From positions 1,637,501 to 1,701,500 of the forward strand of contig JALGPY010000005.1 in NCBI GenBank assembly GCA_023055425.1: a DNA stretch of 64,000 bases, read 5' to 3'. Origin of the DNA: Linanthus parryae (lineage: Eukaryota > Streptophyta > Magnoliopsida > Ericales > Polemoniaceae). Of the stretch, positions 1-64,000 are shown piece after piece. Below the pieces are notes generated by a model. That model did no database searches and had not been told where the DNA came from. It was given only the letters and a program-made list of their open reading frames with translations. Both the position numbers and the translations under genes were made by a program. Each line of letters begins with the position of its first letter. Positions within the stretch are counted from its first letter, which is position 1.

Positions 1-112
1 GGAAAAGTTTCTTCCATATACCAATAAATGTCCTAAACTACAGGCAATTATATGTTAGATAAGTTTGAAATATCTTATACCGGTGTTCCTAAGTATGTTT
101 TACCTCACACTT
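1..112 (+). pseudogene. orphan PR-10 3' UTR remnant
   Basis: This stretch matches the 3' UTR of the intact PR-10 gene in this window (about 10170-10270). Shared landmarks are the 'tttcttccat' block, 'caggcaattatatg' and the following 'aagtttgaaat...tttatac' block. No coding sequence precedes it because the window starts here. It therefore looks like the tail of another PR-10 copy lying to the left, joined directly to the C-terminal piece of the next copy. The boundary near 112 is approximate. Confidence 0.55.
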
Positions 113-459
113 TTGTACAAATCCCGGGAAAGAACAGTCTACTCACCACTAGAATGCTCAAGACTATGGAAGACTACCTTATCGCTAACCCAGATGTGTA
201 TGATTAAAGTTATTAAGCATTCCATATAAATAACGTGATACTACATGTGAATTCAATTTTATTTTAGTTTCCTGTTTGAAAAACAAATAAAAGCCATGAA
301 ACTCCAGGCAATTACATGTTTGAGAAATTTGAATTAGTTTATACCCAGTGCATCTAGTACTGTTGTCCATTATAAATTTTCTAAAATTCGCGTACCTTGC
401 ATTTTGTACCATATACATGAATAATGTCTCCTATCTAAGAATTTGAGAGAACACAAGAG
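113..459 (+). pseudogene. PR-10 (Bet v 1-like) pseudogene, C-terminal fragment plus 3' UTR
   Basis: Bases 121-207 read as an open 28-residue C-terminus ending MEDYLIANPDVYD and then TAA. This is the last helix of a Bet v 1 fold protein; the intact neighbour ends VEEYLVAHPDVYA. The 'PGKN' stretch also matches PGKEQ of the intact gene. The rest of the protein is absent, so this is a truncated copy. Downstream sequence up to the element F insertion aligns along its length with the 3' UTR at 10132-10375, which shows this was a segmental duplicate and not a chance match. Confidence 0.75.
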
Positions 460-477
460 TAATAGTTGTAGGACCTG

Positions 478-2412
478 ATGACAGTGGTGGCTAATCCTGA
501 TGACAGTCTTCCATCTCCCTTCTTCACTCCTCGTGCTTTCCACCCTCTGGCTCCCGCCTGCTCACCCACATCTCCTAGGGCACCCCCATCCCCACCCCGT
601 GCCCCTACACGGCTCCCCCCATCCAGGACCCTTGTGGAACCTTTTCCTCAGCACTACGTTCGTCGGTCTGTGTCCACTCGCCCCTCTACTGTACCATCTG
701 CGCCTGTGTTGCCTGACCCTCCTGAGTCACCCACACCACGCCCAGTGGCTACTTCCCCTCCTCCTACCTCTCCTCAGATGACCACCCGATCCATGCATGG
801 CATTGTCAAACCAGTCACCCGTCTCACTTTAGCTGTTCAGCCACCAGACCCCATCTCACCCCTTCCAAAGTCCCCCATCCTCGCCCTGTCAGATCCTCAC
901 TGGAAAGCGGCCATGGATGATGAGTTTGGAGCTATGGTTCGGAACCACACGTGGGATCTGGTTCCTCGCCCGGCAGGGGCTAATGTTCTGCGATCTATGT
1001 GGCTCTTTCGCCACAAGTTTCGCGCTGATGGCAGTCTACAGCGCTATAAGGCGCGATTGGTAGCCAATGGGAAGTCCCAGATGGTTGGGATCGATTGTGA
1101 GGAGACGTTCAGCTCGGTTGTCAAACCGACCACCATCCGTACAGTTCTCAGCATTGCCGTCACGCGCTCTTGGCCTATCCGTCAGCTGGATGTCAAGAAT
1201 GCTTTTCTTCATGGTGATCTCTCTGAGACGGTATACATGCATCAGCCCCCTGGCTATCGCGACACACGTCATCCTGATTTTGCTTGCGGGTTACGCAAAT
1301 CTTTATATGGTCTGAAGCAGGCTCCCCGTGCTTGGTTTCAGCGATTTGCCACCGTCCTCACACAGACCATCGGTTTCTCTGGTTGCTCATGTGATGAGTC
1401 TCTCTTCGTCTACAGTCGTGGCTCGGACATCGTCTACCTCCTGCTATATGTGGATGATATCGTCATCACTGGGTCGTCTCCGGTTGTTTTGGATCAGATT
1501 GTCTCACAGCTCTCTGGCGAGTTTGCTATGACTGACCTCGGCCATCTGCATCATTTTCTGGGCATAGCTGTCACCCGTGATTCGTCTGGCTTGTTCCTGT
1601 CTCAGCATCAGTATGCCACCGACATTCTGCGTCGTGCCTCCATGTCGACTTGTAAGCCTACTGCTACCCCTGTCGAGGTAGGGAGTAAGCTTACCGCCAC
1701 ATCTGGCCCACAGGTTGCTGATCCTACCTTATACCGCAGCCTTGCTGGGGCCTTGCAGTACCTCACCTTCACTCGACCTGACATCCAGTTTGCTGTTCAG
1801 CAGGTCTGTCTCTTCATGCATGACCCCCGTGAGCCGCACTTTCATGCCTTGAAGCGCATCTTGCGCTACATCAGTGGGACACTTGAGTATGGTATTCGGC
1901 TCTCTGCCTCCGCCGCCGATTCCCTCACCGCCTACACTGACGCCGATTGGGCTGGTTCTCCGGACACGCGCCGCTCCACTTCTGGTTACTGTGTCTTCTA
2001 CGGAGACAATCTTCTGAGTTGGTCGTCCAAGCGACAGGCCACGGTCTCTCGTTCTAGTGCTGAGGCTGAGTATCGTGGTGTTGCTAACGCCGTCTCCGAA
2101 CTCTGTTGGGTTCGGAATTTACTTCTTCAGCTTCGTGTTACCCCGCCTCGAGCCACTGTCGTGTATTGCGACAATGTCAGTGCTGTCTATCTCTCCGGTA
2201 ATCCTGTTCAGCATCAGCGCACTAAGCATGTTGAGATTGATCTCCACTTCGTTCGTGAGAAGGTTCGATTGGGTCAGCTTCGCGTGTTGCACATTCCAGC
2301 CGATTACCAGTACGCCGACATCTTCACCAAAGGTCTTCCTCGACCCTTGTTCCAGCGTTTCCGTTCCAGTCTCAGTGTTGGCACGCCTACAGTTTCGACT
2401 GCGGGGGCGTAA
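478..2412 (+). pseudogene. copia reverse transcriptase-RNase H, 5'-truncated polyprotein
   Basis: A 644-codon open frame starts with a proline-rich linker (residues about 1-130) of the kind found between integrase and reverse transcriptase. The reverse transcriptase follows (W-x-x-AM-x-x-E lead-in, RYKARLVA, LDVKNAFLHG, YGLKQAPRAWF and the catalytic YVDD box). RNase H comes next, with YTDADWAG, AEAEY and CDN acidic residues, ending DIFTKGLPRPLF. The first ATG is not a native start; it lies in the deletion junction. Gag, protease and integrase are absent, so this is a remnant. The reading frame is still open, which suggests a fairly recent copy. Confidence 0.85.
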
Positions 2413-2531
2413 TAGTTGTAGGACTAATTTGTAATTCCTACCTTTGGACTAATTTGTAATTAGTGTTGTAATTACTATTTAAAGGGTTGATAATGAATGA
2501 AAAAGGACACGGAAGATTTCTTCAACCTTCA
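2410..2531 (+). repeat. 3' LTR of copia F (122 bp)
   Basis: It follows a purine-rich tract (gcgggggcg) directly at the end of the RNase H frame. It starts TAATAGTTGTAGGAC, the same 15 bases found at the left edge of the element, and ends CTTCA before the AAGAG duplication. It contains a repeated 'ggactaatttgtaatt' motif. Confidence 0.6.
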
Positions 2532-2536
2532 AAGAG

Positions 2537-2876
2537 AACCAAAACTGTCTCGTTTCTCCAGTGTAATTAAACTCAGCTGTCAGAAACAAGCTAGATCTCA
2601 TCTGAATGAAGCAAGAAAATATTTCAGATTTTCATGGAAATTTTAGAAGCATTTGAATTATTTGAGAGTATAAACCCTGTATGTTTAGCATATGACAAAG
2701 ATAATGATCGGCTTGGACCTAAATCTGCTTGAAACCATGGGAAAATCGGTTTCAACAGAGCACTGTACTATTAAAGAGAGCAATCTAGCAACTGCCCAAA
2801 ATGACCTCAAATATCTCATTCCAACCTTTGAAACAATCAGGAAAACAAAGAATAAACCGGAATTGCGGGTTTCATG
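2537..2876 (+). other. PR-10 3' flank resumed after copia F
   Basis: This sequence aligns with the DNA downstream of the intact PR-10 gene (about 10395-10620). Shared landmarks are aattaaactc, gaagcaagaaaat, tagaagca..., the gcatatgac/gcatgtgac block and the atgggaaaatc/agggaaaatc block. It shows that the P1 copy and the intact gene were duplicated with at least 500 bp of 3' flank. I see no gene in it. Confidence 0.55.
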
Positions 2877-2881
2877 CAGAG

Positions 2882-3209
2882 TATTAACGGACCTGCTTAA
2901 CAAGCCCAGAAGACAAGCCCAGAAGAAAGATGAAAGCCCATTTGGAAGCCCAATCATCTATTTGATCCAACAAATAAGTTTAGGACTGTTTTGTAAGTCT
3001 ACCAAAACTAGAGGGATTGTTCTGTTAGAATATGAAGAGCTGTCATCGAACGGTCTCAATCGAACGGTCATGAGACCGTTCCACATCCTTGTATAAATAC
3101 TGCCTTGACTAATGGAAAACCTAATCTGCCGTTTCATTTTGTATCGTCTTCTTCTTTCAGAGAGCTCTGTCTCTCTCGTTTATTCTCTCAAAACCTTCAA
3201 AGGTTTTCA
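2882..3209 (+). repeat. 5' LTR of copia E
   Basis: It is identical to 7551-7878 except for one C/T difference near 3123. It begins TATTAACGG and ends GTTTTCA. A 9-base motif cgaacggtc is repeated inside, next to the promoter. Confidence 0.92.
3048..3099 (+). promoter_or_regulatory. LTR promoter: 11-bp inverted repeat and TATA box
   Basis: gaacggtctca (3048-3058) and its exact reverse complement (3071-3081) bracket a 12-base loop. Ten bases downstream is TATAAATA (3092-3099). The same arrangement is in the 3' LTR. Position and sequence fit the U3 promoter of a retrotransposon. Whether the palindrome binds a protein or folds in RNA is unknown. Confidence 0.6.
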
Positions 3210-3221
3210 TGGTATCAGAGC
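3210..3221 (+). promoter_or_regulatory. primer binding site of copia E
   Basis: TGGTATCAGAGC immediately follows the 5' LTR. This is complementary to the 3' end of plant initiator methionine tRNA, the standard primer of copia elements. Confidence 0.9.
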
Positions 3222-3251
3222 TCTATGCTCTCCACCACCACAGATCTATCC

Positions 3252-6065
3252 ATGGCGACTAACACCGCCTCTAACCCAATCTTTCTCCTCCCAAACATCC
3301 ACAATTTTATCCCTTTCAAATTAGATGGGTCAAACTATGTTTTATGGAAACACCAGATCTCCACCGTGTTTCGAACTCAGAATCTCTTCGGCTTTATTGA
3401 TGGTTCCACCGTTGCTCCGCCGCAGTTCCTTCCTGATGATACTGGTCAACCAACCAGTAACCCTAATCCGGCGTATCAAGTTTGGGTAAGTCAAGATCAG
3501 GCCCTTCTCTCTCTCATCAACGCGACCTTGACCCAGGAGGCTCTAACTCATGTTATCGGACATGAGACCTCTAGATCTGCTTGGCTCGCTCTCGAACGCA
3601 GGTATGCGTCTCTTACTCGTTCCAATATTCTGCAACTCAAGCAAGATCTACAAACTATCAGGAAAGGTTCGGATTCTATTGATGTTTACATGCACAAGTT
3701 GAAAACAATTCGTGATAAGCTCTCTGTTGCTATGTCTCCTGTGCATGATGAGGATATGCTTCTTTATGTGTTAAATGGTTTACCTCCAGAATATAATTCT
3801 TTTCGATCCTCTTTACGGACTAGATCTGAATCTATTTCTCTTGAAGAACTCCATGTCTTACTTAAAGGGGATGAACAAATGCATGAGTCCCAATCTGTTA
3901 AGAGTGTTGATTTTATGAACCAATCTGCTTTTGCTGCTCAAAATTTTGGTCGAGGTCAAAGGGGCGGCCGTGGTGGCGGTCGAAACCCTAATTCAGGTGG
4001 GTACCCCAGAGGAGGTGGAAGGTCTTATTCGGGTTCGGGTCGAAACCCTAACTTTGGTAATCCAAATATGGGTTACCAAAGAGGTCGATCCAACTTCCGT
4101 GGTGGTGGATACGGACGATCCGACTCTGGAAGGGGAAGAAACCCTAACCGTGGCTTTAATCATAATAATCAAAACAACTCTGCCCCTATTAACTGTCAAA
4201 TTTGTGGGTATGACTTTCATTCTGCCATTGACTGTTGGCACAGAATGGATTACTCTTATCAGGGTAAAACCCCACCTGAACATCTCTCTGCTATGGTTGC
4301 AACCAATTCTCAGACTCCCTTCTCTACTGTGCCCTACTCTTCTGACTACTGGCTTTCTGATACTGGTGCATCTAGTCATATGACTGCTGATATGAAGAAT
4401 TTGTCTCTTACTGAACCTTACCTTGGTGCTGATCAAGTTGCTGTGGGAAATGGGCACACTCTGCCTATATCTAACATTGGTACTGCTCATTTACCTACTG
4501 CAACTTACTCTTTTCAACTAAAAGATACTTTACATGTTCCTAATCTCTCAACTAATTTATTATCTGTTCACAAAATGTGTAAACATAATAACTGCAAATT
4601 TATATTTGACTCTGATTCCTTTTCCATTCAGGACAAGGTTTCGGGGGAAATCCTTTACCAAGGAGTTAGTCAAAATGGTCTTTATCCTATTTATTCTACA
4701 CACAGAACAGATACACACACTGGTCCTACTCCAGTTCACACTTCTGCTGCTTATCTTGGGAAACAGATTACTTTTCCTCTTTGGCATTCAAGACCGGGGC
4801 ACCCCACAGATGATATTTTACATAGAGTTCTTTCTATACCTGTTTCTGAAAAACATTCTCCTTCTACATGTCAATTTTGTTTGTTTGGTAAAATGTCTAA
4901 GTTACCTTTTAAGTTATCTACTTCTAGAGCCACTGCCCCTTTGAATTTGATTCATAGTGATGTGTGGGGACCCTCTCATGTTAAAAGTTACAATGGCTAT
5001 AGATATTATGTTCTTTTTATTGATGACTATTCTAGATTTACTTGGATTTTTCCTCTATGTCACAAATCTGATCTAGCAACTGTATTTCCTACTTTTAAAG
5101 CACAAATTGAGAAAATGCTTGGCACTTTTATTCGCATACTTAGAACTGATGGAGGTGGAGAATATATGTCTTATGTGTTTCAAACTTTTCTTGCTAACAA
5201 TGGCATCACACATGAAAAATCATGTCCACACACTCCACAACAAAATGGAATTTCTGAAAGAAAACATAGACACTTAGTAGATACTGCAGTGACTTTAATG
5301 CAACAAGCTTCCTTGCCTAAATATTTCTGGTACCATGCCTTTACTGCTGCTGTTTATTTGATTAACCTCATGCCTTCCAAAACTACCAATTTTAAGTCTC
5401 CATGGGAACTTTTGTTTAAACAAAAACCTAATTATGATCATTTAAAAGTCTTTGGATGTGCTTGCTATCCTTGTTTAAGACCATACATGACCTCCAAACT
5501 TGACCCCAAATCCAAACAATGTGTTTTTCTGGGTTATGCAACAAATTCCAAAGGATATATGTGTTTTGACAAATCCACACAGAAGTTTTATTTGTCTAGA
5601 GATGTAATTTTTGATGAAACTTTGTTTCCTTATGCTACCACTACTGCTACTAATGTGATTCCTTCTGCAGATCAAGTACCTCCTACCAGTTCCATGCCTT
5701 CTTACTCCTTTCTGTTCCCTTTCCCTGGAAATGAGGATAATGCACCAGTGAGTGGACCAGAGGTTGCAGTTAACCCAAGTGCTTCTGAGGTGCAGCCTAC
5801 TATCCAAGAACAGATACCACAAGAACAGATATCTCAAGAACAGATACACACTGATAGTTCAGGCCAGGCATCTTCAGAAGTAAATACTGAACCTACTGCA
5901 CCTCCTGGTCACTCCATGCAAACCAGAAGCAAATCTGGCATATTCAAGAAGAAAAACCTTGGATTTGCTGCCACTTCTGGTATTTCTGATCCACCCTCTC
6001 CCCCCTTTCTGATCCTACATGTTTTACAGAAGCTAAGAAATATTCACAATGGCAAAATGCCATGA
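3252..6065 (+). CDS. copia E gag-protease-integrase polyprotein part (frameshifted 3' end)
   Basis: The frame is open from 3105, and I chose the ATG at 3252 (MATNTASN) as the likely gag start; 3225 is an alternative. Domains in order: a gag domain with the NYVLWKHQI lead; a glycine/arginine-rich stretch; a CX2CX4HX4C zinc knuckle (CQIC...H...C); protease WLSDTGASSHMT; an integrase HHCC zinc module (HSRPGH...CQFC); and the integrase core with D, D (LRTDGGGEY) and E (QQNGISERKH). The frame ends at 6065, but the true polyprotein continues one frame away. The lost base is most likely in the C6 run at 6000-6005. The following frame shows the standard EAKKYSQWQNAMTDE linker into reverse transcriptase. 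Confidence 0.88.
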   Translation: MATNTASNPIFLLPNIHNFIPFKLDGSNYVLWKHQISTVFRTQNLFGFIDGSTVAPPQFLPDDTGQPTSNPNPAYQVWVSQDQALLSLINATLTQEALTHVIGHETSRSAWLALERRYASLTRSNILQLKQDLQTIRKGSDSIDVYMHKLKTIRDKLSVAMSPVHDEDMLLYVLNGLPPEYNSFRSSLRTRSESISLEELHVLLKGDEQMHESQSVKSVDFMNQSAFAAQNFGRGQRGGRGGGRNPNSGGYPRGGGRSYSGSGRNPNFGNPNMGYQRGRSNFRGGGYGRSDSGRGRNPNRGFNHNNQNNSAPINCQICGYDFHSAIDCWHRMDYSYQGKTPPEHLSAMVATNSQTPFSTVPYSSDYWLSDTGASSHMTADMKNLSLTEPYLGADQVAVGNGHTLPISNIGTAHLPTATYSFQLKDTLHVPNLSTNLLSVHKMCKHNNCKFIFDSDSFSIQDKVSGEILYQGVSQNGLYPIYSTHRTDTHTGPTPVHTSAAYLGKQITFPLWHSRPGHPTDDILHRVLSIPVSEKHSPSTCQFCLFGKMSKLPFKLSTSRATAPLNLIHSDVWGPSHVKSYNGYRYYVLFIDDYSRFTWIFPLCHKSDLATVFPTFKAQIEKMLGTFIRILRTDGGGEYMSYVFQTFLANNGITHEKSCPHTPQQNGISERKHRHLVDTAVTLMQQASLPKYFWYHAFTAAVYLINLMPSKTTNFKSPWELLFKQKPNYDHLKVFGCACYPCLRPYMTSKLDPKSKQCVFLGYATNSKGYMCFDKSTQKFYLSRDVIFDETLFPYATTTATNVIPSADQVPPTSSMPSYSFLFPFPGNEDNAPVSGPEVAVNPSASEVQPTIQEQIPQEQISQEQIHTDSSGQASSEVNTEPTAPPGHSMQTRSKSGIFKKKNLGFAATSGISDPPSPPFLILHVLQKLRNIHNGKMP

Positions 6066-7543
6066 CTGATGAATTTCTTAGTCTTACACAACAAAACACC
6101 TGGACCTTAGTTCCAAAACCCCCAAATGCCAACATTGTTGGTACAAAATGGGTTTATAGAACTAAGTTCAACCCAGATGGGTCTGTTGCTAGATATAAAG
6201 CAAGGCTTGTTGCCAAGGGGTTTCACCAAACCCCTGGCATTGATTTTGATGAGACATTCAGTCCAGTTATTAAACATGCTACTGTCCGCACAATATTAGC
6301 TTTAGCAGCCTCTTTTAAATGGCCTCTTCAACAGTTAGATGTGAAGAATGCCTTCTTACATGGTTTTCTTAAAGAAACAGTTTATATTTCTCAACCACAA
6401 GGCTTTGTGGATCCAAATGTCCCACATTATGTATGCAAATTAAACAAGTCTCTTTACGGTTTAAAACAAGCTCCACGAGCTTGGTTTGAAAGGTTTACAT
6501 CTTTTTTGTTTTCTCTGGGTTTTAATGCATCTACTGCAGATTCCAGTCTTTTTATTCGACATCACAAATATCAGGTTACTCTTCTCCTTCTTTATGTTGA
6601 TGACATAATTGTTACAGGTAATGATACAACATTTATTTCTTCTCTTGTTCAATCTCTCAATTCTGAGTTTCAAATGACAAATCTTGGCAGATTGACATAC
6701 TTTCTTGGTTTAGAAATCACTTATACCAATTCTGGCTTATTTATTCACCAATCTAAGTATGTCAATGATTTATTAAAAAGATTTAACATGTCTACCTGCA
6801 AACCATGTTCCACTCCTTTGGCTATTGGAGGCAAATTTCATTTTTTAGATGGCACACCACTTGAAAATCCAACTCTGTTTAGATCTCTTGTTGGTGCTTT
6901 GCAATATTTGACATTTTCTCGCCCAGATATAGCTTTTGCAGTTAATCATCTCTGCCAATTCATGCATAATCCTACTAACCTTCACTTAATTGGTGCAAAA
7001 CGTGTTTTACGCTATCTACAAGGCACCAAAACTTTTGGCTTATACTATCAAAATGGTTATTTACCACTTCAAGCATTTTGTGACTCAGATTGGGCTGGCA
7101 ACCCAACTGATAGACGTAGTACTACGGGCTTTGCTATCTTTATTGGGCCCAATGCTGTTCACTGGGCTGCTAGAAAACAGCCCACTGTGTCTCGGTCCAC
7201 AGCTGAAGCTGAGTACCGGGCCTTAGCTGTTACAGCTGCAGACCTCACTTGGTTTAAATTTTTATTTAGAGATCTTCATCTCTCTCTTCCTCAAGCACCA
7301 CAAATATGGTGCGACAGCAAATCTGCCATCGCCATGGCACACAACCCAGTTTTGCAATCACGTACAAAACACATAGACATTGACTATCATTACGTTAGAG
7401 AACAAGTCCTTCGTAAACAACTCACTGTATCTCATGTTTCTAGTGCAGGTCAGCTCGCTGACATTTTTACCAAAGGACTCACAACGCCACAATTTTTTGA
7501 GCTTCGATCCAAACTCATGGTGCAGTCTCCACCATCAGTTTGA
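6062..7543 (+). CDS. copia E reverse transcriptase-RNase H part
   Basis: This is a 493-residue continuation of the same polyprotein, not an independent gene; its ATG is an internal methionine of the linker. It has RYKARLVAKG, LDVKNAFLHG, YGLKQAPRAWF and YVDDIIVTGND of reverse transcriptase. RNase H follows, with CDSDWAG, AEAEY and CDSKSA, and the usual C-terminal DIFTKGL. The stop lies just before the polypurine tract gaggggagg (7542-7550) and the 3' LTR. All catalytic residues appear present, so only the upstream frameshift separates this copy from an intact coding region. Confidence 0.9.
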   Translation: MTDEFLSLTQQNTWTLVPKPPNANIVGTKWVYRTKFNPDGSVARYKARLVAKGFHQTPGIDFDETFSPVIKHATVRTILALAASFKWPLQQLDVKNAFLHGFLKETVYISQPQGFVDPNVPHYVCKLNKSLYGLKQAPRAWFERFTSFLFSLGFNASTADSSLFIRHHKYQVTLLLLYVDDIIVTGNDTTFISSLVQSLNSEFQMTNLGRLTYFLGLEITYTNSGLFIHQSKYVNDLLKRFNMSTCKPCSTPLAIGGKFHFLDGTPLENPTLFRSLVGALQYLTFSRPDIAFAVNHLCQFMHNPTNLHLIGAKRVLRYLQGTKTFGLYYQNGYLPLQAFCDSDWAGNPTDRRSTTGFAIFIGPNAVHWAARKQPTVSRSTAEAEYRALAVTAADLTWFKFLFRDLHLSLPQAPQIWCDSKSAIAMAHNPVLQSRTKHIDIDYHYVREQVLRKQLTVSHVSSAGQLADIFTKGLTTPQFFELRSKLMVQSPPSV

Positions 7544-7550
7544 GGGGAGG

Positions 7551-7878
7551 TATTAACGGACCTGCTTAACAAGCCCAGAAGACAAGCCCAGAAGAAAGAT
7601 GAAAGCCCATTTGGAAGCCCAATCATCTATTTGATCCAACAAATAAGTTTAGGACTGTTTTGTAAGTCTACCAAAACTAGAGGGATTGTTCTGTTAGAAT
7701 ATGAAGAGCTGTCATCGAACGGTCTCAATCGAACGGTCATGAGACCGTTCCACATCCTTGTATAAATACTGCCTTGACTAATGGAAAACCTAATTTGCCG
7801 TTTCATTTTGTATCGTCTTCTTCTTTCAGAGAGCTCTGTCTCTCTCGTTTATTCTCTCAAAACCTTCAAAGGTTTTCA
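7551..7878 (+). repeat. 3' LTR of copia E
   Basis: It is the second copy of the 328-bp LTR and ends at the CAGAG target duplication at 7879-7883. Confidence 0.92.
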
Positions 7879-7883
7879 CAGAG

Positions 7884-8944
7884 CAAGGGTTGCTGATAGT
7901 GAAGATCTTCCAAAGTTAGGTAGCTTTTTAGAGACCGAACATTCAGATCAGGTTGAGGGCTGGGAGAAATATGGCTGAGATATAACTGATAGCTAGGGAG
8001 GGACTGTTGGAGGTGGTGTTGGTACTTTCTAAAGAAATAACAAATAATGAAAAAAAATGTGTTTTCTACAAGACCTAAAAGTATTGAGTTGGTTGAATGA
8101 ATTATCAACCCGAACATCATCCAGATAACCAGAACCATGGATGTGACAGGATAAAACATTTAGATAAACATTTGGAAAACATCTAAGTCAATTTTTGGAT
8201 AAATAAACAAACTCGACTTTTAAGAGAATATTTATCATGATAATTTAATGGAACGAGTAGAAAACATTTGTCCTTATCACTGAAAACTATGTTCCCTTAC
8301 AGCTATGAGCTATCTAGGCGAGTCGAAGTAGAAGTGAACTTTGATCGCTGGGTACCTGATTGAATATAACCCAACCTTAAAACTGTGTTGTCATTCTCAT
8401 AACCAACATCAACCCTCTACAAATGTCAACTTTTTAATTCGCGCATATATTTCATTCCAAAAAAGGTAAGAGAAGAGAAGGTCAGAGTTCAATCTTGGAA
8501 GTACATTTACCCAACCCAAAGTTCAAGTAAATGTATAATCAAACATATCTTTTTGCTTAATTGCTTGGCATGAAGCTTAGTGGAGTTTTGCAGCCACGTT
8601 GTTTTGACAGGGCATGCTTTTTCTTATCAGAAATTCGCAAACTAAATTATTTTAGGATATGTTACAGTGAAATAAGAACAACTCGTGTCATTCAAGGTTT
8701 TCATAGCATCATGACTAAACTGCCTACAACAAGCAATACTAGCCGTTTTATCAGAAATTTCCCCCAAATCTTAGCGAGTGAATAAACATGAATATAACAC
8801 TCTGGATCCCTTTGCTTTCAGGCAGATCTATAGGAAATAAGTATCACAAATAACAGATTCACCGTATGGTAAGTGGATACTAAAGCAGAGGACAGCAAGA
8901 ATCCAGATCATCATATGGAACTGATCTTGAGAATAATAACACTT
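7884..8944. other. unassigned stretch with one exon-like piece
   Basis: Joined across the copia E insertion, the sequence has a 3' splice-site-like 'tttcatgcag' and then an open segment through about 7978. It encodes ADSEDLPKLGSFLETEHSD and ends ...EGWEKYG before TGA. I do not recognise the protein. Copia E landed within three bases of the presumed splice acceptor. The rest (about 7980-8944) is AT-rich and shows no gene that I can support. Confidence 0.3.
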
Positions 8945-9215
8945 TTGGTACTTGGTACTTGGTCTGTTTCTTCTGGATCGTCCTACTTTGACTTTTTTAC
9001 CCCTAACTGGGTTACTTTGACTCGGTAATTTAGATAGCAAAACGATATAATTTTTTGCCAATTTTTTTATGATATTGTAGAGGAAAGTTAACTCTACGAG
9101 ACCTTGCAAAGATTACAAAATTTTTGCATTATTTTGCTGATCAAATCACGAAGTCAAAGTGACTCAGTGAGTAGTGACAAAAAGTGAAGTAGGCTGAAAT
9201 GTTAGGAAGTCAAAT
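8945..9215 (+). mobile_element. diverged mariner-like MITE in the PR-10 promoter
   Basis: The sequence matches the better-preserved MITE at 13730-13990 in the same orientation: tagcaaaacgata in the centre, tagaggaaagtt, and long inverted arms carrying 'gtcaaagtgactcag' and 'gtgacaaaaagtgaagtaggctgaaa'. Its outermost terminal repeats are eroded, so the ends are approximate. It has no coding capacity. It sits about 300 bp upstream of the PR-10 start codon. Confidence 0.6.
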
Positions 9216-9421
9216 AAAACACAATCATGACCAAAAGAAAGAAGACAGAAAAGTACAGATGAATAAATGGCCTATTACTTCAGCAATGGAGTGCCCTTCT
9301 GAACTTGAATATTGAGAGCAACCTTCTAGATGTCAAACTGATTCCTCCATTTTTGACCATATTATTTTCCACACATTACAACAGCACATATAGAATAGTG
9401 ACTCGAGACCCACGTTTGCAC

Positions 9422-9428
9422 TATATAT
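9422..9428 (+). promoter_or_regulatory. TATA box of the PR-10 gene
   Basis: TATATAT lies 94 bp upstream of the PR-10 start codon. The whole promoter block (acattacaacag..., cactatatat..., ctctccatacagca) is conserved in the broken copy at 11330-11480, supporting its functional role before duplication. Confidence 0.65.
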
Positions 9429-9521
9429 ACTCCCACGCCTTCACTCACATCTTCATAACTCTCCATACAGCACCTCTTTAACCAACTTACTTTTCAGCAC
9501 TTTTCTTCACAATGACCTACA

Positions 9522-10131
9522 ATGGTCGTCGTAACCACAACCCAGGAGCTCACCTCTTCAGTCTCTCCAGCAAGGTTGTTCAAGGCGATGGTTCTCGATG
9601 CTCTCAACCTCCTCCCAAAGCTAGTGCCCACCATTGAGAGTATCCAGACCATAAAAGGAGATGGAGGGGCTGGCAGCATCACAAAAACCAACTTCGCCGA
9701 AGGTTTGTTAATTCAAGAACTGTGTTGTTCTTTTTTGACCGCCTTAAAAACTGTGACACTGAAGTTTTGAATAAATAAATTGTGTTCTGTAGACCAAGAA
9801 GTGATGATAAAAATATTATGCTTCTTTTCATGCAGGAAGTCCCATCAAATTTTTGAAGCACAGAGTTGAGGTTGTTGACACAAGCAACTACACGATCAAA
9901 TCTACCTTAATTGAGGGTGATGTTTTGGGCGATAAACTTGAATCCATTGTCACTGAGGTCAAGTATGAGGCATCAGGAACGGGAACTGTGTGCACGACCA
10001 CGAGTCAATTTCACACCAAGGCAGGTATTGAGCTAAAAGAGGATGAAACCAATCCTGGGAAAGAACAGTCTGCTGGGATGTTCAAGATCGTGGAAGAGTA
10101 CCTCGTCGCACACCCTGATGTGTATGCTTAA
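9522..10131 (+). CDS. PR-10 / Bet v 1-family protein, one intron
   Basis: Pathogenesis-related class 10 proteins are small cytosolic proteins with a hydrophobic ligand cavity. Related members bind cytokinins and flavonoids or act in alkaloid synthesis. Exon 1 is 9522-9702 and exon 2 is 9836-10131. The intron (9703-9835, GT...CAG) splits a glycine codon after residue 60, the position and phase conserved in this family. The spliced product is 158 residues, the family's usual length. Visible hallmarks are SPARLFKAMVLDALNLLPK at the N-terminus, the glycine-rich loop GDGGAGSI (residues 46-53), SPIKFLKHRVEVVD and the final helix VEEYLVAHPDVYA. I chose ATG 9522 because ATG 9511 opens a different frame that stops early. 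The second residue is V where many members have MGVF. The ligand cannot be predicted from sequence. It is the only intact member of the local array. Confidence 0.92.
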
Positions 10132-10659
10132 AGTTTTTAAGCATATCATATGAATTATTTGGTTTCAGTTTTTCTATTTGAAATGGTTTCTTCCATCAAT
10201 GAATAAAATTCCTGAACTCCAGGCAATTATATGCATGAGAAGCTTGAAATAGTTTATACTTGATGCACTGAGTACTGTTTGCCATAAAATCTTTTGAAAT
10301 TCTTCTACCTCGCATCTTGTGCCATATGCATGACAATTGTCTCCTCTCTAAGGATTTGGGAGAATACAATGAAGTAATACCGTCTAGTTTCCATCTCTAA
10401 TTAAACTCGCGATAAAACCACATATTCCTCGCCTGAACAAAACAAGAAAATCATCCAAACTTTATTGGAAAATCCTAGAAGCAATAAAACTATTTGAAAC
10501 CATAGTTTCCCTTCTCTGTAGCATGTGACCAAGTCAAGGCAGACCTGATTCTGCTTTGAACCAGGGAAAATCATAAGAGAGGATCGGTGTTGATAGAAGC
10601 AAAAGACTTTGCTACAGCATATGTTCTATATTATAAAATTCTAATAAAAAATTAAGTAT

Positions 10660-10800
10660 TTCTGCCACAACTGCAAGTTCAAGAGTCATTATCATGCTAA
10701 GGCTGGTGTTGACTTCAGTGAGCAGGATGTCAACTCAGACGGGGACAATCCTCAAACAAGTGAATTACCTCGTCGTAAACCTTGATTCCTATGCTTCAAA
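10660..10800 (+). pseudogene. PR-10 pseudogene, exon 2 remnant
   Basis: It reads CKFKSHYHAKAGVDFSEQD and then DNP in one frame, matching the TTTSQFHTKAGIELKED...NPGKE section of the intact gene. After a frame change it reads VNYLVVNLDSYA, the C-terminal helix, without a stop codon at the family position. No exon 1 is recognisable upstream. It lies about 530 bp downstream of the intact gene. It is a degraded tandem copy. Confidence 0.72.
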
Positions 10801-11160
10801 CCAGTCGGTTTCTTATGAGGAAAGTTGTCTCAATCTTCTGAGAGGAACATATATCTGATACTTGGCTATGGTTGTCAATCTCATTTTGGTGTTTTTGATA
10901 GTTCTTCCATAAACTTTCTTACCACATGTACAAACTATTTCTCATAAGACTTATTGGTTTACAGTTACTTAGAGGTTACTCATCAACAAAACAGTTTCTT
11001 TACGGGTGCATAATTACACGTTTTCAAATACTGCATCGTTGTTTATAACTGATTCAGTATACTATGTTTTCTGTCAGACTTTCGGTCCCATTGTCAATTC
11101 TGTGACTAATTCCAGAAAATCTTAACATAGGGCATGTTCATCATTGCAATGTGCATTAAT
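10801..11160. other. intergenic, no gene seen
   Basis: AT-rich DNA between two PR-10 relics. No open frame, repeat or transposon end that I can support. Confidence 0.4.
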
Positions 11161-11518
11161 TAAGAATTAGTCAAAGCTCAGTATGTGAAAATGATTTAGG
11201 GAAGCTAACCTTCTCAGGAGCAAAATCATCCAGATATTTTCCTGGAACCACCAACCAGGATTGCCTCTCACTAGACCTTCTAGATATCAATCCCATGCTT
11301 CCATTTTTGACCATTTAATTTTCAAACATTACAACAGTAAATGATATCATACCTCAAAACCCGACACATTTTCACTATATATTTCCCCACTTTGCAACTC
11401 CCATCTTCACAACTCTCCATACAGCATCTTCTTTAACCAATTTACTCTACAGCTCTGTTCTTTCCCCCTTAACCTACAATGGCCTACTCCAACGCCACCA
11501 CTGTCATCGTGCCTTGGC
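11161..11518 (+). pseudogene. PR-10 pseudogene, promoter and first codons only
   Basis: The block from about 11260 aligns with the intact gene's promoter: accttctagat, tccatttttgaccat, acattacaacag, cactatatat and ctctccatacagca, then ttaacca. It reaches a start ATGGCCTACTCC at 11479. About 40 bases of reading frame follow, and then similarity stops abruptly near 11518. Nothing downstream resembles PR-10. This is a copy that lost its coding body. Confidence 0.7.
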
Positions 11519-11837
11519 TTTGAGGCCTCCGAAATCTCATTCCAGACTTCCAGTTAATCTCAGACCCTCCATATTCTCGATTCCCAACTCCACAATATGA
11601 ACTCTAGAAATTGGAGCTTCTTTCTTTGCTTGGTTATTGGCCCCTCAATTTGTTGGGTTGTTGATTTGGTTAGATTTCGAAGGAATGAATGGGTGTTGTT
11701 TGGAATTTGATAAAAGCTATGGGATTTTTGTGGAAAAAGATGGGGTTCATATTCATGGTTTTCTTAATAATATGAAGTTGCCTATTTGATAAAAGCTATG
11801 GGATTCATGGTTTTCTTAATGAATGGTTTTCTTAACA
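11519..11837. other. unassigned, short internal repeats
   Basis: It replaces the coding body of the truncated PR-10 copy. The 21-base motif tttgataaaagctatgggatt occurs twice (about 11706 and 11788), and catggttttcttaa occurs more than once. The left part looks like a leader-type sequence of unknown origin. No gene is supported. Confidence 0.35.
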
Positions 11838-12209
11838 CTAGCAATTTGGTGCACGCAATGCGTGCACATCCTTAAAAGCTGACACCATAAAAAGTAAAAC
11901 GTGAAATAGACCACTTCAATCTTAATGGTTCCAAACACGTTCAATTTTGAAGATGAATTTGGAAGTTACTGTTAAAATGCTATGTAGTGGGATGTGTGAC
12001 GGCAAGTAGTGGGAATGTGGGATTGTGGGAAGTTAATTACAACTGGGTTTTAAAAATACACTGCATCTACATGTTAAATTACTTAGTTAACCCTCCACTA
12101 ATTGCAAATATCTTTTAATAAATTGGATAGAATCGGAAAAGCAAAAATGTGACGGGCTTCACTTTTTGATTTCACCAAACTCGGCATTGGCTTTTAATAT
12201 TAGTATAGA
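11838..12209 (-). mobile_element. non-autonomous Helitron (372 bp)
   Basis: Read on the minus strand it begins A|TCTATACTAATATTAAAAG at 12209 and ends CTAG|T at 11838. This gives the 5' TC, 3' CTRR and insertion between A and T that define Helitrons. A perfect 9-bp stem hairpin (11849-11867, centre one base) lies 7 bases inside the 3' end, as expected. No Rep/helicase coding is present, so it would need a helper. The 5' end resembles the common plant family with TCTATACTAATATTAAAAG starts. Confidence 0.78.
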
Positions 12210-13729
12210 TGTCAACTAACGAAATATTCCATAACGGAGTTAAGTAGTTAACATAAACTTTCACCCAGTTTCAATAAGCCAGTATTATTGCAAACGGGGA
12301 TTACAATCAGACAATTTTAGAAGTGGGAGTTGCAATCGGCCTATTATAGGCTATAATGGGGGTATGCAATCAGCAATTAATCCATATAAATATATAATAA
12401 TTACCCAACAAAAATTAATGTTTTAAGTTACCACTTACCAAAAACCATTTATCGGTAGGACTCTAGTTTTATTTGGCTTATTGTTAAAACGAATTGCCTG
12501 GTGTAAAGGGACATACTTATAATGACAGAAACAACTCAACCATGCGTTAGAGAAATTGTCTGACAAGAAGTTTTAGGATTTTCATTGTGCTTTGAAGTAA
12601 AGAACATTGAATATTTCCTTCAACGTCGGAGGACTTTGCTGATTTGCTAATAATTTTAGATTACAGGGGAGTCCAAGGATGAATGATTAATGTGGGGAAC
12701 TTAACGGGGTAAGACTCTTGAACAGCAAGGACCTGACAAAAAGACTTATGTTTCTTGGGTCAAGCAGAAGTAGGTAAACAAGTAACTATTGCAACAATAA
12801 AAATGAAATTGCTTCCTTTCCACAAGCTTCATAACATTAATTTCGAATTCCCTTCCAAACTTATGGGACACATTTGAAGAGAAGGAAGAGGCATTTGCAG
12901 TTACATGCCTTCTTCATGTGACGTCACTTTTTCTAGGACTTCCAAAGGCTCAACCGCTGATATTTCAGCTTATCTCGACCATTTAGAGTCAAGATATGGG
13001 AAGCCACAAAAAGGTAGGACGAGCAGCATTACCCACGTTGTATGGCTTATGTATTAAGAACCGATATTTTCAAAGAGAAAATTAGTGTAAAGGTTACCCT
13101 TTTTTTATTACATATTAGTAGGAAACTGATTTATTCTTTGGAAATTTGTATTTCCAACACAGCTATTTTATTTCTTAAATGCAAGGTATTAAAGCAGATG
13201 GCAACACAAGCAACTGATAGAATTGCATGAATGCGAGAAATTCCCAAAACAGATATCTAAAAAGAGATACCTGGGTATAATCTAAACATCAAAAAGCGTG
13301 AGTATGCATCTTTATCTTTTCTTCCCCTCCTTTCGCAGCTGCTGACCAACAGCTATGGCAGCCCTGCAGCATTATATATTTTTGCGCTTTTGGTTGTTTG
13401 CACCACAACATGAAGTTAAGTATCGAATGAAAATCCTGATTTTCAAATCAGAAAAGTCATATTTCACAAAATCAGAAAAGTCATATTTCACCAAACATAA
13501 CGAAACTTGTAAGTGGGATGCGTACTAACAAATCAGAAAAGTCATATTTCACAAAATCATGAGCAAGGAAATGCTCTAGCCATACAAAAAGCTGATTAAG
13601 CAAGCTCGACCTCTAAATCCATAATTCATGAACATCATATACTAAAATTTTGTAAGAGAGAATTAACTTTACTTGGGTATGAGCAAAAGACAGTTATATT
13701 GCTCAGCTACCATGCTTGGCTCACATGTA
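12210..13729. other. intergenic with one exon-like segment
   Basis: Mostly AT-rich without supported genes. One 77-base segment (12937-13013) has a TTCTAG acceptor-like left edge, an open frame encoding ADISAYLDHLESRYGKPQK and a GTAGGA donor-like right edge. I do not recognise it. No second exon was found next to it. Confidence 0.3.
13444..13560 (+). repeat. short direct repeats (three units)
   Basis: The motif aatcagaaaagtcatatttcac occurs three times. Two are adjacent with a 28-base period near 13446 and 13474, and one is near 13531. The first two form a tandem pair. Confidence 0.6.
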
Positions 13730-13990
13730 CTACCTCTGTTTTGCCTGTTTCAGCCTACTTCACTTTTTGTCACTATTCATTGAGTTACTTTCATCCGGTG
13801 ATTTGATTAGCAAAACGATACAAGAATTTGGTAATCTTTGCATGGTGTTATAGAGGAAAGTTTATTCTAAAATACCACGAAAAAAATTGTTAAAAAATTA
13901 CATCATTTTGGTACCCAAATCACCAAGTCAAAGTGACTCAGTTACGGGTTAAGAAGTCAAACGCAGACGAAACAGACGAAACGGAGGTAG
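13730..13990 (+). mobile_element. mariner/Stowaway-like MITE (261 bp)
   Basis: The terminal inverted repeats CTACCTCTGTTT and AAACGGAGGTAG match at 11 of 12 positions. They are flanked by TA on both sides (13728-13729 and 13991-13992), the Tc1/mariner target. Long inverted sub-terminal arms share gtcaaagtgactcag-type motifs. It has no coding sequence. The diverged copy at 8945-9215 belongs to the same family. Confidence 0.75.
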
Positions 13991-15129
13991 TAATAAAGTA
14001 GAACAGCATCCCCCAAACTTAAGTTCTATATCTATTAGACTCGAACTTCAAAATAAAGACAGGTGCACTGCAATTGTTCACCTAATTCAGGAAACTACAA
14101 AGTCCACATAGAGGAATGCATACCAGACGTACAAAAAATATATGGAGCAGAGGATGATTGCGCAAACAGAATATTTTTTGGAATTATACTGTAAGCAGTG
14201 CAATATATACGAGCTCAATTGCCATTCCTAGTCACGTCAACTTACACTGTAAGCCAGACAATCTCATATATCTTGTATTATTAATCTTAACAGTGAGGGT
14301 ATTGTTTTCTAAAACAAATCAAATACCAACTCAAAAACATAATTGAGTAACCAACACGATGGGACTTCCAGTACATGATCACTCAACTCGCACACGCGAC
14401 TACAACTAAACATTCTGGCTAGTTGAAGTATCTTTATTTATGATCAAAAGAAATTGAAAGTATTCTTATCTTAATTTCAGAATATTGTGTACTTCCCTTC
14501 CTCATTTATTAGTTTCCCAAATATTGTCCATCTGGAAATATAGTTCAAAGCTCATGAATTCAGCAGCGACATGTTTCCTCTATTGCCAACATTAACATGT
14601 TAACCACCAAATAGTTTTGAGTCAGCAGAGTGTCGTAGATTTTGCTACATATGTATATTCATTCATCATAAAAGCCCTTTTTAGGGTTATTAATAACTTA
14701 AAGCAAAGGCAGATGTAGAACTCACCTTCACTTGATTCCTATTGGATGTTTGAACAGTTTGGTACATTTACTTCTCATGCTAAACCCTTCAACCAGGACA
14801 GAAAAATAAATGTCAGTTTCCTTTAAACTTCAAGGTCATACTGTACAATTTCCACAGTTCAAGTCCAACAGAGTCGTCATATCAGAACTTTGGAAGAAAC
14901 TTGAAGGCTCATTAAGAAAGCTTTTTAATGTAAACCTTGCAGAGGTAGGAGATAAGTGTGGAGCCGAAAGTGGAGCAAATACAAAATAAATACACACATT
15001 TGGCAATAGAGAGATGTAGAGATAAGCAGACTTTTCAATTTAGAATGGTCCAATTCCTCCAATGCTCCACATGCAATCAGTGAGCAACCAGGTCCTGCAC
15101 AAAACAATACTGTGAATTAGAGAAGAATG
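13991..15129. other. intergenic, nothing supported
   Basis: No convincing gene or transposon boundary. Short open frames here have no recognisable motifs and poor coding character. Confidence 0.4.
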
Positions 15130-15362
15130 TGGTGTAAGACACACAACATGAACCGAAGCTTTAGCTGGTCCCCTAAAATAGCTCAACGCCCCTTTCATAA
15201 GACGCTCATAACCTTGCTCGGGAGCAATCAGATGAGGCTGCTAACCGTCTGCCTCTGAGACAACTTTCCTCACGTTTTGCAGAAAGAGATGTCTATCAAA
15301 TGGAAGCATCCTCATGCAGCAGGAAGCTGATGGTTAAGTCCCCCATAAATCCGGTCACCTCC
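15130..15362 (-). pseudogene. dynamin-related protein (DRP1-like) exon remnant
   Basis: The minus strand encodes GGDRIYGGLNHQLPAA. After a frameshift it continues RMLPFDRHLFLQNVRKVVSE, then ADG, a TAG stop where the family has tyrosine, [20 protein letters not shown] and [10 protein letters not shown]. This is the conserved middle region of plant DRP1-type dynamin GTPases, which act in clathrin-mediated endocytosis and cell-plate formation. At least one frameshift and one nonsense codon show it is dead. I found no GTPase domain exons nearby, so only a fragment survives here. The family identification rests on recall of the [16 protein letters not shown] block. Confidence 0.8.
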
Positions 15363-17393
15363 AGGTCAGCTGAATAGAAAAACTAATTCAGAATATAAAC
15401 AACCGAAAGTAACATTTTTCAGCAGCATCGATCGAAATGCCATGTTGCCTTAACCTAAAAATTCCAGCAAAAAAACAGAAAAATACGGCAACATATGATG
15501 GAAAGATTGAATCTTTAATTCATTTTGCTATCCCAGACGTCTATCTTGCCGCCGTGGAATTGAAAAACACAAGCTTACTCTCGTTTATATAGATTAGTGT
15601 ATGTGTGTGTGCGCGCGCGTGTGTGTATAACCATTACGCTTACTATGCCACTCTGTCTCATAGGCCGTTGGATTGCACTTTTTGCAGCCGTTGGACCACG
15701 AACAACAAAAAGAGTGGGTATGGATTTCAATTTCAGAAAACCTTATCTCTTTCTATCAAAGGCAGAGAACCTCCAACTCCCTCCCGCTCTCTCAAACCTC
15801 TACGGTTACTTCTCTCACCAGGGCACCGTTTTGATAATCGCTGGCCAACCACCAGAGTAGTCGTCCTATCCATCAGCGGCCAACCACCACAGTCTGACCA
15901 TATTCGTACCTAATCAATTATCCCTCCCACACAGGAGCTCACCAACCACCACAGTCGTCGTCCTATCCTTGGGTTAGGTAGTCTTCTTAAGCCCCAGTGT
16001 TCTATCAGAGATAAACCTAAAAATCGCTGGACGAACAATTTCAGGTCTTGCAAATGTGAAATCGCCATCTTCAGAGAGCTTTGAGGTCTGTTTCAACTAC
16101 TGTGACCATTGATTACAAGGTTGAAAGCTATGATCCATGTATTTTCCTCCTATGAGACAGAGCAATTACAGTTCTCTCCCACTTTTGTTGCTCGCTACAG
16201 TTTGATCTGTTTTAGCAAAGTAAAGTTTGATTCCCCCAAAGTTTTAGTTCTTGATATCTCAGGCATTTGCTTTATGTTTGCAATGTTCTATGTAACTTCT
16301 TTATTTTATTTGGTGCATCAGGTGAAGGGCCTTGATCGCTTTCTATTGGCTAGATTACTGGTCTTTGTGATGTTCTACTAAAACTTGTGCTCTACTGATT
16401 GGAAAAATGCAAGGTTTTTGTGTTACCCTTGCAGTTGAATTTTTACACATCAGGTGAAGGGCCGTGATTATTATTTTTTCTTTTGTTATTGGAGGCTATC
16501 TGACGGCAAACAACACAAGTAACCAGGAAAACCATCTTTCTGACAAGAGCAATTCAAATACCAGAGATACTTCAGAAAGTGTGTCACAACTTAACCTTAG
16601 GAACGATTGAATTAAGTAAGAAAGTGAATCTCTGGTCAATGAAAAGCAGCTACAACGGGCATCTTCTACGACTGTAGTATGCAAAAGCATGCCTCTAGCG
16701 CCACATACTCATCACCTCTATTTGTTGTTGTTAATATCATTACCCCTTATTAACAGCCAATTAATTGATAGCACTAAAAGGGCTACCGGAAACCAGTTAA
16801 CCAAGCACTTGCTCTCCGTGCTTATCAGTAAAATTCTAATAGCAACTGCTCAATCACATAGCATAATATCATGAAGCTTGAAACTTGTAATATCTCCAAC
16901 TAAAAACACTTGAAAGGAATTAGCACGACACAAACTAATTTCAATGATTGGCTGGTTGTGGTAATATCCAACAGTCAGTCAGGAATTTGATAGGGTTCCC
17001 TCAATTCTTGTGTCTATATTCGAAACAACATTGTTAATAAACCCTTGAATGGCTCTCCACTCCAGCCACTAAGTCCATCCAAAAATGATATAATTAACCA
17101 ATAACAGGTCAAATTAGAACCTGTGTACAGTCAAACCATGTACTAAGTCGAAGATAGAGGTGGTATTATTACCTGTAGGCTTTCATTCACGGGAAGGCCA
17201 CCCCTTCCGCAAGCATCAGAGGAAGTCTCTCTCGCTCGGTCTTCTTCCCCACAAGAGTCCTAGTGTAAATCCATCTACTTCAAGGGACATAAAAGTAGTT
17301 TGCAGCCATAATGACAAATATGCCCTTCCAATTAATTATCTTACTATCTGGGGGCAGAAGAGTAAAACTCGGTTGCCCTATATCCTTCCTTCC
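15363..17393. other. intergenic with leader-like sequence
   Basis: It contains a (TG/CG)n dinucleotide tract near 15599-15627. A pyrimidine-rich leader-like stretch (15700-16100) repeats 'ccaaccaccacagt'. A direct repeat catcaggtgaagggcc appears near 16318 and 16449. One open segment (about 16495-16607) encodes a serine/asparagine-rich peptide that I cannot place. No gene is supported. Confidence 0.35.
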
Positions 17394-17396
17394 TTA

Positions 17397-17797
17397 GAGC
17401 TTGTTTGGTACCAACTGAAAATCTCAATAATCAGCTGAAAATAATCTGTACGGAAAATCTAACTTAACTGAGAATCACAATCTGTTTGGTATGAGCTGAA
17501 ATTATAGATCACTAACTTGACCCATTTAACAAAATTTAAAGAGCTCTAAAGTCAAGTAATTGAATACACATATTTGTAACTGAAATGTGATTATGCTAAT
17601 GTAAAAAAAATATCAAAAATAATTTTTTAGAGATTTTAAGCTGCATAATCTCCAATTTTGGAGATTTTACAATTGCACACAGATTATTTTAATTTGCAGA
17701 TTATCAGATTAAAATCTACAGACATAACAAACGAGATTGTTGAAAAGAGGCCGATTTTAATCTAATTGGATTAAAATCTGGGATTCCAAACATGCAC
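17397..17797 (+). mobile_element. Tourist-like (PIF/Harbinger) MITE (401 bp)
   Basis: The inverted termini GAGCTTGTTTGG and CCAAACATGCAC match at 10 of 12 positions when one is reverse-complemented. They are flanked by TTA on both sides (17394-17396 and 17798-17800), the PIF/Harbinger target. The interior is AT-rich and non-coding. It ends 77 bp before the start codon of the kelch-type gene, so it makes up that gene's proximal promoter. Confidence 0.72.
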
Positions 17798-17874
17798 TTA
17801 GTTGTGCGGCGGGGGGAGTATGTAAAAATAGAAGACCTCAATCGAAACCCTCGTCGGCAGCAGAATTCGAAGCC

Positions 17875-19407
17875 ATGACTCCTGCCAAATTCCAAGCGCT
17901 TTGTTCCCTCCGTGACTTGCCGTTGCCGTTTGAGACCGATTGGGATCTATCGGAGATCCCCCCAGATCTGGAGGCGTATCACTCGATGAAGCAGAGATAT
18001 TTGGCACAGATTCCGCCGCCGCCGCCACCACGTCTATTATCCTACCCACCACCGTTCGCCGCCGAGATTGAGATGCGGTATTCTGTGCCGTCTGATGAAC
18101 TTGATGAGTTGCTGTGTACGGGACGTTTTTCCTCACCAAAAGAGCTGGCGATTTGCTTCAGGAACCGCTTTGGTATAGCTCCTGTACCGCGATGCGCTGT
18201 TCTGCTGTGGGAGCGTTGTCAGTCGTATTCCTCAGGAAGAGCGGCTGCGGAGGTGGCGGCGGCAGCGGATGTGAAACTGAAGCTCCAAGGCACCATATGC
18301 GTGACGGTGTCGCACATGGGCAGCGCTTCGCAGTCGGTATACGCCCTTAACTTGTCCAAAATTAAACCGGAACCGGTTGACCCAAATAAGATTGACGCCA
18401 CTCGACGCACTACAATGGTAAGCAGAACGGTGTGTGATGCTTTCCCTGTTATAAGCTTCTCTGATGACGACCGGTTCCCCGATGATATGTCGTGTGTCCA
18501 CCTAGACCGCAGGTTGTACTTCATTGGTGGCACAGTATACTACGGAGAAGGTTATAGTAGTGAGTCTCGCAATGTCTATTACATGGACGTATCAGAGTTT
18601 TCCAAGGGTGGTGGTGGTACCGGACTACGTTCGCTTGACAAGATTAAACCTGCTGCCTCAATGAAATGGCCCAAGCATAACAGGTACATTTTTATTGCCA
18701 GAGGGAAAATATATGTCATTGGTTCAGTTGTTCCTTGGGCGAGATGTTGCAGGTTTGAGGTTTACGATCCGGCGGAGGATAAGTGGGCACTCCTTCCTGA
18801 CCCCCCCTTCAATTGTGAGGTGAATGCTCATGCGGTACTTAATGAGAAAAAGGTCATCATTGGAACCTTTAACGAAGGATTTTATTGTTTAGATTTGGAG
18901 ACGGGACATTGGATCCATGAGTATTCGGCTATAATGTATCCTGTCCTTAATGGAGTCACACCCCTCTCGCATCCGATCCAGGTTGGAGGTCGTTTGTATT
19001 GGAATTCCCAAGGGAATAATGTTGCCTGCTTTGGACCCATTCCTGACCCTACCTCGGATGTAAATGGGAGTGATATTAAGAATTTGTTCAAAGATGGGGG
19101 AATGAAATCCAAACAGCTGAGGTGGGATATCCGCACATTTTCCCCTCCATGTAGAGCAGCCACCTCCCTCCAATACTTGGGGGGCGAGACCTTTGCGTAT
19201 GTAATATGTGGACGGAGTGTGGATGATGAAGATGAAGATGTAGATGAAGATGAAGCGTGCAACATTAGATTGGTAATCTTCAAGATTCCCGAAGACTCAA
19301 GTGGCATCGAGCAGCCCAAGTTCACCCCTCAAGTCGTGCATGTGGTTGAAATTATCTGCAAAAGCGAGTATGGATTCGGTTGCATGACTGATTGCTTCAC
19401 AATCTAG
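17875..19407 (+). CDS. kelch-repeat-type protein, single exon
   Basis: An uninterrupted 510-residue frame starts at ATGACTCCTGCC, the first ATG after a short leader. The N-terminal third (1-190) has a proline run (about residues 45-52) and an alanine-rich stretch but no F-box that I can see. The rest has repeated beta-propeller-like blades: RLYFIGGTVYY, GKIYVIGSVV followed by FEVYDPAEDKWALLPDPP, and VGGRLYWNSQGNNVACF. An acidic run (DDEDEDVDEDE) lies near residue 450. Kelch propellers usually mediate protein binding; partner and pathway are unknown. Codon use and length favour a real gene. The stop TAG overlaps a perfect splice-donor string (GTAAGT), so a 3' UTR intron is possible. Confidence 0.8.
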   Translation: MTPAKFQALCSLRDLPLPFETDWDLSEIPPDLEAYHSMKQRYLAQIPPPPPPRLLSYPPPFAAEIEMRYSVPSDELDELLCTGRFSSPKELAICFRNRFGIAPVPRCAVLLWERCQSYSSGRAAAEVAAAADVKLKLQGTICVTVSHMGSASQSVYALNLSKIKPEPVDPNKIDATRRTTMVSRTVCDAFPVISFSDDDRFPDDMSCVHLDRRLYFIGGTVYYGEGYSSESRNVYYMDVSEFSKGGGGTGLRSLDKIKPAASMKWPKHNRYIFIARGKIYVIGSVVPWARCCRFEVYDPAEDKWALLPDPPFNCEVNAHAVLNEKKVIIGTFNEGFYCLDLETGHWIHEYSAIMYPVLNGVTPLSHPIQVGGRLYWNSQGNNVACFGPIPDPTSDVNGSDIKNLFKDGGMKSKQLRWDIRTFSPPCRAATSLQYLGGETFAYVICGRSVDDEDEDVDEDEACNIRLVIFKIPEDSSGIEQPKFTPQVVHVVEIICKSEYGFGCMTDCFTI

Positions 19408-19623
19408 TAAGTTTCTTTCCTTTGTGTGTTGCCGCTTTGATCGTTAATTAAAACAGCCATACTTATATCCCATACTAGTATGTGCACGTGTTGAATGTTA
19501 TGTTGACAAGTTGGCTTATTTTCATTCAATTTTAATCTTCAATTGGAAGGAAGTTAAGTACAGTAATCTCAATCTTCAGTTGGTATGAAGATAAGTAGAG
19601 TAACTTCGAGACTAAAACGGTAT

Positions 19624-19687
19624 TTTTAATCGTCATCTTGTGTTCTCTTTGTAGAGCAACAAAGTGAACACAAGATGACGATTAAAA
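19624..19687. repeat. 22-bp perfect inverted repeat (hairpin)
   Basis: Arms 19624-19645 and 19666-19687 are exact reverse complements. After one mismatch, six more bases pair inside (ctttgt/acaaag), leaving a 6-base loop. It lies about 220 bp past the kelch-type stop codon. It could be a fold-back in that gene's 3' region, a small RNA precursor or an eroded element end. Confidence 0.7.
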
Positions 19688-20463
19688 TGCTTACTGAAAC
19701 AACACTGTTATGACCATACTTGTAAGGATTACCTCGTTAAGCCTCTGGTGTATTCAATTTAAGATGGGACTGATGTCGGATACCGATGGATGATGGAATT
19801 AGTACGTGTCTATGTATGGATAGGGCTCTCATTCTATAATCTCTTAGAGACTAATTTGTTCTTTAATGATAAGTTGGTACGCATTGGCAATTATTACTAG
19901 ATTTGTCAATGTAAATCCCGTCATTGTTATCGCCAAGTTCACCGGAGCATGCTTAAGATCGAATGGCGACTAACCCGAATGAGATCGAGAAGATCAATTA
20001 GTTACCTAGGCAATTATCAGCTCAAAGAACCTAGAGTTTAGCATTGTGACCCCTTTAAATCTGTAGACTAGCCTGTTTAGTTTAAGAAAATCCAATTATT
20101 TTTGCATGTGCTACGCTGTACATTCGGTTCCAAGTAATATAACTGTTGAAGGGATACGATGACCACCATACATACGATAGGGTTGTGCTCTTTGTCATAA
20201 GGGACCCCCTTTTCATGTGAATTCTAGTTTAATATAAGTTTTATGCCACATGAGATCATCATCCCATAGATTTTTCCACAGCCAAAATGAAAAGAGAACT
20301 AAAATATGTGCATACATAAATTATATTACCTCATAACCTTGAGAACAAGACTCCATGTTAATCTACCTGAGCAGGCTGTCTACTTTATTTAGTGGTGTCT
20401 CCACTTCTTGAACTTGTTAGTGTAACAGTCAACCAAAAGGATACATTATATATGTAACGAAAG
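19688..20463. other. intergenic, no gene seen
   Basis: No supported open frame or transposon boundary other than the left target duplication of element H at its right edge. Confidence 0.4.
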
Positions 20464-20719
20464 TGACAGGGGTCTCAGTATCCATTATTTAATATTTATT
20501 TATCAAGTTATTTATTTAATTAACAATTCGGGCTTGACCCGTTAGGTTTAGGGTTAGGATAGGGTTAGATACCAGTTTATCTATTTAAGCATTGTAATAC
20601 TTCGATATTAGGCAATCAATAAGAATATCAATTCTCACTTTCGTCTAAATCCTCGTCTTCTCTCTCAATTTCTTCATCTAATCTCTCAATTTCTTTATTT
20701 TCGATACTTTCACGTATCA
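20464..20719 (+). repeat. 5' LTR of element H
   Basis: It aligns with 21595-21839 over its whole length, including tttatttaatatttatttatc, a gggttaggg-type tract, ccagtttatctatttaag and the pyrimidine-rich end. Several substitutions and small indels indicate an older insertion than copia E. Confidence 0.8.
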
Positions 20720-20784
20720 ATTGGTGTTTTCATAGAGAGCGGTGGTCAATTCTAATATGTGTCGCTCACGTTCTCAATCACTAT

Positions 20785-21187
20785 CATGGAGATTAACTAT
20801 CTCAGTCAAGAAGACATTGGCGACATCAACAATCTCTACAACAAACTCTACCAGAAAGTGTGTAATTTTGAAATGCGTATGAAAGAAGACCTAGCCGCGC
20901 AGCAAAAGTCCTTAACAGACTTCGAGCAACTTGCTCCAAGATCCGACAACCCAACACAGTCCGCCCTCGTCGCGACCCTCCAGGCTCTGCGGCCAGCGCC
21001 ATTGCCGTCCAAATCGACGATGAAGCAGCCTTTGTCCAGCAGCGCCGCCCCTCTCACCGTGCGACAACCTCCCCGTCGTCGGCCGATCCCAAGCTTCCAA
21101 CGCCTCCAACCCCAGCGATCGCTTCGACTCCGACACCAATCCAACCCCGATCCGCTTCACCGTCGGAGTGCCTTCGCCATCATCTGA
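20785..21187 (+). CDS. short gag-like open frame of element H
   Basis: About 133 residues from ATGGAGATTAAC. The first third is helical and acidic (QEDIGDINNLYNKLYQKV, MRMKEDLAAQQKSLTDFEQL), followed by a proline/arginine-rich tail. No zinc knuckle. Position after the primer site suggests a truncated gag. Function is uncertain, and it may no longer be translated. Confidence 0.45.
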
Positions 21188-21594
21188 GCAAGCCCCATCG
21201 TCGTTCTTTGGTTCGTCGTTCTTAGACATTCAAGCAAATAACTGATCAGTTTTTTCAGAAATTCGGCTCGATCTAGCCGAAGGCAACAAAACGACTTGGC
21301 CACGGCTTGATCCAGCCGACAGCTGGCGTGTTTCTTGGGTCGAGCCGCCTGATGCCACAAGGCTCGGCTTCCTTCCGGCTCAGCCCAAGCCGCAAGCTCC
21401 AATTTGGCTTCAAGTGAGCCCTCTATCTATTTTTTTGCTCAATTTTTAGCCGCGGTTACAATTTTGTGAGCCACAGGGTCTTACCCAAGGTTTTTCGACC
21501 TCCCGAGTTCGATTCATGCCACCGTTTTTCAAGAGCATGGGCGGTTTTTCAACATCCACCTTGAGGGCAATGTGGTTTTCAAGCGTGGGGGAAA

Positions 21595-21839
21595 TGATAT
21601 GGGTCGCGTATTCTTTATTTAATATTTATTTATCAAGTTATTTGTTTAATTAATAATCTGGGCTTGGCCCGTTAGGTCTAGGGTTAGGGTAGGGTAGGGT
21701 TAGGTACCAGTTTATCTATTTAAGTATTGTAATATTTCGATAGAATATCAATTCTCACTCTCGTCTAAATCCTCGTCTTCTCTCTCAATTTTTTCATCTA
21801 ATCTCTCAATTTCTTTATTTTTGATATTTTCACGTATCA
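21595..21839 (+). repeat. 3' LTR of element H
   Basis: It contains a telomere-like tract (agggttagggtagggtagggttagg) shared with the 5' LTR, plus the same pyrimidine-rich end tcttctctctcaa. Confidence 0.8.
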
Positions 21840-22949
21840 TAAAGTCTATTTCCTTGTGATGCTGGGAAGTGAGAAGTACCTAGAGGGGAAAAATTGTATG
21901 GTTGTATATTCAATGAAATCTGGATTCAGAGATCTTTTTTCGGTTGAAGTTAAGACACACGTATGCATATGACATTGGAAGTATTGGCTAAATTCCAGAA
22001 ATACCGCTTTCCAAGGGTTGGATTTAGCAATCATAGTATCCCCTTCCCATATGATTTTGGGATTCCAACCCAACTCACACTCACCCTGTGCAACTTCGAA
22101 TCAAATCTGTAATCAGCAAAAAAGGTCATGCTTTTCTGCGATTACTACTTTTATTAGATCCTACCTCTTATATTGACAAGAGTGCATAAATAAGGAACTG
22201 TTACTTTACTATAGACGAAACCTATAAAGAGAACTGATATAATATAGGATGAGAAAAATCATATGTGGTGGTTTAGTTATGTACAACATGCTCCTTGATA
22301 GCAAAAATTGAGTTGATATGCTTACAGATGGAAGATGTGCTAAACTATGACTTCGTTAATTATGAATAATATAATAAAATATTATGAAAAGAAACTGGTT
22401 CATGTTATTGACGCGAAGTCACTTGGAAAAGGTTTTGTTGACTTTTAACATGAGCATATTTGGCATTGCAAGTTAAACTCTCCGAGTATGTTGGAGAGAA
22501 GTATGTGATTCATCCGTTTCTGTAATCTGAGGTGGGATATTGGTTTGCCGAACTGGTGAGTTTGACCGTGTTCCATGTTTGTTGCTACTTTCAAGTATTG
22601 ATAGGGAAGTTTTCATTACTAATGCATCCTCCTTGCGATTGTTTGAAAAAACATATGACCAGTTTCTTATCTCTTTACTTCAATACGTAGAGATCTCTAC
22701 TCTCATTTATCGTTATGAGGAATTTGAGAGTATAAACACAGATGTATTGGGCATTTCTATAAACTGTTCCCTTTTAAATGTCTTTGCTCTACGCAAACAT
22801 TTCCTCTGATGACATACTGCTTTAACAGAAGACTGATGTGTTCAGAACTAGCCATCCAAATTTCGAAGTGCCAGCTCTTTCACTATTATTTCACTTGGCA
22901 CTTTAAAGTCGTAAATATTCTATCATTTCTCACGACCTATTTTCTATGT
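21840..22949. other. intergenic with one exon-like segment
   Basis: Right after element H, bases about 21844-21965 read open on plus: VYFLVMLGSEKYLEGKN, then MVVYSMKSGFRDLFSVEV. The style resembles beta-propeller or F-box-associated proteins, but I cannot assign it. The remainder to 22949 has no supported gene. Confidence 0.3.
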
Positions 22950-23088
22950 TGATGAAGTCTTCCTGTAATTGATATAGTTGATAATCCAACAAAGGATTGG
23001 AGAGGGGGTGTTGGTTATGTGTCGAAAGTATGGCTGTGTAAAGCTTATCTGTTCCTGGGATGATACTCTGATCCCTTGTAAGATATTT
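22950..23088 (+). pseudogene. NADH-cytochrome b5 reductase (mitochondrial type) exon relic
   Basis: VDNPTKDWRGGVGYVSK is encoded from 22977. This is the conserved NAD-binding-side block of plant cytochrome b5 reductase 2-type flavoenzymes. The next bases correspond to the continuing MALKGLPVPGDDTLIL block but with small indels (atggctgtgtaaagcttatctgttcc, then tgatactctgatcc). They end at a donor-like gtaagatatt. Upstream the frame breaks near gaagtcttcctg. The frameshifts mean it is not functional. The flavin-binding exons were not found in the window. Confidence 0.72.
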
Positions 23089-23566
23089 TCCTTCTGTTTT
23101 TGAACCTTATATCTCAAGTGTCAAAGAGTAGAAAATTCATTTGTCGGGCTTTCTATTTAAACCACCAACTCTTACTAAATCAATACTTGTTATTTTCAAT
23201 TATGCCCTTTTAAGCTGCTTTGTACGCTGTCGCATAATTGGTAGACTTTGGCCCCTTATGTTTTTTATTACTTTCTGAATGGGTTCTTGCAACTGTGCAG
23301 GTTAAACGTTCAAAAGGCTGTGATGTGTGGTCTGCGTTTGGCTCAGAATCACGCAACCTTGGATCACGGAAGGATAATATAAGCAGGATCAAAGTTTAAA
23401 AACTGATATTTTTATTTATTTTTATTTTCTCAGTTAATAACTTGCATAATTTTTTTTAGTATTAAGTGTTAATCAGGATTGACCCAAATTTTTTCAGATA
23501 GAAGAAAACAATAATGAATGAAAACAAAAATGAACTTACTGATTGATAATCTATTCAGTCACAAGA
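23089..23566. other. intergenic, no gene seen
   Basis: AT-rich; the only feature is the right-hand 5-bp flank (caaga) of the copia G LTR. Confidence 0.4.
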
Positions 23567-24412
23567 TGTTGAAGAACAGCCTCGTACATAGACGATCTCC
23601 GTAAGACAATATTCGCCGCCCATTGTGTGTCTTCGGGTTTCTGCAGTGGCAAACTGTCCCCCAGGATAGAAGTTCTTCCTGTGTTGCAGAGTAGCACGGG
23701 ACTGCAACACACGGCGAACAAGACTTGCTGGCGAGAAAGGATAATCCATGGAGTGAGAGAGAGTTTGAATGCTCATAATTCGAAATGATCAACTAGGAAG
23801 GAGAGGCTACCTTTTATGGGCACTGAATTGGGACAAAGAAGGGACACAACCATTCAGAACGGTTGTAACTGTTCACGAAACAGTTAGTTATTTAACAGAT
23901 TTAATAAATCGGGTTGCGGTTATTTTCTGTAAAATTTTGTGGGTTAAAAAGTTGGTTTCTGGCCCCAAAAAAATAGTCCAGAGTAAGGCCCGACAAACCC
24001 AAGCCCACGCACACGCCACGACCCGAACCCGAGACGGAGCCAGACGAATGGCGCGGCGCGCGCATATGTTGTGGTTCGGACCATGGCTAGGTCCTCCCTC
24101 CTGCACAAAAGGTGCTTCGCCCTAAGAGCGTGCCCTTATAATCTAAGGTTGAAGTAAATAAACACTTCAATCCCTCTATTCCTCATGATGTGGGATGATT
24201 TCTTTTGGGAACATAATCCCAAATACAAACCCCCCAACTTCGACGGCTTATTGAGCATTCATCTCTTAATGGTTTTCGACAATTGTGTTATCGAAACGAT
24301 TACCAAGTTACTCACTATACGATAAAGAAATTAGTGTTGTTAACTCTCAAACGAGTCGGGTTAAAACCAAGCTTAAATACAGACCAACATGTTGAAGACA
24401 ATTTTTTCAACA
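23567..24412 (-). repeat. 3' LTR of copia G (846 bp)
   Basis: It starts TGTTGAAAAAATTG on the minus strand and ends CTTCAACA, with matching inverted tips TGTTGAA/TTCAACA. It follows the polypurine tract. It contains transcription-unit-like sequence at the 23570-23800 end. No second LTR is in the window. Confidence 0.72.
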
Positions 24413-24988
24413 ATCCCCCACATGAATGATCAATCAGCGTTGAAAGATCAAATCAGTATGGTGAATCAACTTTTCATTGTTGGTAATTGATTGCTTAAAG
24501 AAGAGTAGCCATAGGCCTTGAAATTTCCATTAGGGAGATACTATCGGGTATACTGGCTTGGTCAGTATGCGAAGCGCTTTGAACTGTCTTGCCGTGGTGT
24601 ATACCTAGTCGATGGTAACGACACAACTAATACCGTAGAAAAATATGTTCTCATGGTTGTGCTCATTTTGGCCTTGAGACACTGATGCCTTGTTTCATGA
24701 GTAGTCTCAGAGGAGTATGCATGTCATCCTCCTAGAACTGGCCCCAGTTCCTACTCACGTAGGTGAGACACATTTAAGGGTATACATTCATACTCGACTT
24801 AACATGTGACCTCATTAGATGCATAGCTTACCCTGGTCCTATCACTCGTCGCCCTAGGAATGGGGTTGAAACATAGTTTCTTTCGTGAGTGACTTTAATT
24901 TGCACAGATAGTTAGGTTGTCCCTTTTGAACCTAGTTATTGTGATCCCCAATCTCGTAGGTTGGGTTTTTCCTCTATCATGCAACTCT

Positions 24989-25372
24989 TTACGAGATTGA
25001 CCTTAACATCATTCCCCTTAACGAACTTGGAACTAATTTTCTCGGTAGACCTTTGGTCAGCGAATCCACTAAATTTTCTTTACACTTCACATAATCGATC
25101 GGTATAATTCCTTGTGAGAGAAGTTGCCTTATGGTATAACGTCTTCGACGCATATGTCGTGACTTACCATTGCATATGCTACTTTGTGCCTTGCCTATTG
25201 TGGACTGACTGTTGCAATGAATACAAATAGACGGCACTGGTTTTGTCCATATTGGAATGTCCTCGAGGAATATTGGAATATCCTCGAGGAAATGGCGAAG
25301 CCATTCGGCTTCTTTCCCTGCCTTGTCTAACGATGTAGATAGTGTATTCTGCATACATCGATCAGAGGCCAC
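24989..25372 (-). pseudogene. copia G RNase H C-terminal fragment
   Basis: The 127-residue frame includes KEAEWLRHFLEDIPI, HCNSQSTIGKAQSS, KSRHMRRRRYTIRQLL and DYVKCKENLVDSLTKGL, the standard copia RNase H end. CNSQS replaces the usual CDSQS, so a catalytic aspartate is lost. A 21-bp tandem duplication (25251-25271, 25272-25292) repeats the peptide FLEDIPI in frame. The first catalytic half of the domain is missing. Confidence 0.82.
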
Positions 25373-25373
25373 A

Positions 25374-25508
25374 TGTCAGTCCACAATGACATCTTATGGT
25401 ACTTCACTATCACTTTATATTTACCTTTACATTTATACTTATCTATATGGGGGCTGTAAGACTGGGCTACCCACGCGTATAATCCGGACGGGAGTCAAGG
25501 AGTCTAAG
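25374..25508 (+). repeat. 5' LTR of gypsy D, first part
   Basis: It begins TGTCAG by my estimate. It contains gggggctgtaagactgggc, comparable to gggggctgcgagacagagc in gypsy C's LTR. It is interrupted at 25508 by copia A. Confidence 0.55.
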
Positions 25509-26919
25509 TGTTGGGTTTGGCGTAGGTAACGCAGCGGAATAACAAAATTAATCCTACTCAAAGCCCACCAAGGATCACAGGAAGAGACATCATAACATGA
25601 TTAAGGACATAGAAGATGTGTACCTTTTGATTTGTGAGATCACACGAAGAATGATGTCCTCGTCTCTACGGTTGATCCACGTCTAGAGGTGAGATCTAGA
25701 TTCTTCCTTCAATCAAGTGCTAGCTTGAACCTTGGAGGAAGAGGGATGAAGATCAAAGCAACAAATCACCAAAGCACAAGGGAGGGGGCGGACGGGTGGC
25801 TAGGGTTTCGGCCCTAGCTCCTTGTCTTGCTCTCTCTTTTGCTCTCTCCCACTCTTTGTGTGTTATGACTAATAACTCATCTTATGTTGTGGGAAGGAAG
25901 CTAGAGCCTCCTTTATATACTCCAACAACTCCTTGTTGTTTCCATAAGAGAGTTTTCTTGTTCTAGTAGGACTAGAACTATTCCCTTCCTTGCAAATTAG
26001 TCCTACTAAGTTTGCAAGGTGTTGCACAATGATCCTTCTACTAATTAATCCATATTAATTAATCCCAAATCTAGCTCTACAATATTTGACGTGTAACCCC
26101 ATAGGTTTCTATATAGTTGGTAGTAACTATTACTAACATGGAGCGGTGTCTAGCAACACATCCATGCAACCCAACCAATAGAAATAGTCAGTGATCCCGA
26201 CAAACCTTTGTGCCCAATATGTCATATTGCATTATCCCTTTGTCTCCATATCCGGATTGGACACGAGACATAAATAGTCACACTCGTATATCCAATCCAT
26301 AGTTCCTCGATCCTGGGAATATGCTTACGCTTGCAGATAACATTAATATCTCCATATTAATTTATCTGAGTCTGGCCAGACATTCAATAAGCCTCATCCC
26401 TCGAGTGGCCGTGGATATTTACCCCCATTATGTGGGAGGGACAAATCCTATCTACATCACTACGATCTCTAAGCTTGCTTCTTATTACGCCCGATAGCCA
26501 CCTTTATGATTACCCAGTTACGGTGTAACATTTGATAACATCAAAGCGCAATATTTCACAACTAGAGTATCTAGTGACTTCAAGTCCAAGGATTGCAATA
26601 ATATTAGCACTACGAAAAGCGATTGTGACTTCACATAATCTAATGTATCCTTTTCGTCGTGGGTCAGTCCAGTATGTCATTACCCTAATGCATACCCATA
26701 TGTTAGACTTGATATCTCCATATCAATCTACCCATATACTAGTCTATATTTGATTGCCCTATTAATCAATATAATGGACTAGGGACATTTAAGATAAATA
26801 ACACAATTTATCTAAGGACTTCATTATATTAAATATCGCCATAAATAATAAATGAATATTCTAGCCAAAACATTGTTCATACTAAATCTATGATTGCCTC
26901 TAGGGCATCTATTCCAACA
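25509..26919 (-). repeat. 3' LTR of copia A
   Basis: Minus-strand start TGTTGGAATAGATGCCC follows the tract gtgcaagtgggagac; it ends CCAAACCCAACA. It contains the hairpin-forming ggctagggtttcggccctag. Confidence 0.9.
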
Positions 26920-26933
26920 GTCTCCCACTTGCA

Positions 26934-29900
26934 CTAGAGCCAATCTGGCGCATCTCGTATGCCTATAGATCTGGCATGCCATTCATGCTTTCGCTGCGCA
27001 AGAGGTTTCGTAAGCGGATCTGACACGTTGTCATCTGTCGGAATCTTGCATATCTTCACATCTCCTCGATCGATCATATCACGAATAAGATGGAATCTCC
27101 TAAGTACATGCTTTGACTTTTGGTGCGATCTTGGTTCCTTTGCCTGTGCGATTGCCCCAGAGTTGTCACAGTACAACTCTACGGGATCCACTATGCTAGG
27201 GACCACACTGAGCTCAGTGATAAACTTCTTTATCCATACTGCCTCTTTCGCCGCTTCCGCAGCAGCAATGTACTCAGCTTCTGTTGTAGAATCAGCAACT
27301 GTGCCTTGCTTGGAACTCTTCCAGCTCACAGCTCCTCCATTCAGGCAAAACACGTATCCAGACTGCGATCTGTAATCATCCTTGTCGGTTTGGAAGCAGT
27401 GTAACCCTTTACACTTAGCTCTTCCATTCCTCCAAATATCAAGAACACATCCTTAGTTCTTCTTAAGTACTTTAGGATGTTCTTGACAGCAATCCAGTGA
27501 CTCTCACCCGGATTGGACTGATATCTGCTCACCATACTCAACGCGTATGATACGTCTGGTCTAGTACATAGCATGGCGTACATGATGGATCCTATGGCCG
27601 AAGCATAGGGTATCCTGCTCATGCGGTCCTTCTCCATCTCGTTGGAGGGGCAGTCATTCTTGGAAAGAGTGACTCCATGTGACATGGGCAAGAATCCCTT
27701 CTTGGAATCTTGCATGTTGAACCTCTTCAACACCTTGTCAATATATGTACTCTGACTTAGGCCAAGCAACCTTTTAGATCTATCTCTATAGATCTTTATA
27801 CCCAGTATATAGGTTGCGTCTCCTAAGTCTTTCATTGCAAAGCACTTTCCTAGCCAATCTTTAACAGATTGCAGAGTAGGAATATCATTGCCAATGATTA
27901 GTATGTCATCCACATACAAGACCAGAAATACTATAGAGCTCCCACTAACCTTCTTGTAAACACAAGGCTCATCTTCGTTCTTGATGAAGCCAAACTCTTT
28001 GACCGCGTCATCAAAACGTCGATTCCAGCTCCTAGAAGCTTGCTTTAATCCATAAATGGACATTTGCAGCTTACAGACTTTATTGGCATTCTCTGGATCC
28101 TCAAAACCCTCTGGTTGTGTCATGTACACATCCTCAAGGAGGTTCCCATAGAGGAACGCTGTTTTGACATCCATTTGCCAAATCTCATAGTCGTAGTATG
28201 CTGCAATAGCAAGTAAGATTCGAATGGATTTAGTCATGGCGACTGGTGAAAAGGTCTCATCATAGTCAATACCATGAATCTGTCTATAACATTTGGCCAC
28301 CAATCGCCCCTTATAGGCAACTACCTTGCCATCCATGTCGGTCTTCTTCTTGAAGACCCACTTGCACCCTATGGGTCGAGCCCCTTCGGGTGGTTCCACC
28401 AAAGTCCATACTTTGTTGGTATACATGGAATCCATTTCGGATCTCATGGCTTCTAGCCACTTCTTAGAGTCTGGGCCACTCATGGCTTCTCCATAGTTTG
28501 CAGACTCATCATCCATGAGTGGTACGTCATCGGGCTCAGTCACGAGAAGTCCATACCTCTCTGGCTCATGACGCACTCTTCCTGATCTACAGAGTTCCTG
28601 TGTTACTTGAACAGGTTCTTCCACAACTTCTTGTGGTTCCCGTTCATGTTCCATTATCGGTTCAGTGGTTTGTGGTTCATGAATTTCTTCAAGTTCTACA
28701 ACCCTCCCACTTGCTTCTTTAGAGACCAGTTCTCTTTCTAGAAACACGCTGGTCCGAGCAACAAACACTTTGTTCTCGGTAGGGTTATAGAAGTAATATC
28801 CTTTAGTCTCCTTAGGATATCCCACAAACTTACACTTATCCGCTTTAGGCCCGAGCTTGTCTGTTTGTAAACGCTTTACATAAACGTCGCAGCCCCAAAT
28901 CTTCATAAACGACACTATGGGACGCCTCCCAGTCCATATCTCATATGGCGTCTTCATGACTGATTTGGATGGAACACGGTTAATGGTAAAAGCTGCTGTC
29001 ATTAGAGCATGTCCCCAAAAGGATATCGGAAGATCTGTTTGAGACATCATAGATCGCACCATATCTAATAGAGTGCGATTCCTCCTTTCAGATACACCAT
29101 TCCATTATGGTGTTCCGGGTGGAGTGAGCTGGGATACTATCCCACACTCTCTAAGATACTCATCAAACTCTTGGCTTAAGTATTCTCCTCCACGATCCGA
29201 TCGGAGAGCTTTAATACTCTTGCCAAGTTGCTTCTCTACTTCACTCTTGAATTCTTTGAACAATTCAAAGGATTTGGATTTGGCCTTCATAAGGTATACA
29301 AATCCATATCTACTGAAATCATCAGTAAATGTGATGAAGTAGGTATAACCACCTCGGGCAGGCGTGGGGAATGGCCCGCATACATCAGTATGTATGAGTG
29401 CCAATAACTCACTAGTCCGCTCGCCTTTCTTATTGAAAGGGGACTTTTTCATTTTTCCTAATAAACAAGATTCACATGTCTCATATGATTCCAAATCAAA
29501 TGAGTCTAGAAGTCCATCCTTATGGAGTCTAGATATGCGTTTCTCATTTATATGGCCTAAACGACAGTGCCATAGATATGTAGGATTTAAATCATTAGTT
29601 TTAATCCTTTTAGTATTTATGTTATAGATTGGATTATTTAGATCAAGGATATACAATCCATTAGACAAATGTGCACTACAATAGTGCATACTATCAAAAT
29701 AAATGGAGCAACACTTGTCCTTTATTGAAATAGAAAAACCTTTCTCGTCCAAACAAGAAGCGGAAATAATGTTTCTGCTCATAGCAGGCACATAAAAGCA
29801 ATTGTCTAATTCTAAAATAAGTCCAGAAGGCAAAGATAGCTCATAAACGCCTACAGCCAATGCAGCAACCTTTGCTCCATTCCCGACGCGCAAGTCTATC

Positions 29901-30862
29901 TCCCCTTTTCGCAATCTTCTACTTCTTTTCAAATCCTGCACATTACGAAAAATGTGAGAACCACATCCGGTATCTAATACCCAGGATGATGAAATAGAAA
30001 GATTGATGTCTATAACATAAATACCTGGTGGTGGTGGAATCACTATTCTAAGCTTCTTATCCTCCAGATATTTAGGGCAATTCCTCCTCCAGTGACCCGG
30101 CTGGCTGCAGTAGTGACATTCACCTTTAGCCATACCTCCACTAGGCTTTAGGGCATCCTTGGATTTCGCAACTTTCTTGCGTTTTCCTTTTGAAGTAGAT
30201 GCAACTGACTTGCTCTTCTTCTTGTGCACCATCATTATGGCTTTGCCCTTGCCTTTATTGATGCTTTGCTCAGCTGTCTTTAGCATGTTCAATAGGTCTG
30301 GCAAAGACTTGTTGATCTCGTTCATATTATAGTTCATAATGAACTGATTATAACTGTCAGGCAACGATTGCAAGACGAGATCAGTCGCCAAGTCCTGGCC
30401 GAGTGGGAACCCCAGTCTCTCAAGGTTCTCTATGTATCCGATCATTCGGAGTACATGAGGGCCTACTGGATTCCCCTCTGCAAGACTACTTTTGAACAAT
30501 GCTTTAGACACTTCATAGCGCTCATGCCTTGCCTGTTCCTGAAACAATTGTTTCAAGTGTCTAATCATATCATAGGCTTCCATGTTCTCGTGTTGCTTCT
30601 GAAGCTCACCAGTCATGGTACAAAGCATGAGGCAAGTCACGTCATTAGAATCATCAATATGTTTATGACGTGCCCTTACTTCCGCTAATAGAGACTCATC
30701 TTGTGGTGGGTCTGGAATTGGAGTGTCCAAGGCGTACAGCTTCTTTGCTTGCTTGAGGACAATCCTCAAGTTTCTGTACCAGTCAAGGAAATTTGTTCCA
30801 GACAATTTATCCTTCTCAAGGACAGATCGTAGGGATGAACTTGATGCGTTGTTGTTTGCCAT
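26934..30862 (-). pseudogene. copia A polyprotein, two inactivating changes
   Basis: It starts at ATG 30862 (MANNNASSSS). Order: gag with SGTNFLDWYRNLRIVL, zinc knuckle CHYCSQPGHWRRNC, protease WVLDTGCGSH, integrase, reverse transcriptase YVDDILIIGND, RNase H. A TAA at 29105-29107 replaces the glutamine codon of PGTPQWNG in copia B, cutting integrase before its catalytic glutamate region. Seven bases present in copia B are missing at 27397/27398. This shifts the frame at GYTDAS and removes the first RNase H aspartate. Both changes are clear by direct comparison with copia B. Confidence 0.92.
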
Positions 30863-32454
30863 TTGGAATTCTACAAAACGAGAAATATGCAATTTAGTAT
30901 TTTGAACAATTTAACTATATTTAACAATGGCTAGATCATTAAATATAGCTCCCACTATTTTTCTCGGATTAATAGCCCTCACTATTAAAGCGGAAAATAT
31001 CTTTATATTTTCTAGTGGGTCCAAGATCCTTTATTTCACTTCTCCTTGAGCTTGCTTTGGCAAGTCACCCAAGAATTGGTTATTTAGGTAGGAACCATTC
31101 CAATTGCATCCCATGCAACTCTTGGTCCAATTAGGTGAATAAATTCCTTTTATTCTTTATCCAATTGGATAACTCCTAATTGTCATGCCTCTAAGCTCAT
31201 CAATCCAATTGACTCTTGCCTAGTTGCGTCCAACCTCTTGCTTTCAACATACACGCATTACTAGCTTGCGTCGTCCGCGACACATCATGAAAATTAAAAT
31301 CGCCTTGCTTTGGCAAGCCCGAATTTTAATAGGCCATGATCATGAAGGGTGTTTTGGCAAGAGAATGCAAAACGCAATATTTAATTGAGGGATTTCTTTT
31401 AATATGTTTGGTTGATCTTATCAACATGGTCTACTTATTTGGATTGGGCCATCCACAATAAAAGACCAACTTTGTTTATTATTATCTTGTTATTGTTTTG
31501 CTTGTAGCGCCATACACACAAAATAAATAACAAGGCATGAATAATAAACATCCACAAAATAAAAAAACGTGGCATGGATATGGCCTCTAGACTAATGATA
31601 TTATCAAGCCAATGATAATATCTAATTGCCCTAAAGTGCCGAGCTCATCTCCATGTGCTCCACCATAGCTGCGCGTCTAGGGATGTCTTTTGGCTCCTTT
31701 AGTTCTTCAGTCTTCTTCTCCATGCTCTTGGCTATCATCTAAATATTTCTAGTTCTAGCCTAACATCTAGAATAAATAAATAACAAAAGCCTCACATGTC
31801 GAGGAGAAAAAGAACGACTCGCATGCCATAAAACTTAATTAATTATTACATTAATTTGATCAGCTCGCAGGCCGTAAACCAAACCAAAAAACAATAAACA
31901 TCCACAATCCTAGGCCATATCCATCCACCATGCAATAAAGCACATAATACAGTTAAAAAGAAATTTTTAACGCGCTTGTTTAATTTTAATGAAATTGGGT
32001 AACTAGGGTTTCACAACGGTCCAAAGGGTCCAAGCCAACAAGTGGCCCGAACCCTAGGACCGCCGCACTCCTAAGGGGGCCGCGGCCTTGCTTGGCGCGC
32101 AAGGGAGGGGCGGGCGGCTAGGGTTTCGGCCCTAGTCCCCTTCCTCCTTCCTTGTTGCCCAAGCAAGGTTGTTTCCTTATGGATTTAATTCCATAATTTT
32201 GTTTCCATAATTGAAAACCCCTTTTCAATCATGTGCCCATGAATCCTAATTTTCAAGAACCCAATTATTCACATCCTATGTGATTAAACTCACCAATTCT
32301 AACATCCAATGTTAAATTGGGTCTTGTTTGATTGAATCAAATTCAATATTGCATCCACTATGCCAATTTTTCAGTTTTCGCGTAATTAACAATAATACGG
32401 TGTATGAACTGAAATCGTAAACACATAATATCATGTTATGCTCTACGACCTGTG
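30863..32454 (-). other. 5' leader of copia A
   Basis: About 1.6 kb of non-coding sequence between primer site and gag. It is shared with copia B (42836-44430) and is AT-rich, with the hairpin ggctagggtttcggccctag near 32115. No gene is seen. Packaging signals would be expected here, but none can be pinpointed. Confidence 0.6.
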
Positions 32455-32466
32455 GCTCTGATACCA
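32455..32466 (-). promoter_or_regulatory. primer binding site of copia A
   Basis: TGGTATCAGAGC on the minus strand, one base inside the LTR end; complementary to initiator tRNA-Met. Confidence 0.88.
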
Positions 32467-32467
32467 C

Positions 32468-33880
32468 TGTTGGGTTTGGCGTAGGTAACGCAGCGGAATA
32501 ACAAAATTAATCCTACTCAAAGCCCACCAAGGATCACAGGTAGAGACATCATAACATGATTAAGGACATAGAAGATGTGTACCTTTTGATTTGTGAGATC
32601 ACACGAAGAATGATGTCCTCGTCTCTACGGTTGATCCACGTCTAGAGGTGAGATCTAGATTCTTCCTTCAATCAAGTGCTAGCTTGAACCTTGGAGGAAG
32701 AGGGATGAAGATCAAAGCAACAAATCACCAAAGCACAAGGGAGGGGGCAGACGGGTGGCTAGGGTTTCGGCCCTAGCTCCTTGTCTTGCTCTCTCTCTTT
32801 TGCTCTCTCCCACTCTTTGTGTGTTATGACTAATAACTCATCTTATGTTGTGGGAAGGAAGCTAGAGCCTCCTTTATATACTCCAACAACTCCTTGTTGT
32901 TTCCATAAGAGAGTTTTCTTGTTCTAGTAGGACTAGAACTATTCCCTTCCTTGCAAATTAGTCCTACTAAGTTTGCAAGGTGTTGCACAATGATCCTTCT
33001 ACTAATTAATCCATATTAATTAATCCCAAATCTAGCTCTACTCTATTTGACGTGTGACCCCATAGGTTTCTATATAGTTGGTAGTAACTATTACTAACAT
33101 GGAGCGGTGTCTAGAAACACATCCATGCAACCCAACCAATAGAAATAGTCAGTGATCCCGACAAACCTTTGTGCCCAATATGTCATATTGCATTATCCCT
33201 TTGTCTCCATATCCGGATTGGACACGAGACATAAATAGTCACACTCGTATATCCAATCCATAGTTCCTCGATCCTGGGAATATGCTTACGCTTGCAGATA
33301 ACATTAATATCTCCATATTAATTTATCTGAGTCTGGCCAGACATTCAATAAGCCTCATCCCTCGAGTGGCCGTGGATATTTACCCCCATTATGTGGGAGG
33401 GACAAATCCTATCTACATCACTACGATCTCTAAGCTTGCTTCCTATTGCGCTCGATAGCCACCTTTATGATTACCCAGTTACGGTGTAACGTTTGATAAC
33501 ATCAAAGCGCAATATTTCACAACTAGAGTATCTAGTGACTTCAAGTCCAAGGATTGCAATAATATTAGCACTACGAAAAGCGATTGTGACTTCACATAAT
33601 CTAATGTATCCTTTTCGTCGTGGGTCAGTCCAGTATGCCATTACCCTAATGCATACCCATATGTTAGACTTGATATCTCCATATCAATCTACCCATATAC
33701 TAGTCTATATTTGATTGCCCTATTAATCAATATAATGGACTAGGGACATTTAAGATAAATAACACAATTTATCTAAGGACTTCATTATATTAAATATCGC
33801 CATAAATAATAAATGAATATTCTAGTCAAAACATTGTTCATACTAAATCTATGATTGCCTCTAGGGCATCTATTCCAACA
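32468..33880 (-). repeat. 5' LTR of copia A
   Basis: It is the second LTR copy, two bases longer than its partner because of one extra CT in a ctctctct run, and is followed by the CTAAG duplication. Confidence 0.9.
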
Positions 33881-33885
33881 CTAAG

Positions 33886-34270
33886 TGGCTTGGAGGCTAG
33901 AGTAAGGTCATTCGCACGTGATTAACGGTTACATTGACGTGCGATCCTTGTCAGTTATCTGAGAGATTTGCTAATCACACGCCTATATATGCGGTCGATC
34001 GTACACGTGCGAGACAGTTATTTAACCGTCGCATGCGGTTATATAAATCCTTGTAACTGTTGTCCTAAGACCCCTATATATATAAGTGTCATCTTTTATT
34101 CTTTGTTCGGTTCTTTTGCAATCTAACACACATGTCTCTCTCTCTCTCTCTCGGAACACTGACAAGACTTACTGTTATATTTGCCTACTTACTCTTACTC
34201 TTTGTCCATTGTATTTTGTGTCCTTGTCTATTGCAGATACACGTTCGGATCCCTCTGCCAGTATTCCTCA
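33886..34270 (+). repeat. 5' LTR of gypsy D, second part
   Basis: It continues the LTR after copia A: tggcttggaggctagagtaag matches gypsy C's LTR (tggtttggaggctagagtaag on its sense strand). A TATA-like ctatatatata tract near 34073 and a (CT)n run near 34137 lie in the R/U5 area. The end is set by the primer site. Confidence 0.65.
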
Positions 34271-34277
34271 TATACTA

Positions 34278-34291
34278 TGGTGAACCCGACG
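34278..34291 (+). promoter_or_regulatory. primer binding site of gypsy D
   Basis: TGGTGAACCCGACG at about 34278, the same string that follows gypsy C's 5' LTR on the minus strand. Its complement ends in CCA as a tRNA 3' end should. I have not assigned the tRNA. Confidence 0.65.
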
Positions 34292-34327
34292 GTGAATACT
34301 CACCTTCGAGCTTTATCTTGCAAATCA

Positions 34328-34648
34328 TGCCAACCCATGGCGACGACAGTTACCGCTCCCCCACTGGAGACGGAACCCCAAGGGAGGAACTTTCGATCGA
34401 TATGAACAACACTTTGCAATCACAGACGGTCTCAAGTGACGCCCAAACTCTAGATATGTTGAATGCAACTATCCAGAACCAAGCTAGGGTCATGGAATCC
34501 CATTTGCCCAGATTTCCCAAATCATGGCTATCCAAGGGAATATTGCTTCCAACTCCTCTCAGGGAAGTTCAATCCCTTCTGGAGTAACGACGGCATCCGC
34601 ACATCATGCTGCAATGCCACAACCACTTCCACCATCACAACCTCCTCT
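34328..34648 (+). pseudogene. gypsy D gag, N-terminal fragment
   Basis: From ATG 34328 the frame includes QTLDMLNATIQNQARVMESH, comparable to TLESLDATVQSQAKALKSQ in gypsy C gag. A frameshift near 34505 moves the continuation to another frame, which reads MAIQGNIASNSSQGSSIP and then a proline-rich tail. The gag is cut by the CACTA end at 34649. It is dead and truncated. Confidence 0.65.
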
Positions 34649-34870
34649 CACTACTAGAAATTTGAGCAAAAACTGCAATAATTTGTATAGTTGCAAAATT
34701 ATTGCCTTTAATAATTATTTTACGCGGGGGTAACGTTTATTGCCATTTGAGAATTTTTAATTACGGAGATATATAATTATTGCCGCATTAGATATATTAT
34801 ATGCGGCAGTAAATTTTTATAGCCACTACTGAATAGTTTATTGCGGCAATACCTAATTAACGCAATAAAT
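34649..34870 (+). repeat. CACTA terminal and sub-terminal repeat region
   Basis: The terminal inverted repeat candidate CACTACTAGAAA is followed by several copies, in both orientations, of a tgccgca/attgc-type motif (for example ttattgccgcatt, atgcggcagtaa, ttgcggcaata). Such arrays are where CACTA proteins bind. Confidence 0.65.
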
Positions 34871-35454
34871 AAATTCCACTAAAGAATAAAAAAAGAGGGA
34901 TTGCAAAAAAAATCCCAAATATCGAAGAGTTCTCTCCAAACCGGGAAAAAACCCGCGCTCTCTCTTTTCACCCAAGTTCTCTCGTCTCTGAGAATTGAAA
35001 AGCCCTAGCTGCGCGCAGAATTCGTTCCAGATAACCACAAAGCCCTAGTTGCAGAGTCTGTACCAGATAACCACAGAATTCGTCGAAGCCCTAGCTCCAG
35101 AATCCGTTCGTAAACCATGGGCATCAGCTTGAAGTCATCAGGTAATTGAGTCAATCGATGTTTTTCTCAGTTCTTCGACTGATTTTGTTCAGTTGTTCGA
35201 TTGATTTTGTTTTGTGGAGAGTTTTTTGATTTATACCAAAAAATAGTTTTTTGGTATAAAAACCCTTTTTTATACCAAGTTTTCTCCAGTTCTTGCAAGG
35301 AATCATAAAGGTATTCGTATTTCCTATTTGTATTCTCTTTTCTGAGGTTATGTGTGTAGTTTGAAGGCATTTTTTGTGTTTTTTTGTTTATGTGATTGAC
35401 TGGGCATAGTTTCTCCAGTTCTTGCAGTGTACTATTTTGTGTGTTGTTCGGGTT
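34871..35454 (+). other. CACTA 5' leader
   Basis: It contains the repeated phrase 'ccagataaccaca' and three 'agccctag' motifs, then ATGGGCATCAGC at about 35118 running into a donor-like gtaattga. It could be a first non-coding or short-coding exon. An inverted pair 'ttttttggtataaa/tttataccaaaaaa' type lies near 35230-35280. Confidence 0.4.
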
Positions 35455-35889
35455 TTATATAAAAATCATGGTTTTATGGATTTGTTGACATTGATTTGTC
35501 CGACACTTGAATCTTAGGTTGCACCTGAACTCTCCCCATATCTCTCTTCTAATCGCGCTATCTTTCGTCTCCATACAAATTTCAGAGTTTGCGCCATTTA
35601 TCCCCGAAAATCGGTCTTCTTGAATTCCACTATTTCTGATGTTTTCCATAAACTGTTCATCTTCTGTGACATTTCTAAGACGGTTTGTGTCATGTGACAC
35701 TGAGAGAACCGCAGCATCAATTGACAGCACATGTTGGTCCTCATGAGAATCTGATTGTCTCTCCTTATCATAGAATGGGCTCTTCGGTATCACTGAAGAT
35801 GTTTTTGGAGAAAGACTCTGGTTCTTCTTGCCAGTAAACCAAAAGGGTGTCAGGGGAGAAGCTATCTTGTTTGTTTTAAGTTTTGACAT
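35455..35889 (-). pseudogene. probable captured host-gene fragment inside CACTA
   Basis: A 144-residue minus-strand frame opens MSKLKTNKIASPLTPFWFTG and has polar, low-complexity character (SPKTSSVIPKSPFYDKE; LSVSHDTNRLRNVTEDEQF). It does not look like a CACTA protein, LTR-element protein or shadow of another frame. CACTA elements often pick up host exons, and the antisense position fits that. I do not recognise the parent gene. Confidence 0.42.
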
Positions 35890-35926
35890 AGAATGATTTG
35901 GTCCTGGAAATAAGTTACCCGGGAAA

Positions 35927-36070
35927 ATGAGCCTATATGGCTATCACTTCAAACAGGAGCTGCAAATTACCCGTGAAACAGGATTTCTAGTCTTTGAATT
36001 AATGTTTGAATTAGTGTACAAGATGGCTAAGTTGAAAGACTTTCACGACTACATCTTTGAAGTGTCCTAA
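35927..36070 (+). pseudogene. short open piece, possible captured exon
   Basis: Forty-seven residues: MSLYGYHFKQELQITRETGF then LVFELMFELVYKMAKLKDFH and DYIFEV. Composition is protein-like and helical, unlike the surrounding AT-rich DNA. No family is recognised. It lies next to the antisense fragment at 35455-35889 and may come from the same capture event. Confidence 0.35.
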
Positions 36071-36995
36071 TATGCAGAATTTACAGTGACTAATGACTTT
36101 CTCCGTTCTCGTGCTGGGTACTTGAGTAGCTCCTTTGTCACTGCTCAAAACCTTCACACCCTGTATCTTTTGTTGCATAGTGCCCTCAGTCTATAATCAT
36201 AACGTGTCTTTTAATGCCATTGCAGTAACATGAAATTAATGAAACTATAGTTTTGGCTTATGGGGAGGATTATGTTTATACATTCAAAATATTGAGTTAG
36301 GACATGATTTCCCTAGTTCATCGTACAAACATACTTCAAATCAGCTCACAGAACTTTGCTAGAAAGGGTTAGCAGAATTAGGTATTGATCTCTCACTTTC
36401 ATATTACTTCTGCGGTATGAATTTTCTGTGTGGAACAAGCTATCATGGCCTTGATAATGCTCGGTTCATCAACTATCATTACCCTTTCTTTTATAGGGGA
36501 ATTTGTTGTTATATATATATAAGACTAATGTTTTTTTTTGAATGTTTATTATAAATGAGATCATTTGTCTTGTTAAAATAGTTTAGCTTTTGATACTTCA
36601 TTGTGGATTTCTCATATGATTTCACATACATCTTTTCTATTATTGTTGTAGGTCAAAGGTGATTGTTTAATCCAAGTGGTCAAACTCTCGTTAATTCAAT
36701 TTGCTACATCTGTGTCAGTGCCCCTTCTCTGTGTTTATGTATGATGTTCAATATTCTTTTATGATTTATGGCCTGCTTTACTTGATTAAAAGTGTATGAT
36801 CAAATTGCATTTTGTTAATTTCATTATTATCAAGTTACCACATGCACTCGTTATGACTATATAATATTTTAGATAAAGAATGATATAATTTATAAAAGTC
36901 TGTACCCATACTACTCATGTTGGTTTGTCTATGTTGTTTGAGTTATATGTACATTTTATTAAATTGTAAGTTTTTATAGGTGGTCTGTGTTGGCA
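36071..36995. other. CACTA intron or spacer, no gene seen
   Basis: AT-rich (poly-T runs, atatatatata near 36513). It precedes the transposase start and is plausibly an intron. Confidence 0.4.
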
Positions 36996-37449
36996 ATGGA
37001 TAAAACTTAGATACATCTTAAAAACCGGCGTGACCCTGCATATGTTGAAGGTTGTGAGAAGTTCTTAGAGTTTGCTTGCAGAAACAAGTTAGAAGGATCA
37101 AAAATAAGTTGGCCATGCAACAAGTGTGTCAATCGTTATTACGAGTTAAGGAGTGTAGTAAGAGACCATATACTCTGGCGTGGATTCCACACTAGTTATC
37201 CTCAATGGACCTATCATGGGGAGTCGTCCAGAGTAGCTGAAAATGAAAATACAAATCCAATATTAGGAGATGACATGATTGGTATGGTGCACGACGCCTT
37301 TGGAAATCCACTTGAGGATGATGGTCTCAATAGTTTGAATGACAATATAGGTTCAGGACCTAATGAAGACACTAAGAAATTCTTTAAATTATTGGAGCAT
37401 GCAAAGCGTGAGCTGTACCCTGGTTGCAAAAAGTTTACGACATTATCAA
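36996..37449 (+). pseudogene. CACTA TNP2-type transposase, N-terminal segment
   Basis: From ATG 36996 the frame reads MDKT, a TAG stop, IHLKNRRDPAYVEGCEKFLE, then CRNKLEGSKI, PCNKCVNRYY and RDHILWRGF...YPQWTYHGE. This is the transposase-associated zinc-binding domain that opens plant CACTA transposases. The stop replaces a tryptophan expected in the MDKSW lead. The frame is otherwise open up to copia B at 37450 and resumes at 45885 (KKFTTLS|MVVRLLHFKVLHNLSNAGF). Confidence 0.85.
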
Positions 37450-38885
37450 TGTTGGGTTTTGATGTAGGTAACGCAGCGGAATAACAAAATTAATCCTACT
37501 CAAAGCCCACCAAGGATCACAGGAAGAGACATCATAACATGATTAAGGACATAGAAGATGTGTACCTTTTTGATTTGTGAGATCACACGAAGAATGATGT
37601 CCTCGTCTCTACGGTTGATCCACGTCTAGAGGTGAGATCTAGATTCTTCCTTCAATCAAGTGCTAGCTTGAACCTTGGAGGAAGAGGGATGAAGATCAAA
37701 GCAACAAAGCAACAAGGCAACAAAGGAGGGGCGGCCTCCTTCTTGTCGTCGGGTAGAGGGGCGGACGGGGCTAGGGTTTCGGCCCTAGCTCTTGTCTTGC
37801 TCTCTCTTTTTGCTCTCTCCCACTCTTTGTGTGTTATGATTAATAACTCATGTTGTGGGAAGGAACCTAGAGCCTCCTTTATATACTCCAACAACTCCTT
37901 GTTGTTTCCATAAAAGAGTTTTCTTGTTCTAGTAGGACTAGAACTATTCCCTTCCTTGCAAATTAGTCCCACTAAGTTTGCAAGGTGTTGCACAATGATC
38001 CTTCTATTAATTAATCCATATTAATTAATCCCAAATCTAGCTCTACTCTATTTGACGTGTGACCCCATAGGTTTCTATATAGTTGTAGTAACTATTACTA
38101 ACATGGAGCGGTGTCTAGCAACACATCCATGCGACCCAACCTATAGAAATAGTCAGTGATCCCGACAAACCTTTGTGCCCAATATGTCATATTGCATTAT
38201 CCATTTGTCTCCATATCCGGATTGGACACGAGACATAAATAGTCACACTCGTATATCCAATCCATAGTTCCTCGATCCTGGGAATATGCTTATGCTTGCA
38301 GATAACATTAATATCTCCATATTAATTTATCTGAGTCTGGCCAGACATTCAATAAGCCTCATCCCTCGAGTGGCCGTGGATATTTACCCCCATTATGTGG
38401 GAGGGACAAATCCTATCTACATCACTACGATCTCTAAGCTTGCTTCCTATCACGCCCGATAGTCACCTTTAGGATTACCCAGTTACGGTGTAACGTTTGA
38501 TAACATCAAAGCGCAATATTTCACAACTAGAGTATCTAGTGACTTCAAGTCTAAGGATTGCAATAATATTAGCACTACGAAAAGCGATTGTGACTTCACA
38601 TAATCTAATGTATCATTTTCGTTGTGGGTCAATCCAGTATGCCATTACTCCTAATGCATACCCATGTGTTAGACTTGATATCTCCATATCAATCTACCCA
38701 CATACTAGTCTATATTTGATTGTCCTATTGATCAATATAATTGACTAGGGATATTTAAGATAAATAACACAATTTATCTAAGGACTTCATTATATTAAAT
38801 ATCGCCATAAATAATAAATGAATATTCTAGCCAAAACATTGTTCATACTAAATCTACGATTGCCTCTAGGGCATCTATTCCAACA
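37450..38885 (-). repeat. 3' LTR of copia B
   Basis: 1436 bp, TGTTGGAATAGATGCCC...CCCAACA on the minus strand. It differs from copia A's LTR by a short replacement near 37705-37760 (aacaaggcaacaaaggagg). Confidence 0.93.
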
Positions 38886-38899
38886 GTCTCCCACTTGCA

Positions 38900-41800
38900 C
38901 TAGAGCCAATCTGGCGCATCTCGTATGCCTATAGATTTGGCGTGCCCTTCATGCTTTCGCTGCGCAAGAGGTTTCGTGAGCGGATCTGACACGTTGTCAT
39001 CTGTCGGAATCTTGCATATCTTCACATCTCCTCGATCGATCATATCACGGATAAGATGGAATCTCCTAAGTACATGCTTTGACTTTTGGTGCGATCTTGG
39101 TTCCTTCGCCTGTGCGATTGCCCCAGAGTTGTCACAGTACAACTCTACGGGATCCACTATGCTAGGGACCACACCGAGCTCAGTGATAAACTTCTTTATC
39201 CATACTGCCTCTTTTGCTGCTTCCGCAGCAGCAATGTACTCAGCTTCTGTTGTAGAATCAGCAACTGTGCCTTGCTTGGAACTCTTCCAGCTCACAGCTC
39301 CTCCATTCAGGCAAAACACGTATCCAGACTGCGATCTGTAATCATCCTTGTCGGTTTGGAAGCTTGCGTCAGTGTAACCATTTACACTTAGTTCTTCCAT
39401 TCCTCCAAATATCAAGAACACATCCTTAGTTCTTCTTAAGTACTTTAGGATGTTCTTGACAGCAATCCAGTGACTCTCACCCGGATTGGACTGATATCTG
39501 CTAACCATACTCAACGCGTATGATACGTCTGGTCTAGTACATAGCATGGCGTACATGATGGATCCTATGGCCGAAGCATAGGGTATCCTGCTCATGCGGT
39601 CCTTCTCCATCTCGTTGGAGGGACAGTCATTCTTAGAAAGAGTGACTCCATGTGACATGGGCAAGAATCCCTTCTTGGAATTTTGCATGTTGAACCTCTT
39701 CAACACCTTGTCAATATATGTACTCTGACTTAGGCCAAGCAACCTTTTAGATCTATCTCTATAGATCTTTATACCAAGTATATAGGCTGCATCTCCTAAG
39801 TCTTTCATCGCAAAGCACTTTCCTAGCCAATCTTTAACTGATTGCAGAGTAGGAATATCATTGCCAATGATTAGTATGTCATCCACATACAAGACCAGAA
39901 ATACTATAGAGCTCCCACTAACCTTCTTGTAAACACAAGGCTCATCTTCGTTCTTGATGAAGCCAAACTCTTTGACCGCGTCATCAAAACGTCGATTCCA
40001 GCTCCTAGAAGCTTGCTTTAATCCATAAATGGATCTTTGCAGCTTACAGACTTTATTGGCATTCTCTGGATCCTCAAAACCCTCTGGTTGTGTCATGTAC
40101 ACATCCTCAAGGAGGTTCCCATAAAGGAACGCTGTTTTGACATCCATTTGCCAAATCTCATAGTCGTAGTATGCTGCAATAGCAAGTAAGATTCGAATGG
40201 ATTTAGTCATGGCTACTGGTGAAAAGGTCTCATCATAGTCAATACCATGAATCTGTCTATAACCTTTGGCCACCAATCGTCCCTTGTAGGCAACTACTTT
40301 GCCATCCATGTCGGTCTTCTTCTTGAAGACCCACTTGCACCCTATGGGTCGAGCCCCTTCGGGTGGTTCCACCAAATTCCATACTTTGTTGGTGTACATG
40401 GAATCCATTTCGGATCTCATGGCTTCTAGCCACTTCTTAGAGTCTGGGCCACTCATGGCTTCTCCATAGTTTGCAGGCTCATCATCCATGAGTGGTACGT
40501 CATCGGGCTCAGTCATGAGAAGTCCATACCTCTCTGGCTCATGACGCACTCTCCCTGATCTACGGAGTTCCTGTGTTACTTGAACAGGTTCTTCCACAAC
40601 TTCTTGTGGTTCCTGTTCATGTTCCATTATCGGTTCAGTGGTTTGTGGTTCATGAATTTCTTCAAGTTCTACAACCCTCCCACTTGCTTCTTTAGAGACT
40701 AGTTCTCTTTCTAGAAACACGCCGGTCCGAGCAACAAACACTTTGTTTTCGGTAGGGTTATAGAAGTAATATCCTTTAGTTTCCTTAGGATATCCCACAA
40801 ACTTACACTTATCCGCTTTAGGCCCGAGCTTGTCTGTTTGTAAACGCTTTACATAGACATCGCAGCCCCAAATCTTCATAAACGACACTATGGGACGCTT
40901 CCCAGTCCATATCTCATATGGCGTCTTTATGACTGATTTGGATGGAACACGGTTAATGGTAAAAGCTGCCGTCATTAGAGCATGTCCCCAAAAGGATATC
41001 GGAAGATCTGTTTGAGACATCATAGATCGCACCATATCTAATAGAGTGCGATTCCTCCTCTCAGATACACCATTCCATTGTGGTGTTCCGGGTGGAGTGA
41101 GCTGGGATACTATCCCACACTCTCTAAGATACTCATCAAACTCTTGGCTTAAGTATTCTCCTCCACGATCCGATCGTAGAGCTTTAATACTCTTGCCAAG
41201 TTGCTTCTCTACTTCACTCTTGAATTCCTTGAAAAATTCAAAGGATTCGGATTTGGCCTTCATAAGGTATACAAATCCATATCTACTGAAATCATCAGTA
41301 AATGTGATGAAGTAGGTATAACCACCTCTGGCAGGCGTGGGGAATGGTCCGCATACATCAGTATGTATGAGTGCCAATAACTCACTAGTCCGCTCGCCTT
41401 TCTTATTGAAAGGGGACTTTGTCATTTTTCCTAATAAACAAGATTCACATGTCTCATATGATTCCAAATCAAATGAGTCTAGAAGTCCATCCTTATGGAG
41501 TCTAGATATGCGTTTCTCATTTATATGGCCTAAACGACAGTGCCATAGATATGTAGGATTTAAATCATTAGTTTTAATCCTTTTAGTACTTATGTTATAG
41601 ATTGGATTATTTAGATCAAGGATATACAATCCATTAGACAAATGCGCACTACAATAGTGCATACTATCAAAATAAATGGAGCAACACTTGTCCTTTATTG
41701 AAATAGAAAAACCTTTCTCGTCCAAACAAGAAACGGAAATAATGTTTCTGCTCATAGCAGGCACATAAAAGCAATTGTCTAATTCTAAAATAAGTCCAGA

Positions 41801-42835
41801 AGGCAAAGATAGCTCATAAACGCCTACAGCTAATGCAGCAACCCTTGCTCCATTCCCGACGCGCAAGTCTATCTCCCCTTTTCGCAATCTTCTACTTCTT
41901 TTCAAATCCTGCACATTACGACAAATGTGAGAACCACATCCGGTATCTAATACCCAGGATGATGAAATAGAAAGATTGACGTCTATAACATAAATACCTG
42001 GTGGTGGTGGAATCACTATTCCAAACTTCTTATCCTCCAGATATTTAGGGCAGTTCCTCCTCCAGTGACCCGGCTGGCTGCAATAGTGACATTCACCTTT
42101 AGCCACACCTCCACTAGGCTTTAGGGCTTCCTTGGATTTCGCAACTTTCTTGCGTTTTCCTTTTGAAGTAGATGCAACTGATTTGCCCTTCTTCTTGTGG
42201 ACCATCATTATGGCCTTGCCCTTGCCTTTATTGATGCTTTGCTCAGCTGTCTTTAGCATGTTCAATAAGTCTGGCAAAGACTTGTTGATCTCGTTCATAT
42301 TATAGTTCATGATGAACTGATTATAACTGTCAGGCAACGATTGCAGGACGAGATCAGTCGCCAAGTCCTGGCCGAGTGGGAACCCCAGTCTCTCAAGGTT
42401 CTCTATGTACCCGATCATTCGGAGTACATGAGGGCCTACTGGATTCCCCTCTGCAAGACTGCTTTTGAACAACGCTTTAGACACTTCATAGCGCTCATGC
42501 CTTGCCTGTTCCTGAAACAATTGTTTCAAGTGTATGATCATATCATAGGCTTCCATGTTCTCGTGTTGCTTCTGAAGCTCACTAGTCATGGTACAAAGCA
42601 TGAGGCAAGTCACGTCATTAGAATCATCAACATGTTTCTGACGTGCCCTTACTGCCGCTAGTAGAGACTCATCTTGTGGTGGGTCTGGAATTGGAGTGTC
42701 CAAGACGTACAGCTTCTTTTCTTGCTTGAGGACAATCCTCAAGTTTCTGTACCAGTCAAGGAAATTTGTTCCAGACAATTTATCCTTCTCAAGGACAGAT
42801 CGTAGGGATGAACTCGATGCGTTGTTGTTTGCCAT
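38900..42835 (-). CDS. copia B gag-pol polyprotein, intact
   Basis: A single 1311-residue frame from ATG 42835 (MANNNASSSS); the frame is open 16 codons further upstream. Order: gag; zinc knuckle CHYCSQPGHWRRNC; aspartic protease WVLDTGCGSH; integrase HHCC module (HCRLGH...CESC); integrase core with HTDVCGPF, RSDRGGEY and PQWNGVSERRN supplying D, D and E; reverse transcriptase with YVDDILIIGND; RNase H with GYTDASF, TEAEY and CDNSGA. The C-terminus is [10 protein letters not shown].... All catalytic residues are present. It makes the capsid, enzyme and integration machinery needed for its own copying. Copia A is a broken sister. Confidence 0.95.
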   Translation of the reverse strand: MANNNASSSSLRSVLEKDKLSGTNFLDWYRNLRIVLKQEKKLYVLDTPIPDPPQDESLLAAVRARQKHVDDSNDVTCLMLCTMTSELQKQHENMEAYDMIIHLKQLFQEQARHERYEVSKALFKSSLAEGNPVGPHVLRMIGYIENLERLGFPLGQDLATDLVLQSLPDSYNQFIMNYNMNEINKSLPDLLNMLKTAEQSINKGKGKAIMMVHKKKGKSVASTSKGKRKKVAKSKEALKPSGGVAKGECHYCSQPGHWRRNCPKYLEDKKFGIVIPPPPGIYVIDVNLSISSSWVLDTGCGSHICRNVQDLKRSRRLRKGEIDLRVGNGARVAALAVGVYELSLPSGLILELDNCFYVPAMSRNIISVSCLDEKGFSISIKDKCCSIYFDSMHYCSAHLSNGLYILDLNNPIYNISTKRIKTNDLNPTYLWHCRLGHINEKRISRLHKDGLLDSFDLESYETCESCLLGKMTKSPFNKKGERTSELLALIHTDVCGPFPTPARGGYTYFITFTDDFSRYGFVYLMKAKSESFEFFKEFKSEVEKQLGKSIKALRSDRGGEYLSQEFDEYLRECGIVSQLTPPGTPQWNGVSERRNRTLLDMVRSMMSQTDLPISFWGHALMTAAFTINRVPSKSVIKTPYEIWTGKRPIVSFMKIWGCDVYVKRLQTDKLGPKADKCKFVGYPKETKGYYFYNPTENKVFVARTGVFLERELVSKEASGRVVELEEIHEPQTTEPIMEHEQEPQEVVEEPVQVTQELRRSGRVRHEPERYGLLMTEPDDVPLMDDEPANYGEAMSGPDSKKWLEAMRSEMDSMYTNKVWNLVEPPEGARPIGCKWVFKKKTDMDGKVVAYKGRLVAKGYRQIHGIDYDETFSPVAMTKSIRILLAIAAYYDYEIWQMDVKTAFLYGNLLEDVYMTQPEGFEDPENANKVCKLQRSIYGLKQASRSWNRRFDDAVKEFGFIKNEDEPCVYKKVSGSSIVFLVLYVDDILIIGNDIPTLQSVKDWLGKCFAMKDLGDAAYILGIKIYRDRSKRLLGLSQSTYIDKVLKRFNMQNSKKGFLPMSHGVTLSKNDCPSNEMEKDRMSRIPYASAIGSIMYAMLCTRPDVSYALSMVSRYQSNPGESHWIAVKNILKYLRRTKDVFLIFGGMEELSVNGYTDASFQTDKDDYRSQSGYVFCLNGGAVSWKSSKQGTVADSTTEAEYIAAAEAAKEAVWIKKFITELGVVPSIVDPVELYCDNSGAIAQAKEPRSHQKSKHVLRRFHLIRDMIDRGDVKICKIPTDDNVSDPLTKPLAQRKHEGHAKSIGIRDAPDWL

Positions 42836-44430
42836 TTGAAATTCTACAAAACGAGAAATATGCAATTTAGTATTTTGAAACAATTTAACTATATTTAATA
42901 ACGGCTAGATCATTAAATATAGCTCCCACTATTTTTCTCGGATTAATAGCCCTCACTATTAAAGCGGAAAATATCTTTATATTTTCTAGTGGGTCCAAGA
43001 TCCCTTTTTCACTTCTTCTTGAGCTTGCTTTGGCAAGTCACCCAAGAATTGGTTATTTAGGTAGGAACCATTCCAATTGCATCCCATGCAACTCTTGGTC
43101 CAATTAGGTGAATAAATTCCTTTTATTCTTTATCCAATTGGATAACTCCTAATTGTCATGCCTCTAAGCTCATCAATCCAATTGACTCTTGCCTAGTTGC
43201 GTCCAACCTCTTGCTTTCAACATACACGCATTACTAGCTTGCGTCGTCCGCAACACATCATGAAAAATTAAAATCGCCTTGCTTTGGCAAGCCCGAATTT
43301 TAATAGGCCATGATCATGAAGGGTGTTTTGGCAAGAGAAGGCAAAACGCAATATTTAATTGAGGGATTTCTTTTAATTTGTTTGGTTGATCTTATCAACA
43401 TGGTCTACTTACTTGGATTGGGCCATCCACAATAAAAGACCAACTTTGTTTATTATTATCCTGTTATTGTTTTGCTTGTAGCGCCATACACACAAAATAA
43501 ATAACAAAGGCATGAATAATAAACATCCACAAAATAAAAAAAACGTGGCATGGATATGGCCTCTAGACTAATGATATTATCAAGCCAATGATATTATCTA
43601 ATTGCCCTAAAGTGCCGAGCTCATCTCCATGTGCTCCACCATAGCTGCTCGCCTAGGGATGTCTTTTGGCTCCTTTGGTTCTCCAATCTTCTTCTCCATG
43701 TTCTTGGCTATCATCTAAATATTTCTAATTCTAGCCTAACATCTAGAATAAATAAATAATAAAAGCCTCACATGTCGAGGAGAAAAAGAACGACTCGCAG
43801 GCCGTAAAACTTAATTAATTATTACATTAATTTGATCAGCTCGCAGGCCGTAAACCAAACCACAAAACAATAAACATCCACAATCCTAGGCCATATCCAT
43901 CCACCATGCAATAAAGCACATAATACAGTTAAAACCAATTTTTAACGCGCTTGTTTAATTTTTAGTGAAATTGGGTAACTAGGGTTTCACAACGGTCCAA
44001 AGGGTCCAAGCCAACAAGTGGCCCGAACCCTAGGACCGCCGCACGCCTAGGGAGCCGCGGCCTTGCTTGGCGCGCAAGGGAGGGGCGGGCGGCTAGGGTT
44101 TCGGCCCTAGTCCCCTTCCTCCTTCCTTGTTGCCCAAGCAAGGTTGTTTCCTTATGGATTTAATTCCATAATTTTGTTTCCATAATTGAAAACCCCTTTT
44201 CAATCATGTGCCCATGAACCCTAATTTTTCAAGAACCCAATTATTCACATCCTATGTGATTAAACTCACCAATTCTAACATCCAATGTTAAATTGGGTCT
44301 TGTTTGATTAAATCAAATTCAATATTGCATCTACTATGCCAATTTTTCAGTTTTCGCGTAATAAACAATAATACGGTGTATGAACTGAAATCGTAAACAC
44401 ATAATATCATGTTATGCTCTACGACCTGTG
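42836..44430 (-). other. 5' leader of copia B
   Basis: Non-coding sequence between primer site and gag, matching copia A's leader. No gene is seen. Confidence 0.6.
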
Positions 44431-44442
44431 GCTCTGATACCA
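44431..44442 (-). promoter_or_regulatory. primer binding site of copia B
   Basis: TGGTATCAGAGC on the minus strand, one base from the LTR end. Confidence 0.88.
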
Positions 44443-44443
44443 C

Positions 44444-45879
44444 TGTTGGGTTTTGATGTAGGTAACGCAGCGGAATAACAAAATTAATCCTACTCAAAGC
44501 CCACCAAGGATCACAGGAAGAGACATCATAACATGATTAAGGACATAGAAGATGTGTACCTTTTTGATTTGTGAGATCACACGAAGAATGATGTCCTCGT
44601 CTCTACGGTTGATCCACGTCTAGAGGTGAGATCTAGATTCTTCCTTCAATCAAGTGCTAGCTTGAACCTTGGAGGAAGAGGGATGAAGATCAAAGCAACA
44701 AAGCAACAAGGCAACAAAGGAGGGGCGGCCTCCTTCTTGCCGTCGGGTAGAGGGGCGGACGGGGCTAGGGTTTCGGCCCTAGCTCTTGTCTTGCTCTCTC
44801 TTTTTGCTCTCTCCCACTCTTTGTGTGTTATGATTAATAACTCATGTTGTGGGAAGGAACCTAGAGCCTCCTTTATATACTCCAACAACTCCTTGTTGTT
44901 TCCATAAAAGAGTTTTCTTGTTCTAGTAGGACTAGAACTATTCCCTTCCTTGCAAATTAGTCCCACTAAGTTTGCAAGGTGTTGCACAATGATCCTTCTA
45001 TTAATTAATCCATATTAATTAATCCCAAATCTAGCTCTACTCTATTTGACGTGTGAACCCATAGGTTTCTATATAGTTGTAGTAACTATTACTAACATGG
45101 AGCGGTGTCTAGCAACACATCCATGCAACCCAACCAATAGAAATAGTCAGTGATCCCGACAAACCTTTGTGCCCAATATGTCATATTGCATTATCCCTTT
45201 GTCTCCATATCCGGATTGGACACGAGACATAAATAGTCACACTCGTATATCCAATCCATAGTTCCTCGATCCTGGGAATATGCTTATGCTTGCAGATAAC
45301 ATTAATATCTCCATATTAATTTATCTGAGTCTGGCCAGACATTCAATAAGCCTCATCCCTCGAGTGGCCGTGGATATTTACCCCCATTATGTGGGAGGGA
45401 CAAATCCTATCTACATCACTACGATCTCTAAGCTTGCTTCCTATCACGCCCGCTAGTCACCTTTATGATTACCCAGTTACGGTGTAACGTTTGATAACAT
45501 CAAAGCGCAATATTTCACAACTAGAGTATCTAGTGACTTCAAGTCTAAGGATTGCAATAATATTAGCACTACGAAAAGCGATTGTGACTTCACATAATCT
45601 AATGTATCCTTTTCGTTGTGGGTCAATCCAGTATGCCATTACTCCTAATGCATACCCATGTGTTAGACTTGATATCTCCATATCAATCTACCCACATACT
45701 AGTCTATATTTGATTGTCCTATTGATCAATATAATTGACTAGGGATATTTAAGATAAATAACACAATTTATCTAAGGACTTCATTATATTAAATATCGCC
45801 ATAAATAATAAATGAATATTCTAGCCAAAACATTGTTCATACTAAATCTACGATTGCCTCTAGGGCATCTATTCCAACA
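44444..45879 (-). repeat. 5' LTR of copia B
   Basis: 1436 bp, same length as its partner, with at least eight scattered substitutions. Confidence 0.93.
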
Positions 45880-45884
45880 ATCAA

Positions 45885-46219
45885 TGGTTGTAAGGTTATT
45901 GCATTTCAAAGTATTACACAACCTCTCAAATGCAGGCTTTGACATGATGCTTCAAATTTTTAAAAGAAGATGCTTCAAATTTTTAAAGAAGTTCTTATAA
46001 TCAGGAGCCATGGGTATGCACAAAGGAACCTTCATTTATTTTGTCAACCTTGATTGATGGGCCTAAGGCTCCTGGACAAGACATTGATGTCTACCTTCAG
46101 CCATTGATTGAAGAACTTAAGGAATTTTGGAACAAAGGTGTAGCAACATACGATGCGGCAAGTAATGAAATGTTTCAGTTGCGTGCATATATTTTGTGGA
46201 CTATCAATGATTTTCCAGC
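45885..46219 (+). pseudogene. CACTA TNP2-type transposase, middle segment
   Basis: It resumes directly after copia B: MVVRLLHFKVLHNLSNAGFD, then a 22-bp tandem duplication (gatgcttcaaatttttaaa) that scrambles the frame. A large part of the family's catalytic region is missing. It then reads PWVCTKEPSFILSTLIDGPK, DIDVYLQPLIEELKEFW and MFQLRAYILWTINDFP up to gypsy C. The loss between 'NLSNAGFD' and 'PWVCTKEP' is hundreds of residues in intact relatives, so this gene was defective independently of the insertions. Confidence 0.82.
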
Positions 46220-46845
46220 TATGCACAAGAGATTCCGGCAGGGAGACCTCCGTGTACACCGTACGTAGTGGATCAGGGATCGCACAGGAAGAATAGGGGT
46301 GTGTGTAGGGAGAGAGTAAGTCAGTAGCAATGTCTGAGAGAGAGACAGAGGTTTGGCAGAGCTTCCGCGTATGGCAGTGTTGTTCTCCTTTTTATGGAAA
46401 GGTTAACGATGTATATATACTGGAGAACGTGACCGTTGTAGTGTGGTTAATGCGCCCATTAATGGCGGCTTAATTAGCTTAACCATAACGGCACGTTCGT
46501 CCGAGTATATAGGAACCGTTAGAGCACGTGGTGCGCAAGTACCGGAACCGTTACGAGGTTGACCGGGTTTGACCGGATTGACCGGGTCTAGGGAGCTCGT
46601 GCCATAAATCTCTCAAAACAGTTACTAAAGGTCGCGCGCGGGCTTGGCTCGCACGCGACAGGGCTTACTCTAGCCTCCAAACCACAAGTCCCTACAAGTC
46701 CCGTGCAGTGGTATGCGAGGGCTCTGTCTCGCAGCCCCCACATGGATCAGCTCGGCTGGTGATCCTGTGTGTGTGGAGCACAATATGGTGTGCTGGATGG
46801 TTGCCACGTGGCCTAGATCTGCCATGTCATAAAGCAGTATCTACA
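46220..46845 (-). repeat. 3' LTR of gypsy C
   Basis: It begins TGTAGATACTGC on the minus strand just after the tract cagaaagggggctaa. It ends ...GTGCATA, where the partner ends ...GTGCACA. It holds three W-box-type TTGACC motifs (46559, 46569, 46578) and a TATATATA on the element's sense strand near 46412. Confidence 0.95.
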
Positions 46846-46862
46846 TTAGCCCCCTTTCTGCG
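46846..46862 (-). promoter_or_regulatory. polypurine tract of gypsy C
   Basis: On the minus strand, cagaaagggggctaa runs directly into the 3' LTR start, the expected plus-strand primer for reverse transcription. Confidence 0.75.
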
Positions 46863-46980
46863 CGTGAAGGCTTGTAGCTGTATAGGCTTCCATGCGCGGA
46901 AACCAACATGCGCGTCGTCGTCACGTACCAATTCAAATACGGGTAGATTCAGCCCCCGTGCGCGTAATTATGACCTAAAA

Positions 46981-47114
46981 CCCCTAGAGTCGTGCCATCT
47001 GACCTTTAGGGTTTTAGGCGTGACGTCAGCCCGTCCTGTGATTGCGCGACACGACGGTGACGGTTGCGATTCGACTACTGAAGGGACGCAACCCTTCATT
47101 CTTCTGGATAAATA
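46981..47114 (+). promoter_or_regulatory. candidate promoter of the antisense gene
   Basis: Plus-strand elements upstream of the first exon: a telo-box-like ttagggttt (about 47007), a perfect TGACGTCA palindrome (47021-47028, bZIP type) and ATAAATA (47108-47114). They lie inside the element but outside the LTR, so the gene need not depend on the LTR promoter, which fires the other way. This is inference from motifs. Confidence 0.45.
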
Positions 47115-47269
47115 CCTTGTATCCCATCATTGCAAGGCATTGCTTCTTTCTCTTAAAGTGAATGGTACCCGGAGATCTTCGAGAGCAGATCCAAATAATC
47201 AATCATCAGTTCAAGACTGCAAATCGTATTCTTCAATTGTGCATCTCCAAGCAGGCTTCAAGGAAACAA

Positions 47270-47531
47270 GGTTGGCCTCGTTTACTTTTTGATTTTAAAA
47301 TTCCGGCGTTTGTCTTGAACTGCGTTGAATCTGTAAACTCATGAAATCTGTGAAGAGGCTTTGATCTTTAAACCCGCTTCGCTTTACTCTTTCGACGATA
47401 TTGGATCTTGCAATTACCCAATTTCTGAAATCGGCACCGGAACTGTTTGCATTCCTTTGCATAAGTCTCGAATTCAAAATTCAAACTGACTGGTGTGGTA
47501 TTTCTCCCCCCCTTTTTTTGCCCTTTCGCAG
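47270..47531 (+). other. probable 5' UTR intron of the antisense gene
   Basis: The right edge is a strong acceptor (long pyrimidine tract, then ttcgcag) two bases before the ATG. A possible donor is gttggcc after 'aggaaacaag' near 47270. The donor is weak and uncertain. Confidence 0.4.
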
Positions 47532-47533
47532 GA

Positions 47534-50500
47534 ATGGCCAAAACAAGGGTAACCAGACCCGTCAAGGAAGATGAAGAGATGCCGGAGCTTCCGCAGTCTC
47601 TGTGGCGAAAAGCCCCCTTTCTGGGTGGGAAAGATTTTTACCACGCGAGGGTGAAGGCGAAGAGGATGCCTGATCCTGTTCCCGTTGAGCGGTTGTTGAC
47701 ACTGACTCGCCCAGTTAACTCAGCCTTGCTCGAGTTAGTTGGCTCCGAGGATGTGGTTCGATTGGGAATCGAGAACGGGCACTTCCCATACACTGCGATT
47801 TCTACTCAGGCGTTTGTCCAGAAGTTGGACTATATGGATGAGTGGACTGACCACGTGTTGGGTAATTACGCCGAAACTCTTGATGAAGCCGGCATTTTCT
47901 TTGCTGTTCGTGCTATGAAGGGTGCTGCCGTGAAGTTGGATCAGTCCATGCTTCTAGACCTTCTGTCCCGCTATTCGCCTGCGACTCACACGTTTCACTT
48001 TGCTGAGTTCGAGGCTGCCCCCACGCTCGAGGACGTTCAGATGCTGTATGAGCTTTCCCCCACGGGCGAGGTGGACCCCTTGAGTCACTTAAGGACATCT
48101 GCGGAATTAGCCTTGTACGCGCAGATGGAGGAGTGCCTAGCAGAGGTGAAGAAAATTTCCACTCGGTGGACCAGTACAAAACCTCTTCCGAACTGGCAGC
48201 TGGTTGATACGTCCGCGAAGAATACCTGGAACAAGTGGTTGCAGTACTTCTTCCGAGACTATGCGAGCAGCAGCATTACTAAGAAGCTTTTGAGCGAGGA
48301 CCCGGAGGCCGAGAATTACGTAGAGGGCAAGGGTTATCATTTGACCCTTTGCGCCTTTCTCTGCGCTTGGCTGTCGAGGTATCTGATTGATGGTCACCCC
48401 CATGATGGGGTCTTCTACCATGTGCTGCCACTTGCCGTGAGGCTCGCTCTTGGCCAGAGAGTCGCACTTGGACCCTTGGTCTTGGGAACGCTATATTACA
48501 GGCTGGATCAGCTGGTTCTGGCGATGAGGGAATCGCGTGGCCGCCTCGATGTTCTGACCTTTGTCAATATCAGCTTTTTGACAATGTGGGTTTTCGAGCG
48601 TTGGCCGTCTTATGCTCCAACTCCCCTCCCACTTGAGAAGTGGTGTCCCCCAGGCGAGACGAAAGCGCTCAACAGCGGAAGGGCTGCGAGATGGTTCGGG
48701 GCAAGCAACACCAAGTGTACTTGGAGCTTGATATGCGACAAGCGAAGGGAGTTCACTGCCAGGCCTTACGCCACACGTGTTGAGAATGTGCGGTGGTTTC
48801 CGAAGCTATACCCCTCCGAAGGTATGGTCTTGTCAGAAGACCTTCTTTTTGAAAAGGGACCGCATTTCCACGAGCGCTATCGTGAGTTCTTTTGCTGGTG
48901 TCTGCGGGGTTCTCTTCCTGCACTTGCAGAGCATATTCGTGAGCTCGCGCCACGATATGAAAGGCTTACAGTGGATGTTGACCCCACTCGGGTCTCTCCT
49001 CAGTTTGGTTTCGATGCGGTGGCCCCATCAATCTGGCCCCAGTCTATCGTTAGAGGGTGCTACAAGCGCTTGCTGACAAAGGAATGCAAGACGGTCCTTA
49101 TGAGCAATCTTCCCTTTGAGCAGCCTGCGGGAACTCGCAGGGGTGGTTGTTCCCAGAATTGGATCGCATACTGGATTGCCCAGCATACGAGGATGGAGAC
49201 GGAGGCGGCGGCGCAGCCAGGAAGGGCCCCCTTGATCAAGAGAAACTCTTTTCCGTTTCGCCCCAATTGCAGTTTGAGCGAGTCTGAGTACGGTTGCTAC
49301 TCGTTGTTGGACCGCGAGAATCATTTGTGCCCCGATTTCATTCTGAAGGAGCAGGTCGATGCAATCAAGAAGGGTGACACGCAGGTCATCAAATATAGCA
49401 AGGCGTTTGCTGAGGTAAGCAGTTTCCTTGTGTGCTTTGAGCTCTTTGATTTGCTTGCACTGATGCTTTTTGTTCTGTATTGTCTAGTGTCATGTGCGGA
49501 GGTTCGCAGCTGGTGACCGTTCCAAATCGCTGGTGGATACCATTGTTGCGACCAGAAGAAGGGGGGAGTCGTATCGGCTAGCATGGAGGATGGATGCCGA
49601 GGTCGAAACAAAAGTTCGCGGGGTCATGAACACTTTTGCTGACTCGCTGATAGACAACCCTCCGGCTCCGTCTCCTCCTAGAGATGACCCGTCCCCTCCA
49701 GCGACTGCGGCGCCGAGAGCGAAGAGGCCTAGGCAAAAGGGGATTACGATTTCTTCCCCTAGGAGCGCTCCAGCTTCGCCCCCAGCGAGGTCCCTTTCTG
49801 TCAAGGACAAAGGTAAGGGTCGTATGCCCGGCAAGGTGCGAAAAGATCTCGCAGTTGAAACCTTCGTTCCATTCAATCAAGAGGAAGAGGAAGAGAGGCA
49901 GGAGCCCCAAGCAAGTAATGAAGAAGAAGAAGAAGGAACAGTTGTGATGCGCGAGGAAGAGTCAGGAGGTACTTCCGCCGCATTTTCTTGTCCTTTATCA
50001 CAACTTCTATGCAGTTCTTTTCTTTGAACCAATTGTATATTCGCAGGTGATGATGATGAAGCCGTTGGTGGCCTCGTGGCCAAGAGGCAAAAGAGAAATG
50101 CCCATGCTGGCGTTTCAGATGATCCCATAAGCGAGGATGTTCTTGCTGAATCCCGGAAGACAGCCGCGGAGGCTGCTGCGAGAAGAAGGCAGCGAGAGGA
50201 AGAGGAACTCGAGCTTGTGAAACAGCGGAGCCTCGAGGAGCGGCATGTTGACGACTTAGCGCGTCCAACTGGCGAGGAAGACGAGCTTCTCGAAGAAGTG
50301 GCTCCTCATGTGGAGGAGGAAGATGAGGTTCCTGGAGAGGACACAGCAGAGCTAGAGCAAGTCCAAGCGGACTTCGCAGAGATCGCAGGTGGCGATAAAG
50401 GTGAGATCTTCAATCTCGCAGTTACTTATAGAGATGTAATTGTGGGTGCGTTAAAGCACGGTGTGTCAAAGCCTGACATTCGCCGTTGGTTGGTAAGCAA

Positions 50501-51818
50501 ATGCGGAGAACCCTCAGGTAATTATTTTGAGTGATATGCGCATACTAGGCTTTAGTCACTTGAAGCAAAATCATGACTGGTTCACTCGCGTCCCAGGTCA
50601 CGCTTCTCTTAAAGATTTGCTTAGTGAAGATACACTGATAGGGCACGGTTCCACGTCCCTAGTGTACGATGAGGATACCTTAATCCCACCTTCGCGTGGA
50701 GGTGCTTATTCTTAGCTTTAGCAAAGATAGTGAAATAACTTATAACACAAGTTACCTCATATTGTCGCATTTGGTATCGCAGGTCATGCTGAGGAACCTG
50801 AGCTGGAGCAGAGAAGTCAGCCTTCTGCATCCCATGTTCCAATCTCGAGCTCTCATACTGAGAAGCCCGTCGCGGACGCTGGACATGTAAGTGAGCGTCT
50901 CGAGGATGTCATCGAGCTCTCCGATGATGTCGAAGCTGATGCTGTGCGGATGGACGAAAGTGTCCGTACTGGTGGTGAGGAGGAAAGGACAAGCGATGCT
51001 GCCATTTCCGCATCCGGGAATGTCCGTCCAGCGGCCTCGGTTGTGCCTCCGGCGATGACTGAGCCAGGAGCACCCATTCCTGCGTGGAGCATTTGGGGCT
51101 CGCAGGTTGGGAATGTAATCGCAGCTGGTGCAGCTTACACTCTTCCTCCTAACTATGAGAGTTTGGAGCTCGCAGCTGATAGGAGAGCCATGGAGCGAGG
51201 GCAGTCTTCGAACAACCCGGTGGCTCGCATTCCTTCTATTCATGAAATTCTGGAAGGGACCGGTAAGCAGAGATTTTACCATTCGTACGTCGCATTATTT
51301 GCTTGCTGGTTTTGACATCATGACTTTTTTTTGACGTCTCAGGTTTGAAGCAAACCGATGTAGACTGGGTGGTTCGAATGCGCCTCAGATACCCCCGATC
51401 GTTTGTGAGGTGTCTGGAGATCAGTCCTTTTGACAGGAGGCTATTCCTTACTGAAGCCATCTGGATACTAGAGCAGCTGTGTGCGGCTACACCTGCGACC
51501 ATTTCGGCCCAGAGTGCTGAATTGCTGTGTGGCATGTGCCAAAATCTCGTGCTCAAAGTCCAAGGTAGACTTGGCTTTAAATTCCTCAAGGACAGAGTTA
51601 CACTGATTCGCGCAGCTGTAACTTTGAATCTCGGTCACCAGAATCTCGCAGCTGAGATGCAGAAGGTGGAGCAGCAAAAGCAAAAGGTTGATGAAGCTGT
51701 AAAGCTGTATCAGGAAATGAATGCCAAGTGCGAGCAACTGAAGCAAGAAGTGAAACAAGTGGAGAAGCTGAGCGAGCAGTTCGCACCCCAGGACTCCTTA
51801 GTCAAAAATTTGTTTTGA
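47534..51818 (+). CDS. plant mobile domain protein carried antisense in gypsy C, six exons
   Basis: Exons: 47534-49414, 49488-49968, 50047-50517, 50597-50701, 50783-51262, 51343-51818. The sum is 3894 nt, an exact multiple of three, with no internal stop (about 1297 residues). All five introns are GT...AG and 73-81 nt long. Exon 1 carries the plant mobile domain (PMD, aminotransferase-like; MAIN/MAIL1 family): LLSRYSPATHTFHFAEFEAA, PTLEDVQMLYELSP, then W-rich blocks to about residue 560. Exons 2-5 are charged and proline-rich with acidic runs. Exon 6 ends in a coiled coil (about 51655-51785). Host PMD proteins act in gene silencing and genome stability, and PMD genes are known passengers of gypsy and MuDR elements. 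A role in evading host silencing is inference. No LTR-element enzyme is encoded on this strand. Confidence 0.82.
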
Positions 51819-53329
51819 CTTTCCGAATTTTTGAAAAGAAAACAGGAAAATGGCTGAGACATTAATGTAATGTTTTGAACATTAATGTGATATTGCTAGG
51901 GTTTCTCCCCCTTCTTTTTTTAACAACAAACAATGAGTTTGCCCGTTTTGCCCCTTTCGGGATTTGATTGGACATTTCTGTGCATATCCAATTATGACAT
52001 CAGCAATTGATTCTTTGCTTGATTTTCGCGCTAATTTCTCGGCAGATAAGCACGCTTCCGTTGGGAAGTCCATCCGAATCATGACTATCCGTCATTTATT
52101 AGGATACGCAACTGAATCGTCGTAGCCTTTAGTAGGGTAATTGATTGTTACCGCTTTTCAAGGCGTAAGTGATTGAACTTACCCTCTTTTTGAATTTGCT
52201 GACTCATCTTAAGCAACCGAAGAGTCTCTACAGGGCCTATATAAACCCTGCCTTTGTCATTTGGGTTCTTCATCCCAAACATGTGCTTTTCCGTGAGTCC
52301 TTGCGACTGCTGGCTTCAACGCTTGTTTTTCGTTGATTCATGGCAACTTCAAGCTTTGAATCCTGAGTTTGCGCTTTGTGCTATAGAAATAGTTTCCAAG
52401 ATCCACTTTATGAGGCTTATTGCTGTTTATAACCGTCATAAAGAGGATGCAGATAATACCTCATGTGTGTTCGAAGAAATTTCTTCGTGTATTATGTGTG
52501 CAGGTCATGTTTCCGGCCGCCTCGTGGCGAGGTGCAGCGCCGTAGTGACCGTGCTACCGTCTCGTAATGAACGGCGTGATTCTTCTTCAGCAGTGATGAA
52601 GAAGAATCCGTCACTTTCATGTTTGTGAGCCCGGGGTGACGAACCGTCACATTCATCCCCGTCTACAAGGAGCCCTTGCCCTTTGGAGCTGCTGCTTGCC
52701 TGTAGATCGCCGGAACCGGTGGCTCCTTGGGCAAATGTTATGGGGAGCCTATCTGACAACGGTCTTGTCGGATAGCAGAATGTCGAGCGTATGGTTTCAT
52801 GTGGCTCTTTTCAGAGCGAGATCCCCTTTGCTACAGATGTCACCCACAGATTTGGGCATCGTGTAGCCGGCGCTCGAAGCCAGGGCGGTTCATTCTTTGC
52901 AGTCCGGGTTTCCGTATCACGTTTCTGCTGGCTTATCAGCCATTTTTCGAATGTATTGTAAGCCATGTTGGCTGTGTAGTTAGATGCGAGCTTTTCGCTT
53001 GTAAGCTGCTATCTAGATAGACAAATTGTAAGTCATTTGACTCATAATGATAAATAGTATTTGTATCAGTTGTTCTTTGCAACAAAATACAATTTCGCAT
53101 GCATTTCGGCTTGTTTTGCCTTGCATAATGACATGTAATGATTTCACATATGCGATGTCAATTTACAGATATTTCGCTAGATCATTCGAGATCGTTTTTT
53201 CGCAGCTGTGCCATCTTGACGGATGGGCTTGTAGTTGGTCGTTGTAAATCGTATGAGATCACGTTCACAACGTTGTTATCGTTCCAGATAATCTTCCAGA
53301 GATCAATCAAGATCGTTGAGCTGTGCAAA
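51819..53329 (+). other. spacer between antisense gene and repeat array
   Basis: It contains a plus-strand TATATAAA (52238-52245), a 12-bp perfect hairpin (52578-52589 with 52597-52608), a short gtgacg/cgtcac hairpin near 52638-52650 and a palindrome-rich GC block (cctcgtggcgagg). A 124-codon frame at 52254 has no recognisable motif. It could hold a short non-coding transcript; no protein gene is supported. Confidence 0.4.
52238..52245 (+). promoter_or_regulatory. possible second plus-strand TATA box
   Basis: TATATAAA in the context gggcctatataaaccctgcc, followed by a C/T-rich start-like region. No convincing coding frame follows, so any product may be non-coding RNA reading toward the repeat array. 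Confidence 0.35.
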
Positions 53330-54345
53330 TTGCTATCATAGAAGATAGGCTTTGTTTGAGATCGTTTCTCGCATAAACTGCTATCACAGCAGACAGATCT
53401 TTAGAAGATCTAATAAGATAACTCTGCACTCGTGTTGCCATCATATAAGACGGGTTTGGATAATTAACCAAAATTGCTATCGTAACAGATAGGCTTGAGA
53501 AGATCATTATAAGATCGCATCTGTATAACCTGCTATCCCAAGAGATAGGCGTTAGATGATCGATTGAGATCATTTTTGTATTTCGCTGCTATCGCAAAAG
53601 ATAGGCTTTGGATGATCATGTAAGATCGTGTTTTCGTTTGGGTGCTATCGCAAGAGATAGGCTTTAATGATCACTTAAGATCGTATTTGTATTTGATTGC
53701 TACCGTGAGAGATAGGCTTTAAATGACCACTTAAGATCGCATTTGCGTTTGGCTGCTATCGCAAGAGATAGGCTTTAATGATCACTTAAGATCGCATTTG
53801 CATTTGGCTGCTATCGCAAGAGATAGGCTTTAATGATCACTTAAGATCGCATTTGCATCTGATTGCTACCATGGGAGATAGGCTTTAGATGATCACTTAA
53901 GATCGCATTTGCATTTGATTGCTACCGTAAGAGATAGGCTTTAATGATCACTTAAGATCACATTTGTAGTGGCTGCCATCGTAGGAGATGGGCTTTAGAT
54001 GATCACTTAAGATCGCATTTGTGTTTGGCTGCTATCGTAAAAGATAGGCTTTAGGTGATCGATTGAGATCGCGTTTGCTATCATATGAGATAGGCTTTGA
54101 TGATCAATTAAGATCGCGTTCGCTATCGTAAGAGATAGGCTTTGATGATCATTTAAGATCGCGTTCGCTATCGTAAGAGATAGGCTTTGATGATCAGTTA
54201 AGATCGCGTTCGCTATCGTAAGGGATAGGCTTTGATGATCATTTAAGATCACGTTCGCTATCGTAAGAGATAGGCTTTGATGATTAGTTAAGATCGCGTT
54301 CGCTATCGTAAGGGATAGGCTTCGATGATCATTTAAGATCGTGTT
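53330..54345. repeat. tandem repeat array of gypsy C (about 20 units)
   Basis: Each unit contains gctatcgtaagagataggctt and gatcatttaagatcg variants. Left units are about 55 bp and diverged. Right units (54122, 54167, 54212, 54257, 54302) are spaced exactly 45 bp and nearly identical. Every unit holds two small palindromes: ctatc...gatag and gatc...gatc. Tandem repeats in this region are common in Tat/Ogre elements. Confidence 0.88.
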
Positions 54346-54580
54346 TACATTTGTTACTATTGAAGCGCATAAATCATTGTTAACAGTTGTAACAAATTAG
54401 ATAATCGATATAAACAGCTGATAAATGTGAACTTCTCATTTGGGAGAATTCTTTTATTATGACATTCTCATATGGGAGAGATAGGATTACAATCCTCTCA
54501 TATGGGAGAGGAGATTGCAAATATCGTAGCCACATGAGACATTAAGCAACGTTATCATAAAACGTATGAAACAAGAGAAG
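54346..54580. other. pol 3' untranslated spacer
   Basis: It holds three copies of a ctcatatgggagag motif (near 54436, 54468 and 54497). No gene. Confidence 0.5.
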
Positions 54581-57500
54581 TCAGGGATAGTACTTCTTGA
54601 TCCAGCGCATGTTGACTGAGCTTGGAGTTGAGGTTGTGCCGTGCAACCTTCGTATGCTGCAGTAGCCGCTATCGAAGACTTCTGTGACTTCGAAGGGTCC
54701 CTCCCAATTAGCTGCGAACTTTGGGTGGGTTGCCTCTCGCATGCAGTGATCAGATGCGCGCAAGACCAGGTCGCCAACTGCGAAATCCCGTCGCTGAACT
54801 GTCTTGTTATAGGCGCGAGCGATTCTTTCTTGGTACCGCTTGTTAGTCCTTTTGGCTTGTTCTCGCTTTTCTTCCAGCAAGACTAAATCATGATCGCGTT
54901 GGTTTTCATAGAGCGCGTGGAAGGCCAGCCTTGCCGAATTGACTCTGACCTCCGCAGGTACCACAGCTTCGGCCCCATAACATAGTAGAAATGGCGAGGC
55001 CCCTGTGGGTGTCCTTGGAGAAGTTCTGTAGGCCCACAGAGCCATGTTAAGAGAGTCGGCCCACTTCTTGTGGTCATCTGCGACCATCTTGCTCAGAATT
55101 CTCAGCAGCGTTTTGTTAGTCGCCTCGGCTTGCCCGTTTCCCTTTGGATAATAGGGGGTAGAGCATATCTGTCTGATATTGTACTCCGCAAGTTTTGTAG
55201 CTACCTGACGATTAACAAAAGGAGTACCGTTATCTGAAAGAATAGTATTCGGGATTCCGAACCTGCATATGATGTTTTCCTGGATGAAGTTGACCACAGC
55301 CAGCGCGTTTGCCGTCTTCAGTGGTATTGCTTCCACCCATTTGGTGAACAGCTCGGTTGCGGTGAGAATAAAATGGTTCCCATGTGACGTTGGTCGGATG
55401 GGGCCAATGAAGTCCAAAGCCCATGTGTGAAATGGCCATGGCGTTCCTAGTGCATGTAGGTCCACGGCGGGAGCGTGCACTAGGTTCCCCTTGAATTGAC
55501 ATTCTTGGCAGTGTCGCACCTTGGTGCGGCAATCGACTTCCATCGTGGGCCAGAAGTATCCAATTGAGAGAAGCTGTCTGCATAATTTCGCACCTCCCTG
55601 GTGTTCCACCTGGTGGGAGAGGTCCATGACTTCTTGTGCTTCCCTTTCGTCTAGGCATCGCAGCAAGTTGCCTTCGTGACCTTTTCGCCAAAGCAGATTT
55701 TCTTGAACTACATATCGAGAAGCTTTCCTCTTCAATTTGCCTGCCTCTTTTCTCGATTCGGGTACAGTGCCCTTGGTGAGGAATTCAAACAATGGCTTTC
55801 TCCAGTCTGTGTCGTCGTCGATTAGAGCGACAAGAAGAGAATCTTTGATTAGTGCGCAACTTTCGCACTTCCCTTGTATCAGGGCTGCGGCTGTAGACAT
55901 GCTTGGCCAATGGATGCCGTATCTCTGAGCTTTCCTGTAGATTGACACCTCGCTTTCTCCGCAAGCGTGTTGGTGAATCTTTTCTAACAGCTGTTGTCCC
56001 TCTTGCTCGGAGACGCAACGCATGAGTATTCCTCCGGGACCCTTGTAGTAAAGGGTGTTGTCGTGGATACAGTATCCTTTCGTGAGTGCCCAGCCCTCGC
56101 TGCTGGTGCCTTTCGCAATAGCTTGCAGGATTGCTTTTCGCCAGTCTGCGTCATCCATGTGTTCGTCGTCGCACGCATCTTCTGTTAATGCCGACGATGT
56201 TCGCACTTCGATGGAAATCCTTGCGGGGCATTTGTCTATGCTGACCTTAGATCCCAGAGTTGCTAAGGCATCTGCATGCCTGTTGTCCGCTCGGGGTTTG
56301 TGCTCGTATTTCACGTCGCAGAATTGCTGCATCAGCTTTTGCACTAGGGTGCGGTATGGTAGGAGGTTGATCTCCTTTAAACCATATTCGCCCGAGGCCT
56401 GTTTAACAATCAGTTTGGAATCTCCCATGACTGTTAAGTTGCTCACTTCCAAAGCTTTCGCCGCACGGAGTCCCGCGATCAGAGCCTCGTATTCCGCCTC
56501 GTTGTTCGTGACTGCGAAGTTGAGTTTCGCGGACATCTGTATGACTTCCCCGTCCGGCTTTGTCAAGACTATCCCAATGCCTCCGCCTTTTCTGGTTGAC
56601 GAACCATCGAAGTGGAGGGTCCAATAGGGCACGTCGATCGCGTAGATTTCAGGGCCTTCGAGTTCTTCCTCGATCACAGGTTCGTGACTGTTGTCGGGAA
56701 ACTGTGCCAGCAGATCTGCTACCGCCTGCGACTTGATCGCTCTTGGTTTTACGCATGTGATATCGTATTGAGAGATGGTCATGTACCATTTCGCCAATCT
56801 CCCGCCCGGAGTAGTGTGAGTTAGCAGGTATCTTATGGGGTCGCTTTTGGTGACCACCACTACTTTGTGCGATGCAAAATAGTGTCTCAACTTCTCTATT
56901 ACAAAGAATAAGGCAAGGCAATGACGTTCGATGTCCGTGTACCTTGATTCAGCAGGCTGCACAATGCGAGAGATGTAATAGATAGGCCTCTCTTGTCCCT
57001 CATATACCTGGGCCAAGAGTGCTCCTATAGATCTCCTTGTTGATGTAAGATATAGCAGCAGCGGCGATCCCAGTTGAGGCGCGATCATAATCTTCGGGGA
57101 TGTAAGTATCTCCTTTAGCTTTTCGAATGCCGCTTCATGGTCAGGAGCCCAGTTGTACGCGGCGTCCTTCCTGAGAAGAGTGCTGAAACAGCATGTGATT
57201 TCGGCGATTGCCGGGATGAATCTCCGCAGATATGACAATTTTCCCAAGAATGTTTTCAAGGTACTTTGATCTTGAGGTGGTGTCATGCTGGTGATGGCTG
57301 ACACTTTCGCAGGGTCAGGCTCGATTCCTTGGCGATGGACTACGCATCCCAGAAACTTCCCCGAAGTCACGCCGAACGCGCATTTCATGGGGTTCATTTT
57401 CAGTTGAAAGCTCCTGCATCTGTTGAATACCTTTCGCAGGTCTGCAAGGTGATCTGCTTCATGCCTGGATTTGACTACCAGGTCATCCACATAGAATTCC

Positions 57501-58186
57501 ACTTCTTTGTGCATCATGTCGTGGAATAGGGCCATCATGGCCCGCTGATAGGTTGCGCCTGCATTCTTAAGACCGAATGGCATTACCGTATAGTTGAATA
57601 CCCCCACGGGAGTGATGAATGCAGTTTTCCTTGCATCTTCGGGATCCATCTTGATTTGATTGTACCCGCTGAAGCCGTCCATGAAACTGAACATGCGATG
57701 GCCTGCTGTTGAATCAATGAGTAAATCGATGTTAGGCAGCGGGAAATCGTCCTTAGGACAGAAGCGATTAAGATCTCGGAAGTCCACGCAGATGCGGAGC
57801 TGTCCGTTCTTCTTCACCACTGGCACGATGTTGGCCAACCATGTGGGATGGTGATTGGGCTCTATGAACTTGGCATCTAGGAGTTTGACAATCTCCTGTT
57901 TGATCTTCACGTTGAGCTCTGGCCTAAAGCTTCTGGTGCTTTGCTTGACCGGTTTAGACCCTGGGATGATGTCTAAACGGTGCATGGTGATGCTCGTGTC
58001 CAGACCCGGCATCTCGTCGTATTCCCATGCGAACACGTCCTTGTATTCAGTTAGGAGCTGCAGCAGTCCTTGTTCCTCTTCGCTTGTGAGGTCCGCACTC
58101 AGGAAGACTGGTTTTTTCTTTTCCTCGTTCGGGCTGAGGAACACTTCCTTAAGCTCTTGCTTTTGTGGTCTTGGCCTGTCTTCCAT
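54581..58186 (-). CDS. gypsy C pol: reverse transcriptase, two RNase H, integrase
   Basis: 1201 residues from the methionine at 58186; the same frame is open upstream to the UGA that ends gag. Reverse transcriptase spans about 60-300 with CVDFRDLN, MPFGLKNAGATYQR and catalytic YVDD (232-235). A first RNase H (about 365-500) is followed by a second, archaeal-type RNase H (about 522-645: HFDGSS, NNEAEYEAL, MGDSKL, RHADALA). The second RNase H is diagnostic of the Tat lineage. Two zinc-module-like repeats follow (about 681-780 and 793-900). The integrase core has D925, D985 and E1021. No chromodomain is visible. The C-terminus is close to the tandem array. The frame is intact, matching the very young LTRs. 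Confidence 0.94.
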   Translation of the reverse strand: MEDRPRPQKQELKEVFLSPNEEKKKPVFLSADLTSEEEQGLLQLLTEYKDVFAWEYDEMPGLDTSITMHRLDIIPGSKPVKQSTRSFRPELNVKIKQEIVKLLDAKFIEPNHHPTWLANIVPVVKKNGQLRICVDFRDLNRFCPKDDFPLPNIDLLIDSTAGHRMFSFMDGFSGYNQIKMDPEDARKTAFITPVGVFNYTVMPFGLKNAGATYQRAMMALFHDMMHKEVEFYVDDLVVKSRHEADHLADLRKVFNRCRSFQLKMNPMKCAFGVTSGKFLGCVVHRQGIEPDPAKVSAITSMTPPQDQSTLKTFLGKLSYLRRFIPAIAEITCCFSTLLRKDAAYNWAPDHEAAFEKLKEILTSPKIMIAPQLGSPLLLYLTSTRRSIGALLAQVYEGQERPIYYISRIVQPAESRYTDIERHCLALFFVIEKLRHYFASHKVVVVTKSDPIRYLLTHTTPGGRLAKWYMTISQYDITCVKPRAIKSQAVADLLAQFPDNSHEPVIEEELEGPEIYAIDVPYWTLHFDGSSTRKGGGIGIVLTKPDGEVIQMSAKLNFAVTNNEAEYEALIAGLRAAKALEVSNLTVMGDSKLIVKQASGEYGLKEINLLPYRTLVQKLMQQFCDVKYEHKPRADNRHADALATLGSKVSIDKCPARISIEVRTSSALTEDACDDEHMDDADWRKAILQAIAKGTSSEGWALTKGYCIHDNTLYYKGPGGILMRCVSEQEGQQLLEKIHQHACGESEVSIYRKAQRYGIHWPSMSTAAALIQGKCESCALIKDSLLVALIDDDTDWRKPLFEFLTKGTVPESRKEAGKLKRKASRYVVQENLLWRKGHEGNLLRCLDEREAQEVMDLSHQVEHQGGAKLCRQLLSIGYFWPTMEVDCRTKVRHCQECQFKGNLVHAPAVDLHALGTPWPFHTWALDFIGPIRPTSHGNHFILTATELFTKWVEAIPLKTANALAVVNFIQENIICRFGIPNTILSDNGTPFVNRQVATKLAEYNIRQICSTPYYPKGNGQAEATNKTLLRILSKMVADDHKKWADSLNMALWAYRTSPRTPTGASPFLLCYGAEAVVPAEVRVNSARLAFHALYENQRDHDLVLLEEKREQAKRTNKRYQERIARAYNKTVQRRDFAVGDLVLRASDHCMREATHPKFAANWEGPFEVTEVFDSGYCSIRRLHGTTSTPSSVNMRWIKKYYP

Positions 58187-58318
58187 GCATTCGGGGGCTT
58201 CTTTAAGTTTCTCCTCTGGAATGCCCTGTGTTGGCTCTTCTGTGAGCGCAACTTGCTCGATTTGATTGATTTGCCCAGGGACATCCCCATGCCCGTGTGA
58301 GGACGTCCCCGCGCACCT

Positions 58319-60931
58319 TCATATGCGATAGCATTTCTTCCCGTTGGCGTAGAAGCTCTCTATCTCCTTGCCCTCGGGGTCGTGCTTTGCGATCCTCTTC
58401 AGAGTGTAGACACTCTTGCGATGATATGCGATGCGCGGCGCCTCTTCGTGGGTAGGCGGCTTTTCTTCGGTGTCTCCCCTTGTCACCATCACGCCTGCAG
58501 GTGACTGGTCCTTGATGTCCTCCCAGAGAGGTAAAGGAGTAGGGTTGAATGGTCCGGGTGTTTGCTCGTCCGCCATCTCGGTGAACCACACCGCCTCGCT
58601 GAGATGCGCTTCGTCCAAGTTGAACGGGTTAGTTGAGGCCGGTATCTCGACAATCCTGTCGTTCCAGATAGCTTTCATCACTTGGTGAGCCGTTGAAGGG
58701 ATTGCGTCGAAGCGATGAATCCAGGCCCGACCTATGATCATGTGGTATGTGGTGTTCGCGTCTATGACATAGAACTTCGCCGAGCACTTGATTCTGCCGA
58801 TCTGAACGCCCAGGCGGATCCACCCGATCGTCATTCTGGAATCGCTTCCGAATCCCACCAGCGGGGATGGACGCTTGACTACCTTGTGCTCGGGGATCCC
58901 TGCTAGCTTCAGTGTGTGGAGTGGAACAACATTGACCGCTGCTCCTCCATCGACGAATGCTCGCTTGAATTCGACGCCGTTGATGATGGCGGTCACGTAC
59001 AGGGGCCTCTGGTGGCTCGCATCTGTCTTTTTGTCGCTGGCAGAGAAGGTCATAATCTTTTCTGTGGAACGGGACGCCCTGACGACTTTCCCGTTGGAGA
59101 CCACGAGGTCCTCCTCGTAGTCCTCTGCTACCCTTAAGATTGCTTTTGTCATGTCCGCTCGACATTTTTCGGAGAAGTTCATCTCGTTGAAGAATCTGTC
59201 GAAGCCGTGCGACCCTTTCATGCGGTCGGCACGCTCATCTTCCGTGTCCATGCTGTAGTCTTCATCTTCATGGACTTCAGCAACGATGGGCAGACCATCC
59301 TCTGCGACTTCTTCCAAGTCGACTATCGAGATCATGGCGACCTCTTTGCCTTTTGAGCCCGAATCTGTATGGGCAGGCAGCGGGTTGTTGCGCACATCCT
59401 TCCGATGGTCGCTGACGATGAGTTCGCCGCTCTTCATCTTCTGATCGAGTGCGAATCTGAGCTTCTTGCACTCGGCTGTGGGGTGCATGACCTTGCCGTG
59501 GTATTCGCACCACTTAGGGTCCCTCGTCATCTCCTTGGAGGGTGCTTTCTCGAGCGGTGGGAGGACGCCGTCCTTACGCCACTGTCTGCAGAGATCGCTT
59601 GCCTCCTCCACCGAGCAGGGCAGGGGCGGTGCGTCGAAGTTTGTAACTTTTGCTTGCTTCTGGGGCGAAACTGCATTGACCTCAGCTTCGCGTCCTCGCT
59701 TGTAGCCGAATCTGCCGATCTTGTAGGTGGTGCCGCTCGCAGGTCGTTCTGGAGCGCTCTTCTTTCTCTGTCTCTCGACGATGGGCTCGATGTTCATCGT
59801 GCACTCGATGAGCTTTGAAAATGTGGGTGTTTGCAAATTGATTAGCATGCTCTTGTACTCATCTCGCATGCACTGCAGGCATATCTCTACGAGCCGACTC
59901 TCGAGCATTGGGTCCTTGCATTCTAAGGATTTCGCTCTGAATTTCTTGATGAAAGTGATTCCATCTTCCTCGCGTTTCTGATACATCCGCGAGAGGTGGA
60001 TCATCGTCACCTTCTCTTCCATCTGGAAGAACTTGGTGTAGAACTTCTGGACCATGTCGTCCCAAGTCTTCACAGATCCGGGCTCCAACGTCCGGTACCA
60101 TTTGTATGCTACATTCCCAAGAGTCTTTGGGAACTCTCGCATCAGCAGTTTGGGATCAGCTCCGTATGGACCCATGACATCGATGAAACGCATGACATGC
60201 TCATGGGCGTTTCCATTGACGTCTTCGAACTTGTCCCATTTGGGAGCCTTGTACCCTGCCGGGTTAGGCATGAGATAAATTTCTCGTGGGATGGGTGGAT
60301 CGTTGTCTAGCTTCGGGATGATGGTATCCGCGAGCGATTGATGAGCTAGGATGGAGTCCACGCGCTTCTGCAAGGATGTCATGCATTCTGGGAGGCTTCC
60401 CTCGGTAGCTGCCGGAGGGGCTGCCGTAGGCGGTGGCGATACATATGTTGCCGGAGGATTGAGAGTGTATTGGCTACCCGCGTTTCCCCATATGGTCGCC
60501 GGTGGAGGCAGAGTGTACTGCAAAGTTGGGTTAGACGCCAAAGCCGTGGGCTGAGAGGCGTGAGCGGCAGGGGGTAGCATTTGCGCTGTTGATCCTTGGA
60601 TCGAAGGCAGCTGCGCGGCAGACGGTGGAGTTTGCAGATGAGGGTTGGGAGGCGTGGCCGATACTCCCAATCCTGGAGCAGTAGGGGTTCCTCCTCCCTG
60701 AGGGGTGGCGGTACCTGGTGGAGGATTTGGCGCAAGGGTGCCCAGAACGGCCAAGATCCGCTCCAACTGCGCAGATTGAGACTTGAGAGCTTTTGCCTGA
60801 CTTTGGACAGTGGCGTCCAAAGACTCCAAAGTTGGTGCCTCGCCGGGAGTCGTCGGAGTACGGCGGACTTCGTCTCCCGAGGGAGTTTCGGTGGAAGGCG
60901 ACCGGTTGCTGACATCATCCTCCTGAGACAT
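58319..60931 (-). CDS. gypsy C gag-protease
   Basis: 870 residues from ATG 60931. It has a proline-rich N-terminus and a helical TLESLDATVQSQAKALKSQ segment. The gag core is about 225-390 (KWDKFEDVNGNAHEHVMRFI; WYRTLEPGSVKTWDDMVQKF), with a CX3H...C knuckle-like motif (CEYHGKVMHPTAEC, 475-488). The aspartic protease is near 643-740 with VDGGAAVNVV (D661) and IIGRAWIH. DGG instead of DTG/DSG is usual in some gypsy proteases. The frame ends in UGA at 58319-58321, but the pol frame continues directly in the same phase. Confidence 0.93.
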   Translation of the reverse strand: MSQEDDVSNRSPSTETPSGDEVRRTPTTPGEAPTLESLDATVQSQAKALKSQSAQLERILAVLGTLAPNPPPGTATPQGGGTPTAPGLGVSATPPNPHLQTPPSAAQLPSIQGSTAQMLPPAAHASQPTALASNPTLQYTLPPPATIWGNAGSQYTLNPPATYVSPPPTAAPPAATEGSLPECMTSLQKRVDSILAHQSLADTIIPKLDNDPPIPREIYLMPNPAGYKAPKWDKFEDVNGNAHEHVMRFIDVMGPYGADPKLLMREFPKTLGNVAYKWYRTLEPGSVKTWDDMVQKFYTKFFQMEEKVTMIHLSRMYQKREEDGITFIKKFRAKSLECKDPMLESRLVEICLQCMRDEYKSMLINLQTPTFSKLIECTMNIEPIVERQRKKSAPERPASGTTYKIGRFGYKRGREAEVNAVSPQKQAKVTNFDAPPLPCSVEEASDLCRQWRKDGVLPPLEKAPSKEMTRDPKWCEYHGKVMHPTAECKKLRFALDQKMKSGELIVSDHRKDVRNNPLPAHTDSGSKGKEVAMISIVDLEEVAEDGLPIVAEVHEDEDYSMDTEDERADRMKGSHGFDRFFNEMNFSEKCRADMTKAILRVAEDYEEDLVVSNGKVVRASRSTEKIMTFSASDKKTDASHQRPLYVTAIINGVEFKRAFVDGGAAVNVVPLHTLKLAGIPEHKVVKRPSPLVGFGSDSRMTIGWIRLGVQIGRIKCSAKFYVIDANTTYHMIIGRAWIHRFDAIPSTAHQVMKAIWNDRIVEIPASTNPFNLDEAHLSEAVWFTEMADEQTPGPFNPTPLPLWEDIKDQSPAGVMVTRGDTEEKPPTHEEAPRIAYHRKSVYTLKRIAKHDPEGKEIESFYANGKKCYRI

Positions 60932-60946
60932 GGTTGCTTTTGCTGG

Positions 60947-60972
60947 TAAGATTCACGTCGGGTTCACCAAAA
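60947..60972 (-). promoter_or_regulatory. primer binding site of gypsy C
   Basis: On the minus strand the LTR end is followed by TTT and TGGTGAACCCGACGTGAA. The complement ends ...GGGTTCACCA as a tRNA acceptor end would. Gypsy D uses the same site. I do not assign the tRNA. Confidence 0.75.
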
Positions 60973-61598
60973 TGTGCACAAGAGATTCCGGCAGGGAGAC
61001 CTCCGTGTACACCGTACGTAGTGGATCAGGGATCGCACAGGAAGAATAGGGGTGTGTGTAGGGAGAGAGTAAGTCAGTAGCAATGTCTGAGAGAGAGACA
61101 GAGGTTTGGCAGAGCTTCCGCGTATGGCAGTGTTGTTCTCCTTTTTATGGAAAGGTTAACGATGTATATATACTGGAGAACGTGACCGTTGTAGTGTGGT
61201 TAATGCGCCCATTAATGGCGGCTTAATTAGCTTAACCATAACGGCACGTTCGTCCGAGTATATAGGAACCGTTAGAGCACGTGGTGCGCAAGTACCGGAA
61301 CCGTTACGAGGTTGACCGGGTTTGACCGGATTGACCGGGTCTAGGGAGCTCGTGCCATAAATCTCTCAAAACAGTTACTAAAGGTCGCGCGCGGGCTTGG
61401 CTCGCACGCGACAGGGCTTACTCTAGCCTCCAAACCACAAGTCCCTACAAGTCCCGTGCAGTGGTATGCGAGGGCTCTGTCTCGCAGCCCCCACATGGAT
61501 CAGCTCGGCTGGTGATCCTGTGTGTGTGGAGCACAATATGGTGTGCTGGATGGTTGCCACGTGGCCTAGATCTGCCATGTCATAAAGCAGTATCTACA
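60973..61598 (-). repeat. 5' LTR of gypsy C
   Basis: It looks identical by eye to 46220-46845 apart from the terminal dinucleotide. The sense-strand TATATATA (61165-61172) is the likely core promoter, and three TTGACC motifs lie nearby. Confidence 0.95.
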
Positions 61599-61603
61599 CC
61601 AGC

Positions 61604-62470
61604 CTATGCAAATTTTTCAGGATGGAATACAAGAGGAGAACTAGCATGTCATCCTTGTAACAAGGAAACCCATTTTCGATATTTGAAATATAGTAGAAAA
61701 CACTGTTACGGAGGCAGTCGACGTTTCCTAGATGAAGGACACATATTTCGCACATATGCTGAAACTTTTGATGGTACAGTGGAAACTGAAAAGATGTCGC
61801 CATTGCTAAATGGCGAGGAAGTGTTCAAACAAGTCGAGAAAATAGAGAGAAAATATGGAAAACGAGGGGTGGAAGGAGATATATCGCCTAGACCAAAAAG
61901 ATCAAGAACAGAAGTTCAGGCAGCTAAAGGTGTGAGTGTTTATAATTGGAAAAAGAGAAGTATCTGTCTTCTTTGAGCTTCCTTATTGGAAGGACAATTT
62001 AATACGTCACAATCTAGATGTTATGCATATAGAAAAAAATGTATGTGACAGTGTTCTTAATACAATACTAGGTTTCCCAAATAAAAATCAAAATGAAAAA
62101 TTTTTGACAGTGCTGAAGGATGTGAAGGTACCAGATGGTTATTCTTCTAACATATCACGTCGTGTGCAACTGAAGGATGGAACTATTTCTGGTTTAAAAA
62201 GCCACGACTGTCATATACTTGTGCAACAATTATTACCAATTGCTTTGAGAAGGACGCTCCCAAAGCATGTTGTCCAAGTCTTGATTGAGTTGTGCTCTCT
62301 CTTCAAAAATATATGTTCTAAGGTACTGGATCCAGCAAACCTGTTGGAATTACAAAGAAAAATTACATTGACTCGTGATGCCCCAATTGCAGATAATGTA
62401 TTCAAGGACACTCCACCCGAACCTGCACTCAATTCATCGTCTTCTAGTTGTCCAGCAGTTGTGAATAGCC
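61604..62470 (+). pseudogene. CACTA TNP2-type transposase, C-terminal segment
   Basis: The frame from before gypsy C resumes as PAYANFSGWNTRGELACHPC, then KETHFRYLKYSRKHCYGG, GEEVFKQVEKI and NWKKRS. A 4-base insertion (near 61962) shifts the frame, and it continues FFELPYWKDNLIRHNLDVMH, IEKNVCDSVLNTIL. A deletion joins this to FLTVLKDVKVPDGYSSNISR, LKSHDCHILVQQLLPIALRR and KHVVQVLIELC. The end at a donor-like gtaatata suggests an exon boundary. It is clearly a defective transposase. Confidence 0.85.
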
Positions 62471-62571
62471 AGGTAATATATGTGGCCTGTATGTGGCTAG
62501 TGAATAGTTTCACACATATATTACATATTTCAATTAATGGTGAAATTATTGTTTGATGTTTTTTGTACAAG

Positions 62572-62818
62572 GTTAAGAGAAAACCCGTTGAAGTAGTGTT
62601 GCTTTCGGTGGCAAATACCCGAGAACCTGTGGCCTACGGAATCCTTATTTTATAAAACCAGATAAAGTGGTATGTGGAGAGCCCTTGGGTGCTCAATATT
62701 GCGAACCGTTCTGAAGGTGGTTCAACCAGATTTTCCAGTATTTAGAAGCACAGCCAATCTTCTTAAGTTGGGAGATGCTTTGAAGAAACAATTAGCGTGG
62801 CCTCGAAATCTGGTATGA
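62572..62818 (+). pseudogene. second CACTA-type open frame, degraded
   Basis: After an acceptor-like gtacaag the sequence reads EVVLLSVANTREPVAYGIL. A shift leads to KPDKVVCGEPLGAQYCE, and another shift to KVVQPDFPVFRSTANLLKLG, DALKKQLAWPRNL. The GEPLG...YCEV and final AWP blocks are typical of the En/Spm-associated second protein (Transposase_24 type). At least two frameshifts kill it. Confidence 0.7.
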
Positions 62819-62900
62819 TTTTTAATAGTAATGCCTTTCTTTGACTTATTGTTAAGTTGAATGAAGTATATTGTGAAATTAAACCTGACTTGGGTTCTGT

Positions 62901-63400
62901 GAATCTGTTCTATGAATTCAAGTTTACCTGAAAATTGAGCCTGAATATTGAACCTGAATATCTAATTTTTGAAAGTCAGTGGGTTATCTGAAACAAATAT
63001 GAAGTGTCAGTGTAGTTTGTTGTGTACTGTATTGCTGATTAAGTGACGAATTAATTAGTTGTTGCTCCTTTTGATTCTCAGATGATCAGTTTCCTGAATT
63101 TTATTCGGTTCTTGGTCATTGAATCTTACCTATGAATTGGAGTTTACCTGAATATTGAACCTAAATATTGAACTAAATATCTGATTTTTGAAAGTCTGTG
63201 AGTTGTCTGAAACGAATATGAAGTGTCAGTGTAGTTTGTTGTGTTAGTGTTGGTGATTAAGTGATCATGAATTAATGGTTGCTCCTTCGGATTGATGATT
63301 AGTTTCTTGAGTTTTATTCAGTTCTTGTTGAATCTGTTCTTTGAGTTGGAGTTTACCTGAATATTGAACTGAATATCGAACTTTTGAGTTCTTGATTTGT
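62901..63400. repeat. tandem repeat, about 2.3 units of 209-220 bp
   Basis: Units start near 62901, 63121 and 63330 with gaatct...agtttacctgaa. They share gaatatctgatttttgaaagtc, gaaacgaatatgaagtgtcagtgtagtttgttg and a gattaagtga block. They lie in the CACTA 3' part. Confidence 0.75.
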
Positions 63401-64000
63401 CATACGTTCCTGACAAAAATGTAAGGTTTTATCAATAAATCTATGAGGTTTTTTTTGGAGTGAACTTGCTTGCAATGATAAAATCAATAATGATAATCTT
63501 ATCCAAGTTGTCGTCTAGATTCCAAAAACAAAGACAGAAGTGAAGACAAAGTATATAATCAAACAGTCGCAAGTGTGTAAAAAATACATCCTTATAACAG
63601 AAGTTCCTAGACTACAACAGGAGTCTGAGACATGCCATATTCGTTGAGTTCTTGTGGGCATTTCTGCAGAACAAATTCTTAAGATTATTGTACCTGTAGA
63701 GTGCTTTTGCCCCTCTGAAATGGCCAGTTCTGACCATTTTTGAGAATGGTTGCTTTTGTCCCTCTGAAATGGCCAGTGCTGAAAATGCGTCTAACCAAAT
63801 TAACAAAATGTTAACACTGGCGCCAAGGCGTCCAATGCTGGATGTGTCTTGTGTTTCTTTGCTTAAGATCCCACTGAACTGAGACTTGAGGAGCCAAATT
63901 TGTTCATGTTTTAAAACCTAGGCCCTTATTGTTGGATGTGTCATGCTTTTGGACAAAAGTATGTATACTTCTGTAATTTCCCAGGTCCAAAAGTATGTAT
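63401..64000. other. CACTA 3' region, no gene seen
   Basis: A 28-base direct repeat (tgcttttgcccctctgaaatggccagt, about 63702 and 63749) and a short repeat ccaaaagtatgtat near the edge. No right terminal repeat of the CACTA is visible. Confidence 0.4.

Follow-up and report, generated by a model that had tools for sequence, protein, structure and literature searches.

A multi-exon plant mobile domain gene lying antisense in a young Tat-clade retrotransposon of Linanthus parryae, and its probable role as an accessory gene of the element

Introduction

A plant mobile domain (PMD) is found in proteins of plant retrotransposons as well as in proteins that act in host silencing. A 64,000-nucleotide stretch of a Linanthus parryae contig (hereafter the window) raises the question of what a PMD gene with several introns is doing inside an LTR retrotransposon: is it a working part of the element, a host gene caught in passing, or an artefact of exon choice? 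A first-pass annotation, made from the sequence alone, had described an intact six-exon gene on the strand opposite to a very young Tat element, and had proposed that it encodes an accessory protein which travels with active copies, perhaps blunting host silencing. Here we examine the structure of the gene and its element, the copies of both in the genome, the selection acting on the protein, and the systems to which the arrangement can be compared; published work is cited from the portions of text available to us.

Structure of the gene

The joined exons (47534-51818, plus strand) add up to 3,894 nt and encode a protein of 1,297 aa, the sole stop being the terminal codon, and every one of the five introns (73-81 nt) starts with GT and ends with AG, so that the exon model of the first-pass annotation stands. 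GC content is 49-56% in the exons and 35-42% in the introns. The longest open run comprises 660 codons, whereas none of 200 dinucleotide-preserving shuffles exceeded 210; when up to five introns were allowed, the best spliced open frame reached 3,896 nt in the real sequence and at most 1,076 nt in 25 shuffles. In a Pfam profile search, exon 1 matched the PMD profile (PF10536) over residues 127-498 with 91.8 bits (E 6.2e-26), well above the curated cut-off of 34.9 bits, which assigns the protein to the PMD family by profile score and agrees with the PMD signature already noticed in this exon. The shuffle controls, the profile match and the conservation reported below refute the reading that the open frame arose by chance or through the way exons were chosen, the probability of which is negligible.

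Exons 2 and 3 encode hydrophilic linkers. Two features were absent from the earlier account, namely an in-frame alternative donor at 50401 within exon 3 and what is likely an intron in the leader, with its acceptor ending two bases upstream of the ATG (Table 1). The motif TATATAAA is found at 52238-52245 on the plus strand, between the 3' end of the gene and the tandem array, and could represent a second antisense start. The PMD protein had no match in PDB, either by sequence or by profile, and a single-sequence AlphaFold model of exon 1 was meaningless (mean pLDDT 35).

Table 1. Positions of the PMD gene, its presumed promoter and leader, and the parts of the element that carries it, numbered from the first base of the window
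Feature	Position	Strand	Remarks
Whole Tat-clade LTR retrotransposon carrying the gene	46222..61598	-	Identical LTRs; gag and pol domains
3' LTR, 624 bp	46222..46845	-	624/624 bases identical to 60975-61598
Likely polypurine tract adjoining the 3' LTR	46850..46859	-	Read from sequence
TATA-like box of presumed internal antisense promoter	47106..47116	+	GGATAAATACC, unchanged in 28/30 copies
Presumed 5' leader intron	47271..47531	+	Donor GT kept in 30/30 copies, acceptor in 29/30
Exon 1	47534..49414	+	627 codons; contains the PMD domain, residues 127-498
Exon 2	49488..49968	+	NLS-like motif at residue 706
Exon 3	50047..50517	+	Acidic linker with an NLS-like motif (residue 800); sequence near neutral
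Exon 4	50597..50701	+
Exon 5	50783..51262	+	pN/pS 0.14-0.17 vs L063 and L064
Exon 6	51343..51818	+	Holds the stop; C-terminal region, weak coiled-coil-type matches
Tandem array between gene and pol, units of ~56 and 45 bp	53475..54345	.
pol: RT, RNase H, second RNase H-like domain, integrase	54581..58318	-
gag	58319..60931	-	Weak protease match; terminal TGA in frame with pol
Likely primer binding site	60952..60969	-	Begins TGG; read from sequence
5' LTR	60975..61598	-

The element carrying the gene

The element has two LTRs and a pol in the order RT, RNase H and integrase, as expected for a Ty3/gypsy LTR retrotransposon. An RVT_3 domain (pol residues 570-687) sits between RNase H (418-518) and integrase (890-941). 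Since an archaeal-type RNase H in this place characterizes the angiosperm type of the Tat clade, following the definition given in the consulted part of PMC6317226, the second RNase H-like domain assigns the element to Tat, as the first-pass annotation had it. The PMD gene lies wholly between pol and the 3' LTR, antisense to the minus-strand element; the region between pol and the 3' LTR spans 7,735 bp of an internal region of 14,129 bp.

The very young age proposed for this insertion is borne out by the LTR pair, which shows no differences and gives a 95% upper age of about 0.18 or 0.37 million years under substitution rates of 1.3e-8 or 6.5e-9, respectively. The element is flanked by CCAGC on either side (46215-46219 and 61599-61603), two additional bases being present on the left. 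The insertion site is a CACTA-type transposase gene, of which the left flank (45987-46221) matches Transposase_21 (E 4e-33), and no Pfam match was obtained for the right flank piece 61936-62553. Scans of the 64-kb window for tRNAs and Rfam families gave no matches.

Some further observations concern the coding regions and the surroundings of the element. A single in-frame TGA (58319-58321) separates the open gag and pol frames, and gag ends at the same codon in two other copies (L065 and L066). In pol, a zinc-binding region is duplicated before the integrase (residues 728-834 and 841-953, 27% identical over 116 columns), and only the second of the two matches Pfam Integrase_H2C2. A young copia element neighbours the Tat element (37444-45879), with an open frame of 1,334 aa (38900-42904, minus strand) and flanking repeats 99.3% identical over 1,442 bases; related sequence is also present at 25509-30910.

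Copies in the genome

Copies were searched in the window's own 1.51-Gb genome. A first look with exon 1 yielded 17,326 candidates, a figure that is not a copy count, and the best 70 were scored: all of these were at least 99% identical to the window gene and 68 were without a stop. The left flanks differ in 30/30 copies, indicating separate insertions. These counts already weigh against the gene being a passenger, that is, a host gene recently caught by one copy and of no role for the element, a reading for which it can be said that PMD genes also occur outside this family, some of them in gene-like arrays. For exon 6, none of the best 150 of 10,169 candidates contained a stop.

The association with pol was followed in the best 37 of 50,187 pol candidates. 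A listed PMD copy lay within 12 kb of 22 of the 37, and it was antisense to pol in 22/22 of these pairs among the matches listed. The distance from the end of pol to the ATG was 6.7-7.5 kb in 21 of the listed pairs and 4.2 kb in one. In this last copy (G000:C1:95069070-95076967) the distance of 4,163 bp means that part of the region is missing; exon 1 is still open. Among the 15 pol copies without a partner in the listed exon 1 matches, four were read, and in all four the gene was in place and antisense.

The whole gene was inspected in 20 sisters taken from the 69 other rows of the exon 1 listing, and 18 of them retained the full frame and five GT..AG introns; the total coding length of these 18 varied by multiples of three and their introns by 1 or 2 bases. 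The two broken sisters carry a frameshift (L043) and a deletion in exons 5-6 (L045). Of four copies picked by pol alone, three were intact and one (L063) has a single stop. Introns 1-4 were GT..AG in all 30 of a set of shorter loci, in which exons 2-4 held three frame-breaking and three frame-keeping indels. The sampling favoured top-scoring, mostly young copies over decayed and older ones, and the proportion of intact copies in it is not to be taken as that of the whole family. Within this sample, the frame-breaking changes in most sisters that would have spoken against the first-pass annotation were not seen, and the gene does travel with recently active copies, as had been proposed.

Selection on the protein

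Variants were counted in 19 intact copies including the window gene, leaving out the broken L043 and L045. Exons 2-6, which played no part in the choice of copies, carried 71 synonymous and 71 nonsynonymous variants, compared to a neutral expectation of 2.21 nonsynonymous per synonymous variant based on the spectrum of mutations in the LTR, the leader and the introns (p 3e-6); exon 1 counts are biased, as copies were ranked by exon 1. Variants common to several copies were more skewed, with 18 synonymous and 7 nonsynonymous changes in exons 2-6.

Two pol-picked copies about 5% divergent from the window (L063, with its stop codon skipped, and L064) allowed dN/dS to be estimated, with values of 0.058 and 0.055 in exon 1 and of 0.162 and 0.172 in exons 2-6, respectively, and with p values against the neutral ratio from 2e-9 to 1e-20; dN/dS is thus well below 1 in both parts of the gene. 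In the PMD domain the corresponding ratios, 0.033 and 0.038, are flattered, since synonymous divergence is uneven along the gene and reaches 0.21 in this domain, compared to an intron divergence of 0.05 and 0.07; PMD dN itself was 0.007 and 0.008, about 0.09 and 0.18 of the intron divergence. The two closest pol-picked copies (L061 and L062) gave whole-gene values of 0.26 and 0.27, on 28 and 23 changes. For gag, dN/dS against the window was 0.041 (L065, from the same element as L063) and 0.098 (L066, from the same element as L064). Exon 1 is thus about as constrained as gag and exons 2-6 are somewhat less so, exon 3 being near neutral. As a separate observation, L063 differs from the window with a dS of 0.15 in the PMD gene and of 0.024 in gag of the same element (L065), a contrast which suggests recombination between subfamilies.

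Constraint of this kind shows that the protein has been useful to the element. It also bears on the proposal that the antisense RNA is the working product, pairing with genomic RNA and feeding into small RNAs by which transposition is limited or tuned. The gene sequence is the complement of a 3' portion of the genomic RNA, 175 phasiRNA loci have been reported at PMD genes in tea (PMC10673657, available portion), and the accessible text of PMC7264820 names this possibility for antisense ORFs; an RNA-only role, however, leaves the scarcity of nonsynonymous changes, the open frame of 1,297 codons and the kept splice sites unexplained, and we regard it as improbable. Antisense RNA may act in addition to the protein.

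Relatives and other PMD genes

Subfamilies about 80% and about 50% identical in protein were compared with the window gene over exon 1 and, in L068, over intron 1 as well; the comparison with L071 extended over 419 residues. In the relatives about 80% identical, exon 1 dN/dS was 0.087 and 0.080, values that are uncertain with dS above 1. In L068, 50% identical in protein, the donor of intron 1 falls at the same codon as in the window gene, with a plausible acceptor, read by eye, about 70 bases downstream; judging from this shared position, the intron 1 donor predates the split between the two. In a tree of PMD sequences, built without named references and accompanied by long-branch warnings, the window gene falls together with L051, L068 and L070, all from the same genome, with support of 100/99. 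No relatives outside this genome were found in a large protein set, in viral_contigs or in genome_contigs, collections that were not built from plant sequences.

Dense arrays of PMD matches at G000:C57:126.33-127.71 Mb and C46:154.94-155.87 Mb, scoring from about 100 to 377 bits and including many long open frames, look like host gene clusters. The sampled gene-like PMDs are distant from the element's gene, L058 (from the first array, on C57) being 24% and L059 23% identical to it. Taken with the existence of the two more closely related subfamilies and with the strong constraint, this leaves the passenger explanation very unlikely indeed; within the reach of the copy and selection data, both the passenger and the host-gene reading are refuted.

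The locus L051 (G000:C57:122938400-122940600) contains a PMD frame that is open and shares 31.6% identity with exon 1 across 538 aa. Among the scored matches listed for it, only the self match exceeds 48% identity, with one decayed relative at 48%, and no clear pol is found where the layout of the window element would place one; L051 could be a domesticated copy.

Comparison with known systems

The type of gene is already known in outline. The PMD-A1/A2 clades correspond to PMD extra ORFs of Ty3/gypsy elements (PMC5418596), and PMD was reported in 57% of Ogre elements (PMC6317226), both as given in the parts of these sources consulted. Like them, the window gene is an additional gene of a Tat-clade element that matches the PMD profile, a feature that is frequent in Ogre and does not define it; the window gene differs in having six exons and in lying antisense between pol and the 3' LTR. 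The cited accounts give neither position nor introns for PMD ORFs in the text available.

Ogre elements have their extra ORF upstream of gag. In the window element no extra ORF takes this place, the gag ATG lying 43 bases inside the 5' LTR.

The antisense genes (aORF-3R) of Retand, Grande and RIRE2 share both place and orientation with the window gene, and a tandem array occurs in the same region. According to the portions consulted, these genes mostly encode TRP28, whereas the window gene encodes a PMD protein and has five introns. TRP28 (PF04195) was reported in the antisense gene of 97% of Retand clusters (PMC11963269, available text); a profile search for PF04195 gave no match in exon 1 or in the full 1,297-aa protein. 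Across the genome, TRP28 gave 0 matches with 31/31 candidates scored, which does not imply its absence since control genomes were equally silent. Both size measures of the window element given above exceed those reported for Retand in the same source (internal region 7,380-12,869 bp, pol to 3' LTR 2,933-6,566 bp), which are observed ranges and not strict definitions.

Likeness to MAIN and MAIL1 of Arabidopsis (PMD-C), host genes described in the sources consulted as acting in silencing with PP7L, consists of the PMD domain, by profile only. A further parallel, by analogy only, is provided by the anti-silencing protein VANC of the VANDAL elements, where an accessory protein encoded by the element is likewise combined with a noncoding tandem array in the same element, and where VANC proteins are reported to bind this repeated noncoding DNA of the element that encodes them (PMC10398659, in part). 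VANDAL is a DNA transposon and VANC belongs to another protein family. In the literature searched, mostly by title and the start of the abstract, no description of a multi-exon antisense PMD gene was recognised, and novelty is not claimed; the accessible part of PMC7264820 calls for the study of antisense and spliced transcripts.

Possible role of the gene and origin of its arrangement

With nonsynonymous change far below the neutral expectation and most sampled copies intact, the proposal that this is an accessory gene of the element holds well. We consider it highly probable that it is a selected accessory gene of an abundant, recently active Tat-clade family, with introns protected by their antisense placement. 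Transcription of the gene would start at a promoter of its own, immediately internal to the 3' LTR, and be followed by splicing; the product of the gene would be a nuclear PMD protein aiding the persistence or transposition of the element. On the genomic RNA the introns read CT..AC, so the spliceosome should not remove them; from what is generally known of splicing, antisense placement would let the introns survive passage through genomic RNA, and may be the reason why they are retained across the RNA passage at each transposition.

As for the molecular role, the most likely candidate, tentatively held, is nuclear interference with host PMD-dependent silencing of the MAIN/MAIL1/PP7L type, or else the lifting of silencing from the chromatin of the element itself. 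The idea that elements may make PMD proteins as a counter-silencing measure has already been published (PMC8616336, consulted in part). About as likely is a role of the PMD protein in the element's own cycle, in LTR transcription, nuclear import or RNA handling, like retroviral accessory proteins; this possible role draws on the same constraint data and on the NLS-like motifs of exons 2 and 3, and the available parts of PMC7264820 and PMC11963269 discuss in such terms the antisense accessory genes that other Tat elements carry. The present data do not separate the two roles. A more specific version of the anti-silencing role, which we find rather doubtful, is an intron-containing antisense counter-silencing gene whose PMD product acts on the tandem array of its own element or titrates the PMD-phosphatase complex of the host, antisense placement being a stable way for a retroelement to keep a spliced regulatory gene through RNA replication.

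The arrangement also concerns how such genes are catalogued. ORF surveys have used minimum lengths of at least 250 codons (PMC6317226) or at least 600 bp (PMC11963269), according to the text consulted, and surveys of this kind would be expected to recover exon 1 of such a gene and to overlook the other five, which are shorter. Given a large number of near-identical intact copies, a constraint on exon 1 like that on gag, and defined junctions, the function of an element-borne PMD protein becomes directly testable in this family, which also illustrates a way in which a retroelement could retain introns in a gene obliged to pass through RNA.
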